Source: an uncultured Caulobacteraceae bacterium | GTDB lineage: Bacteria > Pseudomonadota > Alphaproteobacteria > Caulobacterales > Caulobacteraceae | NCBI GenBank assembly: GCA_937138625.1 | Contig: CAKZPF010000006.1 | Coordinates: 62,001-126,000, forward strand | Reading direction: 5' to 3' | Length of the DNA stretch: 64,000 bases | Shown here: piece after piece, positions 1 to 64,000 of the stretch | How the letters are laid out: every line of letters starts with the position of its first letter | Position numbering within the stretch: position 1 is the stretch's first letter | Notes under the pieces: model-generated | Seen by the model: only the letters and a program-made list of their open reading frames with translations | What the model was told of the DNA's origin: nothing | Databases searched by the model: none | Translations under genes and position numbers: made by a program

Positions 1-1308
1 GGCGCCAGAGCTTTTGCCTGCGCGGGGATGTTTCAGCGTGCCCGTCTCGCCATAGCTGCGGATCAGGCGCACCCAATCATCGCGCGTATAGGCGAACTCA
101 TCGCCATGGGGATCAAGGTCAGACCAATCGGCCTCCGGCTCGGCTTGTCCGGCTTTGATCAGCCACGCCCGGGCCTCTTCTGGCTCGTGGGCCGCATAAG
201 CGATCCGTGACATCAAATGGCAAATCCGCGCCGTGGGTTCAGGCTCCAACAACGGCGCGAGCGCGGCGCGGGCGGCCTGGGCGTCCCCCTTCAGGCTGGC
301 GGCCTCGGCCAGCAAAATTCGGCTTTCGCGATCAAGGGGATTGAGATTGGCCAACCCCTCCAGGCGTTTGGCGCGCGCCTTGGGCGTTTCATCGGGCTTC
401 AGGTCGCGGGCCACCAAGGCCAAAGCCGGGTGCGGCCCCTTTTTCCAAGCGAGATCCAAAATCTGTTGCGCTTTGCTGAGTTTGCGCCCTTGTGACAGCA
501 ACCGCACCGCCAAGGCCGAGGCCGGCACGAACTTCGCATCGATCTTCAAGGCATCTTGCGACATGCTGATGGCCTTGCCGGGGTTGTCGCGCAGGGTGGC
601 ATGGGCCTCGGCGGTCAACAGGGCGGCGCGGCGGCGCTCGGCGCTGTCTTCATCCACCAATTTGCGTTTCTCGGCCTGGGTCAGCAGGTCACGGGCCTCG
701 GCCCAATTGCCGGCCATCATCTGCGCATCAAACATGGCCTGCCAGGCCCAACGGGCCGTTTTGGCCAAACTATAAGCTTCACGGGCATGGGCCAGAGCGG
801 CTTCGTTATCGCCCTTGCGCCGCGCCATCAACATCAGGCCCCGGTGGCCCAACAGCCGGGTTTCCGGGAATCCCAACATGGCGGCATAGGCGTTTTGCAT
901 GGCCTCTTTGTCACCGGCGGCTTCGGCGGTTTGGGCCTTCAGCAGGCGCAACAACAGGGGCTCGTCTAAATGTCGTTCTGCCTTTTGCGCCAAACGGCGG
1001 GCTTCTGCGGCATCGCCTGCGGCGGCAGCCACCAGCCCCTCGGCGGCGGCGCGCAAACCCCGGCGGCGGCGCTGGGCCTCACGGGCACGCAGGGTCCGCT
1101 CCGGCGTCAACCACAGCCACATGGCAAAACGCCACAAACTGACGAGCACAAAGGTCGCCAACACCAAAGCCAGCACCCCGGCGGCCACACTGGTCTGCAC
1201 CTGCCAGCCCAGCCAATCCACCAACACGGCACCCGGGCGGTCGGCAAACCAGATCACCACAAAAGCCGCCAGCGCCGCGACCAGAAAAAGACCGATCAAA
1301 CTGCGCAT
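1..1308 (-). CDS. hemY: HemY-like TPR membrane protein (3' end outside window)
   Basis: Reading frame open from the ATG at 1308 to the window edge (436 codons). The N-terminus has two hydrophobic helices (about residues 4-22 and 40-65) separated by a short loop with WLGWQVQ, followed by an arginine-rich cytoplasmic segment and a long alpha-helical TPR-like region rich in Ala, Leu and Glu. This is the layout of the HemY protein found with heme biosynthesis genes in proteobacteria (not protoporphyrinogen oxidase HemY of Gram-positives). The start codon overlaps the stop of the upstream mitofilin-like gene (TGATG), so the two are translationally coupled. The exact biochemical role of the family is unsettled. 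Confidence 0.85.
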   Translation of the reverse strand, partial: MRSLIGLFLVAALAAFVVIWFADRPGAVLVDWLGWQVQTSVAAGVLALVLATFVLVSLWRFAMWLWLTPERTLRAREAQRRRRGLRAAAEGLVAAAAGDAAEARRLAQKAERHLDEPLLLRLLKAQTAEAAGDKEAMQNAYAAMLGFPETRLLGHRGLMLMARRKGDNEAALAHAREAYSLAKTARWAWQAMFDAQMMAGNWAEARDLLTQAEKRKLVDEDSAERRRAALLTAEAHATLRDNPGKAISMSQDALKIDAKFVPASALAVRLLSQGRKLSKAQQILDLAWKKGPHPALALVARDLKPDETPKARAKRLEGLANLNPLDRESRILLAEAASLKGDAQAARAALAPLLEPEPTARICHLMSRIAYAAHEPEEARAWLIKAGQAEPEADWSDLDPHGDEFAYTRDDWVRLIRSYGETGTLKHPRAGKSSGA

Positions 1309-2435
1309 CAGAGTTGCTCCCCGGCTGTGACGGCGATGATCTCGCTGCGGATGTTTTGCACGGCGCGGTCAAGCTTCAGGCGCATTTCCGCCCCCTCTTT
1401 CCAGGGTTTGACGATCTCGGCGGCGCGACCAGAGAGGTTATCCAGTTCCGCCAAGGCCGCTTTCAAATCCCCTTCGTTCAGACGATGTTCGGCCCGGGCC
1501 AAGATCGCATCCGGCCCATTGCCCACCGCCGGGCCCGTGCGCCGCACGGACACAATGCGGCTGAAGCCATAGCCCAGCTTTTGCAACAGATCGGCATTTT
1601 GCCCAGGCGAGCGCGCCACTTCGAAGGCCCGTGTGGCAATTGCCGGAAACTCCGCCCTTAACTCAACGCGCGAGGGGGCACCGACCTCGGCCAATTCGGT
1701 CAAGGCTGCGGTATCCACTTCGGGCGCCAAACGCTTCAAGGCCTTTAGCTCTTGGGCAAAGGGATCAGATTTCTGGCTGACCTGGTGCAAGGCATCCACT
1801 GCCAAAATCAGGGCCGGACCGCGCGCAGGCGACTGCGCCATGGTTTCCAACTGCTCAACCCGAGCGCTGAGTTCTTCAAGCTTTGGGGTCATCAGGTTCA
1901 TGGCCGCCAAAGCATTTTCCAAAGTTTTCACGCGCGCTTCCAAGCCTTCGGGGGTTTGGGCCGCTTGGGCCGTGCGTGTGGCCTCGATGGCCGCCGACAA
2001 GCCATCGATGCGCGCCAGTGCAATGGCACCACCGGCTTTTTCCATGGCTTGGACTTGGTCTTCGAGTTGCGTGACACGGCTGGTCAGCTCATCATCACCC
2101 AGAAACGCGGCCGTGAACTCGGGCGTTGTGCCTGTGGCTTCGCCCTTCAGCTTGGGCGCGACAAAGACAAAAATCACCGCCAAGGCCACGGCCACCGCCG
2201 ACAACAACATCAAAACCGCAAAGCCCACACTCAGCAGGCTGGGTTTGTGGTGCACCGTTGTGTCCACCGCTTCGGTTTGGGTGTCGGCACCAGACGCCGT
2301 ATCTGGCGTCACGGCTTCGGCTTGAGCGTTCTGTGTCGCTGATTTGCGGGTGCGCGTCGTCTTTTTGGCAGTGCCACTGGTGGGTTTGTCTGTGGCAGAC
2401 GAAGACCCAGAAGATGAGGAAGGGGATTTGGCCAT
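1308..2435 (-). CDS. mitofilin-like inner membrane protein (COG4223)
   Basis: A 375-residue protein with a Ser/Thr/Ala-rich, Lys/Arg-containing N-terminal tail (about 1-60), one membrane helix (about 66-93) and a long periplasmic helical part with heptad-like segments (about 105-220). This matches alphaproteobacterial COG4223 proteins related to mitochondrial mitofilin/Mic60, which shape membranes and are encoded next to hemY. I chose the ATG at 2435 (MAKSPSSS) because CGGAG lies about 10 nt upstream; a start 7 codons earlier is possible. In many relatives hemC and hemD lie between this gene and tsaD; here they are absent and the gene is directly divergent from tsaD. Confidence 0.75.
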   Translation of the reverse strand: MAKSPSSSSGSSSATDKPTSGTAKKTTRTRKSATQNAQAEAVTPDTASGADTQTEAVDTTVHHKPSLLSVGFAVLMLLSAVAVALAVIFVFVAPKLKGEATGTTPEFTAAFLGDDELTSRVTQLEDQVQAMEKAGGAIALARIDGLSAAIEATRTAQAAQTPEGLEARVKTLENALAAMNLMTPKLEELSARVEQLETMAQSPARGPALILAVDALHQVSQKSDPFAQELKALKRLAPEVDTAALTELAEVGAPSRVELRAEFPAIATRAFEVARSPGQNADLLQKLGYGFSRIVSVRRTGPAVGNGPDAILARAEHRLNEGDLKAALAELDNLSGRAAEIVKPWKEGAEMRLKLDRAVQNIRSEIIAVTAGEQL

Positions 2436-2594
2436 GTCGTAATCGCTCCGTTTCAACCCTCAGAGGTACGCCAGATCATCGGGCTGCTCAAGACCCCTAG
2501 GCGGTATCAGCCTTGTCTGGGTCCGCTTTTCAGGGGGTTGCGGTCTTTGGGCCACGCCCTTTACCCCCCCGCGTTTTCATGCCATGGCCACCCT

Positions 2595-3680
2595 ATGAGC
2601 ACCGAGCTGACCGTTTTGGGCCTCGAGACCAGTTGCGACGACACCGCTGCGGGTGTGATCAAGCGCAGCCCCACGGGGCAGATCACCGTGCTGAGCTCGG
2701 AAGTGATCTCTCAGGATGACCTGCACGCCCTTTATGGCGGTGTGGTGCCGGAAATTGCCGCCCGCGCCCATGCCGAACGCTGTGATCTGGTGGTGAAAAA
2801 GGCCATGACCCAAGCCGGCTTAACGTGGGCGGATCTGGATGGGGTGGCGGCCACTGCTGGGCCAGGCCTGGTGGGTGGCGTGATGGCGGGCCTGATGACC
2901 GCCAAGGCCATCGCCTGGGCCCATCATTTGCCGCTGTTGGCCGTCAACCATCTGGCTGGTCATGCACTGTCCCCTCGTCTCGCTGAGCCCGTGGCACTTC
3001 CCTATGTGCTGTTGCTGATTTCCGGGGGGCATTGTCAGATTTTGCTGGTCGAAGACATTGACCGCTTCACACGCCTCGGGACCACTTTGGATGATGCGGC
3101 CGGCGAGTGTTTTGACAAATGCGCCAAGGTCTTGGGCCTGGGCTTCCCCGGTGGCCCCGCCCTACAAGCGGCCGCCGAGGGGGGCACGCCTGGTCGCTTT
3201 GCCCTGCCTACGCCCTTGAAAGGCAAGCCCGGGTGCGACTTTTCCTTCTCGGGGCTCAAAACCGCTGTGGCGCAGTGGGCAGAACAGATTACGCCCGATG
3301 ACATTCCCGATCTGGCTGCCGACATCCAAATCGCCATTGCCGACCATCTGCTCAGCCGCCTGAACCGGGGCCTGCAACAGGCTGCCCCGCTATTGGGTCC
3401 AGAAAAACGTTTGGTGGTCGCCGGCGGCGTGGCGGCCAATTTGCACATTCGCGCGCGCCTTGAAGACCTGTGTCAAACGCACGGGTTTTCGTTTTACGCA
3501 CCGCCGCTGAAGTACTGCACCGACAACGGCGCCATGATCGCCCTGGCAGGTGCGGAACGTTTGGCCCGAGGTCTGACGGATCCGCTGGACGCCCCCGCCC
3601 GGCCCCGCTGGCCGCTCGACGAACTGCGGGCAGAAACCGACCCCAGCCACACCCCCGGCCGCAAAGGGGCCAAAGCCTGA
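2595..3680 (+). CDS. tsaD: tRNA N6-adenosine threonylcarbamoyltransferase
   Basis: TsaD (Gcp/YgjD) transfers the threonylcarbamoyl group from TC-AMP to A37 of ANN-decoding tRNAs, in complex with TsaB and TsaE. The 361-residue product starts MSTELTVLGLETSCDDT, the family N-terminal signature, and carries the metal-binding HLAGH motif near residues 119-123, the SGGHCQ loop, the GLGFPGGP segment and the C-terminal CTDNGAMIA motif. The ATG at 2595 gives the normal N-terminus; the upstream in-frame ATG at 2538 would add 19 unusual residues. gpsA follows in the same direction, a common alphaproteobacterial pairing. Confidence 0.95.
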   Translation: MSTELTVLGLETSCDDTAAGVIKRSPTGQITVLSSEVISQDDLHALYGGVVPEIAARAHAERCDLVVKKAMTQAGLTWADLDGVAATAGPGLVGGVMAGLMTAKAIAWAHHLPLLAVNHLAGHALSPRLAEPVALPYVLLLISGGHCQILLVEDIDRFTRLGTTLDDAAGECFDKCAKVLGLGFPGGPALQAAAEGGTPGRFALPTPLKGKPGCDFSFSGLKTAVAQWAEQITPDDIPDLAADIQIAIADHLLSRLNRGLQQAAPLLGPEKRLVVAGGVAANLHIRARLEDLCQTHGFSFYAPPLKYCTDNGAMIALAGAERLARGLTDPLDAPARPRWPLDELRAETDPSHTPGRKGAKA

Positions 3681-3756
3681 GATCAAGCCCAAAAAACGAT
3701 CCGTTCTGCGCTCTAGGCAAGCGCCACAAGACGGGCTAGACACAAGGAATGATGAA

Positions 3757-3946
3757 TTTTGATCCCATTGGCGTCATCGGGGCCGGACTTTACATAGGGT
3801 TTGCCCCGGCCCGTTTTGGAGATAACCATGCCCAGTTTTGATCCCATCGGCGTCATCGGGGCCGGGAAACGATTTGAGGCCTGCCCCGGCCCGTTTTGGA
3901 GATGACCATGCCCAGTTTTGATCCCATCGGCGTCATCGGGGCCGGG
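3757..3946 (+). repeat. three tandem copies of the gpsA 5' end (79-80 bp period)
   Basis: The start region of gpsA occurs three times. Copy 1 (3757-3786) has only the coding part (TTTTGATCCCATtGGCGTCA and on to GGGGCCGG). Copies 2 (3803-3866) and 3 (3883-3946) are 64 bp long and differ at one base; both include the GGAGAT ribosome site, the ATG (3828 and 3908) and the codons for SFDPIGVIGAG. Offsets are 79 and 80 bp. Only copy 3 continues into the full gene. Copies 1 and 2 each read as a short peptide of about 25-30 residues (first ATG at 3749 or 3752, second at 3828) that ends in a stop codon. Confidence 0.95.
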
Positions 3947-4909
3947 GCTTGGGGCACCGCCCTGGCACAATTGGCCGCCCACAATGGTCATGCCGTGCAT
4001 CTGTGGTCCTATGAGGCCGATGTGGCAGACGCCATCAACACCGGCCACGAAAACACGAAATATTTGCCTGACATAGGCCTTCATCCGGGTATCACCGCCA
4101 CCACGGATCCCTCGGCGTTTTCAACTTGCCGTCTGGTTTTATCCGTGGCCCCGGCTCAGCACACCCGCGCCACCTTGCAGGCCTTTGCCTCTGTTATTCA
4201 CGCGGACACACCCGTGGTGCTGTGCTCCAAGGGTCTTGAGCAATCGAGCCTGAAACTGATGACCGGCGTGCTGGCTGAGGTCTTGCCCCAGGCCCGCCCT
4301 TTGGTGTTGTCCGGCCCCAGTTTTGCTGCCGATGTGGCCCGTGGCTTGCCCACCGCCGTCACCCTGGCTTGCCAAGACCAGGCACTGGGCTTCGCCGTGG
4401 CCGAAGCCTTGGCCGGCCCCACCTTCCGGCCTTATTGGAGTGATGATCTGGTGGGCACCGAAGTCGGCGGTGTCGTGAAAAATGTGTTGGCCGTCGCCTG
4501 TGGCATCACCGAGGGCCGCCACCTGGGGGCCTCGGCCCGCTCCGCCCTGATTGCGCGCGGCTTTTCGGAAATGACCAAGATCGGTGTGGCCCTTGGCGCG
4601 CGCCCTGACACCCTGGGGGGCTTGTCCGGCCTAGGGGATTTGGTGCTGACCTGTACCTCGACGTTGTCACGGAATTATCGCTTTGGTTTGCGCTTGGCCG
4701 AAGGCCTAAGCGCCGAAGCCATCGCCCAAGAGACTCACACCGTTGCCGAAGGCGTGGCCACCGCGCCGGCGCTGGTGCGCCTGGTGGATCAGCTGGGGGT
4801 GGATACCCCCATCATCCGCACCATGGCCGCCATCATTGCCGGCGACATGCCCGTTGAAGCCGCCATTGCGGCCCTGCTGTCACGGCCGATCCGGGCGGAA
4901 ACGGAATAG
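3908..4909 (+). CDS. gpsA: NAD(P)-dependent glycerol-3-phosphate dehydrogenase
   Basis: GpsA reduces dihydroxyacetone phosphate to sn-glycerol 3-phosphate for phospholipid synthesis in the cytosol. The 333-residue protein shows the Rossmann motif GAGAWGTALA (residues 11-20), the conserved CSKGLE (K108), SGPSFA (135-140), the catalytic lysine in VVKNVLA (K191) and the GLGDLVLTCTS segment. Start at 3908 is chosen because GGAG lies 6 nt upstream and because it is the only one of three duplicated start sites that is in frame with the whole gene. It ends 3 bp before the convergent ftsK stop. Confidence 0.95.
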   Translation: MPSFDPIGVIGAGAWGTALAQLAAHNGHAVHLWSYEADVADAINTGHENTKYLPDIGLHPGITATTDPSAFSTCRLVLSVAPAQHTRATLQAFASVIHADTPVVLCSKGLEQSSLKLMTGVLAEVLPQARPLVLSGPSFAADVARGLPTAVTLACQDQALGFAVAEALAGPTFRPYWSDDLVGTEVGGVVKNVLAVACGITEGRHLGASARSALIARGFSEMTKIGVALGARPDTLGGLSGLGDLVLTCTSTLSRNYRFGLRLAEGLSAEAIAQETHTVAEGVATAPALVRLVDQLGVDTPIIRTMAAIIAGDMPVEAAIAALLSRPIRAETE

Positions 4910-4912
4910 GTT

Positions 4913-7276
4913 TTACTCGCCCGTATCGTGAACAAAAATTTCCCGCTTGCCCGCGCTATTGGGGGCGCTGACGACGCCTTCGTCTTCCATGCGCTCGATC
5001 AGATTGGCGGCCTTGTTGTAACCAATGGATAAACGGCGCTGAATGTAACTGGTCGAGGCCTTGCGGTCCCGCGCCACAATGGCCACGGCCTTGTCGTAAA
5101 GCTCGTCGCCTGACGACTCGGACCCATCACTAAACAGACCGCCGCCGCCTTCGTCAGACTCTGCCCCTGCCGTGATGTCTTCGTAATAGGTGGGCGCGCC
5201 CTGGGATTTCAGAAAGGCCGCGATTTTTTCCACTTCCTTATCGGCCACAAAGGGACCGTGCACACGCTCGATGCGGCCACCACCAGCCATATAGAGCATA
5301 TCCCCCATGCCCAGCAGTTGCTCGGCACCCTGTTCGCCCAGGATGGTCCGGCTGTCAATTTTCGAGGTCACCTGGAAGGAAATGCGCGTGGGGAAGTTGG
5401 CCTTAATCGTCCCGGTGATCACATCCACCGATGGGCGCTGGGTGGCGGTGATCAAATGAATGCCCGCGGCCCGGGCCATTTGTGCCAGACGCTGCACCGC
5501 GCCTTCAATGTCCTTGCCCGCCACCAGCATCAGGTCGGCCATCTCGTCGATGACCACTACCAAATAGGGCATGGGCTCGGGCGTGATTTCCTCGGTCTCG
5601 TATTGGGGCTCGCCCGTGGCCTCGTCATAGCCGGTTTGCACCGTGCGGCTGATGCTCTCGCCGCTTTGTTGGCACTCGTTGGCCCGTTCGTTGTAATTGT
5701 GGATGTTGCGCACCCCAACCTTGGACATACGGCGATAGCGGTCTTCCATTTCCCGCACCGTCCATTTCAAGGCGGCCACGGCCTTTTTCGGATCGGTCAC
5801 CACCGGCGCCAACAGGTGCGGAATGCCGTCATAAACCGACAGTTCCAACATCTTGGGGTCGATCATGATGAAGCGGCACTGCTCGGGCGGCAGACGATAC
5901 AGAATAGACAAAATCATGGCGTTGACGCCCACAGACTTGCCCGAGCCCGTGGTGCCCGCGATCAACAGGTGGGGCATCTTCGCCAGATCCACCACGACCG
6001 ACTCGCCGCCAATGGTCTCGCCCAAGGTCAGCGGCAAGGTGGCGGGTGAGGTCTCATAGACCTCGCTTTGTAAAATGCCCCGCAGATATACGGTTTCGCG
6101 GCGGGGATTTGGCAACTCGATGCCGATGGCGTTCTTGCCGGTGACCACCGCCACACGACAGGCCACGGCACTCATGGATCTGGCAATGTCATCAGCCAAG
6201 GCGATCACCCGAGACGACTTCACACCGGGGGCGGGCTCCAGCTCATACAGCGTCACCACCGGGCCGGGGCGAATGTGAGTAATGGTGCCCTTGACGCCAA
6301 AGTCGGCCAAAATGCCCTCTAGGGCACGAGCGTTTTTGCGCAACATGCCCTCGTCCACCGTGGTGCCCCGGGCGCTGGGCTTGGCCAGCAGATCCAATGG
6401 CGGCAGGCGGAAGGCAGAACTGTTTTGGAACAGCGGCAGTCCCTTGGGCGATTTTTGCGGCTTGGTGGTTTTTTGCGGTTTCAGCTTGTCGATCACTGTA
6501 GAGCCCGCCGTCTCTGCCTTGGGCTTATCCTCGGGTTTGGCGGGGTTGGGGTGCAGATCCACCACCGTGGCATCCAGGGCCTGACTGGGGTCGGGTTTGC
6601 CGAACCGCCGCAGCTTGTGCCAGCTGGCCTGCAGGCGAAGACCAAGGCGTTTGGCCGCCCGCCACAAGGCCCCCAGATCTTCAAGGCCCAAGCCAAAGCC
6701 ATGCACCGCGCTGGGTACGGCCACCAACACCGCTATGCCCAAAGCCCAAAACTTCGGCCCCGGCAAATCCACCAAGGCAAAGGGCCAACTGATGGCCGAG
6801 AGCGCCAGATCCCCCCACACGCCCCCCAGGCCCACAACCAAGGGCCACAAACGCGGCAAGGGCAAGGTGGCAAAGGCCGTGGCCAGCATCAAAACGCAGA
6901 TCCCACCGGCCCAAAAGCGCGAATGCCGCACCCGGGTGTTGGGGCCAGCCTTTTTGGTGGTCAGCAGTTCACTGCCCCAAACGATCAACAGTCCACACAG
7001 CGCAATGGCCGCCCAGCCCAAGGACTGCAGCGCCAGATCCGCCATCACCGCGCCGGTGGTACCCAACAGATTACGGGGATCCCCACCCACGGCATTCCAG
7101 CTGGGATCGGTGGGGTGATAACCTGCCATGGCCACGAGCAACCAACAGCCAAAGGCCGCCAAGCCAAAGCCCGTCAGGCGTAATTTCCAATGCTGGGTCA
7201 GCCGCGTCCACAGGGGTGTGGGACGTTCGGTGTCCGCTTCTGCGGGGATATCGTCAATCAGATAGGGTCGTGGCAT
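4913..7276 (-). CDS. ftsK: DNA translocase FtsK
   Basis: FtsK is the septal double-stranded DNA pump that aligns the chromosome dimer-resolution site at division. The 787-residue protein has several hydrophobic segments in the first 200 residues, a short proline/lysine-rich linker (about 225-300), the translocase motor with Walker A GTTGSGKSVG (about residues 440-449) and Walker B VVVIDEMADLM, and the C-terminal gamma winged-helix domain ending in the typical RRLSIGYNKAANLIERMEDEG signature, which reads KOPS sequences. The length is that of the short-linker alphaproteobacterial form. Divergent from the UbiH-type gene. Confidence 0.95.
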   Translation of the reverse strand: MPRPYLIDDIPAEADTERPTPLWTRLTQHWKLRLTGFGLAAFGCWLLVAMAGYHPTDPSWNAVGGDPRNLLGTTGAVMADLALQSLGWAAIALCGLLIVWGSELLTTKKAGPNTRVRHSRFWAGGICVLMLATAFATLPLPRLWPLVVGLGGVWGDLALSAISWPFALVDLPGPKFWALGIAVLVAVPSAVHGFGLGLEDLGALWRAAKRLGLRLQASWHKLRRFGKPDPSQALDATVVDLHPNPAKPEDKPKAETAGSTVIDKLKPQKTTKPQKSPKGLPLFQNSSAFRLPPLDLLAKPSARGTTVDEGMLRKNARALEGILADFGVKGTITHIRPGPVVTLYELEPAPGVKSSRVIALADDIARSMSAVACRVAVVTGKNAIGIELPNPRRETVYLRGILQSEVYETSPATLPLTLGETIGGESVVVDLAKMPHLLIAGTTGSGKSVGVNAMILSILYRLPPEQCRFIMIDPKMLELSVYDGIPHLLAPVVTDPKKAVAALKWTVREMEDRYRRMSKVGVRNIHNYNERANECQQSGESISRTVQTGYDEATGEPQYETEEITPEPMPYLVVVIDEMADLMLVAGKDIEGAVQRLAQMARAAGIHLITATQRPSVDVITGTIKANFPTRISFQVTSKIDSRTILGEQGAEQLLGMGDMLYMAGGGRIERVHGPFVADKEVEKIAAFLKSQGAPTYYEDITAGAESDEGGGGLFSDGSESSGDELYDKAVAIVARDRKASTSYIQRRLSIGYNKAANLIERMEDEGVVSAPNSAGKREIFVHDTGE

Positions 7277-7403
7277 GGTTTCATCCTCAACTCATTACCG
7301 TGCCGCCAACTGGTTGCCCATTCCTTAAGACAGGGTAAATTTTGTGGGCGCTGCGACCCCACGTCCGATTGCCTTTCTGATGATTTGCGCGCAAAAAGAG
7401 ACC

Positions 7404-8654
7404 ATGAAGACTGCTTTGCACGCCGATGTGGTGATTGTGGGGGGCGGCATGGCCGGGGCCACGCTCGCGCTTGCGCTCGATCAAGCCGGGATCACGCCGG
7501 TGGTGATCGACAGCACCCCCCTCGACACCCGCCTGGCCCCCGAATTTGATGGCCGCGCCTTTGCCATTGCCTATGCTTGTATGCGCCATTGGCACAAGCT
7601 GGGGGTAGGCGAGGCCCTGGCTGCCCATGCCCAACCCATCGAAGACATCTTGGTCACCGACGGGCGCATGACCGCCACCGGCGTGAAGCCGGGGCCGTGG
7701 CATTTGCGCTTTTTGGCCGCTGAGACCACTGATCATGGCGACGGCACGGATACAGAGGCTTTGGGCTATATGCTGGAAGCCCGCCACATTCGGGCGGTGC
7801 TCAGCCAGGCCCTGGTAGACCGTGGCATTGAAACTCTGGCCCCCGTGCACCCTGCCCACCTCGAGACCAAACCCCAGGGCGTGACCGTAACGCTCGACGA
7901 TGGGCGCACTGTCAGCGCTCAGTTGATTGTGGGGGCCGATGGCGCGCGCTCTTGGGTGCGACAGGCGGCCGAAATCGAGACCAGCGGCTGGGATTATCAC
8001 CAAGACGCCTTGGTGCTGACGGTGGGCTTTGAACGCCCCCACAAGGGCGTGGCCCACGAGGTGTTTTTGCCCGGCGGCCCCTTTGCCATTTTGCCCCTGA
8101 CGGGCGGGCGGGCCAACATTGTCTGGACAGAACCGCGCAAAACGGCGGCCGGTCTGATGGCCCTGCCGCACGAGGCTTTTGTGGCGGCCTTTGCGCGTCG
8201 GTTTGGCGATCATTTGGGCAAGGTCGAGCTGTTGACGCCGGTGTGGCGCTATCCGTTGCGGCTGCAGCGCGCCTTGCACACCACCGCCCCCCGGCTGGCC
8301 CTGGTGGGGGATGCGGCCCATGTTATCCATCCCTTGGCGGGACAGGGCCTGAATTTGGGTCTGAAAGATGTGGCCGCACTGGCCGAGACCTTGGCCGAAG
8401 CCCAGCATATTGGCGAAGGCCTGGGGGCCGAGACCACCTTAGCGCGTTATGCCCGCAGCCGCCATTTCGACGAGGCCGCCATGGCCTATGGCATGGATGG
8501 CTTCAAACATCTGTTTTCCAATGACATCGCGCCCGTGCGCCTGGCGCGGGGCCTGGGCTTGGCCGCGGTAGACGCCCTGCCGCCCTTACGCACCCTGTTT
8601 TCCCGTATCGCCGGCGCCGATGTGGGGGATGTACCCAAAGGGCTGAAGAGGTGA
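7404..8654 (+). CDS. UbiH/COQ6-family FAD monooxygenase (ubiquinone hydroxylase)
   Basis: The 416-residue protein has the FAD-binding VVIVGGGMAGATLALAL motif at residues 8-24, the VGADGARSWVR (DG) motif in the middle and the C-terminal FAD-ribityl motif GDAAHVIHPLAGQGLNLG (about 302-319). These define the UbiH/UbiF/COQ6 flavin monooxygenases, which hydroxylate the aromatic ring during ubiquinone synthesis. Which ring position is modified (C5, C1 or C6; UbiL, UbiH or UbiM in alphaproteobacteria) cannot be told here. The ATG at 7404 is preceded by AAAGAGA; the upstream start at 7344 would add 20 residues that do not resemble the family. Confidence 0.85.
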   Translation: MKTALHADVVIVGGGMAGATLALALDQAGITPVVIDSTPLDTRLAPEFDGRAFAIAYACMRHWHKLGVGEALAAHAQPIEDILVTDGRMTATGVKPGPWHLRFLAAETTDHGDGTDTEALGYMLEARHIRAVLSQALVDRGIETLAPVHPAHLETKPQGVTVTLDDGRTVSAQLIVGADGARSWVRQAAEIETSGWDYHQDALVLTVGFERPHKGVAHEVFLPGGPFAILPLTGGRANIVWTEPRKTAAGLMALPHEAFVAAFARRFGDHLGKVELLTPVWRYPLRLQRALHTTAPRLALVGDAAHVIHPLAGQGLNLGLKDVAALAETLAEAQHIGEGLGAETTLARYARSRHFDEAAMAYGMDGFKHLFSNDIAPVRLARGLGLAAVDALPPLRTLFSRIAGADVGDVPKGLKR

Positions 8655-8919
8655 GTCTGGGTGTTGTAGAGTATGCTTGATAGTCTGGATTAGGTATTAG
8701 CAACGGGATATTGGCGCTTTCTGCATGTGTTTGGCTATACGGTCTCGTTTTGCTGCTGGCTTTTGTATTTAAATTTTAGACGACTATCACCAGACATATT
8801 GGCTGTCCTCAGGGTCCGCTTTTGCGCGAGCTTCAAATTCTATTTGCCCGCTGTTGTGATGTTATGGGATGTCACGCTGTTTCATAGACGAAGGGTGTTA
8901 GCTGGGCTAAGTTTGCCGT

Positions 8920-9468
8920 ATGAGCTTGGGCCAGATCATATATACCATAGCCGAACCCCTCACCCATGTGCCAGTCAACATCTGGCTGCCCTTGATGTTT
9001 ATAACTGCACCGGTATTGGTGTTTTTGGGTAAACCTACACAGGATTGGCGATGGCTTGTTGGGCGACTGCTACTGGCGTGGGTGTTAACGTATTGTTTTA
9101 TCAATCTCAGCCTGGATACAAGCCGCCAAATGATTTGGACTGCTTACCAGTCCTGTCAAAGTCAGTTTCCTGATGGTCTTATCCAGCATCACTCCGAATG
9201 CGGGGAAATCAATATTGCTGATGGTCTGAGCAGCCTGTTCTACTTGTATCTTGGCTGGATGCCGGCCTTAGCATATCTAGCCATTTGGGAGCTTGTATGG
9301 CGCATTCGAAACAGGCGGGAGCTCCAATATGGCACATTTTCCGTTGCATATAAGTGGGTTAGTGCTTTTATCATGACTATCGGTCTGCCGATAACAGGCT
9401 TGATATTGTGGATGGTTGTTCCGATCATATTCAGGGTGCTGAGGCATCTAATTTTTTCCGGGCCGTAA
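8920..9468 (+). CDS. hypothetical membrane protein
   Basis: A 182-residue protein with about four hydrophobic segments (near 20-38, 47-66, 100-125 and 145-175) and a hydrophilic, Cys-containing loop between the second and third (around SCQSQF and HSECGE). I do not recognise the family. It is AT-richer than the neighbouring chromosomal genes and its 3' end overlaps the convergent gene at 9431-10321 by 38 bp. That neighbour carries a phage MuF-type motif, so this could be a membrane immunity protein, but the convergent orientation is unusual for an immunity gene. The 265 bp upstream (8655-8919) show no clear feature. Confidence 0.6.
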   Translation: MSLGQIIYTIAEPLTHVPVNIWLPLMFITAPVLVFLGKPTQDWRWLVGRLLLAWVLTYCFINLSLDTSRQMIWTAYQSCQSQFPDGLIQHHSECGEINIADGLSSLFYLYLGWMPALAYLAIWELVWRIRNRRELQYGTFSVAYKWVSAFIMTIGLPITGLILWMVVPIIFRVLRHLIFSGP

Positions 9469-10321
9469 ATTTTGTTCTCCAACCATCTTTGACGTCAAAG
9501 ACTTGGCCTAGAAAATCTCCTGAATTACCGACATAGTCTTCTGCTGCTTGTCGACTATAGCCTAATATTTTCTGCACCATCTCAGTAAAACTTAAAGGGT
9601 CTTTGATTTGATCGATAAAGAAATAGACAATCACACCTTCAATTTCGATGTAACTTCCATTTCTTTTCGATGTTCCTGCAAAACCACCACCAATGATTGA
9701 ATTGCCTAGCGGCCAAAATACTGGCTTACAGTTATATGTATGGTAGAATGTGTACTGAAAACGCCCCTCACTCTTAATGAGGGCATCATCAATAATTTGT
9801 TGGTTAACGCGTTCAAGGGCGCCATGGTGGTGCCAATAATGATTGATTACATCACCTAAATATCCCATTTCAGATAAAGAAACCTGTTTCCGTGTACCAG
9901 TTACATATAATTTTGTAACATCCACCTTTGACCACTTCGGCCCATCATTGATTGAGCTAATCAGCGTTTGCTTTGCAAATTCAGGTTTGTCTTCATCGGG
10001 TATGGGTTCTGCGATACACCGGCAATTTGGTCTATATCCTGGGTGACCCGTGACTGGTGGGTTATCACGTGTGAAAATTTTACCATCATTGGCGGCATGT
10101 TCTGGGCTGACCTTATTATCGCCTCGCGTACGCCAAATGTATGTCTCGGGTATTTTGTCAGGGTCGTACGTTTTCAGCTCAATACGCCAATTCAGGTGCT
10201 CGAACTGGTCACGCAGTTTAACGAAGCTCCCCACATCTTCGCTCTCAAGCGCGTCAGCCATTTGGCCAAAGACCAAGCTCTGCTCAACCTGTAAATCTAT
10301 TATGCTCTTATCATCCTCCAT
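9431..10321 (-). CDS. MuF (SPP1 gp7-like) motif protein with unknown C-terminal domain
   Basis: A 296-residue protein. Residues about 60-107 read YIWRTRGDNKVSPEHAANDG, then HPGYRPNCRCIAEPI, the C-terminal signature of phage Mu F / SPP1 gp7 minor head proteins. The other half (about 130-296) is an unrecognised domain with HYWHHHG and YFFIDQIKDP segments, and the usual MuF N-terminal portion is missing. Known MuF proteins can carry polymorphic toxin domains after this signature, so the C-terminal half may be a toxin; that is inference. There are no other phage genes nearby. Low GC against the surroundings suggests transfer. Confidence 0.6.
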   Translation of the reverse strand: MEDDKSIIDLQVEQSLVFGQMADALESEDVGSFVKLRDQFEHLNWRIELKTYDPDKIPETYIWRTRGDNKVSPEHAANDGKIFTRDNPPVTGHPGYRPNCRCIAEPIPDEDKPEFAKQTLISSINDGPKWSKVDVTKLYVTGTRKQVSLSEMGYLGDVINHYWHHHGALERVNQQIIDDALIKSEGRFQYTFYHTYNCKPVFWPLGNSIIGGGFAGTSKRNGSYIEIEGVIVYFFIDQIKDPLSFTEMVQKILGYSRQAAEDYVGNSGDFLGQVFDVKDGWRTKFTARKKLDASAP

Positions 10322-10367
10322 ACCCTAAGGGTAAGGCTGATGGGCGGGGAGTGGATAATCTTATGGT

Positions 10368-10471
10368 TTCCCTGTCATGGCGAGAGAACGAAGTGAGCGT
10401 GGCCATCCAGTTTAGGCGGTATGCTGGCACCACGTTGCCACGTTCGTGGCGCCTCGTGATGTCAGGGGGAA
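10368..10471. repeat. imperfect inverted repeat, REP/MITE-like
   Basis: Left arm starts TCCCTGTCATGGCGAG and runs to GTGGCCATCCAG (about 10368-10410). The right arm, CCACGTTGCC to CTCGTGATGTCAGGGGGA (about 10429-10471), is an imperfect reverse complement. This composition is typical of dispersed intergenic palindromic repeats of alphaproteobacteria. No reading frame is associated. Confidence 0.5.
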
Positions 10472-10515
10472 GTAAGGTGATAATTTCTGATAACATCATA
10501 ACCCCTCACCTCAAT

Positions 10516-10534
10516 CCTCTCCCATCGGGAGAGG
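10516..10534. repeat. short intergenic palindrome
   Basis: CCTCTCCC-ATC-GGGAGAGG, a perfect 8-bp stem with a 3-nt loop, preceded by CCCCTCACCTCAAT. This is the common proteobacterial intergenic repeat type CCTCACCCCAACCCTCTCCC. It lies just downstream of the Trm112-like gene and could double as its terminator, though no T-tract follows. Confidence 0.45.
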
Positions 10535-10610
10535 AAGAATGGCAATGGCGACGCCTTTCTCTCCCTCGCTACAGGTTCGGCGACGCTACCTGTTTTGTGA
10601 TGATGGGGGG

Positions 10611-10796
10611 TTATATTTCCCTAGCTTCTTCCACCAGCATCACCGGCACCCCGTCGCGGATGGGATAAGCAAGCTTGGCGTGTTTGCTGATCAGCTCTTG
10701 GGCCTCAGCGTCATAGTCAAGTCGCCCACGGCTGACCGGGCAGACCAGAATTTCCAAAACCTTGGGATCCAATTTAGCAGGAGACGTCTCGGTCAT
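10611..10796 (-). CDS. Trm112-like UPF0434 protein (YcaR family)
   Basis: A 61-residue protein with [13 protein letters not shown] followed by the [16 protein letters not shown] ending that defines the UPF0434/YcaR family, related to the Trm112 zinc-binding methyltransferase partner. The second cysteine pair of true Trm112 is absent, as usual in this family. It lies 9 bp downstream of the ybbN/cnoX gene and is probably co-transcribed with it. Function in bacteria is not firmly established. Confidence 0.85.
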
Positions 10797-10805
10797 CCGT
10801 ACCCC

Positions 10806-11693
10806 CTATTGAAACAGGATCGAAGACAAGCGCCGACGGCCATCTTTGGCAATATCCGACATGGGGCCAGCGGCCTCGAAAACCTTGAGCAAGAAATCCT
10901 TGGCGGGGTTATCCTTGGGATCTTCGGCGCATTTCACACCCGCTAGCAAGGTGTCCATAGCTTCAGACAATTGGCCCCGCGCCGCCAAGGCTTTGGCCAG
11001 GTCCACATGGGCCTCGACGCTATCCGGCTTCGCCTGCAGGGTTTGCCGACACCCGGCAGGGTCAAGGGCCAAGCCCTCTTTCAAACTCAGCGAGGCTTTC
11101 AGGCCTGCGACCTCGGGGCCGTTTTGGGCGTCTTCGGGCAGCATGCTCAGCAGGTCATCGATTTTATCCTCTTGCCCGCCAGCCAAATAACAGCGCGCCA
11201 GGCCGACAATGGCCTTGGTGTTTTCGGGATCGGATTGCAAAATCGTGGCGTAATCCTGGGCCGCGCCACCAAAATCATTCATCTTCAGGCTGTCGGCGGC
11301 GCGATCCAAAAGGGCGTCGAGATCCGCGGACGGGGCCTCGCCTGTCAAGCGCCCAATAAAGGCCTGGATCTGGCTGTCCGGCAAGGCGCCCATAAAGCCA
11401 TCCAAAGGCTGACCTTTCGAGAAGGCATACACGGTCGGCACCGAGCGAATGCCCAACTGACCGGCCACGCCAGGATTTTGATCAATGTTCAGTTTGACCA
11501 ATTTCACCTTGCCACCAGCCTGATGCACAGCTTTTTCAAGCGCCGGGGTCAATTGTCGGCAAGGCCCACACCAAGGGGCCCAAAAATCAACGATCACCGG
11601 CTGCTGCATCGAGGCCTCGAGCACCTCTTTAGCAAAACCGGCGTCACTGCCGTCGATGATGGTCTCGGTCTGGGTTTGGGTGTCTAGGGTCAT
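10806..11693 (-). CDS. ybbN: thioredoxin-domain co-chaperone YbbN/CnoX
   Basis: A 295-residue protein. Residues 1-115 form a thioredoxin fold with the active-site WCGPC (C42, C45) and the cis-proline loop RSVPTVYAF; residues about 125-295 are TPR-like helices. This two-domain layout is the YbbN/CnoX chaperedoxin, which protects proteins from oxidative aggregation and cooperates with GroEL. The intact CxxC, lost in the E. coli protein, means thiol-disulfide activity is likely here. AAGGAG precedes the ATG by 7 nt. Followed closely by the UPF0434 gene. Confidence 0.9.
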   Translation of the reverse strand: MTLDTQTQTETIIDGSDAGFAKEVLEASMQQPVIVDFWAPWCGPCRQLTPALEKAVHQAGGKVKLVKLNIDQNPGVAGQLGIRSVPTVYAFSKGQPLDGFMGALPDSQIQAFIGRLTGEAPSADLDALLDRAADSLKMNDFGGAAQDYATILQSDPENTKAIVGLARCYLAGGQEDKIDDLLSMLPEDAQNGPEVAGLKASLSLKEGLALDPAGCRQTLQAKPDSVEAHVDLAKALAARGQLSEAMDTLLAGVKCAEDPKDNPAKDFLLKVFEAAGPMSDIAKDGRRRLSSILFQ

Positions 11694-11763
11694 AGGGGTC
11701 TCCTTAAGCCTCTAAAATGGGCCTCGGCAGGCCGGGATGCAAGGCCCAAGCCGACATGCCGTG

Positions 11764-12315
11764 CTAAAGCGGCCATTCCTCGGCAGTTTCGGCCTGAAAA
11801 TCCACAACCGTGACGGAGCGGTCCAGAGCCCGAAAAAAGGCGCGGAAGGCTGCAGCACTCAGGTTGGTCGTGGCGTCATTGCGTAAGGGGTGAAAATTCA
11901 CCGCCTCGGCCTCGGCCAGCACCCGATCCAAGACAAAGCGCACATGCTGTTCAGGGTCATTCACGAGCGCCAGCGCCGTCACCGCGCCCGGCACCACGCC
12001 CAAACTCGCCTGCATCAGGTCCGGCTTGCCAAAGCTCAGACGTGCCGAGCCGATGATTTTGGGCAGGGTTTTCAGATTGATTTGGCTGTCCACTTGCGCT
12101 GAAATCAGCCACAGTTGGCCTTTGGCGTCTTTCAAAAACAGATTTTTGCTGTGAGCACCAGGCAGGCGTGCCTCAAAAGCGCGCCCCTCCTCGACGGTGA
12201 AAATCGGCGGGGGGCCTTGGGTCTCAAAGGGGATTTTTTGCTGACGCAAAAAGGCCTCCAGCTCTTCGCGACCCATTTGGACTGTGTTGGGGGATATATT
12301 TCTGGTCGTCATCAT
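11764..12315 (-). CDS. YbaK/ProX-type aminoacyl-tRNA deacylase (ProXp-ala-like)
   Basis: A 183-residue member of the YbaK/INS domain family. Features seen are FTVEEGRAFEARLPGAHSKNLFLKD near residues 45-70 (the invariant Lys in SKNLFLKD), the GSARLSFGKPDLM segment and the GAVTALALVND motif. This pattern fits ProXp-ala (PrdX), the free-standing enzyme that hydrolyses Ala mischarged on tRNA-Pro. It is the last intact chromosomal gene before the tRNA-Gly and the mobile element and is transcribed away from them. Confidence 0.8.
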   Translation of the reverse strand: MMTTRNISPNTVQMGREELEAFLRQQKIPFETQGPPPIFTVEEGRAFEARLPGAHSKNLFLKDAKGQLWLISAQVDSQINLKTLPKIIGSARLSFGKPDLMQASLGVVPGAVTALALVNDPEQHVRFVLDRVLAEAEAVNFHPLRNDATTNLSAAAFRAFFRALDRSVTVVDFQAETAEEWPL

Positions 12316-12327
12316 GCGAAAAGCCTA

Positions 12328-12356
12328 TTGCATTCTGTGCTGAGGTGCGCAATAAC
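12328..12356 (+). promoter_or_regulatory. candidate promoter of tRNA-Gly
   Basis: TTGCAT (12328-12333), 17 bp, AATAAC (12351-12356); the -10-like hexamer ends 37 nt before the mature tRNA 5' end. The match to the sigma-70 consensus is modest (3/6 and 4/6), so this rests mainly on position in the short gap between the divergent deacylase gene and the tRNA. Confidence 0.3.
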
Positions 12357-12393
12357 GCTGATCCTCAAAGGGGCACGATGGTGCACCGGAGAC

Positions 12394-12468
12394 GCGGGCG
12401 TAGCTCAGGGGTAGAGCGTTACCTTGCCAAGGTAAATGTCGTGAGTTCGAATCTCATCGCCCGCTCCA
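12394..12468 (+). tRNA. tRNA-Gly (anticodon GCC)
   Basis: Acceptor strand GCGGGCG (12394-12400) pairs with CGCCCGC (12458-12464); discriminator T12465 and an encoded CCA (12466-12468) follow. The D arm AGCTCAGGGGTAGAGC, the anticodon arm TTACC-TTGCCAA-GGTAA with anticodon GCC, and the T loop GTTCGAATC are all present. The gene is intact and its 3' end is the attachment core for the integrated element. Confidence 0.97.
12455..12468 (+). repeat. attL core (tRNA 3' end)
   Basis: CATCGCCCGCTCCA, identical over 14 bp to 57408-57421, where it stands without the rest of a tRNA. Direct repeats of a tRNA 3' end around an integrase-bearing segment are the standard signature of site-specific integration. 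Confidence 0.9.
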
Positions 12469-12500
12469 GATTTCTTTTTCTCCAAACTGATAAGCCATTG

Positions 12501-12524
12501 AAAAGCAAGGATTTACTTGCTTTT
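12501..12524 (+). terminator. hairpin downstream of tRNA-Gly
   Basis: AAAAGCAAG-GATTTA-CTTGCTTTT, a perfect 9-bp stem with a 6-nt loop whose 3' arm ends in TTTT. It lies 32 nt past the tRNA CCA, inside the mobile element, so the element brings its own stop signal between the tRNA and int. Confidence 0.5.
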
Positions 12525-12554
12525 CTTGCGCATTCGAATCTTTTTCGCTTCATT

Positions 12555-12590
12555 TTTGGGCTAGAATATTGCCAGAATTTGGGCCATAAA
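12555..12590 (+). promoter_or_regulatory. left pair of integrase arm-type repeats
   Basis: TTTGGGCTAGAAT (12555-12567) and TTTGGGCCATAAA (12578-12590), 23 bp apart. The second lies in a 20-bp stretch from GCCAGAATTT onward that recurs near the right end (57329-57346) almost unchanged. The second copy ends 5 bp before the int start codon, so integrase bound here would also block its own expression. Confidence 0.55.
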
Positions 12591-12595
12591 ATGCT

Positions 12596-14005
12596 ATGGC
12601 TCGACCTCTTGATGGTGATCGATACCTCCGCCAGCGGGCGGGATGGTACTATTACTACCGGCACATTCCGCGCCGGGTTCAACCCTTCTATGAGGGTCAG
12701 ACAATTCGCCTGGCGCTCGGCACGCAATCGCGCGACATCGCCCGCATGCGACGGGATGAATTGGTCGAAGCCGATGACACCTTCTGGGCTCAGCTCAAGC
12801 TTTCCCTTGACCTGGAAAAAGCCGGACAGACCATGGACACCGTTCATGCCCGCAAGCGTTACGAAATCGCCAAGGCGCGCGCCATGGCGGCGGGTTATAC
12901 CTATCGCCCGGTAGACCAGCTCGCTGATCCGACTCAGATTGAGGACATCGTTCGACGGATCCTGACCGTTGAACAGCAGGCCGCATCGGATGGACGGCTC
13001 AACGAAGCTGTCGTCGACGCCGTCCTGGGCGGCGTCAGCGAACCGAAGACAACGGTCTCGGAAGCGATGGACATTTACAAGGCCAAGATCGCGCTTGGCG
13101 AGTTGCGCAGTAAGTCGCCAGCTCAAAAGAAGCTCTGGCACGCCACAAAGGATCGGTCTCTTCGGTATTTCGTCTAAGTGATTGGCGACGTGCCCATTGC
13201 GGACATCACGCGCGAACATGCCCAGACCTATTTCGACTGGTGGAACCAGCAGCTTTCGCCTGACGATCCGGACGAGAAGCCCAAGAAGCCGAAGACCGCG
13301 GCGCGTCACTTCAGCGACATTCGTAAGCTCTACGCGGAATACTTCCGATATATGGGGGAAGAGGACCGCCAGAACCCGTTCCGCAATATGAATTTCAAGG
13401 GGAAGTCGCGGACAGTGATCCCGGCCTTTCCGGACACCTGGGTGCGCGAGAAAATCCTGGTTCGCGGCGCCCTTGATGGCCTGACCGAAGAACTCCATCT
13501 CGTCACCTTCATGTTGATCGAGACGGGATGTCGGCCAAGCGAGATCATCAATCTGCGGCCAGAGGACATCGTTCTGAAGGCAAAAGTCCCCCACATCGCC
13601 ATTCGTGCGCGGGACGACCGGGAGACCAAGACCGAGACCTCGATCCGGGAAATTCCGCTTGTCGGCGTCGCACTTGAGGCGGCCAGGCGCGCGCCGGACG
13701 GGTTTCCACGATATGTCGACAAGTCCAATTCCTTCTCCGCGGCGATGAGCGCAGCCTTCAGGCGACGCGAACTTTTTCCGACGGCGGATCACGTCATTTA
13801 CTCGTTCCGGCATTCCTTCGAGAAACGGATGCAGGAAGCGAACATCGACTACGCTCTGCGTTGCCTCCTGATGGGGCACAAACACGACCGCCCTAAATAT
13901 GGTGATGGCGGGTCGCTGAGCTATCGTCGTGATGAGTTGATGAAGATTGCGCACCCTGTGCCGAGGGACTTGTTCGCGGATTTCGACGCGGTGCACGTCG
14001 CTTGA
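12596..14005 (+). pseudogene. int: tyrosine recombinase/integrase with in-frame TAA
   Basis: Two collinear pieces in the same frame: 12596-13177 (193 codons, N-terminal arm-binding and core-binding parts) ends in TAA right after LRYFV, and 13178-14005 (275 codons) continues with VIGDVPIADITREHAQTYFDWW. The second piece holds the catalytic residues: Arg in TGCRPSEI, Arg-His in YSFRHSF, His in GHKHDRPKYG and a Tyr near the C-terminus. Removing the stop gives a normal phage-type integrase of about 469 residues. GTG directly follows the TAA, so reinitiation or readthrough is conceivable. A single nonsense mutation (for example CAA to TAA) or a sequencing error would explain it. Confidence 0.85.
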
Positions 14006-14174
14006 CTGGAGCAGATAGTTTCTGTGCGCGATCGATTTTTTCGGTCAAGGTCCGTCGGCGCTCATAGTCCGCATCAAGAATTTCAAACAGCGGCAAAAAC
14101 CTGTCGCCGAACTCAGTAACGATCCGCGCCGCGAGGGCGCGCGCACGTTCAAGGTCTTCCGTCGAAACCGCCAT
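13893..14174 (-). CDS. small hypothetical protein antisense to the integrase 3' end
   Basis: The frame starting at ATG 14174 (MAVSTEDLERARALAARIV) gives 93 residues: a helical, Arg/Glu-rich N-terminal half containing FGDRFLPLFEILDADYERRR and a basic, Ser/His-rich tail. The helical half looks like real protein, but the last 113 bp overlap the integrase gene on the other strand. I do not recognise a function. The longer frame up to 14351 is less likely, because that region holds an inverted repeat. Confidence 0.45.
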   Translation of the reverse strand: MAVSTEDLERARALAARIVTEFGDRFLPLFEILDADYERRRTLTEKIDRAQKLSAPVKRRAPRRNPRTSPSAQGAQSSSTHHDDSSATRHHHI

Positions 14175-14330
14175 GATGGACATGATCAGATCAAATCTTC
14201 TGAACCACCACCTCGGAAGCTCGCAAATGCGCCGGGTGATCGACATGAGTTTGCAAGGGTTCAGTAAGCGGCTTGGTGCGGTGAAGAAGCATGCCGCAAT
14301 CGGTAGGAGGCCTTTTGAAGGCGGGCACTT

Positions 14331-14351
14331 TTGTACACCTTGAGTGTACAA
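14331..14351. promoter_or_regulatory. perfect inverted repeat upstream of hipBA
   Basis: TTGTACAC-CTTGA-GTGTACAA, perfect 8-bp arms with a 5-nt spacer. It sits 37 bp before the first hipB operator and differs in sequence from those operators, so it may bind a different regulator. The gap 14175-14506 between the small antisense gene and hipB is otherwise regulatory sequence without a gene. Confidence 0.4.
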
Positions 14352-14388
14352 GATCGAGTTTCATCAAACACAGAGCCAAATCATGTAA

Positions 14389-14500
14389 TTCCCGAACGGG
14401 AATAATCGGCTCGAAAGAGACTCCATTCGCGTCACTCTTCCCGTTCGGGAATATTCCGCTTGACGCCATCGCTCCAATCACATATCTTCCCGATCAGGAA
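14389..14500 (+). promoter_or_regulatory. three phased palindromic operators of hipBA
   Basis: TTCCCGAACGGGAA (14389-14402), TTCCCGTTCGGGAA (14438-14451) and TTCCCGATCAGGAA (14487-14500) lie at exactly 49-bp intervals. The first two are perfect palindromes; the third has one mismatch and contains the AGGA ribosome site of hipB. HipB proteins are known to bind several spaced palindromes upstream of their own operon, so these are very probably the autoregulatory sites. Confidence 0.75.
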
Positions 14501-14506
14501 GATGAG

Positions 14507-14725
14507 ATGATGACGCCAACAGACATCGGAACCACCATACGCGCGGCGCGAAAGGCTCAAGGCCTGCGGCAGGACGAACTTGCCGCCGCGGCGAATGTCG
14601 GCGTGCGCTTTTTGATCGAGCTCGAAGGCGGCAAGGAAACGGCCCAGCTTGGCAAGACGCTGGCCGTCCTGGCTGCGCTCGGAATAAACGTGGAGCTATC
14701 CATCCCTGATGGGGACGCCACATGA
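14507..14725 (+). CDS. hipB: HipB-type XRE antitoxin and repressor
   Basis: A 72-residue helix-turn-helix protein: TTIRAARKAQGLRQDELAAAANVG followed by LEGGKETAQLGKTLAVLAALGI, the XRE fold typical of HipB. It would neutralise HipA and repress the operon through the three palindromes upstream. ATG 14507 is preceded by AGGA at 6 nt. The stop overlaps the hipA start (ATGA), as is usual for this pair. Confidence 0.9.
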   Translation: MMTPTDIGTTIRAARKAQGLRQDELAAAANVGVRFLIELEGGKETAQLGKTLAVLAALGINVELSIPDGDAT

Positions 14726-15984
14726 CACGGCGACTGATCGTCTGGTGGAATGGCGCGCGCGTTGGCCAGCTTGCGCTGAACGAATATGGCGAGCCCGAAT
14801 TCGCCTATGCCGAAGACTGGCTCGCCACGTCGAACGCGAGACCGGTGTCAGCCTCCTTACCCCTGCAGCCTGAACCTTTCGACCGGAGGGTGACCCTTCC
14901 CTTCTTCGAGGGCCTCCTGCCGGAGGCGTCGCAGCGAACCGCCATCGCGCAGGCACTGGGTATCTCGGAACGAAATGAATTCCGCCTCCTGGAAGAGATT
15001 GGCGGCGAAGTCGCCGGGGCGATAGAGGTGTGGCCGGAGGGCGTCGCGCCCGCACCAAACGGCACACCCGACAGATCCCGCAGTCTGAGCGATGACGAAC
15101 TGGTTGCGCTGATTGATCGATTGCCGACGCGTCCGATGCTGGCGGGCGGCGAAGACGGTTTGCGGCTTTCGCTGGCCGGGGCTCAATCGAAACTGCCTGT
15201 CGTCTACAGGGACGGAGAAATAGCCCTGCCCGCACCGGGGCAGCCGACAACGCATATCCTGAAACCCGAGATCACCCGGTTCGAGGGCACCGCCGAGAAC
15301 GAGGCCTTCTGCATGCGGCTCGCCCGAGCCATCGGTCTCGACGTCGCTGACGTCCAGTATCGCGATGTCGGGGACAAGCGGTTTCTGCTGATCGAACGCT
15401 ATGACCGACTGACAGGAGAGGACGGCAAGACCATTCGTCTTCATCAGGAGGATTTCTGCCAGGCGCTCGGGTTCACGTCTGCGCGCAAATACGCCAGCGA
15501 TGGCGGGCCTGTCTTCCGGGACTGTTTCGCACTCGTGCGGCGAGTGACGACCCGGCCTGCCACCGAAGCCCTGAAGCTTCTGGATGCAGCCCTGTTCAAC
15601 GCAATCATCGGCAATGCCGATGCTCATGCGAAGAATTTCAGTTTGCTGTACCTGCCAGACCGGACGCAGCTCGCACCGCTCTATGATCTTCTCTCCACCA
15701 TCGCCTATCCTGACCTCAGCCAGCGCTTCGCCATGAAGATCGGCGGACGCCGGACACTGGAGGAGATTTACCCCGCCGATCTCGACAAGTTCGCAAAGGA
15801 CATCGAGATCCGCGCGCCATTTGTCCGCAGGCGGATGGGAGAGATTGCAGAAACTATCATCGAGCAATCGGGACGTGTTGTGTCTACGCTTGCGTTGCCG
15901 CCCGCCCGGGATACCCTGATGAACAGCATTTGCGACACCGTTACAGGAAGAGCGAAATCCTTGCTGGAGAGGCTCGGAGCCTGA
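14722..15984 (+). CDS. hipA: HipA-type serine/threonine kinase toxin
   Basis: A 420-residue HipA-family kinase. HipA of E. coli phosphorylates glutamyl-tRNA synthetase and induces persistence. Seen here are the N-terminal subdomain with RPVSASLPL, the ATP-binding LSLAGAQSKLPV (about 152-163), the HILKPE lysine region, FLLIERYDR, the catalytic loop GNADAHAKNFSLLY (about 296-309) and the metal-binding LAPLYDLLS (about 317-325). All key motifs are present, so it should be active. It forms an operon with hipB, and lies between the integrase and the defence operon. Confidence 0.92.
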   Translation: MTRRLIVWWNGARVGQLALNEYGEPEFAYAEDWLATSNARPVSASLPLQPEPFDRRVTLPFFEGLLPEASQRTAIAQALGISERNEFRLLEEIGGEVAGAIEVWPEGVAPAPNGTPDRSRSLSDDELVALIDRLPTRPMLAGGEDGLRLSLAGAQSKLPVVYRDGEIALPAPGQPTTHILKPEITRFEGTAENEAFCMRLARAIGLDVADVQYRDVGDKRFLLIERYDRLTGEDGKTIRLHQEDFCQALGFTSARKYASDGGPVFRDCFALVRRVTTRPATEALKLLDAALFNAIIGNADAHAKNFSLLYLPDRTQLAPLYDLLSTIAYPDLSQRFAMKIGGRRTLEEIYPADLDKFAKDIEIRAPFVRRRMGEIAETIIEQSGRVVSTLALPPARDTLMNSICDTVTGRAKSLLERLGA

Positions 15985-16046
15985 AGCCGGAGATTGTTTC
16001 ATTCGAGTCGACAGCGTCTGCCACACGCTCACCCGGACAAGAGCGT

Positions 16047-16862
16047 TTAGAAATCACTCTGCCGGGTATCGATCGGCAAATGCTCTGTACGGACGCGTTC
16101 AAGTCTCGCACCCGCTTCATTCAACCCCCAGCGCCGGTCCAGATAGAACTCGAGTGCCTTGCGCACTTCGACTTTCAGGAGATCGTCGTTGAAGCCATAC
16201 TCCCGTCGAACAACAGCGGCTTGCGCCGCACTCAGCTGCGCGCTTGGCCTCAGCCAGATGATGCTCAGCGTGTGCCATTCGGAATCCACCGGCAACAGCG
16301 CCTCGAGCTCTCCTGCTTGGAACTCATTCTTCGGTTCGATCCTGGCGGGATGAAAGTTCCGGTACTCGCCGCGTTTGTAGCTATAGGCCCGGAAGTGAAT
16401 GCTCTCGCCATCGAAGATAAACCGGGTTGGCGCGACCCATTGCGGCGCCGTTTCTCCTGAACTCATCGATGTATAGGCAATCCTGATTTTTTTACGGTTC
16501 GAGATGGCGTCGTGAAGGGCGGTCGCGATTTGCGGGTCCAGCCACCGTTTCGCGCGAGGCAGCGCAGCGGGCAACTCATCATTCGAGGTCGTGTCGAGAA
16601 CGCCGAATACGTCCAGCATTGAAGATGGCCCAATCGGCTGATGATCTCTCGCTGCGACATAGGCTTTCAGGTGCGCGTCATATTCCGGCGCGTTCTGCGT
16701 GATCAGAGAGAGATAGGCCCGAAAATCATTGGCGGCCTGCGCGGTTGAGATTCCAAACCGCTCAGTGAGATCACGCCGCCGCGCCACGCCGCGCCAGGTG
16801 AAGCACCTGTCGAGAAACAAAAGGCGCTGTCGCTGGGCATGTTTCAGGTCGTCGAGCGTCAT
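16047..16862 (-). CDS. WYL-domain transcriptional regulator (CapW/BrxR-like)
   Basis: About 271 residues with an N-terminal winged helix-turn-helix (RRDLTERFGISTAQAANDFRAYL), a central WYL domain (about 120-200: IRIAYTSMSSGE, FRAYSYKRGEYRNFHPARI) and a C-terminal extension. This order matches the CapW/BrxR repressors that control CBASS, BREX and other phage-defence operons. It diverges from sbcD, with an inverted repeat between the two genes. I prefer ATG 16862 because AGAGGA lies upstream at good spacing; ATG 16898 or TTG 16901 would add 12-13 residues. Confidence 0.85.
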   Translation of the reverse strand: MTLDDLKHAQRQRLLFLDRCFTWRGVARRRDLTERFGISTAQAANDFRAYLSLITQNAPEYDAHLKAYVAARDHQPIGPSSMLDVFGVLDTTSNDELPAALPRAKRWLDPQIATALHDAISNRKKIRIAYTSMSSGETAPQWVAPTRFIFDGESIHFRAYSYKRGEYRNFHPARIEPKNEFQAGELEALLPVDSEWHTLSIIWLRPSAQLSAAQAAVVRREYGFNDDLLKVEVRKALEFYLDRRWGLNEAGARLERVRTEHLPIDTRQSDF

Positions 16863-16905
16863 CCAATTTCCTCTCTTGACTCCTGTTAACCTATGCATCA
16901 AAAAA

Positions 16906-16927
16906 GTATACGTATAAAAAATATACG
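16906..16927. promoter_or_regulatory. candidate operator between WYL regulator and sbcD
   Basis: CGTATA-AAAAA-TATACG (16911-16927), perfect 6-bp arms, overlapping the palindrome TATACGTATA (16907-16916). It lies 10 bp before the sbcD start codon and upstream of the divergent regulator, the place where a CapW/BrxR-type dimer would bind to repress the defence operon. Confidence 0.55.
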
Positions 16928-16936
16928 GAACAAGTC

Positions 16937-18079
16937 ATGAAGCTGCTGCACACCTCCGACCTGCATCTCGGTCGTCAGTTCAACGGGATCTCCCTGGAGG
17001 AGGATCACGCAGCGGTGCTCGACCAGATCGTCGAGGCGGTTAAGGCGAATAGGGTCGATGCGCTGATTATCGCCGGCGATGTCTTCGACCGGGCGTCGCC
17101 GCCACAAAGTGCGGTGCGGCAGTTCAACGGATTTCTCCAGCGAATCAAAACCGAGACGGACGCCGCCGTCGCCATGATCGCGGGCAATCACGATTCAGGG
17201 GACCGTATCGATTTGTCAGCCATCGCGGCGGATCGCTCGCGCTGGCTCATCCGCGGCGCGATCAGTGTAAAGGAAGTGCCGCTTCTGCTATCAGACACGC
17301 ATGGTACGGTTGCAATCTCGGCGCTGCCGTTCGCTTACGAATATGCGGCGCGGGAGTGCTTCGAGAGCGAGACCATTGATACGCCCGAAGATGTGCTGGT
17401 GGCGCAAGTCGCAGCCGCACGCGCCGAGGTTCCCGAAGGTGCGCGGTGGATCATCGTCGCGCACGCCTTCGTCACGGGAGGTTCGGTCAGCGAAAGCGAG
17501 CGTTCTCTGACGCGGGTTGGCGGAATAGAGACTGTCAGAGCCTCCGCCTTTGACGGGGCGCACTATGTCGCCCTCGGGCATCTTCATCGCCCCCAATCGA
17601 TCAGCACTGACCATATTCGTTATTCCGGCTCGCCTCTCGCCTTCGGCTTCGACGAAGCCGACTCGGAAAAATCGATGAGCCTGATCGAGATGGACGCAGC
17701 CGGTCAGGTTTCGGTCGAGGTCGTGGCGTTCAAGCCGATCAGGCGTGCCCGGGTTCTGCGCGGCAAACATGCAGAACTCCTACTCTCCGATCCGTCGAGT
17801 GATTTCATCAAGGCGGAGCTGACAGATGATGTACCCGTCATCGACGGCATGAAGCGCCTGAGGGACGTGTTTCCGAACGCCTGCGAGCTGGTTTATGTTC
17901 GCAATGAGCGCCCGCTTGAGACGAAGTCCGCGGACGGCCCGGCTGTCACCGCTGCTGAGCCAGCGGAGGTGGTCAGAAACTTCCTAGGCGAAGTCGGTCT
18001 CGAAAACATCACGGATGCCGAACAGGACGTTGTTGAAGCTTCCCTCACGCGCTTGCGGCAGAGGGAGGATGCGGAATGA
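16937..18079 (+). CDS. sbcD: SbcD-type DNA repair exonuclease subunit
   Basis: A 380-residue calcineurin-fold metallophosphoesterase. Motifs in order: HTSDLHLGR (5-13), AGDVFDRASPP, AGNHDSGDR, HAFVTGG and GHLHRPQ, all the metal ligands of Mre11/SbcD. With SbcC it forms a nuclease that opens hairpins and DNA ends. GGAA lies upstream of the ATG. The 3' end overlaps sbcC by 4 nt. It is the first gene of an operon that continues into qatABCD and is probably controlled by the divergent WYL regulator. It could be a cargo defence version rather than the housekeeping SbcD. Confidence 0.9.
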   Translation: MKLLHTSDLHLGRQFNGISLEEDHAAVLDQIVEAVKANRVDALIIAGDVFDRASPPQSAVRQFNGFLQRIKTETDAAVAMIAGNHDSGDRIDLSAIAADRSRWLIRGAISVKEVPLLLSDTHGTVAISALPFAYEYAARECFESETIDTPEDVLVAQVAAARAEVPEGARWIIVAHAFVTGGSVSESERSLTRVGGIETVRASAFDGAHYVALGHLHRPQSISTDHIRYSGSPLAFGFDEADSEKSMSLIEMDAAGQVSVEVVAFKPIRRARVLRGKHAELLLSDPSSDFIKAELTDDVPVIDGMKRLRDVFPNACELVYVRNERPLETKSADGPAVTAAEPAEVVRNFLGEVGLENITDAEQDVVEASLTRLRQREDAE

Positions 18080-21000
18080 GACCGGTCCGACTCACACTCC
18101 AGGCCTTCGGTCCCTATGCGAACAGAGAGGTCATCGATTTCCGCAACGCCGTTGAAGCGGGCCTGTTTGGCATCTACGGCCAGACCGGCTCGGGCAAATC
18201 GACAATCTTCAGTGGAATGACCTTCGCGCTGTTTGGCGAGGCGTCGAAGTCGGAACAGGATCGCAACTCCCTTCGTTCGGACCATGCAGCCGCTGACGTT
18301 GCGACCGAAGTCGAGTTCGTCTTCGACGTGGGCGAGCGGCGCTTCGTGGTGGTTCGCCAGCCAGATCAGATGCGACCGAAGCAGCGCGGCGAAGGTGAAA
18401 CCAAGAGCGCGCACGAAGCCTATCTGTTCGATGCCACGGGGCTATCCCTCGATGAGATCACCGGCGAGAAGCGCGGCAAAATCGTTGCGGAAAAGAAGGT
18501 CCGCGATGTCGATGCTGCCGTTTCGGAGCTTCTTGGTTACGGCGCTGAACAGTTCCGGCAAATCGTGCTGCTGCCGCAAGGCCGGTTCGAGAAGTTCCTG
18601 TCCGCCAAAACCAATGAACGCGTGACGATCCTGCGGGACCTGTTCGACGTCTCGTTCTATCAGGCCCTGATGGTTGACCTGAAGGAACAGGCCGCTGAGG
18701 CGGAACGGCAGGTGCGAGACGAACGGGCAGTCTGCGCCGGACGGCTCAAAGCCGAAGGGTTTGAGAGCACCGACACCCTGCTGGAAGGCATAGACTCCGC
18801 TCAGGCCGCGGTTCGGGAGCGAACAACCGTTGAGGCTGACGCAAAGAAAGAGGCGCAAACAGCCGAGACCGCGCTTCGGTCTGCCGAGGTGGTGGAGGCT
18901 AAGTTCGCGGCATCGGAACAGGCGCAAGAGAAGCTCACCGTCCTCATGGGTCGCAAGGCAGAATTTGCCGCCATCTCAGCTCGGGTAAAACAAGCGGAGC
19001 GCGCCCGGCTGATTGTGGATGTCGAAGCCCAGCTCAAGGCGGCGCGGCAAGATGTTCAGGAAGCCAACAATAAACTCGCTGTAGCCAAAGAAGCGGCGAA
19101 CGAAGCCCAACAAAACGTCAAAAACGCGACCGAAGCTCTGAACAAGGAGCAAGCAAGAGCGCCAGAAATCGAGGCCGCGCGCAAACGCAAAGATGATCTT
19201 GAGCGGTTTGCCGGGGTTCTTGAAGCGGCTTCAGCCAGCGCCGAAGCCGTGGAAAGGACGCTCGAGGCGCAGCGAATTGCCGAGGCGGCCTTCGAGAAGA
19301 GCAAAGATCGCCTCACCCAATTGCGCTCAACTCGCACACAGCGCGACACTGCACTCAAATCGGCCCGAAGCGCTGAGAGCGCACGCGGCGAGCTTATGAA
19401 AGCGCAAACGCATTTTCTGACCCAGAAGAAAGCTGCCGAGGACTACGGGAAAGCAGAAGTGGCGGCCCGGTCGGCGAAAGCGGCGTTTGAAAAAGAAAGT
19501 GCAGCCTCAGCCAAGGCGCTAGAACATGAACCCGAGGCGCGCGCCGCCTATGCAGCAGCGGAGCAAGCCCTGGCCGCCGCGCAAGCGCTGCATCTCGCAA
19601 CCAAGCTGGAAAACGATGCGCCCTGTCCTGTGTGCGGATCGACCGACCATCCGAACCCCGCTACGGGCGATATCGAGAATGCGGGGCGTGATCAGGCCTT
19701 CCGCGAAGCCCGCGACCGGTTTGAAACGGCTGCACGCGCTGCCCGCGAGGCCAGTGAAAAGCTAGCCGGGCTGAAAGCCACGCTCGAGGCCCGTGAAGAA
19801 ACCCTCTCATCACTGGAACAGCCGACAGACACGCTCGCGGCGATCCTAGAGAACGTCAGACAGACTGAGGCTGACCTCAGAGCACTGGGCCCTGTCGTCA
19901 ATCTCGAGGAAGCCGAGGCGGCTATCGAAGCGCTCAACAAGCAGATTGAAGCGCAAGAAACCGAGACCGAATGCCTCCGCAGTGAGGCGGATAAATGCCG
20001 CAACGCTGCGACCGAAGCCAGTGCCGCCCGCGATGGAAAACTTGAGGCTGTCCCCGAAGCGCTCCGTACAGAGAGAGCAATCAAGTCCGCAAAGGACGAG
20101 ACGTCGCGTGTACTGACCACGCTGGTCGAAGCGAAAGACAAGGCCGAAGCTGTGCTCAAAGCGGCCCGCGAGGCCGTCCTCTCCGCCGATGCCACGGGCA
20201 AGGGCGCTGAAGAGTCGGTTGCAGCCTGCAAAGTCCGCCTCGAAAAAGCTGAAGCGACGTTCGGCACGCGTCTGTCTGAGCAAGAGCTCACGGAGGAAAT
20301 GTACAAGTCTCTCAAACCCGCCATCGCGACCATCGAGTCAGATAGTAAATCGGTCAAAGTGTTTGAGACGGAATTGAACGAGGCGCAGGGGGTCGCAAAC
20401 GCTGCGGCCTCAGCGATTGGCGATCTGACGCCCCCGGAACTTCCTGTGTTGAAGGAAGCTCACGAAACCGCAGTAGCCGCCCTGACCAAAGCCACAGAGG
20501 AGCGGATCGCTGCCAGCAATCGTGTCGGTCAGCTGGACAAGCTGAGGCAAAGTCTCGAAGACACGATGCGAAAACTGGATGAGGCCGAAGCTGTGTCCGG
20601 CCCCCTTCGCAAGATCGCGGCGCTCGCGAATGGTGATAATCCGCTAAACCTCAAGCTGGAAACCTATGCGATCGGGGCCATGTTCGACCGCGTGCTCGAA
20701 GCCGCCAATCTCCGGCTCGGCCCGATGACATCTTCTCGTTACCAGCTCGAACGTGACGCCGAGGGTGGTCGTGGCAGCCGTGGTCTGGGCATCCAGGTCT
20801 TTGATGTGCACACGGGCAAGTCGAGAGGAACCGACACCCTGTCCGGCGGCGAGACGTTCATCGCGGCGCTCGCCCTCGCGCTGGGGCTCGCTGATGTTGT
20901 CGAATCTGCAAGCGGCAAAGTCCGCCTCGATACGATCTTCATCGATGAGGGATTCGGGAGCCTCGACACCGAGAACGGGTCAGGCACCCTCGATCAGGTC

Positions 21001-21147
21001 CTGAACGTCCTAAACAGTCTGGTAAAAGACTCGCGTGCCGTCGGCCTGATTTCGCACGTTCCTCTGGTCCAGGAAGCCATTCCGAATGGATTCTATGTTC
21101 GTAAGAGTCTCGACGGTAGTACGGTTGAAGAGCGAGGATTACTATAA
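18076..21147 (+). CDS. sbcC: SbcC-type SMC-like ATPase subunit
   Basis: A 1023-residue Rad50/SbcC homologue: N-terminal ATPase lobe with FGIYGQTGSGKST (Walker A, about 35-42), two long Ala/Glu-rich coiled-coil arms (about 200-500 and 530-850), the zinc-hook CPVCG near residue 516 at the apex, and the C-terminal lobe with signature LSGGE (about 921) and Walker B TIFIDEGFGSLD (about 954). All ATPase motifs are intact. It pairs with SbcD and is followed after 91 bp by qatA, a gap with a palindrome and no hairpin with a T-tract, so readthrough into qatA is likely. Confidence 0.92.
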   Translation: MRPVRLTLQAFGPYANREVIDFRNAVEAGLFGIYGQTGSGKSTIFSGMTFALFGEASKSEQDRNSLRSDHAAADVATEVEFVFDVGERRFVVVRQPDQMRPKQRGEGETKSAHEAYLFDATGLSLDEITGEKRGKIVAEKKVRDVDAAVSELLGYGAEQFRQIVLLPQGRFEKFLSAKTNERVTILRDLFDVSFYQALMVDLKEQAAEAERQVRDERAVCAGRLKAEGFESTDTLLEGIDSAQAAVRERTTVEADAKKEAQTAETALRSAEVVEAKFAASEQAQEKLTVLMGRKAEFAAISARVKQAERARLIVDVEAQLKAARQDVQEANNKLAVAKEAANEAQQNVKNATEALNKEQARAPEIEAARKRKDDLERFAGVLEAASASAEAVERTLEAQRIAEAAFEKSKDRLTQLRSTRTQRDTALKSARSAESARGELMKAQTHFLTQKKAAEDYGKAEVAARSAKAAFEKESAASAKALEHEPEARAAYAAAEQALAAAQALHLATKLENDAPCPVCGSTDHPNPATGDIENAGRDQAFREARDRFETAARAAREASEKLAGLKATLEAREETLSSLEQPTDTLAAILENVRQTEADLRALGPVVNLEEAEAAIEALNKQIEAQETETECLRSEADKCRNAATEASAARDGKLEAVPEALRTERAIKSAKDETSRVLTTLVEAKDKAEAVLKAAREAVLSADATGKGAEESVAACKVRLEKAEATFGTRLSEQELTEEMYKSLKPAIATIESDSKSVKVFETELNEAQGVANAAASAIGDLTPPELPVLKEAHETAVAALTKATEERIAASNRVGQLDKLRQSLEDTMRKLDEAEAVSGPLRKIAALANGDNPLNLKLETYAIGAMFDRVLEAANLRLGPMTSSRYQLERDAEGGRGSRGLGIQVFDVHTGKSRGTDTLSGGETFIAALALALGLADVVESASGKVRLDTIFIDEGFGSLDTENGSGTLDQVLNVLNSLVKDSRAVGLISHVPLVQEAIPNGFYVRKSLDGSTVEERGLL

Positions 21148-21192
21148 TGAGCTTTCTATCTGCTCCCGAAGCAGCTCATCAAATAAAGTTTA

Positions 21193-21202
21193 GCGAATTC
21201 GC
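21193..21202. promoter_or_regulatory. palindrome in the sbcC-qatA gap
   Basis: GCGAATTCGC, a perfect 10-bp palindrome extended by TTTA/CAAA-like flanks, in an AT-rich 91-bp gap. It might be an internal operator or promoter element for qatA. Nothing else marks the gap except a small CTGCT/AGCAG stem just after the sbcC stop. Confidence 0.3.
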
Positions 21203-21238
21203 AAATTTTTTGGCGCTTGATCAACTGGTTCCGGATAA

Positions 21239-23167
21239 ATGATTGTTGCAGATAATGAAACAGCAGTTGACCTGCTCTATTATGAGGCGATCGCCAAGAC
21301 TGTAGTCCGTCTTGTGGGGGAGCGGTCGGATGACCCGCTAAGTGTGGGTGTTCATGGCGATTGGGGCGCGGGGAAGTCCAGCGTCCTCATGATGGTCGAG
21401 GAGGCCTTTTCTGATAACGACCGCGTGCTCTGTGTGCGGTTCAACGGCTGGCTGTTCCAAGGCTTCGAGGACGCAAAGGCGGTCCTGATCGAAACGATAG
21501 TCGAGGAACTACGCCGCAAGCGGCCCACGTCTCAAAAGGTTGCTGAGCAGGCAAAAAAGGTCTTGACGCGGGTCGACTGGATGAAGCTTGCGCGCAAGGC
21601 GGGAGCTTACGGCTTGACGTTAGCGACCGGCATTCCCCATCCAGAGACAATTAAGGATCTTGGGGACGCAGCGCGAAGTGTCCTCGGGAAGGGGGCCGAG
21701 GAGTTGACTCCGGAGAATCTGGCCGCGCTTGTCAATGGTTCCGACGAGTACTTGCGCGAAGTGGCTGAAGACAGTGCGCCTGAACAGATGCACGCTTTCC
21801 GGGACGAGTTCGCCAAACTTCTACAGGACGCCGAAATCGATCGCCTCGTGGTCCTTGTCGACGACCTCGACCGGTGTCTCCCGAAGATTGCGATCGAGAC
21901 GTTGGAAGCGATCAGGTTATTTCTGTTCGTACCAAGAGCGGCCTTCGTCATCGGGGCGGACGAGGGAATGATCGAATATGCCGTGCGGCAACACTTCCCG
22001 GACCTTCCGGTGGCAACGGGTCCGGCCTCCTATGCACGCAATTACCTCGAGAAGCTGATTCAGGTCCCTTTCCGTCTGCCCTCGCTCGGATATGCCGAGA
22101 CGCGGATCTATGTAACGCTGCTCTTGGTGTTAATCGACTTTGGCGAGGATTCCGATGAGTTCCAGAAATTGTCCGCGCTGGCGCGCGAGGTGTTGCGTCG
22201 CCCATGGAAAGGCCCCGGGCTCGACCGAAAGGCCGTCGAGCAGGCTTTAGGCGGAGTGCCGGTCGAGGTAGAGCGAGCGATGGAGTTGGCCGGGCGGATC
22301 GCTCCGATCCTTGCGGACGGCGCGCGAGGTAACCCGAGACAGATAAAGCGCTTCATCAACACGATGATGCTTCGTCTGGCTATCGCCGAGGAGCGCGGTT
22401 TCCGCGATGAACTGAACATTTCGGTACTCGCTAAGGTCATGCTCGCGGAGCGCTTCGCCCCTGAGCTCTACGATGCGATGGCGCGGGGCTCTGCCAACAC
22501 TGGGGCGTCGGAGGAGCTCGCGGCGCTCGAAGCCGTGGTCGCGGTCACATCCCCCGGCCTGAAGGCGAAATCGGTAAATGGAACGGAGAGCGATCCATCT
22601 GCGGAGGCATCGCTACCGGATTGGCCAAATATAGAATGGGCCAAGCAGTGGGCCGCCATCGATCCGCCACTCGCTGAGAACGATCTTCGACCATATGTTT
22701 TCGTAACCCGTGACCGGCGAACTGTGTTCGGTGCGGTCACGTCTCTCGGCCAACTGGACGAACTCGTTGCAAAGCTTCAGGGCTCGCCGCTACAGGTGAA
22801 GCAGGCTGCGACGGAGGTTGCACGGCTTCAGTCGATTGAGGCGGAACAGGTCTTCGATGCGCTGCGCGCCAAAGTGCGAGACGCTGAGGACTTGGCCCAG
22901 GAGCCCGTGGGCGTAAAGGGGCTGGCTGAGATGGCGCGCCAGCATCCCTTCCTGCAGAGGCCGTTGCTTTCTTTCGTGCAGGATCTTCCGGTCTCTAAAC
23001 TCGGCCCCTGGGCGGTCAGCGGCTGGGCATCAGTTTTCAGCGAAACCGACGTAGCTTCGGACTTTGCGGCGACGCTCAAGGGATGGGCCGATCAGGACGA
23101 TAACAAGCCGCTAAAGGCGGCAGCGAGCGCGTCGATGAAACTCTCCAGCAAGCGGAAGCGTAGCTGA
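21239..23167 (+). CDS. qatA: QatA, KAP-family P-loop ATPase of the Qat anti-phage system
   Basis: A 642-residue KAP NTPase. Walker A is GDWGAGKSS (about residues 41-49), followed by VRFNGWLFQGF, a typical KAP feature, and Walker B LVVLVDDLDRC (about 204-214). The core also has FVIGADEG and NPRQIKRFINT, the sensor-like arginine region. KAP ATPase followed by qatB, a QueC-like gene and a TatD-like gene is the defining order of QatABCD, which protects E. coli against several phages. The stop overlaps the qatB start by one base. Confidence 0.9.
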   Translation: MIVADNETAVDLLYYEAIAKTVVRLVGERSDDPLSVGVHGDWGAGKSSVLMMVEEAFSDNDRVLCVRFNGWLFQGFEDAKAVLIETIVEELRRKRPTSQKVAEQAKKVLTRVDWMKLARKAGAYGLTLATGIPHPETIKDLGDAARSVLGKGAEELTPENLAALVNGSDEYLREVAEDSAPEQMHAFRDEFAKLLQDAEIDRLVVLVDDLDRCLPKIAIETLEAIRLFLFVPRAAFVIGADEGMIEYAVRQHFPDLPVATGPASYARNYLEKLIQVPFRLPSLGYAETRIYVTLLLVLIDFGEDSDEFQKLSALAREVLRRPWKGPGLDRKAVEQALGGVPVEVERAMELAGRIAPILADGARGNPRQIKRFINTMMLRLAIAEERGFRDELNISVLAKVMLAERFAPELYDAMARGSANTGASEELAALEAVVAVTSPGLKAKSVNGTESDPSAEASLPDWPNIEWAKQWAAIDPPLAENDLRPYVFVTRDRRTVFGAVTSLGQLDELVAKLQGSPLQVKQAATEVARLQSIEAEQVFDALRAKVRDAEDLAQEPVGVKGLAEMARQHPFLQRPLLSFVQDLPVSKLGPWAVSGWASVFSETDVASDFAATLKGWADQDDNKPLKAAASASMKLSSKRKRS

Positions 23168-24048
23168 TGGGAACGTCCGGAACATTCGGAGGTTCAAAAA
23201 ACGGGCTGGTTCCGAGCTGGGTCGATGAGCCCGCGTCGCAGCCTGCGGCCGCGCCGGACAATGCCGATTCAGATTCCACAGACGGCGACGGGGCCGACGG
23301 ACCGGAGCAAAGCGGAGAGGAGTCTGCCGGTGCGACACCGGCTCAGGCATACCCGCCCATACCTGCCGTTCCGGCAAGTTCAGGCCTCGGTGGCGCGCGC
23401 GGGAACATAACGAGGGGCGCGCGAACATCCGATGAGCGTGCCTTGCGGCGAGGCGCGGGCAGATATGTAAGTGCGAGCGGTGGCGGACGTGCTGCGGCGA
23501 GCCGGATGCCAAACTCCCGCGCCGTGGCAGGCGGCGTGGCAGGTCTCGCAAGGAACTTCGTCAATCAGGGTCCGACAGAGGCGCTGAGGCGGTTCAATCT
23601 TGAGAGCATGGCGGGGGCTCCCGCCGAGGACGTGTTCATCGCTTTGACAGATATGCTGTGTCCTGCAGGCGGCACCATCGACGAAGCGATCGCAAGGGAC
23701 GCAATGCTTGAAACGGTCGCCGACCTGGCCGCTGCGGGTGTCGGGAACTTCGACGAGCTCTCCGCAGACGATTTGCGCGAGTTCTTCATCGGTGTTGTGA
23801 GCCGCTCGATCGAAGGCAAAATTCTCAATGAGGTAGGGACCAACGCCATCGCGGCACCTTCAGACATTGGCGGGGTCGAACGCGCGCAAGCAATCTTGTA
23901 CGATTTTATTGAGAATTGTGTGCGCGATGAGTTTCACGCTTACGGAACGGATCTGAGCAACATTGACGCCAACTCAATCGATAGATTTGTCGACGACCTC
24001 TACGCTGCCGCACACGATCTAATCGAAGCCCGTGGAGACGACGGATGA
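23167..24048 (+). CDS. qatB: QatB, Qat system protein of unknown activity
   Basis: A 293-residue protein starting MGTSGTFGGSKNGLVPSWVD, the glycine-rich QatB-type opening, followed by a low-complexity acidic and Ala/Pro-rich stretch (about 18-60) and a basic Gly/Arg-rich segment (about 75-115). The remainder (about 120-293) is mostly helical. The family has no known enzymatic motif. It overlaps qatA by 1 nt and qatC by 4 nt, so it is translated as part of the operon and is probably stoichiometric with its partners. Confidence 0.85.
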   Translation: MGTSGTFGGSKNGLVPSWVDEPASQPAAAPDNADSDSTDGDGADGPEQSGEESAGATPAQAYPPIPAVPASSGLGGARGNITRGARTSDERALRRGAGRYVSASGGGRAAASRMPNSRAVAGGVAGLARNFVNQGPTEALRRFNLESMAGAPAEDVFIALTDMLCPAGGTIDEAIARDAMLETVADLAAAGVGNFDELSADDLREFFIGVVSRSIEGKILNEVGTNAIAAPSDIGGVERAQAILYDFIENCVRDEFHAYGTDLSNIDANSIDRFVDDLYAAAHDLIEARGDDG

Positions 24049-25412
24049 GGAGGTTCAGTCTGATCGGTCGGCTCGGTCCCGACGACAAGAGAAAGGTCAA
24101 CTTGGTCCAGTCCGACTCCGAAGTATTCGAGATCGATTTCCTGGACGGTGACCTGCGCATGGGCTTCGGTATCGGTCACGCGCTAGACCAACTCGCCTCC
24201 CTCGGGCTGCTACCTTCGGAGAGGGCCATTGACCTTGTCGTCCTCGCGGCGCTCGTCAACGCCGGGGACACAAGAGTTTCCCGAAAGTTGAACGCACAAG
24301 ATGGCTGGACCCGCGAGATCGATCTCTACATCCCGGTGTCCGCCTCGGCAGCATGGACGGCTAGCACGAGATCGATCGAGTCGATGTTGCGCTTTCTCTC
24401 GGGGGATCGGTGGCGTGTCTTCTTCCGCGACCGGACGAAGAGAACCAGAACCCTTGCTGTCGCTCCGAAACGTTTGGCGATAGACGGGCTGACAAAGGTC
24501 AGCCTCCTGTCCGGTGGTTTGGACAGTCTCATTGGCGCGGTCGATCTCCTGAGCGGCGGTGAACGCTCGCTGTTCGTCAGTCATTACTGGGACAGCGAAA
24601 CTGCCAAAGCCCAAGCCTACATCATCGACCGGTTGGAAACCCGGTTCGGCAAAGAGGCCTTCAAAAGTCTCCGTGTGCGGTTGGGTTTCGATAAGCACCA
24701 TCTCACCACCGGGGAGACGGAGAACACCCAGCGGGGACGCTCCTTCCTCTTCTACTCGCTGGCGACGCTGGCAGCGTCGGCGATCGATGGACGGACCACG
24801 GTCGACATACCAGAGAACGGCCTCATTGCGCTCAACGTGCCCCTTGATCCCTTGCGATTTGGGGCGCTGAGCACGCGCACGGCGCATCCGCACTTCATCG
24901 CGAGCATGCAGAGGTTATTCGATGCTCTCGCGCTCGATGTCGAACTGAACAACCCTTATAGTCACATGACGAAGGGCGAGATGGTTGCGAACTGCGCCGA
25001 CAGACCTTTCCTTGAGAAGATCGTCGCGAACTCCATGTCTTGTTCATCGCCTGCAAAGGCGCGTTACAAGAAGCTCTCCCCTCGGCACTGCGGATACTGT
25101 GTCCCGTGCCTGATCCGCAGAGCATCGCTCGAAGCCGGTTTCGATGGAGACGATGAGACGCTCTACACAATCGAGGATCTGAAGGGACATGTCCTGGCCT
25201 CCGACCAGCCCGAAGGGGAGCATGTCCGATCCTTCCAGCTGATGGCCAAGAGAATCAGGGCAAAACCGGGCCTCTCGAAGATCCTCGTTCACAAGCCTGG
25301 TCCGCTCCATGACGAGCCGGATGAGATACCGGACTACGCCGAAGTGTTTCGACGCGGCGTCCTTGAAGTCGCCGAGCTCCTGAAAGGTGTTCGGGCACGG
25401 CCGGGCGGATGA
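24045..25412 (+). CDS. qatC: QatC, QueC-like protein of the Qat system
   Basis: A 455-residue protein with a QueC-like ATP-pyrophosphatase core: the PP-loop LLSGGLDSLIGAVDLL (about 154-170) and a zinc site from Cys near residue 332 and the cluster HCGYCVPC (about 348-355). QueC makes the 7-cyano-7-deazaguanine precursor of queuosine. In Qat the QueC-like member is thought to modify a protein or nucleic acid partner, a role not settled from sequence. An N-terminal domain of about 150 residues precedes the core. Overlaps qatB and qatD by 4 nt each. Confidence 0.9.
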   Translation: MRRFSLIGRLGPDDKRKVNLVQSDSEVFEIDFLDGDLRMGFGIGHALDQLASLGLLPSERAIDLVVLAALVNAGDTRVSRKLNAQDGWTREIDLYIPVSASAAWTASTRSIESMLRFLSGDRWRVFFRDRTKRTRTLAVAPKRLAIDGLTKVSLLSGGLDSLIGAVDLLSGGERSLFVSHYWDSETAKAQAYIIDRLETRFGKEAFKSLRVRLGFDKHHLTTGETENTQRGRSFLFYSLATLAASAIDGRTTVDIPENGLIALNVPLDPLRFGALSTRTAHPHFIASMQRLFDALALDVELNNPYSHMTKGEMVANCADRPFLEKIVANSMSCSSPAKARYKKLSPRHCGYCVPCLIRRASLEAGFDGDDETLYTIEDLKGHVLASDQPEGEHVRSFQLMAKRIRAKPGLSKILVHKPGPLHDEPDEIPDYAEVFRRGVLEVAELLKGVRARPGG

Positions 25413-26167
25413 CCATGCGGCCTGTCTACGTGGATTTCCATACGCATCTAGACCTCTATCCCGACCTCGCTGAAGCGATTGCGGCCTGTGATCGCAAGCG
25501 CGTAGCGACCTTGGCAGTCACAACGACCCCGAAGGCGTTTGATAGAAATGTTGAACTGGCCGCCGGTAGCGAGTTCGTGAAAGTCGGGTTGGGATTACAT
25601 CCACAACTCGTCGATGAGCGTCATTCGGAGATCAACCTTTTTGAGAAATTGCTTCCAAGAACGCGTTACGTCGGTGAAGTCGGTCTGGATGCTAGTCCTC
25701 GTTTTTACAAGTCGTTCGATCTTCAAAAGAAGATTTTTCAGGACATTCTTGAAATATGCGCCGCTGAAGGTGGTAAGATACTCAGCCTGCACTCAGTGAG
25801 ATCAGCCAAACCCGTTCTCGACTATTTAGAGAAATACCTTCCGGAGGAGAGAGGCACGGCCATTCTCCACTGGTTTACCGGCAGTGTTTCTCTCGCGCGA
25901 AGAGCGGTTGAATTGGGCTGTTATTTTTCAGTCAACGAACAAATGCTATCATCGCCAACAGGAGAAAAGCTGATTAAGGAAATTCCCTTTGAGCGAATAC
26001 TGACCGAAACAGACGGGCCGTTTGTCGAACGTAATGGCGTATCCATCCCGCCGGGCGACGTATCCGGTGCGGTGAGGCTTCTCTCAGTGTTGACCGGTAA
26101 AGATGAACTCGAAGTACGCCGTCAAATTCTGGTGAACTTAAAAGCTTTGCTCGAATCGCGAATGTAG
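25409..26167 (+). CDS. qatD: QatD, TatD-like metal-dependent hydrolase of the Qat system
   Basis: A 252-residue TatD-family protein: YVDFHTHLDLYPD (metal-binding HxH, residues 11-13), VGEVGLDAS (bridging Glu), SLHSVRS, LHWFTG and ETDGPFVE (the final Asp), all ligands of TatD DNases. In QatABCD this member is the likely nuclease or hydrolase effector. It closes the defence operon. The 28-bp gap to the convergent DUF736 gene holds no obvious terminator. Confidence 0.9.
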   Translation: MTMRPVYVDFHTHLDLYPDLAEAIAACDRKRVATLAVTTTPKAFDRNVELAAGSEFVKVGLGLHPQLVDERHSEINLFEKLLPRTRYVGEVGLDASPRFYKSFDLQKKIFQDILEICAAEGGKILSLHSVRSAKPVLDYLEKYLPEERGTAILHWFTGSVSLARRAVELGCYFSVNEQMLSSPTGEKLIKEIPFERILTETDGPFVERNGVSIPPGDVSGAVRLLSVLTGKDELEVRRQILVNLKALLESRM

Positions 26168-26196
26168 TCTTACGATTGGCGTGAAGCGCGGCGTGC

Positions 26197-26535
26197 CTAC
26201 TTCGCCCGATTCCACACCATGACGCCTGTGCCCTCTTTCTCATTCTCGAAGAAGGCGGCGCGCATGGGGGCACCGAAGCTCGGATCGTCGAGTTTGACGG
26301 CAAGATAGGGCGTTTCGCCGTCCCTGCTTTCCTGACGCCAGGCGGCGCCGAGTTCCGCGCCGCCGGCATAGAGCCGGAAGTCAGGCGCGCCGTCCGAGGT
26401 CTTGTCCGCATTGGGAACGAGCTGCGCTTTGACATTGATGGTCATGGTGCGGATGGTGCCGGTATAGCTGCCATCCTTCAGGGTGAAGGTTCCGATCTGT
26501 GCCAGGGGTCTAGTCTCCGTTGCTGGCGTTGGCAT
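26197..26535 (-). CDS. DUF736 domain protein
   Basis: A 112-residue protein with IGTFTLKDGSYTGTIRTMTINV and the ending GTGVMVWNRAK. DUF736 proteins are small beta-rich proteins found almost only on alphaproteobacterial plasmids and ICEs next to conjugation genes; their function is unknown. It is the last gene of the long minus-strand transfer operon and overlaps the DUF2274 gene by 26 bp. Confidence 0.85.
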   Translation of the reverse strand: MPTPATETRPLAQIGTFTLKDGSYTGTIRTMTINVKAQLVPNADKTSDGAPDFRLYAGGAELGAAWRQESRDGETPYLAVKLDDPSFGAPMRAAFFENEKEGTGVMVWNRAK

Positions 26536-26746
26536 GAAGGGCGCGGCGCGCCCGCTTGAACCCGGCGTCGGACGCCAGGAAGCTTTCGATCATGGCCGGG
26601 ATCAGCGCTTCGGGCTTTTCCTCTGCGCCATAGGTCTGGCGGTAGATTTCAGCGTAATCGCTGAGCGCGCTGGCAAGGTCAGGATCGACCGAGAGGTTCA
26701 TGCGCACGGGTGTGCGGTCGGGAAGACGGTCGAGGCGAAGGGTCAT
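26510..26746 (-). CDS. DUF2274 domain protein
   Basis: A 78-residue protein (LRLDRLPDRTPVRMNLSVDP, LIPAMIESFLASDAGFKRAR) of the DUF2274 family, regularly found directly after trbI in this class of transfer operon. The sequence looks like a ribbon-helix-helix-like small protein, but no DNA target is known. Its start overlaps the trbI stop by 4 nt. Confidence 0.85.
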   Translation of the reverse strand: MTLRLDRLPDRTPVRMNLSVDPDLASALSDYAEIYRQTYGAEEKPEALIPAMIESFLASDAGFKRARRALHANASNGD

Positions 26747-28020
26747 CTGCTTGTTCCTTGTGGATGGGGTCTGAGGATGAGGTCACGGGTGACGACCACG
26801 CGCACGGGCCAGCCGGGCCGCACACGGATCGTTGGCTGTATGCCAAGATTGCGCTCGACCACGCGCTGACCGGCCTGATTGACTGTGTCTGTCGTGCCGC
26901 GGCGGATGGCGCGTTCGAGATCGCCATCGCCGTCCGCGCCAAGCTCTGCGCCGACGCCCAGAATCGTCGCGAGGCCCGCCGCGATGAACACGCGGTCCCA
27001 GTGGTGATCGGTCCTGTCTGAGAGACCGGCAAAACCCTGCGCATCCGCGCCCGGTGCCGAGATGACAATCGATGACCCATCAGGGAAAATGATCCGGTCC
27101 CAGGTGACCAGCGCCCGGTCCTGCCCGAACGAGACTTCCGACTGATAGCGCCCGATGAGGCGTGAGCCCTGCGGGATGAGGAGGTATTGCCCGGTGACGG
27201 TGTCATAGACGGGCTGTGTGACCTGCGCGACGATTGTTCCGGGTAGGTCTGAGTTGATGCCGGTCACCAGCGAGGCCGGAATCAGCGTGCCGGCCATGAC
27301 CTGATAGGGCGAGGCCGGGTCTTCGACGCCGTAAGGGTTATAGATGTCGCTGTCCGGACCCTCGCTCGCGAAGGCAAGTTTGCGCGACTGGAGATTGCTA
27401 TCGGCGGGTTGACCGAACGCCGATGGCGCGCCCTGCGGCAGGGCGGCAAGCACAAGCAGTTCCGAGCCGAAATCAAGCGCGGGGTCGCGATAGGCTGGGC
27501 GCGTGTCGGTGGTACTTGCGGTGCCGCTCTGAGAGTCGAGACGGAAGAAGACCGGCGCGCGGGCGGCTTCATCTGCAAGCGCGGCTTCCCGCATCCGCCT
27601 TGCGCGTTCGGCCTCGTCAGCCGGGTTTGGGCGGAAGTCATCCTCGAACCGGGTGACATATTCCGGTTCGATCCCAAGCTCGCGTTCCGCGCGCAGCATG
27701 GTCGCGCCAAGGTCCCCGGAGAGCGGCGGGCCCAATCGTGTGACGCGGTCTTCGACCGGGGCGATATCGCTATAGCTTGCCGGAAGCGTGGAGAGGCCTT
27801 CGGGCTTCCTTGTGTTGGTCGTGTTGTAGAGTTCGCGGCGGGCATCGGGATCGACAGCCGTGGGCGGCTTGAGGGCAATGCTCATCGCAGCGAACAGGCC
27901 GAGCACGCCAAGCCCTGCGCCAACCATCAGAACCTTTCGGTTGATCCGCGTCACCGGCTTCGGGCTGGAGCGGATCTTCAGACGCTCGGCATGCTCGTCA
28001 AAGGGAATGGGCTCGGACAT
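26743..28020 (-). CDS. trbI: conjugal transfer protein TrbI (VirB10-like)
   Basis: A 425-residue protein with a short cytoplasmic N-terminus, one membrane helix (VLMVGAGLGVLGLFAAMSIAL), a proline-containing periplasmic linker and a C-terminal VirB10/TrbI domain with AGTLIPASLVTGINSDLPG and YLLIPQGSRLIG. It would span the envelope and form the outer part of the type IV secretion core with TrbG. Start at ATG 28020 (MSEPIPFDEH); a start 27 codons upstream would run into trbG. Confidence 0.93.
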   Translation of the reverse strand: MSEPIPFDEHAERLKIRSSPKPVTRINRKVLMVGAGLGVLGLFAAMSIALKPPTAVDPDARRELYNTTNTRKPEGLSTLPASYSDIAPVEDRVTRLGPPLSGDLGATMLRAERELGIEPEYVTRFEDDFRPNPADEAERARRMREAALADEAARAPVFFRLDSQSGTASTTDTRPAYRDPALDFGSELLVLAALPQGAPSAFGQPADSNLQSRKLAFASEGPDSDIYNPYGVEDPASPYQVMAGTLIPASLVTGINSDLPGTIVAQVTQPVYDTVTGQYLLIPQGSRLIGRYQSEVSFGQDRALVTWDRIIFPDGSSIVISAPGADAQGFAGLSDRTDHHWDRVFIAAGLATILGVGAELGADGDGDLERAIRRGTTDTVNQAGQRVVERNLGIQPTIRVRPGWPVRVVVTRDLILRPHPQGTSR

Positions 28021-28024
28021 GGGC

Positions 28025-29062
28025 TTAGTTCCCGAACAGTCCGGCCAGCGGTGAGCGACGCTCAGTGCGACTGATGCGGACCACGGTCTGGTTCCGCTCA
28101 CCGAGGCGGAGTTCGGCAGCGCGGAACAGCCGGTCGACGACGTAATAATTGCCGCGCACGCGGTAGTTCACCAGTTCTGCGTCGCCGTCTGCGCCGAGCA
28201 CGAAGAGTGGCGGCATGTCTGTGGTGGCAATGTCCTCAGGCATCTGGATGAACACCTGTCGGCCATCATCGAAAACGCGGACCGGCTTCCAGTCGGGGCT
28301 GTCGCCGGTCATGCGATAATCGAAGTTGAGGCCCTCAAGCGTCAGGCCGCGTTCAATGCTCCCCGCGTCCCGCGCAATGGCGCGTTCATTCCTTGCGGTG
28401 AGGCCTGCCAGCTCATCGGCGGGATAGCGCCAGGAGAGCGCGGCCATATAGCCGCCGTCGGTGCTTTCCAGTTCCAGATGATAGGTGCGGCGGTCGGTGG
28501 CGATCATCAGGTTTGTGCGGATACCGGAGGAGATGGGTTTGACCAGGACATGCGCTCGGGCGGTGTTGCCGGAGCCTGAAATCGTATCGCCGACGACCCA
28601 GCGCACCGTGTCGCCTGCCGATACTGACACCAGTTCTTCACCAGGTTGAAGCGCGATGTCGCTCACCTGACCGGGGCTGGCATAGAGGCGGTAGAGCGCG
28701 CCTTCGGTGTAGGGATAGACCTGGATCGCATTCACATAGCCATCGACCGAGGGTTCGATCAGCGCGCTGGTGCGGCCCTGACGGATCGCTTCGGCCGGTG
28801 GGACGGACGATCTTGTAACTGTTCGTGTATAAGTCCGCGTGACGCTGCCATCAGCATTGGTTGTGACGCGGGCACCAACGGGCATCATTTGACCTGGCAA
28901 CGGCAGCGGGACGGCGGTCTCGACGATCTCGACCGGGTAATCGGCGCGGTCTTCGACGGGCGTTGCGGCGACGAAGGCTGCCGGATCGATCGGTTCGATC
29001 TCAGTCGTGGCGCAGGCCGAGAGCAAGGCCATGGCGGAAGCGGCGGTGACGATACGAAGCAT
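28025..29062 (-). CDS. trbG: conjugal transfer protein TrbG (VirB9-like)
   Basis: A 345-residue protein with a lipoprotein-type signal peptide (LSAC) and a VirB9-like beta-sandwich, including the C-terminal RGNYYVVDRLFRAAELRLGE. It forms the outer membrane-proximal core ring with TrbI. I prefer ATG 29062 over 29071 because AGGAG then stands 10 nt upstream instead of touching the codon. Confidence 0.92.
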   Translation of the reverse strand: MLRIVTAASAMALLSACATTEIEPIDPAAFVAATPVEDRADYPVEIVETAVPLPLPGQMMPVGARVTTNADGSVTRTYTRTVTRSSVPPAEAIRQGRTSALIEPSVDGYVNAIQVYPYTEGALYRLYASPGQVSDIALQPGEELVSVSAGDTVRWVVGDTISGSGNTARAHVLVKPISSGIRTNLMIATDRRTYHLELESTDGGYMAALSWRYPADELAGLTARNERAIARDAGSIERGLTLEGLNFDYRMTGDSPDWKPVRVFDDGRQVFIQMPEDIATTDMPPLFVLGADGDAELVNYRVRGNYYVVDRLFRAAELRLGERNQTVVRISRTERRSPLAGLFGN

Positions 29063-29067
29063 GGGGA

Positions 29068-29760
29068 TCATTCTCCTGTGACGAGGTCCTGACCCCAGTT
29101 AAGGGCGTGGACATAAAGGCCGAGCGGATTGGCGCGCAGGGTTTCTGCATCCGTCGGCGGCTGGGTGATGAGGGTGAAATTGCCGGTGAAGCGCTGCGCC
29201 TGCATGAGCGCGCCATTCTCATAGGTCTTCTCAATCCAGCGGGCCTGGAAGCTGTCATCGGAAACGCGCACGACGCTGACGACATCGACAGTTCGCGACT
29301 TCCTGCCGACATCCGCAAAGGGATCATTGGCGGAGGCGTATTCGTTGAGGGTCGTCGCGGCGCGGTCGGTGACGAAGTCGTAGGTGCGCAGCCAGTTCTC
29401 GCGCACTACAACCGGATCGACGCTGAGGCCCCGCACATGCTCGATAAAGTTCGCAAGGTGATGGGCGATCTGCGCGTCGGTCGGGGTGTAGCGTTCCGTT
29501 ACCGGAGCAATAGCGCGGGCCGCGCCCATCTCATCGACCTCGACCACATAGGGGGTGACGGTGGACTGCATGCTCCGCCAGACGAGCGCGCCGGAGGTGA
29601 CGAAGCAAAGCCCGAGGCATCCAAGCGCCATGAGCCGCCAGTTCTTGGCCTGTACGCGGGCGGAGCCTATTCTTTCGTCCCAGATTTGGCCCGCCTTCTG
29701 GTAAGGCGTTTCGGGGAACGGGCTGGGGCCGTAGCTGGAGGAGGATCGCTTGAAGGCCAT
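29068..29760 (-). CDS. trbF: conjugal transfer protein TrbF (VirB8-like)
   Basis: A 230-residue protein with a cytoplasmic N-terminus containing NPYQKA-like GQIWDERIGSARVQAKNWR, one membrane helix (about 42-62) and a periplasmic NTF2-like domain ending in NPLGLYVHALNWGQDLV. This is the inner-membrane assembly factor equivalent to VirB8. It sits between trbL and trbG with gaps of 3-5 bp. Confidence 0.93.
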   Translation of the reverse strand: MAFKRSSSSYGPSPFPETPYQKAGQIWDERIGSARVQAKNWRLMALGCLGLCFVTSGALVWRSMQSTVTPYVVEVDEMGAARAIAPVTERYTPTDAQIAHHLANFIEHVRGLSVDPVVVRENWLRTYDFVTDRAATTLNEYASANDPFADVGRKSRTVDVVSVVRVSDDSFQARWIEKTYENGALMQAQRFTGNFTLITQPPTDAETLRANPLGLYVHALNWGQDLVTGE

Positions 29761-29763
29761 CGT

Positions 29764-31080
29764 CTAGTCGTCCTTGTCTTTGAGAGTTGGGTTCGCGCCG
29801 GAAGCGCCGCGATCACCGTCACGGATCGAATGGGCGGCCATCTGGCCTGCCTGACCGACGCGTTGTTGGGTTTGCATGCGCCGCGCCCAGCCGGGGCTTT
29901 GGGAAGAGGATAATCCGGAGGCAGAGCTTTGCATGGAGGTGGTCTCAGACCCGCCGGTTACGCACCATACGCCCTGACTGCCGCGCTGGTAAGCCTCGCG
30001 CATGGACTGGGCAGGAAGGGAGGCGGTTCGGCGCATGGCGTCACCGCCAGCACGGGCCACCCCGGCGAGTCCCGCCGCGACACCCGCTGCGCCGCTTGCG
30101 CCGGAGGCGACCGATCCCAGCGTGTATGAAGTCCGCGCCGCACCTGCCATGCTCGCGCCGGCCTTGACGGCCGAGGATGCGCCGCCCGCGGCTGCACCAA
30201 TCGCAGCGCGCCCGCCCATCCCGGCGACATAGGTCCCGGCGGCGACGCCTGCTGCTGCGCCAGCCGCCGAGCCTGCGCCAAGCTGCGGCGCACCGGTAAT
30301 GAGCCCGCTGGCAATGCCAGGCGCGAAGATGCCCATCCAGAAGAAGACAATGGCGGCCAGCACGGTGCCCATGACTTGCGCGAGCGTCACATCATCCCCG
30401 GTCCGGAAGGCATCGGTCACAGAGGAAAAAAGCGTCGAGCCGATGCCAATGATGACCGCGAGCACCATGAGCTTGATGCCGGACGTGATGACATTGCCGA
30501 GGACGCGTTCGGCCAGAAACGTTGTCTTGTTCCAGAGGGCGAAGGGCACCAGCACAAACCCGGCGAGTGTCGTCAGCTTGAACTCCAGGATGGTGATGAA
30601 GAGCTGCACGGCCAGCACGAAGAAGGCCACCATGATGATCGCCCAGGCCACGAACATGACGGCGATCATGATGAAGTTGTGGAAGAACGAAATCGGCCCC
30701 AGCATGTCGCTGATTTCTTCGAGCAGCGGCTGACCGGCATCGAGCCCGACACTGGCAATAAAGCCGGGGCGCAGGAGATCGTCGGCGGTCATCGTGCCGC
30801 CGCCTGCGGTCACTCCGAGTTCGGCAAAGCTGTCAAAGACGATCCCGGCGAGCAGGGAGAAATTGCCAATGATGAAGGCGAAGAAGCCGACATAAAGCAC
30901 CTTCTTGAGGAGCCCGGCGATGACGTCTGTGTTCTGGGACAGCGCCCAGAACAGGCCTGCGAGGGTAATGTCGATGGCAATGAGCGTGGTCGTGAGATAC
31001 GCGACATCGCCCGCCAGCAGGCCAAACCCGCTGTCAATGTAAGCGATGAAGGTCGCGAGGAAGGTATCGATCACGTCCAT
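29764..31080 (-). CDS. trbL: conjugal transfer protein TrbL (VirB6-like)
   Basis: A 438-residue protein with about six hydrophobic helices in the first 270 residues and a Gly/Ala/Ser-rich C-terminal tail (about 275-380) followed by a polar end. This is the TrbL/VirB6 polytopic inner-membrane channel component. The small entry-exclusion gene trbK, often found between trbJ and trbL, is missing; the gap is only 6 bp. Confidence 0.92.
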   Translation of the reverse strand: MDVIDTFLATFIAYIDSGFGLLAGDVAYLTTTLIAIDITLAGLFWALSQNTDVIAGLLKKVLYVGFFAFIIGNFSLLAGIVFDSFAELGVTAGGGTMTADDLLRPGFIASVGLDAGQPLLEEISDMLGPISFFHNFIMIAVMFVAWAIIMVAFFVLAVQLFITILEFKLTTLAGFVLVPFALWNKTTFLAERVLGNVITSGIKLMVLAVIIGIGSTLFSSVTDAFRTGDDVTLAQVMGTVLAAIVFFWMGIFAPGIASGLITGAPQLGAGSAAGAAAGVAAGTYVAGMGGRAAIGAAAGGASSAVKAGASMAGAARTSYTLGSVASGASGAAGVAAGLAGVARAGGDAMRRTASLPAQSMREAYQRGSQGVWCVTGGSETTSMQSSASGLSSSQSPGWARRMQTQQRVGQAGQMAAHSIRDGDRGASGANPTLKDKDD

Positions 31081-31086
31081 CGGCCA

Positions 31087-31785
31087 TCACTCTCCAAGGA
31101 AGGCCCGGGTCCGCGCGCGGCCACGTTCCGCTTCAGCGAGCTGACGGGCGCGCTCCAGCGCTTCAGCGCGGTAATGGGCAGCCATCATGGTTTCCATCTG
31201 CATGAGCTGCTCCGTCTGCAGCGCCTCGATCTGATTGCCGGCCTGCGCGACCTGGAGATTGCCGACGGCGGACTGGCTGTCTGCGATCAGGCGGTCGAGG
31301 TTGTCGGAACCTTCGCGGGCGGAGGAAACGACCGATGCCGTGACCTCAAGGCTTTCACGATAGGCGGTGCGGGACTGACGCCAGCGTACCCGAGCCTCTT
31401 CGACGAGTACGGCCTGTCGGGGCGGCTCCGTGCCATAGTCTTCCGGGTAGATCTCTTCATAGTCGCGCTCGATTTCCTCGACCCGGTAGCCGATGCCTTC
31501 GGCCTCGCGCATGAGTTCCTCTATGCGGCGCATGCGGCGGAGGATGTCGTCGGCGATTGAGTCCGGCAGCGCTTCGAGATCGCGCGCCATGTTCTCGAGC
31601 ATTTCGATCTCATGGGTGAGCTGCTGGATCTGCTGGTTCACTTCCTGAAGGGAGCGAATGGCCTGATAGATGTTCTGAATGTGATTGGCGGGGTCATAGA
31701 CTGTCCATTGAGCGGCGGCTGGCGGTGCTGTGATCACAGACAAGGGCAAGGCGCAGAGGGCAGCTGAAATGAGAAGGCGTTTCAT
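31087..31785 (-). CDS. trbJ: conjugal transfer protein TrbJ (VirB5-like)
   Basis: A 232-residue secreted helical protein: a signal peptide (about 1-25, ending PPAAAQ), then WTVYDPANHIQNIYQAIRSL and a long region of coiled-coil helices. TrbJ corresponds to VirB5, the minor pilus tip component. It lies 11 bp downstream of trbE. Confidence 0.92.
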   Translation of the reverse strand: MKRLLISAALCALPLSVITAPPAAAQWTVYDPANHIQNIYQAIRSLQEVNQQIQQLTHEIEMLENMARDLEALPDSIADDILRRMRRIEELMREAEGIGYRVEEIERDYEEIYPEDYGTEPPRQAVLVEEARVRWRQSRTAYRESLEVTASVVSSAREGSDNLDRLIADSQSAVGNLQVAQAGNQIEALQTEQLMQMETMMAAHYRAEALERARQLAEAERGRARTRAFLGE

Positions 31786-31796
31786 CAGTGGAGCTC

Positions 31797-34268
31797 CTAT
31801 TCGGCTGCGAGGAATTGCGAGGGATGGAAAGGCGCTTGCGCTTCGGGCTCGGGCGCTTGGTCGGGCCAGCGGGTGAGCAGCTCAGCCGCCCAGGGGAGGC
31901 CCTTTTCGATGAGCCAGCAGGCGGCAAAGCCATCCCCTTCCGTCTCCGCCCAGATGCGATCCATGCGGGCCTGATCTTCCGGCGAAGATGCGCCGCACAC
32001 AGACAGCGCGATGGGACCGAGACCAAGATCGAAGACGCGCGCGCCGAGGGGCGACTGATAGTAATAGTCCCGCTTGGGTGTGGCTCTTGAGATCAGCTCG
32101 ATCTGACGGGCATTGAGCCCGAAGCGCTGATAGGTCTCGCGGGACTGCGGTTCCTGCGCGCGTTCGTTCGGCAGAAAGATGCGCGTGGGGCAGGACTCGA
32201 CGAGCGCCGGCGCAATGCTTGAGTTGGCAATATCGGCGAGGCTCTGCGTCGCGAACACGACGGAGACGTTTTTCTTGCGGAGGGTCTTGAGCCATTCGCG
32301 GATGCGCGCGGCAAACATCGGATCATCAAGAAAGAGCCAGGCTTCATCGAGAATGAGCAGCGTTGGCCGACCATCGAAGCGTTCTTCTAGTCTATGGAAG
32401 AGATAGGTGATCACGGGGGCGACTGCGCCCTTTGCGTGCATCAGCTCTTCCATCTCGAAACAGACTGTATCGGCGAGCGCGAGGCTTTCACGGTCGGCAT
32501 CAAGAAGGCGGCCATGCGGGCCTTCCAGCGTGAACGGGTGCAGCGCGGATTTGAGGGTCTCGTCCTGCAGCATCAGGCTGAGGCCTGTCAGGGTGCGTTC
32601 TGTTTCAGGCGCTGAGCTGAGGGATTGAATGGCCTCCCAGAGCCGGGCCTTGAGGTCTGGCGTCACGGCGACGCCCTCATTGGTGCAAAGCCCGGCGATC
32701 CAGTCGGCGGCAAAGCTTGCGCCCGTGTCTGTGTCGATGTCCTTCAGCGGCTGCAGGCTTGGCGCGTGGGAGCTGCCGAGATCAACATGCGCGCCGCCCA
32801 TGCAGAGGGTTGCGGCGCGGGCCGAGCGGCCCTTGTCGAACAGGAAGACCTGAGCGCCCGCATAGCGCTTCCATTGCAGGGCAAGGAGCGAGAGCAGGAC
32901 CGACTTGCCCGCGCCGGTCGGGCCGACGACGAGCGTATGACCGACATCTCCGATATGCAGGTTCAGCCGGAATGGCGTCGTGCCATCGGTCTGCGCCTGA
33001 ATGAGTGCGGGCGCTTGCAAGTGCCTGTTGGTGTCTTCGCCTGCCCACACCGCTGAGAGTGGCACCATATGGGCCAAATTCAGTGTGTGCAGGATGGGTT
33101 GGCGAACATTGGCATAGGGGTGACCGGGCAAGCTGCCGAGCCAGGCATCGACGGCGTTGAGAGTTTCCCTGATCGCAGTGAAGCCTCGGCCATTTATGAT
33201 GCGCTCGGCCACGCGGATGTGTTCGTCGACCGTGCGGCGGTCCGGATCGGCGACCGTGATGGTCGTCGTGACGTATCCATACGAGACGAGATCGCCGCCG
33301 AGTTCCTGCAGCGCGGCATCGGCATCACCGGCCTTGTTGTCGGCATCATTGTCGACGAGCGCAGCCTGTTCATTGAACATCGTCTCGCGCAGGACCGCTC
33401 CGATCGATTTGCGCTTGGCGAACCAGTGGCGGCGCTTCTTGCCGAGGACTTTTTCGGCCTCGGCCTTGTCCATCGCGATGAACCGCGTTGCCCAGCGATA
33501 GGCAAAGCCCTGCCGGTTCAGCTCATCGAGAATGCCGGGCAAGGTTGAGGCTGGAAATCCGAGAATGGTCAGGGTGCGAAGCTGCGCTTCGCCGATCATG
33601 GGTTCGAGCCCGCCGGCAAAGGGCTCATCGGCGAGGATGGCGTCGAGGAAGACCGGCAGCTCGGGCGTTGCGACCGGGTGGCGCTTGGTCGAGATGGTCG
33701 AGTGAAGATAGGTCAGCGTCTCGTCGTCAGTGAGCTTTGCGATCTCGGCGAGACAAGTGGAGAGGAGATCGAAGACCCTGTCAGCATGCTGCTGGAAGGT
33801 CTCCAAACGGTGACGCCAGGTGGCAGCGTCTTCGCTTTCCGCGCGCTGGATCAGGGCCTTTTCGGCGCGGCCTGTGGCATCGGCGGGCGGCAGCCAGAGC
33901 AGGGTCAGATAGTAGGAACTCTCGAACCTTGCGCCGGACTCTTCGGCTTGAAGGGCGCGCTCCTGATCGATCAGCCAAGTGAGCGCATCGGGGAAATCGC
34001 TTTCCGGATAGTCATGCACCTCATGGCGCTGCGCCTCGAAGAAGAGCGCCCAGCCTGAACCAAACCGGCGCAGGACATTGTTGACCCGCGCCATGACAGA
34101 GACGAGTTCTTCTTCCGTCGAGCTTTCGAGGTCAGGGCCGCGATATTTGAACGTGGTCTGGAAGCTGCCATCCTTGTTCAGGACGACGCCGGGCGCGACG
34201 AGACAGGCCCAGGGCAGATAATCGGACAGCAGGACCGGGGTCTCTGCATATTCTTTCAGGTTCAGCAT
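31797..34268 (-). CDS. trbE: conjugal transfer ATPase TrbE (VirB4-like)
   Basis: An 823-residue VirB4-family ATPase with Walker A VVGPTGAGKSVLL (about 443-455), Walker B LLILDEAWLFLDD and the downstream VVFATQSLADI motif. It energises pilus and channel assembly at the inner membrane. Its start overlaps the trbD stop by 7 bp. No lesion is seen. Confidence 0.95.
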   Translation of the reverse strand: MLNLKEYAETPVLLSDYLPWACLVAPGVVLNKDGSFQTTFKYRGPDLESSTEEELVSVMARVNNVLRRFGSGWALFFEAQRHEVHDYPESDFPDALTWLIDQERALQAEESGARFESSYYLTLLWLPPADATGRAEKALIQRAESEDAATWRHRLETFQQHADRVFDLLSTCLAEIAKLTDDETLTYLHSTISTKRHPVATPELPVFLDAILADEPFAGGLEPMIGEAQLRTLTILGFPASTLPGILDELNRQGFAYRWATRFIAMDKAEAEKVLGKKRRHWFAKRKSIGAVLRETMFNEQAALVDNDADNKAGDADAALQELGGDLVSYGYVTTTITVADPDRRTVDEHIRVAERIINGRGFTAIRETLNAVDAWLGSLPGHPYANVRQPILHTLNLAHMVPLSAVWAGEDTNRHLQAPALIQAQTDGTTPFRLNLHIGDVGHTLVVGPTGAGKSVLLSLLALQWKRYAGAQVFLFDKGRSARAATLCMGGAHVDLGSSHAPSLQPLKDIDTDTGASFAADWIAGLCTNEGVAVTPDLKARLWEAIQSLSSAPETERTLTGLSLMLQDETLKSALHPFTLEGPHGRLLDADRESLALADTVCFEMEELMHAKGAVAPVITYLFHRLEERFDGRPTLLILDEAWLFLDDPMFAARIREWLKTLRKKNVSVVFATQSLADIANSSIAPALVESCPTRIFLPNERAQEPQSRETYQRFGLNARQIELISRATPKRDYYYQSPLGARVFDLGLGPIALSVCGASSPEDQARMDRIWAETEGDGFAACWLIEKGLPWAAELLTRWPDQAPEPEAQAPFHPSQFLAAE

Positions 34269-34516
34269 GTCAGATGCTCCTTGTGGCGGGTGGAGCGAGA
34301 GGCGACGGCCATGAAATCCGGATCGCTCCGTGCCATGAACACGGCTGCCGAATGCCCGACCGCCCAGAGAACGAGACCCGGTATCCAGAGCTGGAGCCCA
34401 AGGCCGACTGCGGCCGCAAGCGTCCCGATGGCGATGGCGGCCGTGCGGGGCGCGCCCGCCATCAGGATCGGCTCGGTCAGCGAGCGATGGAGAGGGATTT
34501 CAAAACCTTCAGCCAC
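34262..34516 (-). CDS. trbD: conjugal transfer protein TrbD (VirB3-like)
   Basis: An 84-residue protein beginning at GTG 34516 (VAEGFEIPLHRSL), with two adjacent hydrophobic segments (AAIAIGTLAAAVGLGLQLWI, then LVLWAVGHSAAVFMA). This is the VirB3/TrbD layout and is placed between trbC and trbE as expected. The GTG overlaps the trbC TAG by one base. A longer frame upstream on the same strand is only an antisense-phase extension through trbC. Confidence 0.9.
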   Translation of the reverse strand: MAEGFEIPLHRSLTEPILMAGAPRTAAIAIGTLAAAVGLGLQLWIPGLVLWAVGHSAAVFMARSDPDFMAVASRSTRHKEHLTC

Positions 34517-34851
34517 TAGACCAGCGCTCCGCCGCCGAAGCTGAAAAAGGTCAGGAAGAACGAGGTTGCCGCGAACGCGATCGAAAGCCCAAACACGATC
34601 TGGATCAGTTTGCGCATGCCGCCCGATGTCTCTCCGAACGCCAGCTTCAGGCCCGTAATGGTGATGATGATCACCGCCACGATGCGCGCGACTGGACCCT
34701 CGATCGAGGTCAGGATCTGATCGAGTGGGCCTTCCCAGGGCATGCCAGAGCCTGCGGCATGGGCCGGGCCTGCGATCATGAGGCCGAGGCCGATACAGGC
34801 CGCGACCTGAACCGTTCGGTTCACAGTCTGGAGGTGGTTGTAGAGCGTCAT
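34516..34851 (-). CDS. trbC: conjugal transfer pilin TrbC (VirB2-like)
   Basis: A 111-residue prepilin with a long signal sequence ending in PAHAAG and two membrane helices (VARIVAVIIITITGLKLAFG and the C-terminal LIQIVFGLSIAFAATSFFLT). This is the TrbC/VirB2 major pilin, which is processed and often cyclised. It overlaps trbB by 4 nt. Confidence 0.93.
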   Translation of the reverse strand: MTLYNHLQTVNRTVQVAACIGLGLMIAGPAHAAGSGMPWEGPLDQILTSIEGPVARIVAVIIITITGLKLAFGETSGGMRKLIQIVFGLSIAFAATSFFLTFFSFGGGALV

Positions 34852-35843
34852 AGGGTTTCTCCATGTTGGACGAGGGACAAAGAGCGTGTGACGAGCGGCT
34901 GGGTCTGATACCCCTCGCCGTCAAAGCCGGTGACGCGCAGCGCCTCTTCAACGCGCCGCTGGCCGCCTGCGCGGCTCATGAACACGACCACGTCGATGGC
35001 TTCTGCGATGAAATCGAAGGGCGCGCGCGGCGTGGCTTCGAGGGTGAGCTGTTCAAGTCGGGTCAGCGCGCCGTGGGCGGAGTTGGCATGCAGCGTCGTG
35101 ATCCCGCCGGGATGGCCGGTGTTCCAGGCCTTGAGCAGGTCGAGCGCTTCGGCGCCGCGCACTTCGCCGACAATGATACGGTCGGGACGCAGGCGCAGCG
35201 TGGACCGGACAAGATCCTGCAGGCTGGTGCTGCCGCGATGGGTGCGAAGCTGGACCACATTGGGCGCCGCGCATTTGAGCTCGCGCGTGTCTTCAAGAAT
35301 GACAATGCGATCGTCATTGAGCGTGGCCTCAGCCAGCAAGGCATTTGTAAAGGTCGTCTTGCCCGATGAGGTGCCGCCCGCGATCAGGATGTTCGCATGG
35401 CTCGCAATCGCGTCTTTCAGCGCCGAAGCAACCGCCGGTGCAAGCGCGCCCTGGGTGACATAGTCGCCCAGTTCAAACGGCGTGGTCGCGGGCTTGCGGA
35501 TCGAAAAGCACGGCGCTGTCGAAACCGGTGGGAGAAGCCCTTCAAACCGCTCGCCGCTGCCGGGGAGTTCGGCAGAAACAATTGGGGAGGACCGATCACA
35601 GGCCTCGCCTATGCTGCTCGCGACAAGGCGGATGATCCGTTCACGGGCGGTAGCAGAAATACTGTCGGGGCTGACCTCGACCCCTCGCCCCGCCCGTTCA
35701 ATCCAGATCGAGCCGTCGGGGTTGGCGAGGATTTCGATAACGTCGTCAGCTTCCAGCGCTGCCCGCACCGCGCCTTCGCAAGCAGACCGCAGCATGGATA
35801 CGCGTCGTTGGTCGGTCTCAAGCGTTCGGGCGGGTGCGGACAT
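34848..35843 (-). CDS. trbB: conjugal transfer ATPase TrbB (VirB11-like)
   Basis: A 331-residue secretion ATPase with Walker A IAGGTSSGKTTF, the Asp box ILEDTREL, the Walker B region RPDRIIVGEVRG and the His box TTLHANSAHGALTRLEQL. It is a hexameric VirB11-type traffic ATPase. The ATG at 35843 is preceded by CAGGAGA; a TTG at 35879 would add 12 residues. It is the first trb gene of the operon, after the CopG-like gene and a 200-bp gap with no other feature. Confidence 0.94.
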   Translation of the reverse strand: MSAPARTLETDQRRVSMLRSACEGAVRAALEADDVIEILANPDGSIWIERAGRGVEVSPDSISATARERIIRLVASSIGEACDRSSPIVSAELPGSGERFEGLLPPVSTAPCFSIRKPATTPFELGDYVTQGALAPAVASALKDAIASHANILIAGGTSSGKTTFTNALLAEATLNDDRIVILEDTRELKCAAPNVVQLRTHRGSTSLQDLVRSTLRLRPDRIIVGEVRGAEALDLLKAWNTGHPGGITTLHANSAHGALTRLEQLTLEATPRAPFDFIAEAIDVVVFMSRAGGQRRVEEALRVTGFDGEGYQTQPLVTRSLSLVQHGETL

Positions 35844-36045
35844 CGGGGGAGTGTCTCCTGTCGTTGCTGACAGGTCCAATCCTCTGATTTCGCTCTAATT
35901 TCTGATAGTTGGGAAAGTCGCAAACGGTCGGAACGGATCAAGAGGTCTTGCAAGATCGGGCCGTCCAACGGCTGGTAAAAGATGCAGCACTAATGCATCG
36001 GATATCACTCAATAGCCTTGGAAAATGCGCTGTATGCGTCAAAAC

Positions 36046-36465
36046 TCAATCATTAAGGTCGTCAGCAGCCGAGGCAGACAAAGCCCGCTTCGACAACGGC
36101 TCATCGGACGCAACGCGCCTCGCGACCTGATCGATAAAAAACTCGAACCGGCGCTGGCCGAGCAGCTGGGCGGCGTCACGTTCGGCTTCTGGAATCGGGT
36201 CCGTCCGGGTCAGCCAGTAGAGGACGAACTGGCCGAGGGTTTCGAGGCAGAGCGCTAGGTCCCGCTCCATGGCGTTCTGACGTTTCTCGATCCGGTCGAG
36301 GCGCTGCAGGAGGAGATCGTCCCGAGCCGCATTGCGCTCCGGGTCGAGATAGGCCCTCAGCGCATCTTCCATGATTGCGGATTTCGTCGCGCCGGGCGCG
36401 AGCACCATCTCTTCAAGTATGCGATGCATCTCATGGGAGAGGCGGATGTTGACGCGTGGCTTCAT
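36046..36465 (-). CDS. CopG/ribbon-helix-helix regulator of the transfer region
   Basis: A 139-residue protein. Its N-terminus, PRVNIRLSHEMHRILEEMVL followed by TKSAIMEDALRAYL, is a ribbon-helix-helix DNA-binding domain; the rest is a helical region with LQRLDRIEKRQNAMERDL and a hydrophobic YWLTRTDPIPEAERDAAQLLG part. Proteins of this type lie between traG and trbB in alphaproteobacterial ICEs and presumably regulate transfer genes. 2 bp separate it from the traG stop. Confidence 0.85.
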   Translation of the reverse strand: MKPRVNIRLSHEMHRILEEMVLAPGATKSAIMEDALRAYLDPERNAARDDLLLQRLDRIEKRQNAMERDLALCLETLGQFVLYWLTRTDPIPEAERDAAQLLGQRRFEFFIDQVARRVASDEPLSKRALSASAADDLND

Positions 36466-36467
36466 GG

Positions 36468-38429
36468 TCAGAATTTCGGAAAGAAGTCGCCATCCGCGCG
36501 GTCCATGCCAAGGGCGCGCTGGGCGGGTTTCAGCGTCTTGACGGCCAGATCATCCAGATCGCCCTCTCTTGCTTCCTGTTGAGGCTCTTGTTCTGGCTCC
36601 GGAGTGTCGCGCTCCGGCGGATCGAGGTTAGGCGTCTCGCTGTGTTGCAGTCCGCCTTCGTCAGAGCCAGAATCTTTGTCCGCCAACGGAAGTACTGCCC
36701 TGCTTGGCAGAACGCCATCCCAGTCATGACCCCGCCTTTCGGGGAGGACCGGATCGACGGGCGGCGGCAGAACCCGCGAGGTGAAGTTGCGGTCTTCGAA
36801 ATAGCGAAGCTTTTTCGCCTTCAATGGCCGCGCGCCGGAGACCATGACGAGTTCTTCGTCAGGGGGCAGCTGCATCACCTCACCCGGTGTCAGGAGCGGC
36901 CTTTGGGTTTCCTGGGCCGAGACCATGACATGGGAGAGCCAGGGCGCGAGGCGATGGCCGGCATAGTTGCGCTGGGCGCGTTGCTGCGTGGTTGTTCCGA
37001 GAGCGTCGGAAATCCGCTTGGCGGTGCGCTCGTCATTGGTCGCAAAGGCGATGCGCACATGACAATTGTCGAGGATCGCATTGTTCGGCCCATAGGCCTT
37101 TTCGATCTGGTTCAGGGACTGGGCGATGAGATAGGCCCGCATGCCATAGCCCGCCATGAAGGCAAGCGCGCTCTCGAAGAAGTCGAGCCGTCCCAGCGCC
37201 GGAAACTCATCCAGCATCATCAACACCTTGTGGCGGCGCTCACCCTTTCTGGGCAGCTCCTCTGTTAGCCTGCGTCCGATCTGATTGAGGATCAGGCGTA
37301 CCAGAGGCTTGGTCCGGGATATGTCGGAGGGCGGAATGACCAGATAGAGCGAGCATGGGTGTTTCCCCTCGATGAGGTCTGCAATCCGCCAGTCACTGGC
37401 GCTGGTGGCGCGGGCGATGACCGGGTCGCGGTACAGCCCCAGAAAACTCATGGCGGTGGAGAGAACGCCGGATCGCTCATTCTCAGACTTGTTCAGGAGT
37501 TCCCGCGCCGCCTGCGCCACGACGGGATGCACCGCGCTGCCGAGATGCGGGGAGTTCATCATCGCCGAGAGGGTCGCCTCGAAGCTGCGCTCCGGATCGG
37601 ACAGGAACCTCGCGCAACCGGCCAGCGTCTTGTCTTCTTCGGCATAGAGCACGTGCAGGATGACGCCTACCAACAGGGCGTGCCCGGTCTTCTCCCAGTG
37701 GTTGCGGCGCTCCAGCGAGCCTTCCGGGTCGACCAGGATGTCAGCGATGTTCTGGACATCGCGCACTTCATTGTCGCCCCGCCGCACTTCGCTCAGGGGA
37801 TTGAACCTGACGGAATCGGCATGGGTCGGTTCAAAGCGCAGGCAGTGGGAGAAGCGCGATCGCCAGCCGGAGGTCAGATCCCAGTTCTCTCCCTTGATGT
37901 CGTGAATGACTGCGCTGCCGGTCCAGCCGAGAAGGGTCGGCACGACAAGACCAACGCCTTTGCCGGAGCGGGTAGGCGCAAAGGCCATGACGTGTTCGGG
38001 GCCGTCATGGCGCAGATAGGCCTTCTTCCAGCGCCCGAGAAACACACCGTCTTCGACCAGCAGTCCTGCTTTGCTCACATCGCGCGCGCTTGCCCATCGG
38101 GCGGAGCCATAGGTGGTCAGATGCTTCTTCGATCTGGCCCGCAGCAGCGAGCCGATCACGGCGACCACCGCGCCCAGAAACCCGCCACCCGCCGCCATCA
38201 ATCCGCCGCGCGCAAACACGCCCGGCGCATAGGCTTCGTAGGCGTACCACCACTGGAACAGACGCCAGGGGCGATAGATGGGCGTATCGCCAAGCATGAA
38301 CCAGGGTCGCCCAAGCCCTGGCTGGTAGCCAAGCGCCCCTGCGGTCCACTGGGTCGCGCCCCACATCGAGAACAGGATGATCAGGCAGACCAGACAGAAG
38401 GTGCCGATAAGAACTTTAGTGCCGGTCAT
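36468..38429 (-). CDS. traG: type IV coupling protein TraG (VirD4-like)
   Basis: A 653-residue ATPase with two N-terminal membrane helices, Walker A FAPTRSGKGVGLVVPTLLG (about 160-178), a VirD4-type Walker B LMMLDEFPALGRLDF and the YLIAQSLNQIEKAYG motif. It links the relaxosome to the secretion channel. ATG 38429 has GGAG at 6 nt. No relaxase gene lies next to it, although one would be expected. Confidence 0.94.
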   Translation of the reverse strand: MTGTKVLIGTFCLVCLIILFSMWGATQWTAGALGYQPGLGRPWFMLGDTPIYRPWRLFQWWYAYEAYAPGVFARGGLMAAGGGFLGAVVAVIGSLLRARSKKHLTTYGSARWASARDVSKAGLLVEDGVFLGRWKKAYLRHDGPEHVMAFAPTRSGKGVGLVVPTLLGWTGSAVIHDIKGENWDLTSGWRSRFSHCLRFEPTHADSVRFNPLSEVRRGDNEVRDVQNIADILVDPEGSLERRNHWEKTGHALLVGVILHVLYAEEDKTLAGCARFLSDPERSFEATLSAMMNSPHLGSAVHPVVAQAARELLNKSENERSGVLSTAMSFLGLYRDPVIARATSASDWRIADLIEGKHPCSLYLVIPPSDISRTKPLVRLILNQIGRRLTEELPRKGERRHKVLMMLDEFPALGRLDFFESALAFMAGYGMRAYLIAQSLNQIEKAYGPNNAILDNCHVRIAFATNDERTAKRISDALGTTTQQRAQRNYAGHRLAPWLSHVMVSAQETQRPLLTPGEVMQLPPDEELVMVSGARPLKAKKLRYFEDRNFTSRVLPPPVDPVLPERRGHDWDGVLPSRAVLPLADKDSGSDEGGLQHSETPNLDPPERDTPEPEQEPQQEAREGDLDDLAVKTLKPAQRALGMDRADGDFFPKF

Positions 38430-38528
38430 GAACTGCTCCGAACAGACAAGGGGAGCGCTCAAGGATCAGGCAAAGAGGACCGTTCGCCCAGAAGGGAAAG
38501 GCGCAAGAGTTCGCAAGGTGCAACCAAT

Positions 38529-39245
38529 TCAGGCCATAAGCCGTTCGAGTTTGGATTTCCGCTTTTCCCAGTCTGGCATCACTCTCACGAGAAGATCGAA
38601 AAAATCAGGACCATGATGCGGATGGATCATGTGGCAGAGCTCATGGGTTATCACATAGTCGATAGCATCGACTGGTGCTTCGATGAGGCGCGTGTTCAGG
38701 ATCAGACGACCGGCCGACGACATCGAGCCCCAGCGCTGGCTGAGCTTGCGCACGATCAACGCCTTTGGATTGACTGCGTCAGGAGAGGCAAACCGCTCGC
38801 GGTTTAGCTACAAACGCTCCTCAAACTTGATCTTCGCCCGTTGCCGATACCAAACCTGGACCATATCGCGGATATGATTGTTGGTTCGAGGGCGGACCGT
38901 CTCGATATCGATGTAACCACGGTAGAGACTAACCCGGTCTATGAGGCCAGGTCTGACCTTCAGTCGGTATTGTCGTCCGAGATACAAGTGCGTTTCACCG
39001 GCGATAAACTGGCGCTCAGGAGTTCTTGGCAGGAACTGTCGGAAAAAGGCCTGCTGCTTTAGGATCCAGGCCGCGCGTTTCCGCACCTTTGCATCGATGT
39101 CTTCCGCTGCGGCGCATTGAGGAGCCGCGATGGAAACGCTCAAGTCTGGTTCGACGGCGATTTCGAGGGTTCTCCTGTCCCTCCGATCCACGGCAAACAC
39201 AATTCTGTGGGAACCGTAGTCAATCTGGCGCAACTCGACGCTCAT
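38529..39245 (-). pseudogene. YgjP-like M48/SprT-type metallopeptidase with in-frame TAG
   Basis: Two pieces in one frame. 39245-38811 encodes the N-terminal part up to KFEERL; TAG at 38810-38808 interrupts; then LNRERFASPDA leads into 38759-38529, containing the zinc motif HELCHMIHPHHGPDFF (HExxH plus a downstream His). Joined, they make the normal YgjP/DUF45 protein of about 238 residues, a family frequently encoded next to type I restriction genes. CAG to TAG is the simplest explanation. It overlaps the 3' end of the hsdR fragment by 4 nt, so it belonged to that operon. Confidence 0.85.
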
Positions 39246-41278
39246 CCAGGAAACCGGGCACGTGCCAGCTTCATCAGATCCAGTTCCAGTGTATCCAGCG
39301 TCTCCACATCAAGTGCGACGTCCTTCTGGTCTCTCAGCACATCGAAGAAATGGTCATCAATCGCATTTCGCAGCTGGTTCTGCGCGACCTCGTTGGACCA
39401 GATGTCGACAATATGATGCGCTCTGACGATCCCGATGAGGTCGAGCGCGACCTCGGCTGTGTCCGTTTCATCGAGCGCGGTCCCGTCCCTGCGAACAAGT
39501 TTTGATTCCAGGACGCCGAAAAAAGCTTGCCCGTCATCATTGCCTCTAAGCGCCTCCGGCACACGGCGTCCGCGATCCTTGGACGCGACCTTCTGGGCAA
39601 GGTCCATCACGCTGTTGAGGTAATCCCGTTCAGACAGACGCCGCGCACGGTAGTCCCTGATCGTCTCTTCCAGAAGCGCAGAGAATTTCGCGTAGAAGCT
39701 CGGGTCCTCATCCATGCGCTCCGTCAGCGTGCGTCTTGTGGCGCTGGCGATCCGGTCTGCTTTGGAGGCGTCGGTGACACCGGCTTCCTCCACAACCGCC
39801 TGGAGAGCTTTCGGGTCGTTGATATTGACGACTTCGATGATTGTTTCGGCTGGCATGGCGATGACATGGTCATCGAGCAGCTTCTGAATCTTGGGTTCGA
39901 ACTCCTTGACGTCGACTGTTTCCTGATAGCGCAACTGCACCGATCTGCGCAGCTCAGAGAAGCGCTTCCAGTCCTGCTTCATCTTGTCGAGTGTTTCGGG
40001 CGCGAACACGTCCAGAGCCTTGTCAGACGACATCGCGATGTGCAGGCAGCGGCCAAAGGCCCGGAACCTCGCATAGAAATCCTGGCGTACCGCTTCATCG
40101 CCGAGGAATTGCTCGAACGCCTCCATATCCTTCTTGTTGGCCACTGGCTTGAACAGGTCCCAGAGCTGGTCATGCAGTTGTGGCAGGCGACGGATCTCTT
40201 CTTTGAAGTCGTGAACTGTTCCGGCGAGATCGGCGTCGTCATAGCCTTCAAATGCCGTGTACGTTGTGAGTGCCTTGTCGAGCTCGCCGAGCAATCCCTC
40301 ATAGTCGATGATGAACCCGAACTGCTTCTCGGTGTCGCCATCCTCGAAGAGCCGGTTCACCCTCGCAATAGCCTGTAGGAGGTTATGCTCTCGCAGCGAC
40401 TTGCAGACATAGAGAACAGTGTTCCGAGGTGCATCAAAGCCGGTCAGGAGCTTCGAGACGACAATCAGAATCTCCGGGTCGCCGGAACCCTTAAAGGCCT
40501 CGATGATGTCGCGGTTGTACGCGTCTTCGCTTTTGTAGCGGGCCATCATCAAGGACCAGAAGCGCCGCACGAGGTCTTTGGACTCAACGTCCACTTCCTC
40601 ATTGCCTTCGTTTTCATCGGGCGGCGAAATAATGATCTCGCTGGTCACGTGACCGATCTCGTCGAGCACTTCCTTGAACCGGACAGCCGCAGCTTTTGAC
40701 GGCGCGACGAGTTGCGCCTTGAAGCCTGTCCCCTGCCAGTGCTGGCGATAATGCTCGGAAATGTCGAACGCTTTGGCCCGGATCGCTTGTCCAGTTTTCG
40801 ACAGCGCATCCATGCGGGAAAATTTGCGTTTTAGGTCAGCTTTCTGCTGGTCGGTAAGGCCCTCGGAAATCTTGTCGAACCAGGTGTCGATCACCGCGCC
40901 CGTGATCTGCTGATCGACGAGCCGACCTTCATAGAGCAGCGGAACGACCGCGCCATCAGCTACCGCTTCATCGATCTTATAGTGATGGATGAGACCGCCG
41001 AACGTCTTAAGCGTGTTCTTGTCCTTCTTCAGGAGCGGCGTGCCCGTGAAGCCGAGATAGCAGGCCTTGGGCAGGAGCCGGCGCATCTTCATCGCAAACT
41101 GGCTATGCCCGCCATAGCGGCCGGTCTGCGTGCGATGGCTTTCATCGATCAGCACAAACAGATTGTCGTCTTCGTCCGGCTCGTCACCATGGCGAAGCGC
41201 GGTGTCGAACTTGTTGATAATGGTCGTGATGAGCGGCGTTCGTGCACGGATCAGTGAAAGGAGGTCTGAGCCGCTGGT
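39242..41278 (-). pseudogene. hsdR: type I restriction HsdR, 3' two-thirds only
   Basis: From TSGSDLLSLIRARTPLITTI onward the frame reads as the helicase and C-terminal part of HsdR: the DEAH-like motif LIDESHRTQTGRYG, GFTGTPLL, KLLTGFDAPR and the motif VI region QAIARVNRLF. The N-terminal PD-(D/E)xK nuclease domain and Walker A are missing; at 41278 the frame passes into parB-derived sequence. No hsdM or hsdS exists in the window. The fragment cannot cut or translocate DNA, but the remaining frame (about 680 codons) has no internal stop, so the deletion may be recent. Confidence 0.85.
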
Positions 41279-41300
41279 CATGGCGTGGGCCGCCATCAGG

Positions 41301-42347
41301 CGCTGCGCCATGGCGATGAAGGAGGATGTACTCCGCCAGCGGACCGGACATTTCCGGTTTGACGGGCGCTGCGGACGCATCGTCCTGAGCAGATTTCGCC
41401 TTCTCCTGCCGCCGCGCCTCGGCTTGGCTGACGTAGCCTTCATGGAAGGTCACAGTGCCGTCATGGCGAAGCTCGACATAGACCTCGCCGCCTTGGCGTT
41501 TGGTGCGCGTCTGATGATCCCAGCGATGGAAAAACGCGCCTCGCTCAAGGCAGACAACGTCCTTCCAGCCGCCTGCAATGTAAGCCTCGATGCGCTGCGC
41601 CACGGCGGTGGACTGCGCCTTCCAGAAGGCTTCGGGATCGTTGAACACGCCATGTTCGCCAAACAGGTCAGCGGTGATCTGGCCGTCATAGTCGGCGATG
41701 TCGAACAGGGCCTTGTCAGTGGTGATCAACGCTCCGCCAGTGATCCAAGCCTTGCAGTTCCTGCCTCGCGGTGCGCGTTCGTCCTCGCTCGCGTAAAGCC
41801 GCAGCCACTCGGCCTGCTGCTCCTCCGTGGCGAGCGTCAAGGCGCGGATCGTCTCGCGGTCGATCTCCTCCTCGGCGTAGAGTTTGCGGATCGGCTCACT
41901 GAGCGAGGCGAGCGCCAGAACGCGCCGCACCAGAAGCTCGGTCACACCAAAGAAAGCGGCAATCTCGTCGACGCTGCGCCCCTCATCGTGAAGCCGCTTG
42001 AAGGCGGTGTACTGCTCCATTTCCGAGGCTGGCAGGCGTCCGACATTCTCGATGACGGATGCTGCGATGGCGCTCGCGGCGTCTTCCTCGGCCATGATCG
42101 CGCAAGGCACTTGCGGCGTTTGTCCCGTTTCCTTCTCGATCTCTTTCAGGGCGAAGTAGCGCCGCCGTCCGGCGACGACGCCATAATGATCGCCTTCCTT
42201 GCGCACCAAGAGCGTCTGGCGGATTCCGCTCTCGCGGATCGATGGCAGGATGTCGGACACGTCCGGCTTCTTGCGGCTGTGGCGCATATTGAGTCGGGAA
42301 ATCCGAAGCTCGGACAGAGGGATGGATTTGAGAACGGGCTGGGCCAT
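41301..42347 (-). pseudogene. ParB-family protein, truncated at the 3' end
   Basis: The N-terminal ParB/Spo0J domain (LSELRISRLNMRHSRKKPDV, then VVAGRRRYFAL) and helix-turn-helix (VDEIAAFFGVTELLVRRVLAL) are intact, preceded by an AGGAG ribosome site. Homology-like sequence ends around GPLAEYILLHRHGAA (near 41301). The shifted frame over 41279-41300 (AQRLMAAHAM) still resembles a ParB C-terminus, then passes into hsdR. The frame itself runs on to 41184 as nonsense. Such long ParB-like proteins are typical ICE accessory genes; this one has lost its C-terminal half. Confidence 0.8.
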
Positions 42348-42395
42348 GATCTGGCTCCTTGTTGATTGATTGGCTTGTGGATTGGGGGCGCGCCG

Positions 42396-42872
42396 TCAGG
42401 CGCGCGCCCCGCTGGTTTCCAGCGCCGCACAAAGGCGGCGAGCGGCGGCGTGGCCTGCGTCCAGCGCTTCGGGCAGAAGCTCCTCTGCGACCTCGGTCAG
42501 GTAGGCATTGTCGCTATCGGGATAGTTCGCCTCGATGCCCCAAAGGCTCGCCGCATGGGCGTCCAAGGTGACGCCTTCCAGCGCGACTGACAGAACTATT
42601 CCGCAATAGAACCATTCATCCTTGTGCCACGCCTCCATGACGGCTTCGGCCTTGGCCTGCGCCTCGGCAAAGCGTTGCCTGTGATTTGGTCCGGGACCGA
42701 TAAATCCCGGCGCGTCCTTGTAGAGCGATGGCCAGAATCCGTCCTGGCGCTGGTCCGGTGCATCAGGACAATCATCGCGCACAATGCGCGCGATGATCTC
42801 GAAGCCTTGGGCCTCGCAACTGATGCTGTCGCCTTCGCAGACGAAGTCAGAAAATCGTTCCGTGAACGTCAT
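42396..42872 (-). CDS. hypothetical ICE accessory protein
   Basis: A 158-residue acidic protein starting at ATG 42872 (MTFTERFSDFVCEGDSISCE). It is encoded between the small cysteine protein and parB, in the position of a conserved hypothetical protein of alphaproteobacterial ICEs. Contains GIVLSVALEGVTLDAHAASL and a helical C-terminus. No function is known. The start overlaps the stop of the upstream gene by 4 nt, so it is translated in the ardA operon. Confidence 0.75.
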   Translation of the reverse strand: MTFTERFSDFVCEGDSISCEAQGFEIIARIVRDDCPDAPDQRQDGFWPSLYKDAPGFIGPGPNHRQRFAEAQAKAEAVMEAWHKDEWFYCGIVLSVALEGVTLDAHAASLWGIEANYPDSDNAYLTEVAEELLPEALDAGHAAARRLCAALETSGARA

Positions 42873-43087
42873 TGCGCGCCCTCCTTGAAGAGTCCGGCAA
42901 TGGCGATCCAGTGCGGGCCATAGACGGCGTGCTCGCCGCATTCGTCGCATGGATAGGCGCTCGCATCGGGTTCGCAGCATCCGCGCGGGGCGCGGCAGGC
43001 AAGGCAGAAGCCTTCCTGCCAGTCGTCGGCTTGCTCAAGTTCTTCCACGGTGAAACGATAGCGGGTGGTTTCGGGAGTCATGTCCAA
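42869..43087 (-). CDS. small cysteine-rich (zinc-binding?) protein
   Basis: A 72-residue protein with FCLACRAPRGCCEPD and YPCDECGEHAVYG, giving CxxC-like pairs that could hold one or two zinc ions. It lies 8 bp after ardA and overlaps the next gene by 4 nt. Small proteins of this kind are common in the ardA-parB segment of such elements; the function is unknown. Confidence 0.75.
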   Translation of the reverse strand: MDMTPETTRYRFTVEELEQADDWQEGFCLACRAPRGCCEPDASAYPCDECGEHAVYGPHWIAIAGLFKEGAQ

Positions 43088-43095
43088 GCCCTCCC

Positions 43096-43662
43096 TTACC
43101 GCGACCAGAAAATGTGGACTTCATCAAAGCCGGTCTGGAACACCATGATCTCGCCATTCAGCGCCATGTCGCGGGCAAGCGCCTGCCAGTCGATATAGTA
43201 GCGAAGGCTTTCGGGAATCTCGGTGCCGGTGTCCTCGTGCAGGCTCTCGGCGAAGTCTGCGGCGCTGCGATATTCGCCCGCATAGTCCTCAAAGGCGGCG
43301 CGGGCCTCGGCGAGGTCGTCGCCGAAATGCTCAAGCAATTTGCCGCCAAGCTCGCCATGTTCCTCAATGAAATCGGCAAGCTCGCACACGGTTTCGAAGC
43401 TCGCATATTCGGAAAGGTTCGCACCCTCGAAGCCTTCGTAATCGTGGATCGCCCATTCCTCGGCGTCGGGTTCGGGCGATGCCGCCAGCATGGCGCGAAC
43501 CTGTTCCCAAATCTCGTCGGGGGTGGTCGCGTTGATCCATCGGCCATGCAGGCAGCCATTATTGTAGGCTGCAAGGCAGGCCACGTAGATGCGCGGTCTC
43601 TCCGCTCGCGCGGGTACAGCGCTGGCTGCAAGAGGTGCAGCGGTTGCGAGTTGGTCAGTCAT
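43096..43662 (-). CDS. ardA: antirestriction protein ArdA
   Basis: A 188-residue, strongly acidic protein. RIYVACLAAYNNGCLHGRWI is the ArdA N-terminal signature, and the EEWAIHDYEGFEG, FADFIEEHGELG and DFAESLHEDTG segments follow. ArdA dimers mimic bent DNA and block type I restriction-modification enzymes, protecting incoming element DNA. Its presence beside an hsdR remnant fits an element that once carried both. A very large inverted repeat lies immediately upstream (43693-43864), a place where ssDNA-dependent promoters are known in plasmid leading regions. Confidence 0.92.
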   Translation of the reverse strand: MTDQLATAAPLAASAVPARAERPRIYVACLAAYNNGCLHGRWINATTPDEIWEQVRAMLAASPEPDAEEWAIHDYEGFEGANLSEYASFETVCELADFIEEHGELGGKLLEHFGDDLAEARAAFEDYAGEYRSAADFAESLHEDTGTEIPESLRYYIDWQALARDMALNGEIMVFQTGFDEVHIFWSR

Positions 43663-43692
43663 GTCAGTCTCCTTCCCCGCCCGCGTTCTTTT

Positions 43693-43864
43693 CCCGACAG
43701 TCGGGTGGGCGGCGAGGAGGTGCTCAGCCAGAGCGCACCAGGGCGCCGCGCAAGGGGAAGCTGTAGGTATGACGCCTAAAGACGTTCAGAGACGACGCAG
43801 TCCCGCCCCCTTGCGCGGCGACCGCGCTCTGGCAGACGCACCGTCCGCCCACCTGACTGATGGG
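43693..43864. promoter_or_regulatory. large imperfect inverted repeat upstream of ardA
   Basis: Left arm 43693-43757 and right arm 43807-43864 share, in order, a 20-nt block (17 matches, CCCGACAGTCGGGTGGGCGG), a perfect 10-nt block (GCCAGAGCGC) and a perfect 13-nt block (GCCGCGCAAGGGG), with small bulges, around a 49-nt loop. It begins 30 bp upstream of ardA. It could fold into a long hairpin when single-stranded and act as an ssDNA promoter, an origin of transfer, or a strong regulatory structure. No gene lies in 43663-43906. Confidence 0.7.
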
Positions 43865-43906
43865 AACAGATATTGAGGCGGAGGGAGACTGGGGTGGCGA
43901 TTGGAT

Positions 43907-44754
43907 CTATGGTGCTGTCGCCGAAGCGATCCACGCGGCTGCGGGCATGGTCACCCGTCCGTCTTTGTCGATGTGCGCAGCAAGCCGGTTTGCCAACAAG
44001 TCCTCGACGTGGGACAGATCGATACCGGCCTCCGCGACCAATCTTGCCGTAGGTCCAAGCTCGACCATGAAGCTTGCTGCCTCTGCGACAGTATCCCCAG
44101 GGATAGTAATTCGACCAAGCCAGGGTTGAATGCTGATCCCTTTCCAGCCCGCTTCTTTAAGCATCGTCGCCACATAATCCTTATTGGCGAAGGCAAACGG
44201 CCCGGGCGCTCCCGGCGAGGGTTGCGCTGGCGGCTCTGGTAAAAGCGGGATGGCCGCTTCAAGAGGCGCACGTGCCCAGTCATTGTCGTTGAGGGATTGC
44301 CAGCAGACGAAGGTCATCCGACCTTCAGGTCTTAGACTATCTCGGAGATTGGCGAAGGCGGCGACAGGGTCATCGAAGAACATGACGCCGAACCGCGAGA
44401 TCAAAGCATCGATAGGTCGCTTGGGCCGGAAGACAGAGGCGTCGGCCTCTTCAAACGAGGCGGGAGAGCATCACGTTCGGCCGCTCGGCGGTCGGCAAGC
44501 GAGAGCAAGGGCCTGGACACATCGACCCCGAGCGCGCCGTGTCGATCACCGACCTGAAAGGCGGCTTTTAGGGTGAGCGCCCCCGCGCCGCAGCCGACGT
44601 CGAGGACATACTCGTCCTCCTTCAAGGAAGCTGCTTGGAGAACGGCATCGGCGAAAGGCTCGAGCAAGGCATCGAGCCGGTCCGCTTGGCGCACCCATTT
44701 TTGGCCCACCTCGCCATTCCAATAATCGATCTGCTCGGAATTTTTGATCGCCAT
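43907..44754 (-). pseudogene. class I SAM-dependent methyltransferase with frameshift
   Basis: The first part (44754 down to about 44470) has DYWNGEVGQKWV and the SAM-binding VLDVGCGAGALTLKAA; after about ALP the frame is lost. The adjacent frame then continues ASFEEADASVFRPKR and SRFGVMFFDDPVAAFANLRD to the stop at 43907. Adding one G in the CTCCCGCC stretch near 44470 restores a normal methyltransferase of about 280 residues, so a 1-nt deletion (or a homopolymer sequencing error) is likely. It is the last gene of the minus-strand sulfur-transport operon. Confidence 0.8.
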
Positions 44755-44973
44755 CTACTGCGGCCTGCATGTGCGCAGTCCAAAGATCCGGTAGAGCGGA
44801 CAGAATTTGATCATGCTGGTGCCAAGCATGATGACGCCGACGGCGACCAGCGCGATCCGCTCCCAGCCCCAACCGCCTGCAGCGGCGATTGGACCGACAA
44901 AGACAAACGCAAGGGCGGCAATTCCTATAAGTACGCGTAGCACGCGATCTATGGTTCCGACATTGGCAGACAT
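44755..44973 (-). CDS. DUF2892 (YgaP-like) membrane protein
   Basis: A 72-residue protein, MSANVGTIDRVLRVLIGIAAL, with two membrane helices and a conserved ending MIKFCPLYRIFGLRTC. DUF2892 forms the membrane part of the rhodanese YgaP and occurs alone in sulfide-oxidation clusters. A Met at 44973 is preceded by GAGAGGAAG; an earlier start at 45009 lies inside the YeeE gene. Its place between YeeE/YedE and the methyltransferase supports a role in sulfur handling. Confidence 0.8.
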   Translation of the reverse strand: MSANVGTIDRVLRVLIGIAALAFVFVGPIAAAGGWGWERIALVAVGVIMLGTSMIKFCPLYRIFGLRTCRPQ

Positions 44974-45005
44974 GGTGCTTCCTCTCCTGATTGATCTGAT
45001 TGTGT

Positions 45006-45437
45006 TCACGCAGCTTTTGGGCGCGGCGTCATGCGGTCGACGACTTCAAAGGCCGACATTCCAGCGCCCATCGCCGCCAGAAAAACGAGGGCGGGCGCCC
45101 CGAAGGTCAGTGCAGAGATTGCTGGTCCGGGGCAAAGTCCAACAAGACCCCAGCCGATGCCGAACAAGACGGCACCGAGGGCAAGTCGCGTGTCGATCTG
45201 GCGGTTACCCGGCACTTGAAAACGCTCAGCGAAGACCGGCTTCTGCCTCGTCCAGGCGAGGCGATATCCGATCGCAGTCACGATAAGCGCGCCGCCCATC
45301 ACGAACGCAAGCGATGGGTCCCAATTGCCGAACAGGTCCAGAAACGCCACTACCTTGGCAGGGTTGACCATTTCGCTGATCGTCAGGCCAAGGCCAAAAA
45401 TCAGTCCAGCGAATAAAGCTGCTATGTTGCGGCCCAT
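45006..45437 (-). CDS. YeeE/YedE-family sulfur transporter half (DUF6691, PmpB-like)
   Basis: A 143-residue membrane protein with about four helices and the motifs GLGLTISEMVNPAKVVAFL and GWGLVGLCPGPAIS, which contain the conserved Cys of the family. The family imports thiosulfate or other sulfur compounds or moves sulfane sulfur across the membrane. It works as a pair with the preceding gene (gap 3 bp). Such pairs are usual members of the BigR regulon. Confidence 0.88.
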   Translation of the reverse strand: MGRNIAALFAGLIFGLGLTISEMVNPAKVVAFLDLFGNWDPSLAFVMGGALIVTAIGYRLAWTRQKPVFAERFQVPGNRQIDTRLALGAVLFGIGWGLVGLCPGPAISALTFGAPALVFLAAMGAGMSAFEVVDRMTPRPKAA

Positions 45438-45440
45438 GAC

Positions 45441-45866
45441 TTAACCTCCGAATACTGATTTTAATACAGCTACGGTCACCATGCCGGCGCCCATAAACAG
45501 CGCTACCGACGCCATTGAACGCGTCGACAGGCGCGAGAGACCACAAACGCCGTGACCGCTTGTGCAGCCGGAGCCAAGCCGTGTTCCGAACCCGACCAGC
45601 AAGCCGCCGGCGATAATCACCGGCCAGTTCTGCGTGATCTCAAAAGGCGGCTGCTTCCCCTGCACAAGCGCCCATAGAGCTGGTGCCGCGATCAGACCGA
45701 CGATGAAAAGAATACGCCAAAGCTTGTCACCACGCTCGGCGAAGACAGAGCCTGAGAAGACGCCGCTTATGCCTGCTATGCGCCCGTTCAGCGTCATTAA
45801 CAGTACGGCGGACAGCCCGATCAGGGCCCCGCCGATTGATGCGCTGATGGGTGAGAAATTCTCCAT
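45441..45866 (-). CDS. YeeE/YedE-family sulfur transporter half (PmpA-like)
   Basis: A 141-residue membrane protein starting MENFSPISASIGGALIGLSA, with the diagnostic GSGCTSGHGVCGLSRLS motif (two essential cysteines in the sulfur path) and four to five helices. It is the first gene of the minus-strand sulfur operon, diverging from the peroxiredoxin gene across an 87-bp control region. The ATG at 45866 is the only start giving the family N-terminus. Confidence 0.9.
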   Translation of the reverse strand: MENFSPISASIGGALIGLSAVLLMTLNGRIAGISGVFSGSVFAERGDKLWRILFIVGLIAAPALWALVQGKQPPFEITQNWPVIIAGGLLVGFGTRLGSGCTSGHGVCGLSRLSTRSMASVALFMGAGMVTVAVLKSVFGG

Positions 45867-45902
45867 GGAGCATGCCTCGCTTAAACGATTTACGGTTATG
45901 TA

Positions 45903-45932
45903 TTGACACATCTGTAATTCGTATTGTATCAA
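45903..45932 (+). promoter_or_regulatory. promoter with overlapping inverted repeat (candidate BigR operator)
   Basis: TTGACA (45903-45908), 18 bp, TATCAA (45927-45932) gives a fair sigma-70 promoter for the peroxiredoxin-bigR operon. The same bases form the inverted repeat TTGACACA-N14-TGTATCAA with one mismatch in 8. A BigR/SqrR-type repressor bound here would shut off both divergent operons. Confidence 0.45.
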
Positions 45933-45953
45933 TAGGCAAGCGAGAGTTTTGTC

Positions 45954-46610
45954 ATGATTGAAATCAACACAGCCCCCTCCCAGCCGAATACAGCGCGCAT
46001 TGACGATATCGCGCCGGACTTCATCGCCCGCAGCACGCAAGGCGAGGTCAAATTGTCGGACTATCGCGGGCGGTGGCTGCTTTTCTTTTCGCATCCTGCG
46101 GACTTCACACCGGTCTGCACTTCGGAATTTGTGGCGCTACAGAAAGTGAAATCGCAGCTCGAAGCATTAAACTGCGACCTGCTCGGCCTCTCCGTCGACA
46201 GTCTTTATGCCCACATTGCGTGGGTGAAAGACATCGAAGCGCGCTTTGGCGTGAAGATCACGTTCCCGATCATTGAAGACATCTCGATGGCCGTCAGCCG
46301 CGCCTACGGCATGATCCATGAGGGCTCAGCAACGACGGCGGCGGTCCGATCGGTCTTTTTCATTGATCCAGAGGGCTATGTCCGCGCACTCATCCATTAC
46401 CCTATGAATGTCGGCCGCTCTGTCGATGAGCTTCTGCGCGTCCTGCACGCATTGCAAACCTCTGACGCCTGCGGTCTCGCAACACCGGAAGGCTGGAGAC
46501 CAGGCGATGCCGCCCTTCTGCCCCCGCCGCTCGATCAAACCGAAGCCGACAAGCGTTCGTCGATGAATGGCGGCGCCTGGTATCTCACCCATGTGGAGGT
46601 GAACCATTGA
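45954..46610 (+). CDS. peroxiredoxin (1-Cys/Prx6-type)
   Basis: A 218-residue peroxiredoxin with HPADFTPVC (peroxidatic C55) and the Prx6-type C-terminal domain containing YPMNVGRSVDELLRVLHALQ. Two further cysteines (about 66 residues and 116 residues... the NCDLLG and DACGLA segments) are not in the usual resolving position. It reduces H2O2, alkyl peroxides or possibly persulfides. It is the first gene of the operon with the ArsR-type regulator, the MBL protein and SQR, so a role in sulfide or persulfide stress is likely. Confidence 0.9.
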   Translation: MIEINTAPSQPNTARIDDIAPDFIARSTQGEVKLSDYRGRWLLFFSHPADFTPVCTSEFVALQKVKSQLEALNCDLLGLSVDSLYAHIAWVKDIEARFGVKITFPIIEDISMAVSRAYGMIHEGSATTAAVRSVFFIDPEGYVRALIHYPMNVGRSVDELLRVLHALQTSDACGLATPEGWRPGDAALLPPPLDQTEADKRSSMNGGAWYLTHVEVNH

Positions 46611-47020
46611 CACCAATAACACAGGATATTGCGCCTCTAGCGAGCGAAGCGACCGAGCTTTTGAAAGCGCTCGCGCATCCAGAGCGGCTCATGATCTGCT
46701 GCCAGTTGCGCGACACAGAAATGTCGGTGGGCGATATCGAAACCACGCTCGACATCAAACAGCCGCGTCTGTCGCGCGAACTCTCGAAGCTGCGCGATAC
46801 TGGGCTGGTCACGACCCGCAAGGAATCGAAGCTCGTCTTCTACACACTGTCCGACAAGCCGCGTGTCCGGGAGATGGTTGATGCGATCTGCGCCGTCATG
46901 TTCGGCAAGGCGGTGTCAAAACCTGGCCGCGGGACCGCCTCCCCAAAACTCAAACCCAATCGCCCTGGCGACTATGGCGTGTTCGCCCGGACCGATTTTT
47001 CCCTCAAGACAGGAGCCTAA
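46607..47020 (+). CDS. bigR: ArsR-family persulfide-responsive regulator (BigR/SqrR-like)
   Basis: A 137-residue winged-helix repressor: HPERLMICCQLRD, then KQPRLSRELSKLRDTGLVTTRKESKLVFY. Cysteines C31/C32 and C95 have nearly the spacing of the two sensing cysteines of BigR/SqrR (about 65 residues), which form a disulfide or polysulfide bridge in response to persulfides. The start is the TTG overlapping the peroxiredoxin stop by 4 nt. Location with MBL, SQR and YeeE/YedE genes supports the assignment. Confidence 0.82.
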   Translation: MTPITQDIAPLASEATELLKALAHPERLMICCQLRDTEMSVGDIETTLDIKQPRLSRELSKLRDTGLVTTRKESKLVFYTLSDKPRVREMVDAICAVMFGKAVSKPGRGTASPKLKPNRPGDYGVFARTDFSLKTGA

Positions 47021-47021
47021 A

Positions 47022-47888
47022 GTGAGCGAACCGAAAGTTACCGGCTTCTTTGACGAAGCCACTTATACGATCAGTTATGTTGTCTCTGATCCCTCGACCG
47101 GAAAATGTGCCGTCGTCGATTCCCTGCTCGACTTTGATCAGGCGTCCGGTCGCACCAGCACACAATCGGCAGACATGCTCATTGCCTTCGTGCGCGAGAA
47201 CGATCTGACGTGCGAGTGGATTATCGATACGCATGTGCATGCTGATCACCTGACCGCTGCGCCTTACATCAAGCAGAAACTTGGCGGTCGCACCGCGATC
47301 GGCGACCAGATCTCGACAGTTCAGCGCGTCTTCAAGGCGATCTTCAATGAAGACCAGCGGTTTCACACCGATGGCAGCCAGTTTGATCACCTCTTCAGAG
47401 ATGGCGAGACATACACCATCGGCAACCTTCAAGGGCGTGCGATCCACACGCCGGGCCATACGCCCGCCTGTATGAGCCATCTCATTGGCGATGCGCTCTT
47501 CGTCGGCGATACCATCTTTATGCCGGATTTCGGGACCGCGCGCTGCGATTTTCCAGGCGGGGATGCGGGGACGCTGTTTGATTCGATTCAAAAGCTGTTC
47601 GCGCTGCCAGATGAGACACGCATCTTCCTTTGCCATGATTATAAAGCCCCCGGGCGCGATGAATATGTCTGGGAGGCGACGATTGGTGCAGAGAAAGCGG
47701 ACAATATTCACGTCAAAACCGGCACCTCCTGCGAGGAGTTCATCGCGATGCGCACCGCGCGCGATGCGACCCTCGCCATGCCGAAGCTGATACTACCCTC
47801 TGTCCAGATCAATATGCGTGCCGGTAAGATGCCGCCGCCGGAAGACAATGGCATTCGGTACATGAAGGTCCCGATCAACGCACTCTAA
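47022..47888 (+). CDS. blh: MBL-fold persulfide dioxygenase-type hydrolase (Blh/ETHE1-like)
   Basis: A 288-residue metallo-beta-lactamase-fold protein with DTHVHADHLTAA (HxHxDH, residues 71-76), the HTPGHTPACMSHLIGD segment and IFLCHDY (last His ligand). This is the ETHE1/Blh branch, which oxidises glutathione persulfide to sulfite using one iron atom. GTG 47022 has AGGAG 6 nt upstream. BigR-type operons typically contain this gene. Confidence 0.88.
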   Translation: MSEPKVTGFFDEATYTISYVVSDPSTGKCAVVDSLLDFDQASGRTSTQSADMLIAFVRENDLTCEWIIDTHVHADHLTAAPYIKQKLGGRTAIGDQISTVQRVFKAIFNEDQRFHTDGSQFDHLFRDGETYTIGNLQGRAIHTPGHTPACMSHLIGDALFVGDTIFMPDFGTARCDFPGGDAGTLFDSIQKLFALPDETRIFLCHDYKAPGRDEYVWEATIGAEKADNIHVKTGTSCEEFIAMRTARDATLAMPKLILPSVQINMRAGKMPPPEDNGIRYMKVPINAL

Positions 47889-47924
47889 AGTCTAATCAAA
47901 AAATATGTCGGGAGGACGACCCCT

Positions 47925-49676
47925 ATGGATATCAAGACAATTGCACCGGACCTAGCGGTCTCACCGCAGATCACCGTTCAGGATGTCGGTATCGCCGCGA
48001 GCCAGGGGTTCCGGTCCGTGATCATCAATAGGCCTGATGGTGAGTCTACGGATCAAGCCGATCATCAGGCCATCGAGGACGCTGCAAAGCGCCTAGGTCT
48101 GTCGGTGCGATATATTCCCATTGTCCCTGGGAAAGTGACGGACGCGGACGTTGAAGCTTTCGACAAGGCCATGCATGAGCTGCCCGCACCCGCGCTAGCC
48201 TATTGCCGAACAGGTACCCGCTCGGCAACGCTCTGGGCACTTTCACAAGCTGGTCACCTCTCCACTGACGTGATCTTGAAAACCGTTGGCGGTGCCGGTT
48301 ACGACTTGTCTGGTCTTCGGGCACGTCTTGAGGCCCGCGACAAAGCGGGCGAGGCGACGACGAGCGACGGGATCGGGCGGGTCAAATCCCATGATGTGGT
48401 GATTATCGGCGGCGGTGCGGCGGGCATCTCCACCGCTGCGTCCATTCTGAAACGGCGGGGCGAGGTTGACATCGCCATTATCGAGCCGCGTACAGAGCAT
48501 TACTACCAACCTGGCTGGACTTTGGTCGGCGGCGGTGTCTTCAAGCGCGAGCAGACCGAGCGTCAAATGGCGACCTTGATGCCCAAAGGCGTCCAATGGG
48601 TCCGTGCCGCCTGCGCCGGGTTCGATCCGGAGCGCAATCAGGTCATCCTCGAGGATGGCACACGCATAGGCTACAAAGTTCTGGTCGTTGCGCCGGGTTT
48701 GAAGCTCAACTGGGATGGGATCGAGGGCCTAAAAGACACCCTCGGCAAAAATGGCGTGACCTCGAATTACCTCTTCGATATGGCCCCTTACACTTGGGAG
48801 CTTGTCCAGTCGATGAAAGGCGGACGCGCTCTCTTCACCCAGCCGCCCATGCCGATCAAATGCGCCGGCGCCCCGCAAAAAGCGATGTATCTTGCTTGCG
48901 ATGCGTGGAAGCGTCGAGGTGTCCTGAAGGATATTGATGTCGAATTCCACAACGCAGGCGGCGCCCTGTTCGGGGTCAAAGACTATGTCCCTGCCCTGAT
49001 GAAGTATGTCGACAAGTACGGCATCAATCTTTGCTTCAACGAGACACTTGTCGCTGTTGATGGCGCGCAGAAAACGGCCTGGTTTGATGTAACGAACGCG
49101 GAGGGCAACGTCACCCGCGAGGCCCGGGAATTCGACATGATGCATGTTTGCCCGCCACAAACATCGCTCGATTTCGTCGCAGACAGCCCACTCGCCAATG
49201 AGGCCGGATGGGTCGATGTCAGCGGCGAAACGCTGCAGCACAATCAATACGGCAACGTGTTCGGCCTCGGCGATGCAGGCTCGACCCCAAATGCCAAGAC
49301 CGCCGCAGCCGTGCGTAAGCAAGCGCCGGTCGCCGCGCACAATGTCCTCTGTGTCCTCGACGGGAAGGCGCCCAACGCGGTCTATAACGGTTATGGCTCC
49401 TGTCCACTCACAGTCGAGCGAGGCAAAATCGTGTTGGCTGAATTTGCGTACGGTGGAAAGCTCGACCCGTCAGTCCCGAAATGGATGCTGGATGGGACGA
49501 AGCCCACGCGCGCAGCCTGGTTCCTGAAAGAGAAGATGCTGCCCAACATCTATTTCGACATGATGTTGCGCGGCACGGAGACACTCGCGGAGCCGAAGCT
49601 CCTCCCGCACCGGCCAGCCTCGCATGAGGCTCAAGAGGCGTGTGATTTCAAGGATGCGCCGTCAAAGGTGGCGTAG
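47925..49676 (+). CDS. DUF442 phosphatase/sulfurtransferase-like domain fused to sulfide:quinone oxidoreductase
   Basis: A 583-residue fusion. Residues 1-120 are a DUF442 (Blh N-terminal) domain with the active loop CRTGTRS (C94). From about 150 follows an SQR flavoprotein: FAD motif VVIIGGGAAGISTA, PGLKLNWDGIEGL, IKCAGAPQKA (C313) and YGSCPLT (C493), which correspond to the two redox cysteines of the human SQOR-type enzyme. It oxidises sulfide to persulfide at the membrane and passes electrons to quinone. The fused domain may accept or process the sulfane sulfur. GGGAGGA lies upstream of the ATG. Confidence 0.9.
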   Translation: MDIKTIAPDLAVSPQITVQDVGIAASQGFRSVIINRPDGESTDQADHQAIEDAAKRLGLSVRYIPIVPGKVTDADVEAFDKAMHELPAPALAYCRTGTRSATLWALSQAGHLSTDVILKTVGGAGYDLSGLRARLEARDKAGEATTSDGIGRVKSHDVVIIGGGAAGISTAASILKRRGEVDIAIIEPRTEHYYQPGWTLVGGGVFKREQTERQMATLMPKGVQWVRAACAGFDPERNQVILEDGTRIGYKVLVVAPGLKLNWDGIEGLKDTLGKNGVTSNYLFDMAPYTWELVQSMKGGRALFTQPPMPIKCAGAPQKAMYLACDAWKRRGVLKDIDVEFHNAGGALFGVKDYVPALMKYVDKYGINLCFNETLVAVDGAQKTAWFDVTNAEGNVTREAREFDMMHVCPPQTSLDFVADSPLANEAGWVDVSGETLQHNQYGNVFGLGDAGSTPNAKTAAAVRKQAPVAAHNVLCVLDGKAPNAVYNGYGSCPLTVERGKIVLAEFAYGGKLDPSVPKWMLDGTKPTRAAWFLKEKMLPNIYFDMMLRGTETLAEPKLLPHRPASHEAQEACDFKDAPSKVA

Positions 49677-49774
49677 GCTTGATCTGAAGAAGGCTCGCAG
49701 ACGCTTCCGTCTCCCCCCGAAAACGCCGTCGCGGGCCTTCTTCATCTCATCCATTTTCGATCAGGTCGTTCGAC

Positions 49775-51583
49775 ATGCAGTTAGCGCGCTATTTTCCCAT
49801 TCTCGACTGGGCTCCCAAATATCGAGGCGACACGTTCGTCAACGACATGGTGGCCGCCGTGATCGTGACCATCATGCTGATCCCGCAATCTCTCGCCTAC
49901 GCGCTGCTGGCAGGCCTGCCTCCAGAGATTGGTCTGTACGCGTCAATTCTTCCATTGATTGTCTATGCGATCTTCGGTTCTAGCCGTCAGCTCGCCGTCG
50001 GTCCGGTGGCGATCCTGTCGCTGATGACAGCCGCAGCGGCGGGCAAGATCGCCGCGCAGGGCAGCGCTGAGTATATTCAGGCAGCTGTCATTCTCGCGCT
50101 TTTGACGGGTCTGATCCTGCTCGCCATGGGCCTCTTCCGCATGGGTTTTCTGGCAAACTTCCTCAGCCATCCGGTCGTCTCGGCCTTCATCACCGCGTCC
50201 GGCATCATCATTGCCGCTTCGCAGGTGAAGCACATTCTCGGTATCGATGCGGGCGGACACAATCTTTTTGAGATCGTCGTTTCGCTCTTTGAGAAGCTGC
50301 CCGAAACCAATCTCCCGACGCTCTATATTGGCGGGGCCTCGCTCGTCTTCCTGTTCTGGGTGCGCAAACAATTCAAACCCCTGCTGAAAGCGATCGGGCT
50401 TGGCGACAAGGCTGCAACGATTATCGCGCGCGCGGGGCCGGTCTTTGCCGTGGTAGCGGGTATTCTCGTTGTCGCGGGAATGGGACTCGACAAGCAGGGC
50501 GTCAAAATCCTCGGAAATGTGCCGCAAAGCCTGCCTGCCATTGGCGTACCCGCCTTTAATGCCGACATCTGGATGCAGCTTCTAGGCTCAGCCGCTCTAA
50601 TTAGCTTGATCGGCTTTGTGGAGTCGGTTTCCGTCGGCCAAACATTGGCGGCAAAGAACCGAACACGAATCGACCCAAACCAGGAACTGATCGGCCTCGG
50701 CGCGGCGAGCTTTTCCGCCGGTGTCTCATCCGGCTATCCGGTTACGGGCGGCCTTGCGCGCTCTGCGGTGAACTTCGATGCAGGCGCTGAAACACCCGCA
50801 GCGGGGGCGTTTACAGCCGTCGGCATCGCGCTTGCCACGGTCTTCCTAACGCCTTACATCTTCTATCTGCCACAGGCAGTACTCGCCGCGACCATCATCG
50901 TGGCTGTGCTTTCCCTGGTTGATATCCCCGAAGTCATAAAGGTCTGGAAGTATTCCAAATCCGACTTTGCAGCGATGGCCGCGACCATCTTTATGACTCT
51001 CGGGTTCGGCGTTGAGCTTGGTGTCACCACTGGTGTCGCGCTGTCTCTTCTCTTGCATCTCTACAATACCAGTCGTCCACATTTTGCGCTGGTTGGCCAA
51101 ATGCCAGGAACGCAACATTTTCGTAACGTCAACCGGCATTCGGTCGTCGTTTCTGACACCGTCCTGACACTGCGTATTGATGAAAGCCTCTACTTCGCCA
51201 ATGCGCGCTTTTTGGAAGACACAGTCTATTGCATGCTGTCCAGCCGACCGGACATTAAGCATCTTATCCTTATGTGTCCGGCGGTGAACCATATCGACGC
51301 CAGCGCGCTGGAAAGCCTTGAAGCGATCAACCATCGCCTCAAAGACGCGGGCGTTACGCTTCACCTGTCAGAAATCAAGGGCCCGGTAATGGACCGGCTG
51401 AAACGCACGCATTTCCTCGATGAGCTGACCGGCAAGGTCTTCCTCAATCAGTATGAAGCCATGCTCGAATTGGACGTTGAGTGCGCAGCATCTGCCCTCG
51501 ATAAATCGGCCCAAACAACAAAGCCCGACTCCGATCCATGCCCATCGCTTCGCCTTGCGGGGCTCCAACCGCCCGATTTGTGA
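49775..51583 (+). CDS. SulP-family anion transporter with STAS domain
   Basis: A 602-residue permease: about 12 membrane helices (1-430) with the SulP signature around PPEIGLYASILPLIVYAIFGSSRQLAVGP, and a C-terminal cytoplasmic STAS domain (about 445-570, with LILMCPAVNHIDASALESLEAI). It probably exports or imports sulfate, sulfite or bicarbonate. In this operon, downstream of SQR, removal of the sulfite or sulfate product is plausible. Confidence 0.9.
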   Translation: MQLARYFPILDWAPKYRGDTFVNDMVAAVIVTIMLIPQSLAYALLAGLPPEIGLYASILPLIVYAIFGSSRQLAVGPVAILSLMTAAAAGKIAAQGSAEYIQAAVILALLTGLILLAMGLFRMGFLANFLSHPVVSAFITASGIIIAASQVKHILGIDAGGHNLFEIVVSLFEKLPETNLPTLYIGGASLVFLFWVRKQFKPLLKAIGLGDKAATIIARAGPVFAVVAGILVVAGMGLDKQGVKILGNVPQSLPAIGVPAFNADIWMQLLGSAALISLIGFVESVSVGQTLAAKNRTRIDPNQELIGLGAASFSAGVSSGYPVTGGLARSAVNFDAGAETPAAGAFTAVGIALATVFLTPYIFYLPQAVLAATIIVAVLSLVDIPEVIKVWKYSKSDFAAMAATIFMTLGFGVELGVTTGVALSLLLHLYNTSRPHFALVGQMPGTQHFRNVNRHSVVVSDTVLTLRIDESLYFANARFLEDTVYCMLSSRPDIKHLILMCPAVNHIDASALESLEAINHRLKDAGVTLHLSEIKGPVMDRLKRTHFLDELTGKVFLNQYEAMLELDVECAASALDKSAQTTKPDSDPCPSLRLAGLQPPDL

Positions 51584-51615
51584 TGCGGGGCATTGCGCTA
51601 AGAAAATCCTCGCTG

Positions 51616-52077
51616 CTAGGCCTCAAGTCGGCTTTTCGTCGCCTGATTGGCCATCAAGCGCTCGATCAACACTGGACCATCGGCAATCATGTCGGCGAGC
51701 GTGACCTTGTCCAGTTCGGCAAAAAATGCCTTGAGACCCGTCCTAAAAAGAACGCTGAGTTTGCAAACGCCAATCAGTGGGCATGTGTTGGTCTCCGGAT
51801 TGAAGCATTCGACAATTTCAAGGTCACCTTCAGTGTGGCGGACAACTTCGCCAATCACAATGTCCTCAGGGCTGCGGGCGAGACGAACGCCACCGGTTCG
51901 ACCTCGGATGTTTTCGAGGTAACCCAATTGGCCCAGCTGACGCGCTGCCTTGAGCAGATGCGCCCTCGAAATCCCGTAAGCGTTGGAGACATCTTCCATG
52001 CGGACCAGTTGGCCAGAATGCAGGGCGCAGAACATCAGCGTACGCAGCGCATAGTTCGTGTAGGCGGTCAGTCTCAA
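51616..52077 (-). CDS. nsrR: Rrf2-family NO-responsive regulator (NsrR-like)
   Basis: A 153-residue Rrf2 protein starting MRLTAYTNYALRTLMF, the NsrR-type opening, with helix-turn-helix ISRAHLLKAARQLGQLGYLE and three iron-sulfur cysteines (C91, C99, C105 in CFNPETNTCPLIGVC). NsrR binds an Fe-S cluster that NO destroys. The TTG at 52077 is preceded by GAGGAG; earlier starts add residues foreign to the family. It diverges from cydAB and probably controls it. Confidence 0.87.
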   Translation of the reverse strand: MRLTAYTNYALRTLMFCALHSGQLVRMEDVSNAYGISRAHLLKAARQLGQLGYLENIRGRTGGVRLARSPEDIVIGEVVRHTEGDLEIVECFNPETNTCPLIGVCKLSVLFRTGLKAFFAELDKVTLADMIADGPVLIERLMANQATKSRLEA

Positions 52078-52098
52078 TGGGATCTCCTCAGGGCAGCA

Positions 52099-52149
52099 TG
52101 TCGCATGCGACAAAAAGTGTTCTCGATAATTACACTTATATCTTTAAGT
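52099..52149. promoter_or_regulatory. two inverted repeats in the nsrR-cydA control region
   Basis: TGTCGCATGCGACA (52099-52112), a perfect 14-bp palindrome, lies 22 bp before nsrR. ACTTA-TATCTT-TAAGT (52134-52149), with perfect 5-bp arms, lies nearer cydA. The second is AT-rich, as Rrf2 operators usually are; the first may bind another factor. The cydA ribosome site GGAGG is at 52192-52196. Confidence 0.4.
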
Positions 52150-52205
52150 AGTCTCTTATATGCCACTTTATGTGTCGTCCGTCAAATTTTTGGAGGTAAA
52201 GCCTC

Positions 52206-53612
52206 ATGTTAGAAGCTCTCGACGCTGTTCTTCTGGCGCGCATTCAGTTTGCGTTCACGGTCAGCTTTCACATCATATTTCCGGCCTTTTCGATCGGCCT
52301 CGCATCGTATCTCATGGTGCTCGAAGGCCTTTGGCTGAAGACCGATAATCCTGTTTACCTGCGCCTGTTCAAGTACTGGCGGAAGATCTTCGCTGTCGCC
52401 TTCGGCATGGGCGTCGTCTCCGGCATCGTGATGTCGTACCAGTTCGGCACCAACTGGAGTGTCTTCTCTGACAAGGCGGGCCCCGTGATTGGGCCGCTCA
52501 TGGCCTATGAGGTCCTCACGGCCTTCTTCCTTGAAGCCGGATTCCTCGGCGTGATGCTGTTCGGCCTAGGGCGGGTTTCCAACACGCTGCACTTTACCTC
52601 CACCATCATGGTCGCGTTCGGCACGGTCCTGTCCGCAACCTGGATATTGTCCGTGAATAGCTGGATGCAGACACCTGCGGGCTTCGGCATCAATGAAGTT
52701 GGCCAATTCGTCCCGGAGAGCTGGATCGAGATTATCTTCAATCCATCTTTTCCTTACCGCCTCGTGCATATGGTGCTGGCCGCCTATCTTACCACCGCGT
52801 TTGTTGTCGGCGCGGTGGGGGCGCTGCACCTGCTTCGGGATCGTCAAAACCCCGAAGCGCGCACCATGTTCTCGATGGCGATGTGGATGGCGGCAATTGT
52901 TGCGCCGCTCCAAGTGGTCGCTGGCGATTTCCACGGCATCAACACTTATGAACACCAGCCGGTCAAAGTCATGGCGATGGAGGGTCATTACAACAGCTAC
53001 CCGGAAGGCGCACCGCTTTACCTTTTCGGCATTCCGAATGAAGAGGAACAGCAGCTCGACCTTGCCGTTGGCGTTCCAAAGCTCTCGTCACTGATCATCA
53101 AGCATGATCTTAATGCACCGATGAAGGGCCTCGACACCGTGCCGGACGACCTGCAGCCGCCTGTTCCGATCGTGTTCTGGAGTTTCCGGATCATGGTTGG
53201 CATCGGCATGCTGATGGTGCTGGTCGGCTTTGTGAGCGTGTTCCTACGCTGGCGCCGCAAGCTCTATGACGCACCGCTTTTCCATCGCGCCGCCATGGTG
53301 ATGGGACCGTCTGGCTTTGTCGCCGTTCTTGCAGGCTGGATCACAACAGAAGTGGGCCGCCAGCCCTATACAGTCTACGGCCATTTGATGACGTCAGACT
53401 CGATTGCGCCGGTTGAAGCGCCAGCCGTCGCTGCGTCGTTAATCGCCTTCATCGTGGTCTACTTCACCCTCTTTGGCGCAGGCACGCTCTATATTTTGAG
53501 AATGATGAACAAAACGCCGGGAGAGGGTCCTCCGCTCCCTCAAACGCCAACGCGCGCGGCAGGGACAACGCAGCTTGCTGCGCAGCGCCCCGACCTTCTG
53601 CCCGCTGAATAG
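52206..53612 (+). CDS. cydA: cytochrome bd-type (cyanide-insensitive) quinol oxidase subunit I
   Basis: A 468-residue membrane protein with the conserved start LLARIQFAFTVSFHIIFPAFSIG (heme ligand H22), GFLGVMLFG, VNSWMQTPAG, the quinol site segment EHQPVKVMAMEGHY and GWITTEVGRQPY. The short Q-loop identifies the CIO branch. It oxidises quinol and reduces O2 to water without proton pumping. bd/CIO oxidases tolerate sulfide, NO and cyanide, which fits the SQR and NsrR neighbours. Confidence 0.94.
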   Translation: MLEALDAVLLARIQFAFTVSFHIIFPAFSIGLASYLMVLEGLWLKTDNPVYLRLFKYWRKIFAVAFGMGVVSGIVMSYQFGTNWSVFSDKAGPVIGPLMAYEVLTAFFLEAGFLGVMLFGLGRVSNTLHFTSTIMVAFGTVLSATWILSVNSWMQTPAGFGINEVGQFVPESWIEIIFNPSFPYRLVHMVLAAYLTTAFVVGAVGALHLLRDRQNPEARTMFSMAMWMAAIVAPLQVVAGDFHGINTYEHQPVKVMAMEGHYNSYPEGAPLYLFGIPNEEEQQLDLAVGVPKLSSLIIKHDLNAPMKGLDTVPDDLQPPVPIVFWSFRIMVGIGMLMVLVGFVSVFLRWRRKLYDAPLFHRAAMVMGPSGFVAVLAGWITTEVGRQPYTVYGHLMTSDSIAPVEAPAVAASLIAFIVVYFTLFGAGTLYILRMMNKTPGEGPPLPQTPTRAAGTTQLAAQRPDLLPAE

Positions 53613-53623
53613 GAGGTAGGGTG

Positions 53624-54625
53624 ATGTTTGATCTTCCCACCATCTGGGCCGGCCTCCTTGCGCTCGCCATCTTCATCTACGTGGTGCTCGATGGGTTTGA
53701 CCTCGGGATCGGGATTGTCTTCCCGTTCCTCAAATCTGACAGTGACCGCGACGTTGCCATGAATTCCGTTGCACCGGTCTGGGATGGCAATGAGACCTGG
53801 CTTGTCCTTGGCGGGGGCGGTCTCATGGCCGCGTTCCCGCTTGCCTATGCTGTCGTCATGCCTGCGCTCTATGCGCCTTTCATCATCATGATCCTGGCAT
53901 TGGTCTTCCGGGGCGTCGCATTTGAATATCGCTGGCGTGACAAGGCTCATGAGAAGATCTGGGACCGGTCCTTCTTCTATGGCTCCCTGATCGCAACTTT
54001 CTGTCAGGGCATCGTGCTCGGCGCGTTTGTTCAGGGCATCGAAGTCGATGGGCGGGCCTATGGCGGCGGCTGGTGGGACTGGCTCACTCCGTTCACGATC
54101 ACATGCGGCATTGCATTGGTGGCGGGCTATGCCTTGCTTGGCGCAACGTGGCTTATCATGAAGACTGAGGGGGAGTTGCGCGAAACAGCCTATCGCTATG
54201 CGAAGCTTTCCGCGGTCGCCACGCTCGGCTTTGTCGGCATTGTCAGTCTCTGGACACCGTTCCTTTCACCAGAGATCGCAGAGCGCTGGTTTACCTTCCC
54301 GCAGCTCCTTTTCGTGTTGCCGGTACCGACACTGACCGCCATCCTGGCCGTCATCCTCGGCTGGGGCCTGATCAAGAAGAAGGATCAGGTCGCGTTTCCC
54401 ACCTCGATCGGCCTGTTCGCGCTCTGCTTTTTGGGCCTGGGGATTGGCATTTCTCCCTATATCGTACCGCGTGCGATCACCATTCAGGAAGCTGCCGCTC
54501 CCGACTCAAGTTTGCTCTTTATGCTGATCGGCGCCCTGATCCTGCTCCCAATCATCATCGGCTACACCGCATTCACGTACTGGGTGTTTCGCGGAAAAGT
54601 CGACCCAGAGGCGGGGTATCACTGA
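53624..54625 (+). CDS. cydB: cytochrome bd-type quinol oxidase subunit II
   Basis: A 333-residue protein with eight predicted membrane helices and the CydB signature LDGFDLGIGIVFPF near the N-terminus, then PVWDGNETWLVLGGGGLMAAFP. ATG 53624 lies 7 nt after AGGAGG, which itself overlaps the cydA stop region; a GTG at 53621 is the alternative. The TGA overlaps the start of the DUF2474 gene (TGATG), so the small subunit was translationally coupled. Confidence 0.94.
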   Translation: MFDLPTIWAGLLALAIFIYVVLDGFDLGIGIVFPFLKSDSDRDVAMNSVAPVWDGNETWLVLGGGGLMAAFPLAYAVVMPALYAPFIIMILALVFRGVAFEYRWRDKAHEKIWDRSFFYGSLIATFCQGIVLGAFVQGIEVDGRAYGGGWWDWLTPFTITCGIALVAGYALLGATWLIMKTEGELRETAYRYAKLSAVATLGFVGIVSLWTPFLSPEIAERWFTFPQLLFVLPVPTLTAILAVILGWGLIKKKDQVAFPTSIGLFALCFLGLGIGISPYIVPRAITIQEAAAPDSSLLFMLIGALILLPIIIGYTAFTYWVFRGKVDPEAGYH

Positions 54626-54753
54626 TGCGCGAAGAGGACCGTACACCCATCAAAAAAACGGGACCCAGGGAGATCGCCTAGTTTGTTGCGCTTTGGGCAG
54701 TTGGTGTTGCCACGATTCTCGCCGTCGGCGGCCTGATCAAGCTGGTGCTTTAG
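54625..54753 (+). pseudogene. DUF2474 small oxidase subunit with in-frame TAG
   Basis: A 42-residue frame beginning MREEDRTPIKKTGPREIA, then TAG at 54679-54681, then FVALWAVGVATILAVGGLIKLVL and TAG. DUF2474 proteins are single-helix partners of CIO-type CydAB, analogous to CydX. In that family a Trp normally stands before the F-x-x-W helix start, so TGG to TAG is the likely change. The remaining helix would not be made unless the amber codon is read through. It is too short to be noticed without checking after cydB. Confidence 0.75.
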
Positions 54754-54765
54754 GCGAGGTGGAGG

Positions 54766-54930
54766 ATGCAATCCCTTTCCAATTGGTCGCCGCGCCAGGC
54801 AATCAGAACACTGAATGCTCGTAAGAAGGAGTTGTTCTGGGCCTGGATCGCCTATCAGTCGATCAAGGGCCTGATCACCACATCGCTGATCTGGATCCCA
54901 CTCATCATGCTTTGGCTCGGACAAAAATAG
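54766..54930 (+). CDS. small single-helix membrane protein
   Basis: 54 residues starting MQSLSNWSPRQAIRTLNARK, with an amphipathic basic N-terminus and one membrane helix (GLITTSLIWIPLIMLWLG). The ATG directly follows GGAGG, so spacing is tight; the earlier GAGGTGG may serve instead. It lies between the DUF2474 remnant and the DUF2202 gene in the cydAB operon, suggesting an accessory or replacement small subunit of the oxidase. No family is recognised. Confidence 0.6.
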   Translation: MQSLSNWSPRQAIRTLNARKKELFWAWIAYQSIKGLITTSLIWIPLIMLWLGQK

Positions 54931-54940
54931 GAGGCTCAAT

Positions 54941-55474
54941 GTGACCTGCAACAAAAGACATCGCCGCCGTCGTCGGGCCGGGCTTTGCGCCGCTGCCGCG
55001 ATCGCGGCGAGCCCGGCAATAGCGCAGGCGGAGCTGCCCGCTTCAGTCGTTGAAGCCATGGATCTCGCCTTGGCCGATGAGCGCCAGGCCTTCCGGACTT
55101 ATACTGAAGTTCTCAACCAGTTTGGGGAGGTGCGCCCATTCAGCAATATCGTCCAGGCTGAAGCTCGCCATATCGAAGCGCTCCTGCGACTCTATGGCGT
55201 GTATGGGGCCACAGTTCCTGACGATCAAAGCAAAGCTGATCCGGATATCGGCGTGCTCGACCTCAAAGCTTTGTGCGCGAAGGGCGTTACCGCCGAGATC
55301 GAAAATATTCGTCTCTATGATGACGAGCTGATCCCGGCGGTTTCGGGCCATGCAGATATCGCATCAGTCTTCAAAAATTTGCGCAACGCGTCTGCCGACA
55401 GGCATCTGCCTGCGTTTCAGCGATGCGTTCATCGAGATGGCCGTCATGGTCCAAGTCTAAAAAGGAGCCAGTAA
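54941..55474 (+). CDS. DUF2202 ferritin-like exported protein
   Basis: A 177-residue protein starting at GTG (AGGAGG 6 nt upstream), with a basic N-region, a signal peptide ending in SPAIAQA and a ferritin-like four-helix region. ALADERQAFRTYTEVLNQFG and FSNIVQAEARHIEALLRLYG contain the E-x6-Y and E-x2-H metal ligands typical of DUF2202/rubrerythrin-like folds. It probably binds a di-iron centre in the periplasm. Translationally coupled to the next gene (TAATG). Confidence 0.75.
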   Translation: MTCNKRHRRRRRAGLCAAAAIAASPAIAQAELPASVVEAMDLALADERQAFRTYTEVLNQFGEVRPFSNIVQAEARHIEALLRLYGVYGATVPDDQSKADPDIGVLDLKALCAKGVTAEIENIRLYDDELIPAVSGHADIASVFKNLRNASADRHLPAFQRCVHRDGRHGPSLKRSQ

Positions 55475-55926
55475 TGACTTTCCGGAGATCCATAATCGCC
55501 ATGCTCTTCGCAGCGGGTCTCTCTGCATGCGGCGGCGCAGCGCCAACGGCCGCGGAAAACGAGGATGCGATGTTGACCATTATCACCAGTCCCGACCCGG
55601 AAACGCAGCTCATGGCTCTGGTTCTGACCCGCAGCGCCATGGAAGCTGGCGAACGTCCCCATATTTTGCTGTGCAGCGCTGGTGGCGATCTTGCTCTGGC
55701 AGATGCCCCCGCCAGCGCAACGGCCCCTCTTCAGCCAAAGGGTGCCAGTCCGCAGGGCCTCCTGAAAACGCTGATGGCTGACGGTGTTGGCGTGGATGTT
55801 TGCGCCATCTATTTGCCCAACCGTCCCTTTGGGGAGGAAGCGCTCTTAGACGGCGTCGGCGTCGCGAAACCCGATGAGATGGGCGCGCGGATTGCTGCAC
55901 CTGGCGAAACCATTCTGAGCTTCTGA
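55474..55926 (+). CDS. DsrE-like lipoprotein
   Basis: A 150-residue protein with a lipoprotein signal (LFAAGLSAC) and a DsrE/TusD-like domain: IITSPDPETQLMALVLTRSA, HILLCSAGGDLAL and ASPQGLLKTLMADGVGVDVCAIYLPNR. DsrE proteins carry sulfane sulfur on a Cys; C at about residue 66 or C110 could do so. A membrane-anchored periplasmic sulfur carrier would fit the sulfide-oxidation cargo. Confidence 0.8.
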   Translation: MTFRRSIIAMLFAAGLSACGGAAPTAAENEDAMLTIITSPDPETQLMALVLTRSAMEAGERPHILLCSAGGDLALADAPASATAPLQPKGASPQGLLKTLMADGVGVDVCAIYLPNRPFGEEALLDGVGVAKPDEMGARIAAPGETILSF

Positions 55927-56423
55927 TCAGCATCGCCCGCCTGTTTTCTTTCTCACTGCTCGGTCTCGGCATCTTGGCGGGCATCGTCGGAACGCTGGCT
56001 GCGACCCATCAGGGGCCATCACAGGTAGTCTCTGATTCCCATGACGCTCCGCATAGGGAGGATGGCCGTACAGTAATCGCATTCACGACGCAGGAGCGCG
56101 CACATATAAGCGCGGAGATGCTCGCCTTCCTACAAGGCGCCGAGTCGATTTCCTATGGGTTTGCCGAACAAGACCGCGCGTTGATCGGCGAGGCGGCGCG
56201 TGAGCTGTCGCGCGGGGCGGGCGATCCGCTCGGGGCGAGCATCAGAGCCAAAGCGCCAGAAGGGTTTGTCAGCCTTTCTCGTGGCCTGCGCAGTGACTTC
56301 GGAGAACTCGCCGCGCTTTCCGAAACGGCCGAGTTCTCTGACCTGCAGCTTCGGTTTTCGACGACTATGGGCCGATGCGTCGCGTGCCATGGAACGTATC
56401 GCAGCGACGGAAGCGCGCCATAG
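55923..56423 (+). CDS. c-type cytochrome (C-terminal CxxCH)
   Basis: About 166 residues with a hydrophobic N-terminal segment (LFSFSLLGLGILAGIVGT) that looks like a signal or anchor, a helical body and a single heme site GRCVACHGTY near the C-terminus, the layout of cytochrome c' -like proteins. The start is uncertain: no ATG or GTG is available, and CTG 55923 (overlapping the previous TGA) or TTG 55974 must be used. Four-helix cytochromes c' bind NO, consistent with the NsrR regulator nearby. Confidence 0.65.
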   Translation: MISIARLFSFSLLGLGILAGIVGTLAATHQGPSQVVSDSHDAPHREDGRTVIAFTTQERAHISAEMLAFLQGAESISYGFAEQDRALIGEAARELSRGAGDPLGASIRAKAPEGFVSLSRGLRSDFGELAALSETAEFSDLQLRFSTTMGRCVACHGTYRSDGSAP

Positions 56424-56546
56424 ATTTTATCAATAGCGTGCCTCGGCATTATCTATTCGATTAGTGTTATTTTCTATGCTACTTTTATTAGGGCGATGTT
56501 TCGCCCTGATGCTGGATCGTTCAAACCCTCGAATTAGGAGTACACT

Positions 56547-57176
56547 ATGTCCCTCAGAATTGGCGAAACCGCCCCAAACTTCACCATCCCGACAACAAAA
56601 GGTGAGATCACATTTCACGACTGGATCGGTGACAGCTGGGTCTTCTTCTTCAGTCACCCGGCTGACTTCACTCCAGTCTGCACGACGGAAATGGGTCGCA
56701 CAGCTCAGCTGTCCCAGGAATTTGTTAATCGCAATACGAAGCCGCTGGGTCTCTCGACGGATACAGTCGAGGAGCACATCAAATGGATCGACGATGTAAA
56801 TGACACGCAGAATACCGATCTAGCGTTTCCGATCGTCGCCGATGCCGATCACAAGGTGGCGCAGCTCTATGACATGATCCATCCCGGTGAGAGTGAAACC
56901 GCTGCCGTACGTTCGGTCTTCATCATCGACCCGAATAAGAAAATTCGTCTGACCATGAACTATCCAATGAGTGTCGGCCGGAACTTCGACGAAATCCTGC
57001 GCGTCATCGACGCCCTTCAGACCGGCGACAAACACGGCGTCGCAACGCCTGCCGACTGGCTTCCCGGCGGTAAAGTGATCATCCCGCCATCGGTCACCAA
57101 TGTAGAGGCCAGCGCGAAGTTCCCGCAAGGCTGGGACGAGCTGCGTGCGTACTTGCGCTTCACCGAAGTCAAATAG
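56547..57176 (+). CDS. 1-Cys peroxiredoxin (Prx6 family)
   Basis: A 209-residue peroxiredoxin with HPADFTPVC (C45) and the Prx6 C-terminal region (YPMSVGRNFDEILRVIDALQ, then PGGKVIIPPSVTN). C45 is the only cysteine, so this is a true 1-Cys enzyme needing an external thiol. It is the last gene before the right end of the element. AT-rich upstream DNA with TAGGAG before the ATG suggests its own promoter. It resembles, but is not a copy of, the peroxiredoxin at 45954. Confidence 0.93.
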   Translation: MSLRIGETAPNFTIPTTKGEITFHDWIGDSWVFFFSHPADFTPVCTTEMGRTAQLSQEFVNRNTKPLGLSTDTVEEHIKWIDDVNDTQNTDLAFPIVADADHKVAQLYDMIHPGESETAAVRSVFIIDPNKKIRLTMNYPMSVGRNFDEILRVIDALQTGDKHGVATPADWLPGGKVIIPPSVTNVEASAKFPQGWDELRAYLRFTEVK

Positions 57177-57269
57177 CTGCTTGGAAAATGGCGCTGGATG
57201 GCTCTCTATCCGGCGTCAAACTTTTTCCGAATAATGCTGCCTACGAATGATTTGATATGGTTTAGAGCG

Positions 57270-57295
57270 GTTCGAATCGCGCGGTCGCTTCGAAC
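57270..57295. repeat. inverted repeat near the right end
   Basis: GTTCGAA-TCGCGCGGTCGC-TTCGAAC, perfect 7-bp arms with a 12-nt GC-rich spacer. It may terminate the peroxiredoxin transcript or help organise the attachment site. The interval 57177-57567 (391 bp) has no gene; it holds this repeat, the arm-type repeats and attR. Confidence 0.45.
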
Positions 57296-57311
57296 TTGGA
57301 TGCGAGTTTGG

Positions 57312-57347
57312 TTTGGGCCATAAATTTACCAGAACTTGGGCCATAAT
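57312..57347 (+). promoter_or_regulatory. right pair of integrase arm-type repeats
   Basis: TTTGGGCCATAAA (57312-57324) and CTTGGGCCATAAT (57335-57347), 23 bp apart, the same spacing as at the left end. The second lies in TACCAGAACTTGGGCCATAA, nearly identical to the left-end TGCCAGAATTTGGGCCATAA. About 60-95 bp separates them from the attR core, as expected for arm sites of a tyrosine recombinase. Confidence 0.6.
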
Positions 57348-57407
57348 TTGAACGATCTAATTTATTACTACGTTGTTTTTATTGTTTGTTTTTTCTATTT
57401 TGGAGCG

Positions 57408-57421
57408 CATCGCCCGCTCCA
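57408..57421 (+). repeat. attR core
   Basis: CATCGCCCGCTCCA, identical to the end of tRNA-Gly at 12455-12468, here not part of a tRNA. The bases after it (ATTCTTTCC) also resemble those after attL (GATTTCTTT). Chromosomal gene content resumes after this point. Confidence 0.9.
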
Positions 57422-57567
57422 ATTCTTTCCCACACACGCATTCGAACGAACAACAAACATAAACCCGAGTTCGCGGTGACTGTACCCTATTCAGGCTATG
57501 GGCTCTTGTTATAACAAAACGCCCAGGGCCGAGTGATCAGGCCTTAAGTTGTGAAGGAGTCGCCTCA

Positions 57568-59103
57568 ATGCCAGCCTTACGTCTGATTTTAGGCGATCAG
57601 CTCAGTACACAGTTGGCCAGTTTGCGCGATGCGGACCCTAAAGCTGATACGATCTTGATGTGCGAGGTGCGAGAAGAGGCCACCTATGTTCGCCATCACA
57701 AAAAGAAAATCGCCCTGCTGTTTTCCGCCATGCGGCATTTTGCCAAAGCTCTGCGGGCTCAGGGGTTTACTGTGCGTTATGTCCCCCTCACCGACCCCGA
57801 TAACACCCACAGTTTTGAAGGCGAGGTCAAGCGCGCCCTTCAGGCCAATGCATATGACCGGCTGGTGCTGACCCACCCCGGCGAGGTTCGTGTGCTGCAG
57901 ATGATGCAGGCGTGGCGCGAGGCTTTGGAGATTGATGTCGAGATCCGCGAAGATGATCGTTTTCTTTGCCCCTTGAATGATTTTGCCCAGTGGGCCGAGG
58001 GCCGCAAAGAGCTGCGCATGGAATTTTTTTATCGCGAGATGCGCAAACGCCACGACATCTTGATGGATAGTGGCAAGCCCGTGGGCGGCAAGTGGAATTA
58101 CGATCAAGACAACCGCAAACCGCCCAAGGATGGCCTGACCATTCCGCCGCCCACACGCTTTGAGCCGGACGAAATCACCCAAGAGGTTCTGTCATTGGTG
58201 GCAGACGAGTTCGGTGATCATTTTGGCACCCTTGAGCCCTTTGCCTATGCCGTCACCGCCGAGCAAGCCCAGACAGTGCTGTCAGAGTTTATTGAACACC
58301 GCCTGCCGAAATTTGGTGACTTCCAGGATGCTATGATCAGTGGCGAGCCCTGGATGTTTCACGCGCATATCAGTTTTTACTTAAATTGTGGATTGCTGAG
58401 TCCTGATACCTGTATCGCTGACGCTATCAAAGCTTATGAAAGGGGGCATGCCCCCTTGAACGCGGTCGAGGGCTTTGTGCGGCAAATTTTGGGCTGGCGG
58501 GAATTCGTGCGCGGTCTCTATTGGCTGAAAATGCCAGACTATGCCCAGCAAAACGCGCTAGGCGCCGATCGCCCATTGCCCTGGTTTTACTGGGACGGCA
58601 AGACCGAGATGAACTGTCTGCGCCAGTGCATCCACGAGACCCGGGATCACGCCTATGCCCACCACATTCAACGCCTGATGGTTTTGGGCAATTTTGCCCT
58701 GCTGGCGGGCCTTGACCCGCGCGAGGTCAATGAATGGTATCTGATCGTCTATGCTGATGCCTATGAATGGGTCGAGTTGCCCAACGTCACCGGCATGGTG
58801 CTGTATGCTGATGGTGGGGTGTTGGCCAGCAAGCCCTATGCGGCTGGCGGCAGCTACATCAACAAGATGTCTGATTACTGCCAAGACTGCCGTTATGACG
58901 TGAAGGAAAAAACCGGCAAAACGGCTTGCCCTTTTAATTATCTCTATTGGGATTTTCTGGCCCGCCACCAAGAGACCCTGGGCAACAATCCGCGCCTAGG
59001 GATGGTCTATCGGACATGGGAGCGGTTTGATGCCGATCACAAACAGGCGGTCAGGGCCTCGGCGCAAGCGTTTTTTCAGCGCCTAGAGGCCTCAGAAGTA
59101 TAA
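57568..59103 (+). CDS. iron-sulfur (6-4) photolyase / cryptochrome (FeS-BCP, PhrB-like)
   Basis: A 511-residue photolyase-related protein beginning LRLILGDQLSTQLASL. It has the antenna alpha/beta domain (1-130) and the helical FAD domain. Four cysteines at 350, 438, 441 and 454 (MNCLRQC, DYCQDC, TACP) match the 4Fe-4S ligands of Agrobacterium PhrB. Such enzymes repair (6-4) photoproducts with blue light. The first gene to the right of the mobile element; it is convergent with the DUF3429 gene. Confidence 0.92.
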   Translation: MPALRLILGDQLSTQLASLRDADPKADTILMCEVREEATYVRHHKKKIALLFSAMRHFAKALRAQGFTVRYVPLTDPDNTHSFEGEVKRALQANAYDRLVLTHPGEVRVLQMMQAWREALEIDVEIREDDRFLCPLNDFAQWAEGRKELRMEFFYREMRKRHDILMDSGKPVGGKWNYDQDNRKPPKDGLTIPPPTRFEPDEITQEVLSLVADEFGDHFGTLEPFAYAVTAEQAQTVLSEFIEHRLPKFGDFQDAMISGEPWMFHAHISFYLNCGLLSPDTCIADAIKAYERGHAPLNAVEGFVRQILGWREFVRGLYWLKMPDYAQQNALGADRPLPWFYWDGKTEMNCLRQCIHETRDHAYAHHIQRLMVLGNFALLAGLDPREVNEWYLIVYADAYEWVELPNVTGMVLYADGGVLASKPYAAGGSYINKMSDYCQDCRYDVKEKTGKTACPFNYLYWDFLARHQETLGNNPRLGMVYRTWERFDADHKQAVRASAQAFFQRLEASEV

Positions 59104-59109
59104 CCCCCA

Positions 59110-59565
59110 CTAGATCCAACCGATCAAACCCAATAGGCACAAAACCACCACCGAGGTCACACACAACCGCAACCGCCAATATCCCGCCGTGATCACACCC
59201 TGCTGATAGAGCCAGCCATCAATGGACAAAATGGCCAAAAACACGGCAGCCTGGAGCCATAGCCCATAGACCACCGGCAGGACCAAAACCGCACCCCAAG
59301 CCAACAGGGTTAGGACATTGCTGAGGACCACAATCACCACACCAGGGCGGACAGAACGGTATACCACCGCGCCCCATTGCACACCAGACATAAAGGCCGC
59401 AATCACGGCCCCATAACTGAGAGTCATGGCCAGGAGGTCCAGATCGACAACGGGCACACGGTGTCCGGACAACACCCCAACACCCCCGATCAAAAACGGA
59501 ACGACACCCAAAATCGCCAGCACCCACATAACCATCAGTGTGGAGGGTCGGGGTATGTTAAGCAT
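59110..59565 (-). CDS. DUF3429 membrane protein
   Basis: A 151-residue protein with five hydrophobic segments and the DUF3429 pattern AMTLSYGAVIAAFMSGVQWG. Function unknown; it is often found near photolyase or cryptochrome genes. It is the last gene of a small minus-strand group with DUF2256 (gap 1 bp) and the DCC-family gene. It may belong to a light or stress response with the convergent photolyase. Confidence 0.85.
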   Translation of the reverse strand: MLNIPRPSTLMVMWVLAILGVVPFLIGGVGVLSGHRVPVVDLDLLAMTLSYGAVIAAFMSGVQWGAVVYRSVRPGVVIVVLSNVLTLLAWGAVLVLPVVYGLWLQAAVFLAILSIDGWLYQQGVITAGYWRLRLCVTSVVVLCLLGLIGWI

Positions 59566-59566
59566 T

Positions 59567-59725
59567 TCAGACCTTTCTTGGGGACCTTGGATGACGACGG
59601 CAACGCTCAGAACAGTACTTTACCTCATCCCATACCTTTGCCCATTTTTTACGCCATGAAAACGGCCGTTGACACACAGGGCACGTTTTATGGGCCTTGT
59701 CTTCAGGCTTGCGCATCTTGGCCAT
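59567..59725 (-). CDS. DUF2256 zinc-ribbon-like protein
   Basis: A 52-residue basic protein starting MAKMRKPEDKAHKTCPVCQR, with CPVC and YCSERCRR forming a likely zinc site and FSWRKKWAKVW between. DUF2256 is regularly encoded beside FeS photolyases. The short ATG at 59725 is chosen; longer forms extend through the upstream DCC gene. Confidence 0.85.
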   Translation of the reverse strand: MAKMRKPEDKAHKTCPVCQRPFSWRKKWAKVWDEVKYCSERCRRHPRSPRKV

Positions 59726-59727
59726 GA

Positions 59728-60105
59728 TTATGACTGGGAGGGCGTCTTGAGTGCCGCCTGACAGTGAGACAATCGAGAAAACCGCCAGCGTGCAAACAGG
59801 ACGTAAAAACCCTGCGCCACTTGGCGGATACCCGGTAACCCCACAAATTTGCCCAACCACCGCCAGCGGGGCAATCTGCGCCAGATCACCAGAAAGGCCC
59901 CGACACCCACATGCATATGCCCCTCAGGGTCCTGGACATGAAGTTGGCTTAACCCATCAGCCAAAGCATAGCCCTGGGTGGTAAAAGGGCTGGCATCTTC
60001 AGTGAGGTCGCACCAAGTAAACTGCCCCTTGGGCGCAATGGATTTATAATGGGCGATTTCCCGCCGACACAAACCACATTTGCCATCATAAAAGACTCTA
60101 ATCAT
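59728..60105 (-). CDS. DCC-family (DUF393) thiol oxidoreductase-like protein
   Basis: A 125-residue protein with the N-terminal YDGKCGLCRREI motif (CxxC) of the DUF393/DCC family and a hydrophobic C-terminal part containing RRLPRWRWLGKFVGLPGIRQ. The thioredoxin-like CxxC suggests disulfide chemistry; the substrate is unknown. It is the first of three genes on the minus strand (with DUF2256 and DUF3429). Confidence 0.88.
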   Translation of the reverse strand: MIRVFYDGKCGLCRREIAHYKSIAPKGQFTWCDLTEDASPFTTQGYALADGLSQLHVQDPEGHMHVGVGAFLVIWRRLPRWRWLGKFVGLPGIRQVAQGFYVLFARWRFSRLSHCQAALKTPSQS

Positions 60106-60124
60106 TGGACCCCTGACCGGGGGC

Positions 60125-61726
60125 TTAGCCCTCGTATTTGCGGATCTCTCCGGATTTCAGACGTTCAAAATAGGATGTGACCTCGCGCTTGACGATGGGC
60201 ATCAACACATAAAGACCGATGATGTTGGCCACCGCCATGGCGAAAATCATCGCGTCCGAGAAATCAATCACCGCGCCCAAACTGGCGGCGGCACCGACCA
60301 CAACAAAGCCGCAGAACATCAGCTTGAAGCTCAGCTCGGATTTCTTGCTTTCCCCAAACATAAAGGTCCAGGCCTTTAGCCCATAGTATGACCACGAAAT
60401 CATGGTCGAGAAAGCAAACATCACCACCGCCAAGGCCAGCACATACGGAAACCACGTAAACGCTGAAGCAAAAGCCGCCGAGGTCAGGCCCACACCCGAA
60501 AGACCATCAACGGTCGCAATTTGACCACCATCAATCACATAGCGCCCGGTTTCCGGATCCGTCAGCAACACGCCAGAAATCACAATCACCAAGGCCGTCA
60601 TGGTGCAGACGACGACGGTATCGATAAAGGGCTCTAGCAAGGCCACGATCCCCTCGGTGGCGGGCTCCTTGGTGCGCACCGCCGAGTGGGCAATGGCCGC
60701 CGAGCCCACACCGGCCTCGTTGGAAAAGGCCGCGCGCCGGAAGCCCTGGATCAAGGCCCCCACGGCCCCACCGGCAATGCCCGCGCCCGTGAAGGCCCCA
60801 TTGATAATTTGGCCAAAGGCCCAGCCGATCATATCCGCATTGGCCGCGATGATGATGATGGCCGAGGCCACATAAATCACCCCCATCACCGGCACCAGCT
60901 TTTCCGTGACACGGGCAATCGAACGAATGCCACCAATGATCACGGCAAAAACAATGGCCGCCATCACCAGGCCGGTGATCCAGCCACGACCATCCAACAG
61001 ACTGCCCTCGCCGCCGGTGATGGCCACCAGCTGCGCGTGCGCCTGGTTGGCTTGGAACATGTTGCCGCCGCCCAGGGCCCCACCGATACAAAAGATGGCA
61101 AAGATGGTGGCCAAAACCTTGCCCAGCGGCACACCCCGTTCTTCAAAACCCTTGGTGATATAATACATGGGCCCGCCCGAGACGGTGCCGTCTTTGTATT
61201 CATTGCGGTATTTCACCGCGAGTGTGCACTCCGTGAATTTTGTGGCCATGCCCAACAGGCCCGCAACAATCATCCAAAAGGTGGCCCCCGGCCCGCCAAT
61301 GCTGACAGCCACGGCCACACCAGCAATATTTCCCAAGCCCACGGTGCCCGACAAGGCGGTGGCAAGCGCCTGAAAGTGGCTGACCTCGCCCGCATCATTG
61401 GGGTCGGAGTAATCCCCCCGAACCAAAGCAATGGCGTGACCAAAGGCCTTGACCTGGATAAAGCCAAAATAAAGCGTAAAGATCAAAGCCGCCATCACCA
61501 GCCACAACACAATCCAGGGAAAATCTGTACCCGGCAGCGGGGCGAAAATCCCCGCCACGAACCAACCCGTCGAGGCGGCAAAGATGGAATTGATCTTGGC
61601 GTCCAGAGTCTCGGCCTGGGCCAAACTGGGCAGCAGGCTTGCGAGCCAAACCATCACAGCCAGCGCCCCCAAACGATGCATGGGGCCAAATCGTACTGAG
61701 CGTGCAGATCTATGCGTGGCGGTCAT
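60125..61726 (-). CDS. alanine/glycine:cation symporter (AGCS family)
   Basis: A 533-residue permease with an N-terminal signal-like helix, about ten to eleven further membrane helices and the AGCS signatures [28 protein letters not shown] and [16 protein letters not shown]. It takes up alanine or glycine with Na+ or H+. Start at ATG 61726, which has GGAGG 7 nt upstream. The universal stress protein gene lies just upstream and may be co-transcribed. Confidence 0.92.
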
Positions 61727-61759
61727 GACGACGCCTCCTGAGGTTGCAGTGGATTTCAC

Positions 61760-62203
61760 TTAAGGAACGATGGTGACGGGGATGGTGGCCTCGATGGCCA
61801 ATTTGTGCGCCACACCACCAAACAAACGCCGCTTTAAATCGCGTCTGCCCGTGCGGCCAATCAGAATGTGATTGGCGTTTAGGTCCTCGGCCATATCGTT
61901 GATCAGCTCGGCGGCGTCACCGTGCTTGCAAAAGGCTTCGGCTTGGAACCCGTCGGCTTTTAAATCATCCAGCGCCGGGTTGAGGATCTGGGTAAAGGCG
62001 CCGTCGACCTCTTCCTTTTTGCGCTGATGGCGCAGTGCATTTTCTTGGGGCGTTTGGAACTTATAGGGGGACCATTCCACCACGGTGATCAAGACAATCT
62101 TGCAATCCTCTTTGCCCATGCACTGGGCCATATCCTTGGCCACCGCCAAGGCCTTGTGGCTTTCCCCGGATCCATCCAGGCCGACAACGATATGTCTGGT
62201 CAT
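61760..62203 (-). CDS. universal stress protein (UspA family)
   Basis: A 147-residue protein with HIVVGLDGSGESHKALAVA at the start and the ATP-binding loop ILIGRTGRRDLKRRLFGGVA (G-x2-G-x9-G type) before the final IPVTIVP strand. A complete single Usp domain. Start at ATG 62203 rather than 62239, because the extra residues are not family-like. The 176 bp to the divergent gene at 62380 show nothing recognisable. Confidence 0.92.
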   Translation of the reverse strand: MTRHIVVGLDGSGESHKALAVAKDMAQCMGKEDCKIVLITVVEWSPYKFQTPQENALRHQRKKEEVDGAFTQILNPALDDLKADGFQAEAFCKHGDAAELINDMAEDLNANHILIGRTGRRDLKRRLFGGVAHKLAIEATIPVTIVP

Positions 62204-62379
62204 ACTGCCCCCTCTGACATTTTGCCCTCTATAAACCATGCTTTGGACAAAGGTTCAAATCACGGTCGGCGCAGGGTCTCGATCATGGTCACACAAAGGC
62301 GCTGGACAGGGCCCACAGGACCCCCGCATACTGCCCTCCACGCTGGCCACGCGCGAAACCGCAACACAAGGGATCTCAT

Positions 62380-64000
62380 ATGTCAGAAGACGTTCTCAGC
62401 GATACCGAAGCCCCCGCCCAAGATGATATCGAACCCGAAGCAGACCCCGTCACCCCCCAAGATAGCCAAAGCGCCGTGCCCGCTGATATCACCGAGGCCA
62501 TCAGCGCGGGCATTGTGCAAACCTTTGCCTTTGCCAAGGACGCCAATCATTTGGCCGAGATCTGGGACCGCCGCCTGACACTTGCGGATGGCGGCTGTTT
62601 GGTGCCCCTGACCCGGTTGCAACTGCAAGACCCACAGGTTCTGGAACGTTTGGCCCGCTGGCGCAAAACCAACCATGACAGCCAGCTCGATGCCTATGGC
62701 ACCTCGGAAGCTGAAACCCAGAAATGGTTGGAAAAAACCTATTTCCAAGACCCAGAACGTCTGATGATGATGATCTATGACGATGTGGGCCGACTGGTGG
62801 GTCATATCGGTTTGGCCCTTGTGGCAGCACCACAGCCGTATGTGTGCCTTGAGCACTGCGTGCGCGGCGAGGCCTTTGCCCGTCAGGGCATTTTGTCGGA
62901 TGCCATTGTAAGCCTGACCACCTGGGCCCGCACGGGCCTATTGGCCGATGAAGTCCGCCTGCGGGTGTTGGCCTCGAATGTTCACATGCTGCGCTTTGTT
63001 GAACGCATGGGCTGGCAAGAGGTTGAGCGCACACCCCTGCACGAACAGGACGGCTCCAACGGTCGCCATTTGGGGCCAGGACCTGACGAAGACGCCGAAG
63101 ATCACCTGTTGACCCTTGCCCGTCCTGACCCCGTTGAAACCCCGAAAGAAATGATCCTCACCGCTGGGCCGTCCATTGGCCTGCACGAGCCTTGCTATGT
63201 CAGTGATGCGGTGCGCACCGGCTGGAACGCCAATTGGGCGGGGTACATCACCCAGTTTGAACAGGCCTTCCAAGACTATGTGGGTGTGCCCCATGCCCTG
63301 GCCACCTCGTCTTGCACGGGGGCGTTGCACATCGCCTTGTTGGCGCTGGGTATTGGCCCCGGCGACGAGGTCATTGTGCCGGACATCACCTGGGTGGCCA
63401 CGGCCCAAGTGGTACGCCAAGTGGGCGCCACGCCCGTGTTTGCCGATATTGATCGCGAGACCTGGTGCCTGGATGTGAAGTCCGCCGCCGATCTTGTCAC
63501 CGACAAGACCAAGGCCATTATGCCCGTGCACCTGTATGGCCATCCGTGTGATATGGATGCGGTGATGGCGCTGGCAGACAAACATGATCTGTATGTGATC
63601 GAGGATGCCGCCCCGTCGATTGGGGCCGAGTATAAGGGCCGCCGCACCGGCAGTTTCGGTCACTTCGCCGCCTTCAGTTTCCAAGGGGCCAAGCTGGCCG
63701 TTACCGGAGAAGGCGGCATGTTGCTGTGCCGCGACGCCGAGCTCTTTGCCAAAGCCCGGCAAATTTGGGATCAAGGCCGCAAGCCCGGCACCTTTTGGAT
63801 CGAACGCGATGGCGTGAAGTACAAAATGTCGAATGTTCAGGCCGCCTTGGGTCTGGGGCAATTGCAACGCAATGACGCCATGGTCGCCGCCAAGCAACGG
63901 ATCTATCATTGGTACCAAGAGGGCCTGGAGGGCGTGGCCGGCGTGCGCCTGAACGGGGAGGCCCCTTGGGCCCGCAGCATCTGTTGGATGACCAGCATCT
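62380..64000 (+). CDS. GNAT acetyltransferase fused to DegT/DnrJ-type sugar aminotransferase (partial)
   Basis: Open frame of 540 codons from ATG 62380 to the window end. After an acidic low-complexity leader (about 1-40), residues about 60-230 resemble a GNAT N-acetyltransferase (GHIGLALVAAP, then ASNVHMLRFVERMGWQ). From about 250 a PLP-dependent DegT/RfbE-like aminotransferase follows: SSCTGALHIALLALG, IEDAAPSIGAE (cofactor Asp near 409) and FQGAKLAVTGEGG with the PLP Lys (K438). The fusion could make an N-acetylated amino sugar nucleotide, such as an acetamido-perosamine type, for surface polysaccharide; the exact sugar is unknown. The C-terminus lies outside. Confidence 0.85.
   Translation, partial: MSEDVLSDTEAPAQDDIEPEADPVTPQDSQSAVPADITEAISAGIVQTFAFAKDANHLAEIWDRRLTLADGGCLVPLTRLQLQDPQVLERLARWRKTNHDSQLDAYGTSEAETQKWLEKTYFQDPERLMMMIYDDVGRLVGHIGLALVAAPQPYVCLEHCVRGEAFARQGILSDAIVSLTTWARTGLLADEVRLRVLASNVHMLRFVERMGWQEVERTPLHEQDGSNGRHLGPGPDEDAEDHLLTLARPDPVETPKEMILTAGPSIGLHEPCYVSDAVRTGWNANWAGYITQFEQAFQDYVGVPHALATSSCTGALHIALLALGIGPGDEVIVPDITWVATAQVVRQVGATPVFADIDRETWCLDVKSAADLVTDKTKAIMPVHLYGHPCDMDAVMALADKHDLYVIEDAAPSIGAEYKGRRTGSFGHFAAFSFQGAKLAVTGEGGMLLCRDAELFAKARQIWDQGRKPGTFWIERDGVKYKMSNVQAALGLGQLQRNDAMVAAKQRIYHWYQEGLEGVAGVRLNGEAPWARSICWMTSI

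What the first reader, a model, noticed from the sequence alone, without database searches (positions are those of the whole stretch)
16047..26167. SbcCD nuclease joined to a complete QatABCD system behind a CapW/BrxR-like regulator
sbcD, sbcC, qatA, qatB, qatC and qatD run in one direction. All junctions overlap by 1-4 nt except a 91-bp gap between sbcC and qatA. A WYL regulator of the type that represses CBASS and BREX operons diverges from sbcD, with an inverted repeat (16911-16927) between. QatABCD is an established anti-phage system and SbcCD is usually a housekeeping nuclease. Placing both in one ICE operon suggests a composite system in which SbcCD supplies end-sensing or hairpin cleavage to Qat.
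Basis: partly seen in the sequence, partly recalled or inferred. Interest (0 to 1): 0.85.

Follow-up and report, generated by a model that had tools for sequence, protein, structure and literature searches.

The report
Mobile SbcCD operon carrying Qat cargo
A bacterial mobile element carries a self-contained, regulator-controlled DNA-end nuclease operon behind which a complete, known phage-defence system (Qat) has been dropped in as exchangeable cargo, so the two look like parts that may share a switch rather than one machine.

Summary
The gene order is as described, with intact genes. Corrections: WYL most likely starts at 16862, and a 31-aa ORF bridges the 91-bp gap. WYL belongs to the CapW/BrxR family. 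This SbcD is the genome's only one; 5 of 100 related genomes, this one included, have any. WYL-SbcD-SbcC is itself a mobile operon: WYL faces SbcD in 33 of 34 collected loci, 24 of them plasmid loci, with a related promoter region. Qat is the exception: 2 of 34 loci. Of 52 other qat loci, one has SbcDC nearby, downstream and with its own divergent WYL. In another species the same element carries WYL-SbcDC (91% DNA identity, ending 3 bp past the sbcC stop) with a different candidate defence gene behind it; a second element copy in this genome carries CBASS in the same bay. Similarity to the seven closest qat loci with full qatA begins within 9 bp of its start. Qat is swapped-in cargo, probably transcribed with sbcDC. 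A joint Qat-SbcCD mechanism is not supported, nor excluded. The WYL-SbcDC operon looks undescribed in the searches made.

The parts
16047..16862 (-). CapW/BrxR-family WYL regulator (called ORF extends to 16901 from a TTG; start most likely the ATG at 16862)
   Evidence: Pfam WYL 38 bits; profile of 18 relatives hits CapW 7tb5 8.1e-47, 7tb6, 9c5g and BrxR 7qfz, 7t8k 3.1e-38 over most of the chain; start from alignment
16876..16916 (+). Promoter/operator region of sbcD: TTGACT 16876-16881 (-35-like), weak TCAAAA 16898-16903 in the -10 position, palindrome TATACGTATA 16907-16916
   Evidence: Consensus of 16 non-redundant loci; palindrome with up to 1 mismatch in 18 of 34 loci, once in the window; -35, -10 and operator are inference
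16911..16927 (+).
   Evidence: Sequence; exact in 4 of 34 module loci incl. the window
16937..18079 (+). sbcD, Mre11-like nuclease subunit, 380 aa
   Evidence: TIGR00619 166 bits, cut-off 77.65; Metallophos and SbcD_C; metal-site motifs
18076..21147 (+). sbcC, Rad50-like ATPase subunit, 1023 aa
   Evidence: sbcc_Staph 357 bits over residues 1-1003, below its cut-off of 920; AAA_23 and SbcC_Walker_B over cut-off; Walker A, CPVC hook, LSGGE, Walker B
21147..21242 (+). 31-aa ORF bridging sbcC and qatA; its ATG sits where many relatives start a fourth operon gene; probably a junction ORF
   Evidence: Translation; no family match; no hit in the 24 loci; position compared in 27 loci
21239..23167 (+). 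qatA, KAP-family NTPase, 642 aa
   Evidence: NF041923 860 bits; PADLOC QatA 1.1e-274
23167..24048 (+). qatB, 293 aa, N-terminus MGTS
   Evidence: NF041924 206 bits; sequence, motif as in PMC13279940
24045..25412 (+). qatC, QueC-like, 455 aa, SGGLDS and TRT motifs
   Evidence: NF041925 514 bits; motifs compared with the published active site
25409..26167 (+). qatD, TatD-like nuclease, 252 aa; possible recombination point about 94 codons in
   Evidence: NF041926 335 bits; N part 77-85%, C part 52-56% identical to L002-L008
26197..28101 (-). Right edge of the cargo bay: DUF736 gene, a small ORF and trbI
   Evidence: Pfam for DUF736 and TrbI; similarity to L089 and to the second element of this genome resumes at 26200-26201
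12394..15984 (+). Left part of the element: tRNA-Gly 12394-12468, integrase split into 12596-13177 and 13178-14005, HTH gene and hipA 14291-15984

Best explanation
WYL-sbcD-sbcC is a self-contained mobile operon: a CapW/BrxR-type regulator faces a promoter region that controls an SbcCD nuclease carried by alphaproteobacterial plasmids and conjugative elements. qatABCD is an independent, complete Qat system inserted directly behind sbcC in the defence-cargo bay of this element, in place of whatever followed sbcC before. Shown: modular boundaries, exchange of the cargo, no second SbcD in the genome, a related promoter region across the family. Inferred: WYL represses from the palindrome and lets go on DNA damage (ssDNA), as reported for CapW/BrxR; read-through from the sbcD promoter transcribes qat, perhaps helped by the bridging ORF; SbcCD then cuts DNA ends or hairpins while Qat acts on its own, so the two share a switch but no biochemical step.
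For: Cargo swap: L089 (another family of the class) matches window 16069-21150 at 90.9% and resumes at 26201 at 86.7%; between lies a PDC-S06 candidate-defence ATPase instead of qat. A second element in the same genome, about 86% identical from 26200, has cyclase, E1-E2, JAB and NucC genes in that bay. Similarity to the seven closest qat loci with full qatA (75-89% DNA identity) begins at 21230-21239. SbcD near 1 of 52 and 0 of 13 other qat loci. WYL beside SbcD in 33 of 34 module loci, Qat in 2 of 34. Promoter region. Regulator family. No promoter-like or terminator-like match in the gap, no operator copy there. One SbcD in the genome; 5 of 100 relatives incl. own have one.
Against: No expression data. 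The scan covers sigma-70-like promoters only and does not report the proposed sbcD promoter either; it does report a chance-level match just inside qatA. The palindrome is near-exact in only 18 of 34 loci, so it is not a universal operator. L025 is an independent Qat-SbcDC neighbourhood, and G349 holds a Qat-like locus (below the QatA cut-off) and the module on different contigs (expected overlap 0.09, P 0.09), which leaves room for mild affinity. The nearly gapless one-way coupling is tighter than chance placement needs.
Confidence: 0.68

Rival explanations
1. Composite system: SbcCD senses or trims phage DNA ends or hairpins and this activates or feeds Qat.
For: Same direction, 1-4 nt overlaps and a bridging ORF; a second, independent neighbourhood in L025; QatA binds DNA; Rad50-like proteins sense DNA ends and Lamassu couples one to variable effectors (passages of PMC10586767).
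Against: Order seen in this genome only among 66 qat rows looked at (window, 52, 13; one pair probably the same contig); in L025 SbcDC is downstream with its own divergent WYL; the same element elsewhere pairs SbcDC with an unrelated cargo; QatBC suffices against lambda-vir without added sbcDC.
Confidence: 0.1
2. Mere neighbours: qat has its own promoter in or near the gap and is not under WYL control.
For: Elsewhere qat stands behind unrelated sequence, so it can use other promoters; the gap has 42% G+C against 59% for the operon; a promoter-like match lies at 21255-21283, inside qatA.
Against: No promoter-like match at 21148-21238, and the two found in the region equal chance expectation (1.9); no terminator-like match in the gap; gap RNA folds no better than shuffles (z 0.65); bridging ORF.
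Confidence: 0.2
3. The WYL-SbcDC operon serves the mobile element rather than defence: it processes hairpins or ends made during transfer or replication, or removes competing elements.
For: It lies within a few kb of relaxase or coupling-protein genes in seven opened plasmid loci (coupling protein of L076 confirmed by Pfam); of 62 plasmid records with an SbcD relative 17 are typed conjugative and 15 mobilizable, 30 non-mobilizable.
Against: It also lies among Shango, SIR2, BREX and CBASS-type genes and has a regulator of a family tied to defence.
Confidence: 0.3
4. SbcCD as an interchangeable sensor with a slot for different effectors (zinc-ribbon protein, HNH protein, PDC-S06 ATPase, Qat), Lamassu-like in logic.
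For: Behind sbcC stand an intact zinc-ribbon ORF in 12 of 27 loci, a broken one in 3, an HNH ORF in 3, PDC-S06 and Qat in 1 each and a 246-aa ORF in 1; HNH is a nuclease fold.
Against: 6 of 27 loci have nothing coupled there; the zinc-ribbon gene also precedes a SMODS nucleotidyltransferase-SLATT operon, so it is not specific; Qat is a whole system.
Confidence: 0.15

Closest known systems
QatABCD anti-phage system
   Same: All four genes, order, scores over curated cut-offs, QatB MGTS, QatC SGGxDS and TxT motifs
   Different: Sits directly behind a WYL-sbcDC operon; qatD may be chimeric
SbcCD (bacterial Mre11-Rad50)
   Same: Both subunits, catalytic and zinc-hook motifs, overlapping genes
   Different: Accessory and mobile, faced by a CapW/BrxR regulator, often followed by a small fourth gene; SbcC below curated SbcC cut-offs, while its best PHROG match is a full-length family of unknown function (phrog_19980, 464 bits)
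CapW/BrxR WYL regulators of CBASS and BREX
   Same: Best solved relatives over nearly the full chain, facing the operon, palindrome at the promoter
   Different: Partner is SbcCD; the main texts of PMC9122601, PMC9122588 and PMC13373217 hold no word beginning with Sbc or Rad50 (find; supplements not searched)
Lamassu
   Same: Rad50-like ATPase combined with differing effectors (passages of PMC10586767)
   Different: Here SbcC pairs with an intact SbcD nuclease; SbcC scores 357 bits with an SbcC model against 62 with LmuB; no LmuA or LmuC among the eight proteins scanned

Membership tests
QatABCD | qatA, qatB, qatC, qatD all present and over curated cut-offs | tested here: met
QatABCD | QatB N-terminal MGTS; QatC SGGxDS and the two threonines described for QatC | tested here: met
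   (MGTS; SGGLDS at 156; TRT at 277) against text of PMC13279940
QatABCD | Phage protection | not testable with these tools
   needs plaque assays
SbcCD | SbcD over the subfamily cut-off with metal-site motifs | tested here: met
SbcCD | SbcC with Walker A, zinc hook, signature and Walker B | tested here: met
   but SbcC scores below all curated SbcC cut-offs
SbcCD as housekeeping gene | Present across related genomes | tested here: not met
   TIGR00619 in 5 of 100 relatives incl. this genome; the same search rings in 10 of 14 control genomes
CapW/BrxR regulators | Homologous over nearly the full chain to CapW and BrxR | tested here: met
   by sequence profile; no structure was predicted
CapW/BrxR regulators | Binds an inverted repeat at its target promoter | tested here: inconclusive
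   palindrome in the promoter region, near-exact in 18 of 34 loci; binding not testable
Lamassu | LmuB with LmuC and LmuA, not an SbcD nuclease | tested here: not met
   partner is SbcD; LmuB 62 bits against SbcC model 357
Integrative and conjugative element | Integrase plus conjugation genes | tested here: met
   the integrase frame is split by a stop
Integrative and conjugative element | Direct repeat of the attachment site | tested here: inconclusive
   22 bp of the tRNA-Gly 3' end occur once in the genome with up to 2 mismatches; shorter repeats not sought

The most novel reading that the evidence does not exclude
WYL-SbcD-SbcC is an undescribed mobile immune operon of Alphaproteobacteria: a CapW/BrxR repressor released by single-stranded DNA switches on an accessory Mre11-Rad50 nuclease that recognises DNA ends or hairpins of invaders, and the slot behind sbcC takes exchangeable partners (zinc-ribbon protein, HNH protein, PDC-S06 ATPase, a whole Qat system) that work as its effectors or back-ups.
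Probability: 0.2. Interest if true: 0.75.

Novelty: new variant of a known kind. Interest (0 to 1): 0.5.

Why it matters
It shows a Mre11-Rad50 nuclease living as accessory, apparently regulated cargo of conjugative elements, in an order of bacteria that mostly lacks one (5 of 100 genomes), and it catches defence genes being swapped in one bay of one element family: Qat, PDC-S06 and CBASS. If sbcDC alone gives protection, it is a new mobile immune module; if not, it still suggests how independent defence systems come under one repressor of a DNA-damage-responsive family.

Tried and rejected
Composite Qat-SbcCD system: rejected as the leading reading because of modular boundaries and rarity of the pairing. 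SbcCD as a copy of a chromosomal SbcCD: one SbcD in the genome; the only other SbcC_Walker_B match is under the cut-off (20.3 of 27 bits). SbcC as LmuB/Lamassu: rejected by scores and partner. The 31-aa ORF as a conserved protein: no family match, no hit in the 24 loci. Terminator or notable RNA fold in the gap: none. SbcD in viral contigs: 26 pattern matches, none a relative; phage records: 16, at most 36% identity. Near-identical plasmid DNA for window 15984-21250: none. Element end by tRNA repeat: not found. Solved relatives of the zinc-ribbon protein: best E 0.069. Literature: ten searches in an open-licence library without preprints; no listed title or abstract start concerns WYL-linked SbcCD or SbcCD with Qat. 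Searches listed 20 of 229 and 20 of 194 papers. I read sections 6, 8 and 9 and the abstract of PMC13279940, found passages of PMC9122601, PMC9122588, PMC13373217 and PMC10586767, and saw the rest as listings only; no supplement was searched.

Results against my reading: L025 pairs Qat with SbcDC independently; G349 has a Qat-like locus and the module on different contigs; L093 has an SbcD of 49-50% identity with no WYL hit and no matching promoter region; G065 has an SbcD of about 30-33% identity without a WYL hit in 18 kb; the palindrome has 2-4 mismatches in 16 of 34 loci, 4 being no better than chance by eye. Absence of Qat from module loci is seen only within 3.5-25 kb (three loci are under 8 kb). 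Rows dropped: near-duplicate promoter regions and L093 before the 16-row consensus (34 to 16); L080 from the zinc-ribbon alignment because its frame carries a stop (re-run without it). 24 of 62 plasmid records with SbcD were opened. L047, 91% identical in its partial QatA, was left out of the 'seven closest' because its locus holds only residues 380-642. The broken zinc-ribbon ORF of L083 was read from its sequence (19 codons); tblastn did not report it.
Full report
What is there. The window is G000:C6:62001-126000 of a 2.02-Mb genome, 98.8% complete. QatA-D pass the curated NCBIfam cut-offs and match PADLOC Qat models. SbcD passes TIGR00619; SbcC matches an SbcC model over residues 1-1003, below the curated cut-offs, and a full-length PHROG family of unknown function at 464 bits. 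Walker, zinc-hook and metal-site motifs, QatB's MGTS start and QatC's SGGLDS and TRT motifs are in place, so nothing looks decayed. Two details change: the WYL gene most likely starts at 16862 rather than 16901, and the gap between sbcC and qatA holds a 31-aa ORF (21147-21242) that overlaps both neighbours.

The regulator. A profile of 18 relatives searched against solved structures returns CapW (7tb5, 7tb6, 9c5g) and BrxR (7qfz, 7t8k) at E 3e-38 to 8e-47 over most of the chain, then PafBC far behind. A passage of PMC13373217 says that CapW/BrxR represses until it binds ssDNA; a passage of PMC9122601 that 164 of 347 BrxR homologues co-localise with known defence systems. The main texts of these and of PMC9122588 hold no word beginning with Sbc or Rad50.

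SbcCD is accessory here. SbcD occurs once in the genome. TIGR00619 finds SbcD in 5 of 100 related genomes including this one, while it rings in 10 of 14 control genomes, 8 over the cut-off. Of the five, this genome, G012, G027 and G097 carry the WYL module; G065 has a relative of about 30-33% identity without a WYL hit in 18 kb. In 385 genomes of the class 6, own included, have a relative at E 1e-60 or better. There is no second copy in this genome to compare with.

A mobile operon. tblastn finds SbcD relatives in 62 of 72,556 plasmid records; of the 60 listed, the 37 with 48-66% identity are from Alphaproteobacteria (by name, partly recalled), the next from Cupriavidus at 46% and less. I opened 24 of the 62 and collected 10 further loci including the window. 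In 33 of these 34 a WYL gene faces sbcD (not in L093); Qat is in 2 of 34, the window and L025, within the stretches held. The intergenic regions are related: the consensus of 16 non-redundant loci is cTTGACtc-N10-gTCcATnTA-N5-TAtAcgtata. In the window this is TTGACT at 16876-16881, a weak TCAAAA at 16898-16903 and TATACGTATA at 16907-16916, the only copy with up to 1 mismatch in the window. Reading these as -35, -10 and operator is inference. Neighbours, by the records' annotation or PADLOC, include Shango (L076 by PADLOC), SIR2-ATPase pairs, BREX genes, TIR, AbiE-type toxins and a CBASS-like set.

The slot behind sbcC. In 27 loci with the sbcC end in view, 12 have an intact zinc-ribbon ORF of about 100 aa starting on or within a few bases of the sbcC stop, 3 a broken one (L078, L079; L083 by reading its 19 remaining codons), 3 an HNH ORF (L025, L087, L130; Pfam HNH_4 for L130), 1 a 246-aa ORF, 6 nothing coupled, and 2 (window, L089) another cargo. 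The zinc-ribbon protein (CPxCG ... HPCLH) matches no Pfam family over its cut-off; in 10 of 11 opened plasmid loci with an intact copy PLSDB's incomplete gene table lists no gene there. In the window and L089 an ATG still overlaps the sbcC stop (TAATGA in both) and opens a short ORF that ends on the start of the next gene: 31 aa into qatA, 46 aa into the PDC-S06 gene. The simplest reading is that the start of a former fourth gene stayed while cargo replaced the rest; that history is inferred.

Qat is exchangeable cargo. L089, from another family of the class, matches window 16069-21150 at 90.9% (the three genes, to 3 bp past the sbcC stop) and resumes at 26201 at 86.7%; in between it has an 876-aa ATPase matching PADLOC PDC-S06 at 4e-175, and on the left AbiE genes and an integrase. 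The genome of the window has a second element, about 86% identical from window 26200 on, with cyclase, E1-E2, JAB and NucC genes (a type II CBASS; type recalled) between an integrase and the conjugation genes, next to a GMP synthase gene. From the other side, DNA similarity to the seven closest qat loci with full qatA (L002-L008, 75-89% over about 4.5 kb) begins at 21230-21239, at the qatA start, and their upstream sequences differ from the window's. It ends at 25690-25738, and QatD is 77-85% identical to theirs in its first 94 residues but 52-56% after that, no more than to several more distant loci, which suggests a recombination point inside qatD.

How often do they meet? Of 52 qat loci in genome contigs, 48 with at least 5 kb upstream and 43 also with 3 kb beyond qatD, one (L025, Tropicimonas) has SbcDC, downstream of qatD and facing its own WYL, so not one operon. 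Of 13 more qat loci, 0. By eye, none of the 40 listed QatA plasmids (of 48) is among the 60 listed SbcD plasmids (of 62). Among 384 other genomes of the class 5 have the SbcD and 7 a QatA match, one in common (expected 0.09, P 0.09), on different contigs and with a QatA below the curated cut-off. A mild affinity is possible; a conserved partnership is not seen.

Mechanism. Most likely: WYL represses the sbcD promoter; DNA damage or infection intermediates (ssDNA) release it; SbcCD and, by read-through, Qat are made together; each then acts alone. Shown: anatomy, boundaries, related promoter regions, no promoter-like or terminator-like match inside the gap (which finds a chance-level promoter-like match at 21255-21283 inside qatA). 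Inferred: repression, induction, read-through, the roles of the proteins. For Qat, the sections of PMC13279940 that I read report that qatBC alone protect against lambda-vir in E. coli, that qatA and qatD widen the range, and that QatB's N-terminal glycine and QatC's active site are needed. For SbcCD, the start of an abstract in a listing (PMC12624138) deals with phage N15 TelN and how hairpin telomeres evade the bacterial Mre11-Rad50 complex, which makes anti-phage action by an extra SbcCD plausible.

Verdict. What is of interest is the WYL-SbcDC operon itself, a mobile accessory Mre11-Rad50 with a variable slot behind it, on which no paper appeared in the listings of ten searches. I rate it a new variant of a known kind.

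Noticed in passing
G000:C3:505000-540000 (L146, L147): Second copy of the conjugative element in the same genome (about 86% identical backbone) with CBASS genes (cyclase, E1-E2, JAB, NucC) in the same cargo bay, an integrase and a GMP synthase gene beside it.
   Followed up: yes
window 12596-14005: Integrase gene split into two ORFs of the same frame by a stop codon (DUF6538 part and Phage_integrase part).
   Followed up: partly
L076 16214-16516, L127 13211-13522 and others: Small ~100-aa zinc-ribbon ORF coupled to sbcC in 12 of 27 loci; matches in 32 plasmid records.
   Followed up: partly
L137 6001-6291, L138 6001-6276, L140 6001-6294: The zinc-ribbon gene also precedes a nucleotidyltransferase-SLATT operon behind an XRE regulator (SMODS, AGS_C and SLATT_4 in L137) and, in L140, precedes an sbcD gene instead of following sbcC.
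   Followed up: partly
window 25409-26167: qatD looks chimeric: first 94 residues 77-85% identical to the closest loci, remainder 52-56%.
   Followed up: partly
window 18076-21147: SbcC scores higher with PHROG family 19980 (unknown function, 464 bits, full length) than with any SbcC model (357 bits), so phage or prophage relatives of this SbcC type exist.
   Followed up: no
L081 10867-11121; also L082, L087, L088, L123, L124, L126: A gene annotated as WGR-domain overlaps or abuts the end of the WYL gene in part of the module family (Pfam WGR for L081).
   Followed up: no
L083 16211-16313: Zinc-ribbon ORF cut off after 19 codons, just ahead of a transposase gene, suggesting that this slot takes insertions.
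   Followed up: partly
window 14291-15984: HTH gene and hipA gene, HipBA-like, between integrase and WYL.
   Followed up: no
window 39242-41443: Type I restriction HsdR-like (SWI2/SNF2) ORF of 733 aa; whether the rest of a restriction system is nearby was not examined.
   Followed up: no
L085 320-5018: Genes annotated as DNA repair exonuclease and YhaN family protein a few kb from the WYL-SbcDC operon on a Sphingopyxis plasmid.
   Followed up: no

Follow-up and report, generated by a model that had tools for sequence, protein, structure and literature searches.

A conserved hairpin upstream of ardA in Tn4371-related alphaproteobacterial ICEs, under selection on one strand and likely to act as a single-strand promoter

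The window, by which we mean the whole stretch of 64,000 nucleotides analyzed here, carries an antirestriction gene, ardA, with a large inverted repeat directly upstream of it (about 10–25 nt from the ardA start, an interval that holds a GGAG ribosome-binding site) and the following genes on the same strand as ardA:

43096 to 43662, minus strand: ardA, antirestriction protein of 188 amino acids (PF07275, E 2.9e-48)
42869 to 43087, minus strand: small ORF after ardA, 72 amino acids, no Pfam match
42396 to 42980, minus strand: conserved unknown protein, a relative of a 214-amino-acid protein of L023 (the second element of this genome, described below), which follows ardA in most relatives
41301 to 42347, minus strand: parB-like gene, truncated at residue 349 of 590
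36468 to 38462, minus strand: traG coupling protein (PF02534, E 6e-108)
26743 to 35879, minus strand: trb type IV secretion genes, trbB to trbI

The traG gene and the trb cluster mark this region as part of a Tn4371-like ICE. Searching across the 64-kb window, we found no traI, no traF and no oriT core, and these absences, together with the truncated parB, indicate that the window's own element is a rearranged copy. Because this copy lacks the relaxase and the oriT core, the claim for a single-strand promoter developed below rests on related elements. Several other features of the window are recorded here as observations: a type I restriction R-subunit-like ORF comes after the truncated parB (39242–42347); trbB lies on the opposite side and strand relative to its place in L023; a methyltransferase gene, apparently split into two frames, lies next to the inverted repeat (43907–44754); and 44755–54625 holds likely sulfur- or sulfide-handling cargo, judged from translations alone without searches, with YeeE-like transporters, an ArsR-type regulator, persulfide dioxygenase-like and sulfide-quinone reductase-like proteins, a SulP transporter and a cytochrome bd-like oxidase.

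A repeat search of the window resolved the inverted repeat into three pairs of arms (43687–43712/43845–43870, 26 nt, 85%; 43724–43736/43824–43836, 13 nt, 92%; and 43741–43757/43807–43823, 17 nt, 94%, with 49 nt between them) that are nested on one common axis; the whole folds into a single hairpin. Its parts, with column numbers referring to the alignment A2 of hairpin copies introduced below, are as follows:

43687 to 43870, plus strand (the structured strand, which is the predicted transferred strand and the ardA template): single-stranded DNA hairpin, supported by a fold z of −9.7 and by covariation in 65 aligned copies
43706 to 43712, plus strand: 5′ arm of the basal helix, TGGGCGG, pairing with 43845–43851 (A2 columns 52–58/199–205)
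43727 to 43736, plus strand: 5′ arm of the middle helix, GCCAGAGCGC, pairing with 43824–43833
43741 to 43757, plus strand: 5′ arm of the apical helix, pairing with 43807–43823
43758 to 43806, plus strand: terminal loop of ~49 nt (A2 motif columns)
43824 to 43851, plus strand: 3′ arm of the middle and basal helices (repeat search and A2 structure)

Folded as DNA, the plus strand of 43680–43880 reached −70.4 kcal/mol, compared with −40.3 ± 3.1 kcal/mol for 200 dinucleotide shuffles, none of which folded as well (0/200; z −9.7). The minus strand of the hairpin region reached −65.9 kcal/mol (z −7.3), and weak pairing extended beyond the hairpin core of 43687–43870 to ~43665/43891. The original prediction, made from the sequence alone, had described an inverted repeat at 43693–43864 in front of ardA and had proposed folding the single strand in silico; the repeat held and is slightly longer than was described, and the fold gave one hairpin. 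The only inexact point was a 13-nt block described as perfect, which holds one mismatch, its inner 10 nt being perfect.

The same genome carries a second copy of the hairpin (93% identity), also before an ardA, in the second element, L023. The likeness between the two elements stops where the hairpin ends on its outer side, with ardA on the inner side. Unlike the window copy, L023 is intact around these genes, with the order DUF3363 relaxase, traF, parB, unknown, ardA, hairpin, and beyond the hairpin it continues with XhoI-type restriction-modification cargo, then a regulator and trbB. L023 meets the hallmarks of a Tn4371-related ICE (DUF3363 relaxase, S26-peptidase traF, parB, trb cluster and oriT in the traF–traI gap), which the window copy meets only in part (trb, traG and parB, with traI and traF missing). 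In L023 an XhoI-family endonuclease and an Eco57I-like methylase lie immediately outside the hairpin (10213–12679), placing restriction cargo beside anti-restriction.

An ArdA protein search over about 85,000 species genomes yielded 80 loci, mostly from Hyphomonas, Henriciella and other Hyphomonadaceae and also from Parvularcula, Aquisalinus and Marinicaulis. A hairpin was found at the same position in 75 out of 75 related loci, which were those examined with enough upstream DNA (z −2.9 to −11.3), and the gene order hairpin–ardA–unknown–parB–traF–traI was kept among relatives in a single orientation. We aligned 65 hairpin copies (alignment A2) and derived their structure with RNAalifold, which gave 34 pairs, of which 24 were compensatory, with both sides changed. 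Of the cells, 95.5% were paired, compared with 81.8% after shuffling and <47% in slid controls; double-change cells numbered 254 versus 68 in the control; and the covariation score was 0.366 versus 0.125 for shuffled and ≤0.073 for slid alignments. Both sides had changed in seven of the nine pairs of the middle helix, where 98.6% of cells were paired, and in 12 of the 14 pairs of the apical helix, and entire helices were swapped in relatives (for example, GCCAGAGCGC/GCGCTCTGGC to GCGCGAGGGC/GCCCTCGCGC). The terminal loop contains the motif AGGTAKGA (43765–43772, A2 columns 114–121), which is 88–100% conserved except at one column and is kept in nearly all copies; the loop motif AGGTAGGA is conserved. 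The hairpin is therefore a conserved element of dozens of related alphaproteobacterial ICEs. Lack of conservation in related ICEs, named in advance as an outcome that would refute the original idea, was checked for and not observed.

Searches by DNA similarity returned only this genome's two copies from 299 genomes of the host family, the other matches (about 25–55 nt) being attributable to chance, and no match from 72,556 plasmids. A covariance model (R1), built from the hairpin family and run on 385 genomes of the class, gave matches in the window genome and in one more, where the match likewise lay ahead of ardA; the 'family' and 'order' of that other genome comprise only four genomes. Across the searched loci, the window genome and this further genome, R1 matches occurred before ardA only.

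The variation among copies also reported the strand on which the structure is kept. Read on the ardA-template strand, wobble cells comprised 77 G·T and 8 A·C (47.8 versus 6.6 when weighted), with G·T and A·C near 1:1 in slid controls. A structured mRNA would tolerate G·U on the sense strand, which corresponds to A·C on the template; the reverse was seen, and the structure thus serves the strand opposite the ardA mRNA. Folding energies calculated with DNA parameters pointed the same way: the template strand folded better in 64 out of 64 distinct copies, by a mean of 8.5 kcal/mol, whereas the strand difference in random windows of the same loci was −0.4 ± 4.1. For other ardA loci part of the energy difference is a selection effect, as indicated by a control mean of 1.4 kcal/mol. 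The structure is therefore under selection on the strand complementary to the ardA mRNA. Deamination of cytosines in an exposed single strand may strengthen the wobble bias, provided that the strand exposed is this one.

Relating this strand to conjugation required the position of oriT. In a Tn4371-family ICE, oriT has been mapped experimentally to the traF–traI gap, where a conserved 20-bp block lies nearer to traF and an inverted repeat nearer to traI (PMC11448139). In the corresponding gap of the relatives we found GATGTGCAGACAA, an inverted repeat with covarying arms, and then ATCTTG/CC or ATCTCG/CC (slash at the putative nic), the ATCTTG variant having been obtained by alignment:

L023, 4891 to 4943, plus strand: conserved oriT core of Hyphomonadaceae ICEs, 53 nt, also present at 40 related loci

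In all 41 elements the core lies on the ardA-template strand, with the inverted repeat 5′ of nic. The nic site of MOBP systems is YATCCTG/Y, which ATCTTG/CC resembles; a search of L023 with the RP4-type YATCCTG motif alone gave nothing convincing. By the rule for MOBP origins, the transferred strand would run traI–nic–traF–parB–ardA–hairpin, and ardA would therefore lie in the leading region, about 5 kb from nic in L023. Two more distant elements, L145 and L151, agree with this. The features expected of a leading region, genes read towards oriT with the transferred strand as template, are thus met in the related elements; the window copy is rearranged. With nic assigned by motif, polarity and analogy, the predicted transferred strand is both the ardA template and the strand with the selected hairpin, as a single-strand promoter requires.

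Two segments of the 3′ arm resemble promoter boxes:

43811 to 43816, plus strand: TTGCGC, a −35-like box of the 3′ arm, the arm that would supply the non-template strand once the promoter is folded
43833 to 43838, plus strand: −10-like box CAGACG in the internal loop between the middle and lower helices, role inferred

The TTG is nearly invariant despite covarying neighbor pairs, and A43834 (100%) and A43836 (97%) both lie in the conserved internal loop. TTG and A43834 are offset by 23 nt in 65 out of 65 copies, which gives the arrangement TTGCGC-N16-CAGACG; variants of the second box extend to CATAAG. Because the matches to the E. coli consensus are weak (3/6 for TTGCGC against TTGACA, 2/6 for CAGACG against TATAAT), the boxes are only suggestive. 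The proposed search for −10 and −35 boxes in the stem thus found box-like segments at an invariant spacing with a poor consensus match. Over this stretch the template arm is ~4 nt longer, so the spacing of the boxes would differ in the duplex.

We consider it likely that the hairpin is an Frpo/ssi-like single-stranded DNA promoter in the leading region of a Tn4371-related alphaproteobacterial ICE, with transcription from single-stranded DNA itself inferred. In this model, the transferred strand (plus in the window) would enter the recipient 5′ end first, in the order nic, traF, parB, small genes, ardA and hairpin, and the hairpin would fold into a duplex while the DNA is still single-stranded. 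RNA polymerase would bind it with the 3′ arm as the non-template strand, using TTGCGC as −35 and, after 16 nt, the pre-opened CAGACG as −10. Transcription, with a predicted start at about 43706–43712 on the template, would proceed outward via the base of the stem and back towards oriT, reading ardA and then the genes beyond it. ArdA would thus be made before the DNA became a duplex and so a target for type I restriction. Synthesis of the complementary strand would abolish the promoter, because each arm would then pair with its complement on that strand.

What supports this model here is the covarying structure, the selection on the transferred or template strand, the position and polarity of the oriT core, the spacing of the boxes and the place before ardA. 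Binding of RNA polymerase, the start site, the switch-off in duplex DNA and protection in the recipient are inferred. The single-strand promoter reading of the original prediction is thus supported by covariation and strand bias, with promoter activity on single-stranded DNA remaining an inference. Against the model, the loop motif AGGTAGGA has no part in it and may hint at another function of the single-stranded DNA, the apex lacks an A/T-rich UP element, and there are no transcription data.

The closest known counterparts are two single-strand promoters of plasmid F, Frpo1 and Frpo2, and a third, ssi of ColIb-P9. All serve genes of the leading region, the ColIb-P9 ardA among them; Frpo1 and Frpo2 are required for early expression in recipients (PMC9849209). 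Like these, the ardA hairpin is a structure of ~200 nt that forms on the (predicted) transferred strand and precedes leading-region genes transcribed towards oriT, and as in F a segment with TTG lies close to the apex in the 3′ arm (TTGTGG in F, TTGCGC here). As a positive control, the same procedure applied to F (ssb) and ColIb-P9 (ssb) gave z of −7.6 and −7.8, with the template strand more stable. Unlike the Frpo and ssi elements of enterobacterial plasmids, the ardA hairpin is GC-rich, lacks an A/T-rich UP segment, has a long conserved loop and a 16-nt spacer, and resides in a chromosomal alphaproteobacterial ICE with a DUF3363 relaxase. The covariance model R1 found no match in the leading regions of F and ColIb-P9. 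The comparison with Frpo/ssi proposed in the original prediction thus holds for fold and strand, with no sequence relation detected; lacking a sequence or covariance match, the hairpin is not a member of the Frpo/ssi sequence family.

The elements themselves are like Tn4371-family ICEs and their alpha-I/alpha-II relatives in having traI, traF, parB and trb modules and in placing oriT in the traF–traI gap, with an inverted repeat beside a conserved block (PMC11448139). That paper makes no mention of anti-restriction genes, and we found no description of a single-strand promoter in it. A survey of leading regions relied on similarity to Frpo/ssi and on consensus boxes of E. coli (PMC11541004). 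Within the literature open to searching, single-strand promoters have been demonstrated in enterobacterial plasmids (F and ColIb-P9), and we found no report of one in ICEs of this type, with most subscription papers and preprints outside our reach. If the model is correct, zygotic expression of anti-restriction genes extends to ICEs of aquatic Alphaproteobacteria and is independent of Frpo ancestry, and wobble bias on the transferred strand offers a sequence-independent test for finding more such promoters.

The rival that survives best, although we regard it as unlikely, is a single-strand origin (sso), in which the hairpin, formed on the transferred strand, would recruit RNA polymerase or a primase to prime synthesis of the complementary strand, its location ahead of ardA being of secondary importance. 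In its favor are the structure on the transferred strand, the conserved single-stranded loop motif, the known presence of sso elements in ICEs (e.g., sso1 of ICEBs1; PMC4595007) and the production of primer RNA by Frpo itself (according to the title of ref. 6 in PMC11541004). The sso elements of ICEBs1 and rolling-circle plasmids likewise place structured single-stranded DNA, possibly recruiting RNA polymerase, on an ICE strand, but they are from Firmicutes and have no tie to an anti-restriction gene. A site that served priming alone would have no need to lie 10–25 nt ahead of one and the same gene in all elements or to aim promoter-like boxes into ardA. A priming role is compatible with a promoter role, and the two may coexist.

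Less probable still is a structured RNA, small or antisense, transcribed from the plus strand away from ardA. The wobble bias would suit any single-stranded copy of the plus strand, RNA included, but no Rfam family scored above its gathering score (a search with the hairpin returned only miRNA-precursor long-hairpin models, far below threshold), and the promoter would have to lie in the start of ardA, whereas conservation ends at the hairpin edge. A sense-strand RNA, or 5′ UTR, was also considered and is ruled out by the wobble bias. Comparably improbable is a double-stranded inverted repeat or cruciform binding a repressor of ardA, which would fit the inverted symmetry and the location before the gene but explains neither the 77:8 strand bias nor the replacement of whole helices through compensatory changes. 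That the hairpin is itself the origin of transfer, an alternative raised in the original prediction and favored by a large dyad near conjugation genes, failed and is all but excluded, because the hairpin does not qualify as a nic site beside the relaxase gene and recognized by its product, and a separate oriT core with a nic-like site lies in the traI–traF gap of 41 relatives, the proven place of oriT in a Tn4371-type ICE (PMC11448139) and about 4.9 kb from the hairpin in L023.

Returning to the single-strand promoter, a bolder reading, for which we see as much reason to doubt as to believe, is that the hairpin belongs to a class of its own, which evolved independently and is confined to ardA in ICEs of Alphaproteobacteria. 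Promoters of this class would be rich in GC, their −10 bubble would be open in advance, and an unknown factor would bind the loop motif in a sequence-specific manner. At loci of the host family (L028–L049), a second structure, different in form and unrelated in sequence, lies ~35–290 nt upstream of ardA. Its compensatory pairs are few (5/37), its wobble cells are biased to the template strand (60 G·T versus 4 A·C), and its alifold energy is −48.6 on the template strand versus −35.8 on the sense strand. As part of the bolder reading, this structure with the same strand bias would suggest that single-strand promoters have arisen repeatedly.
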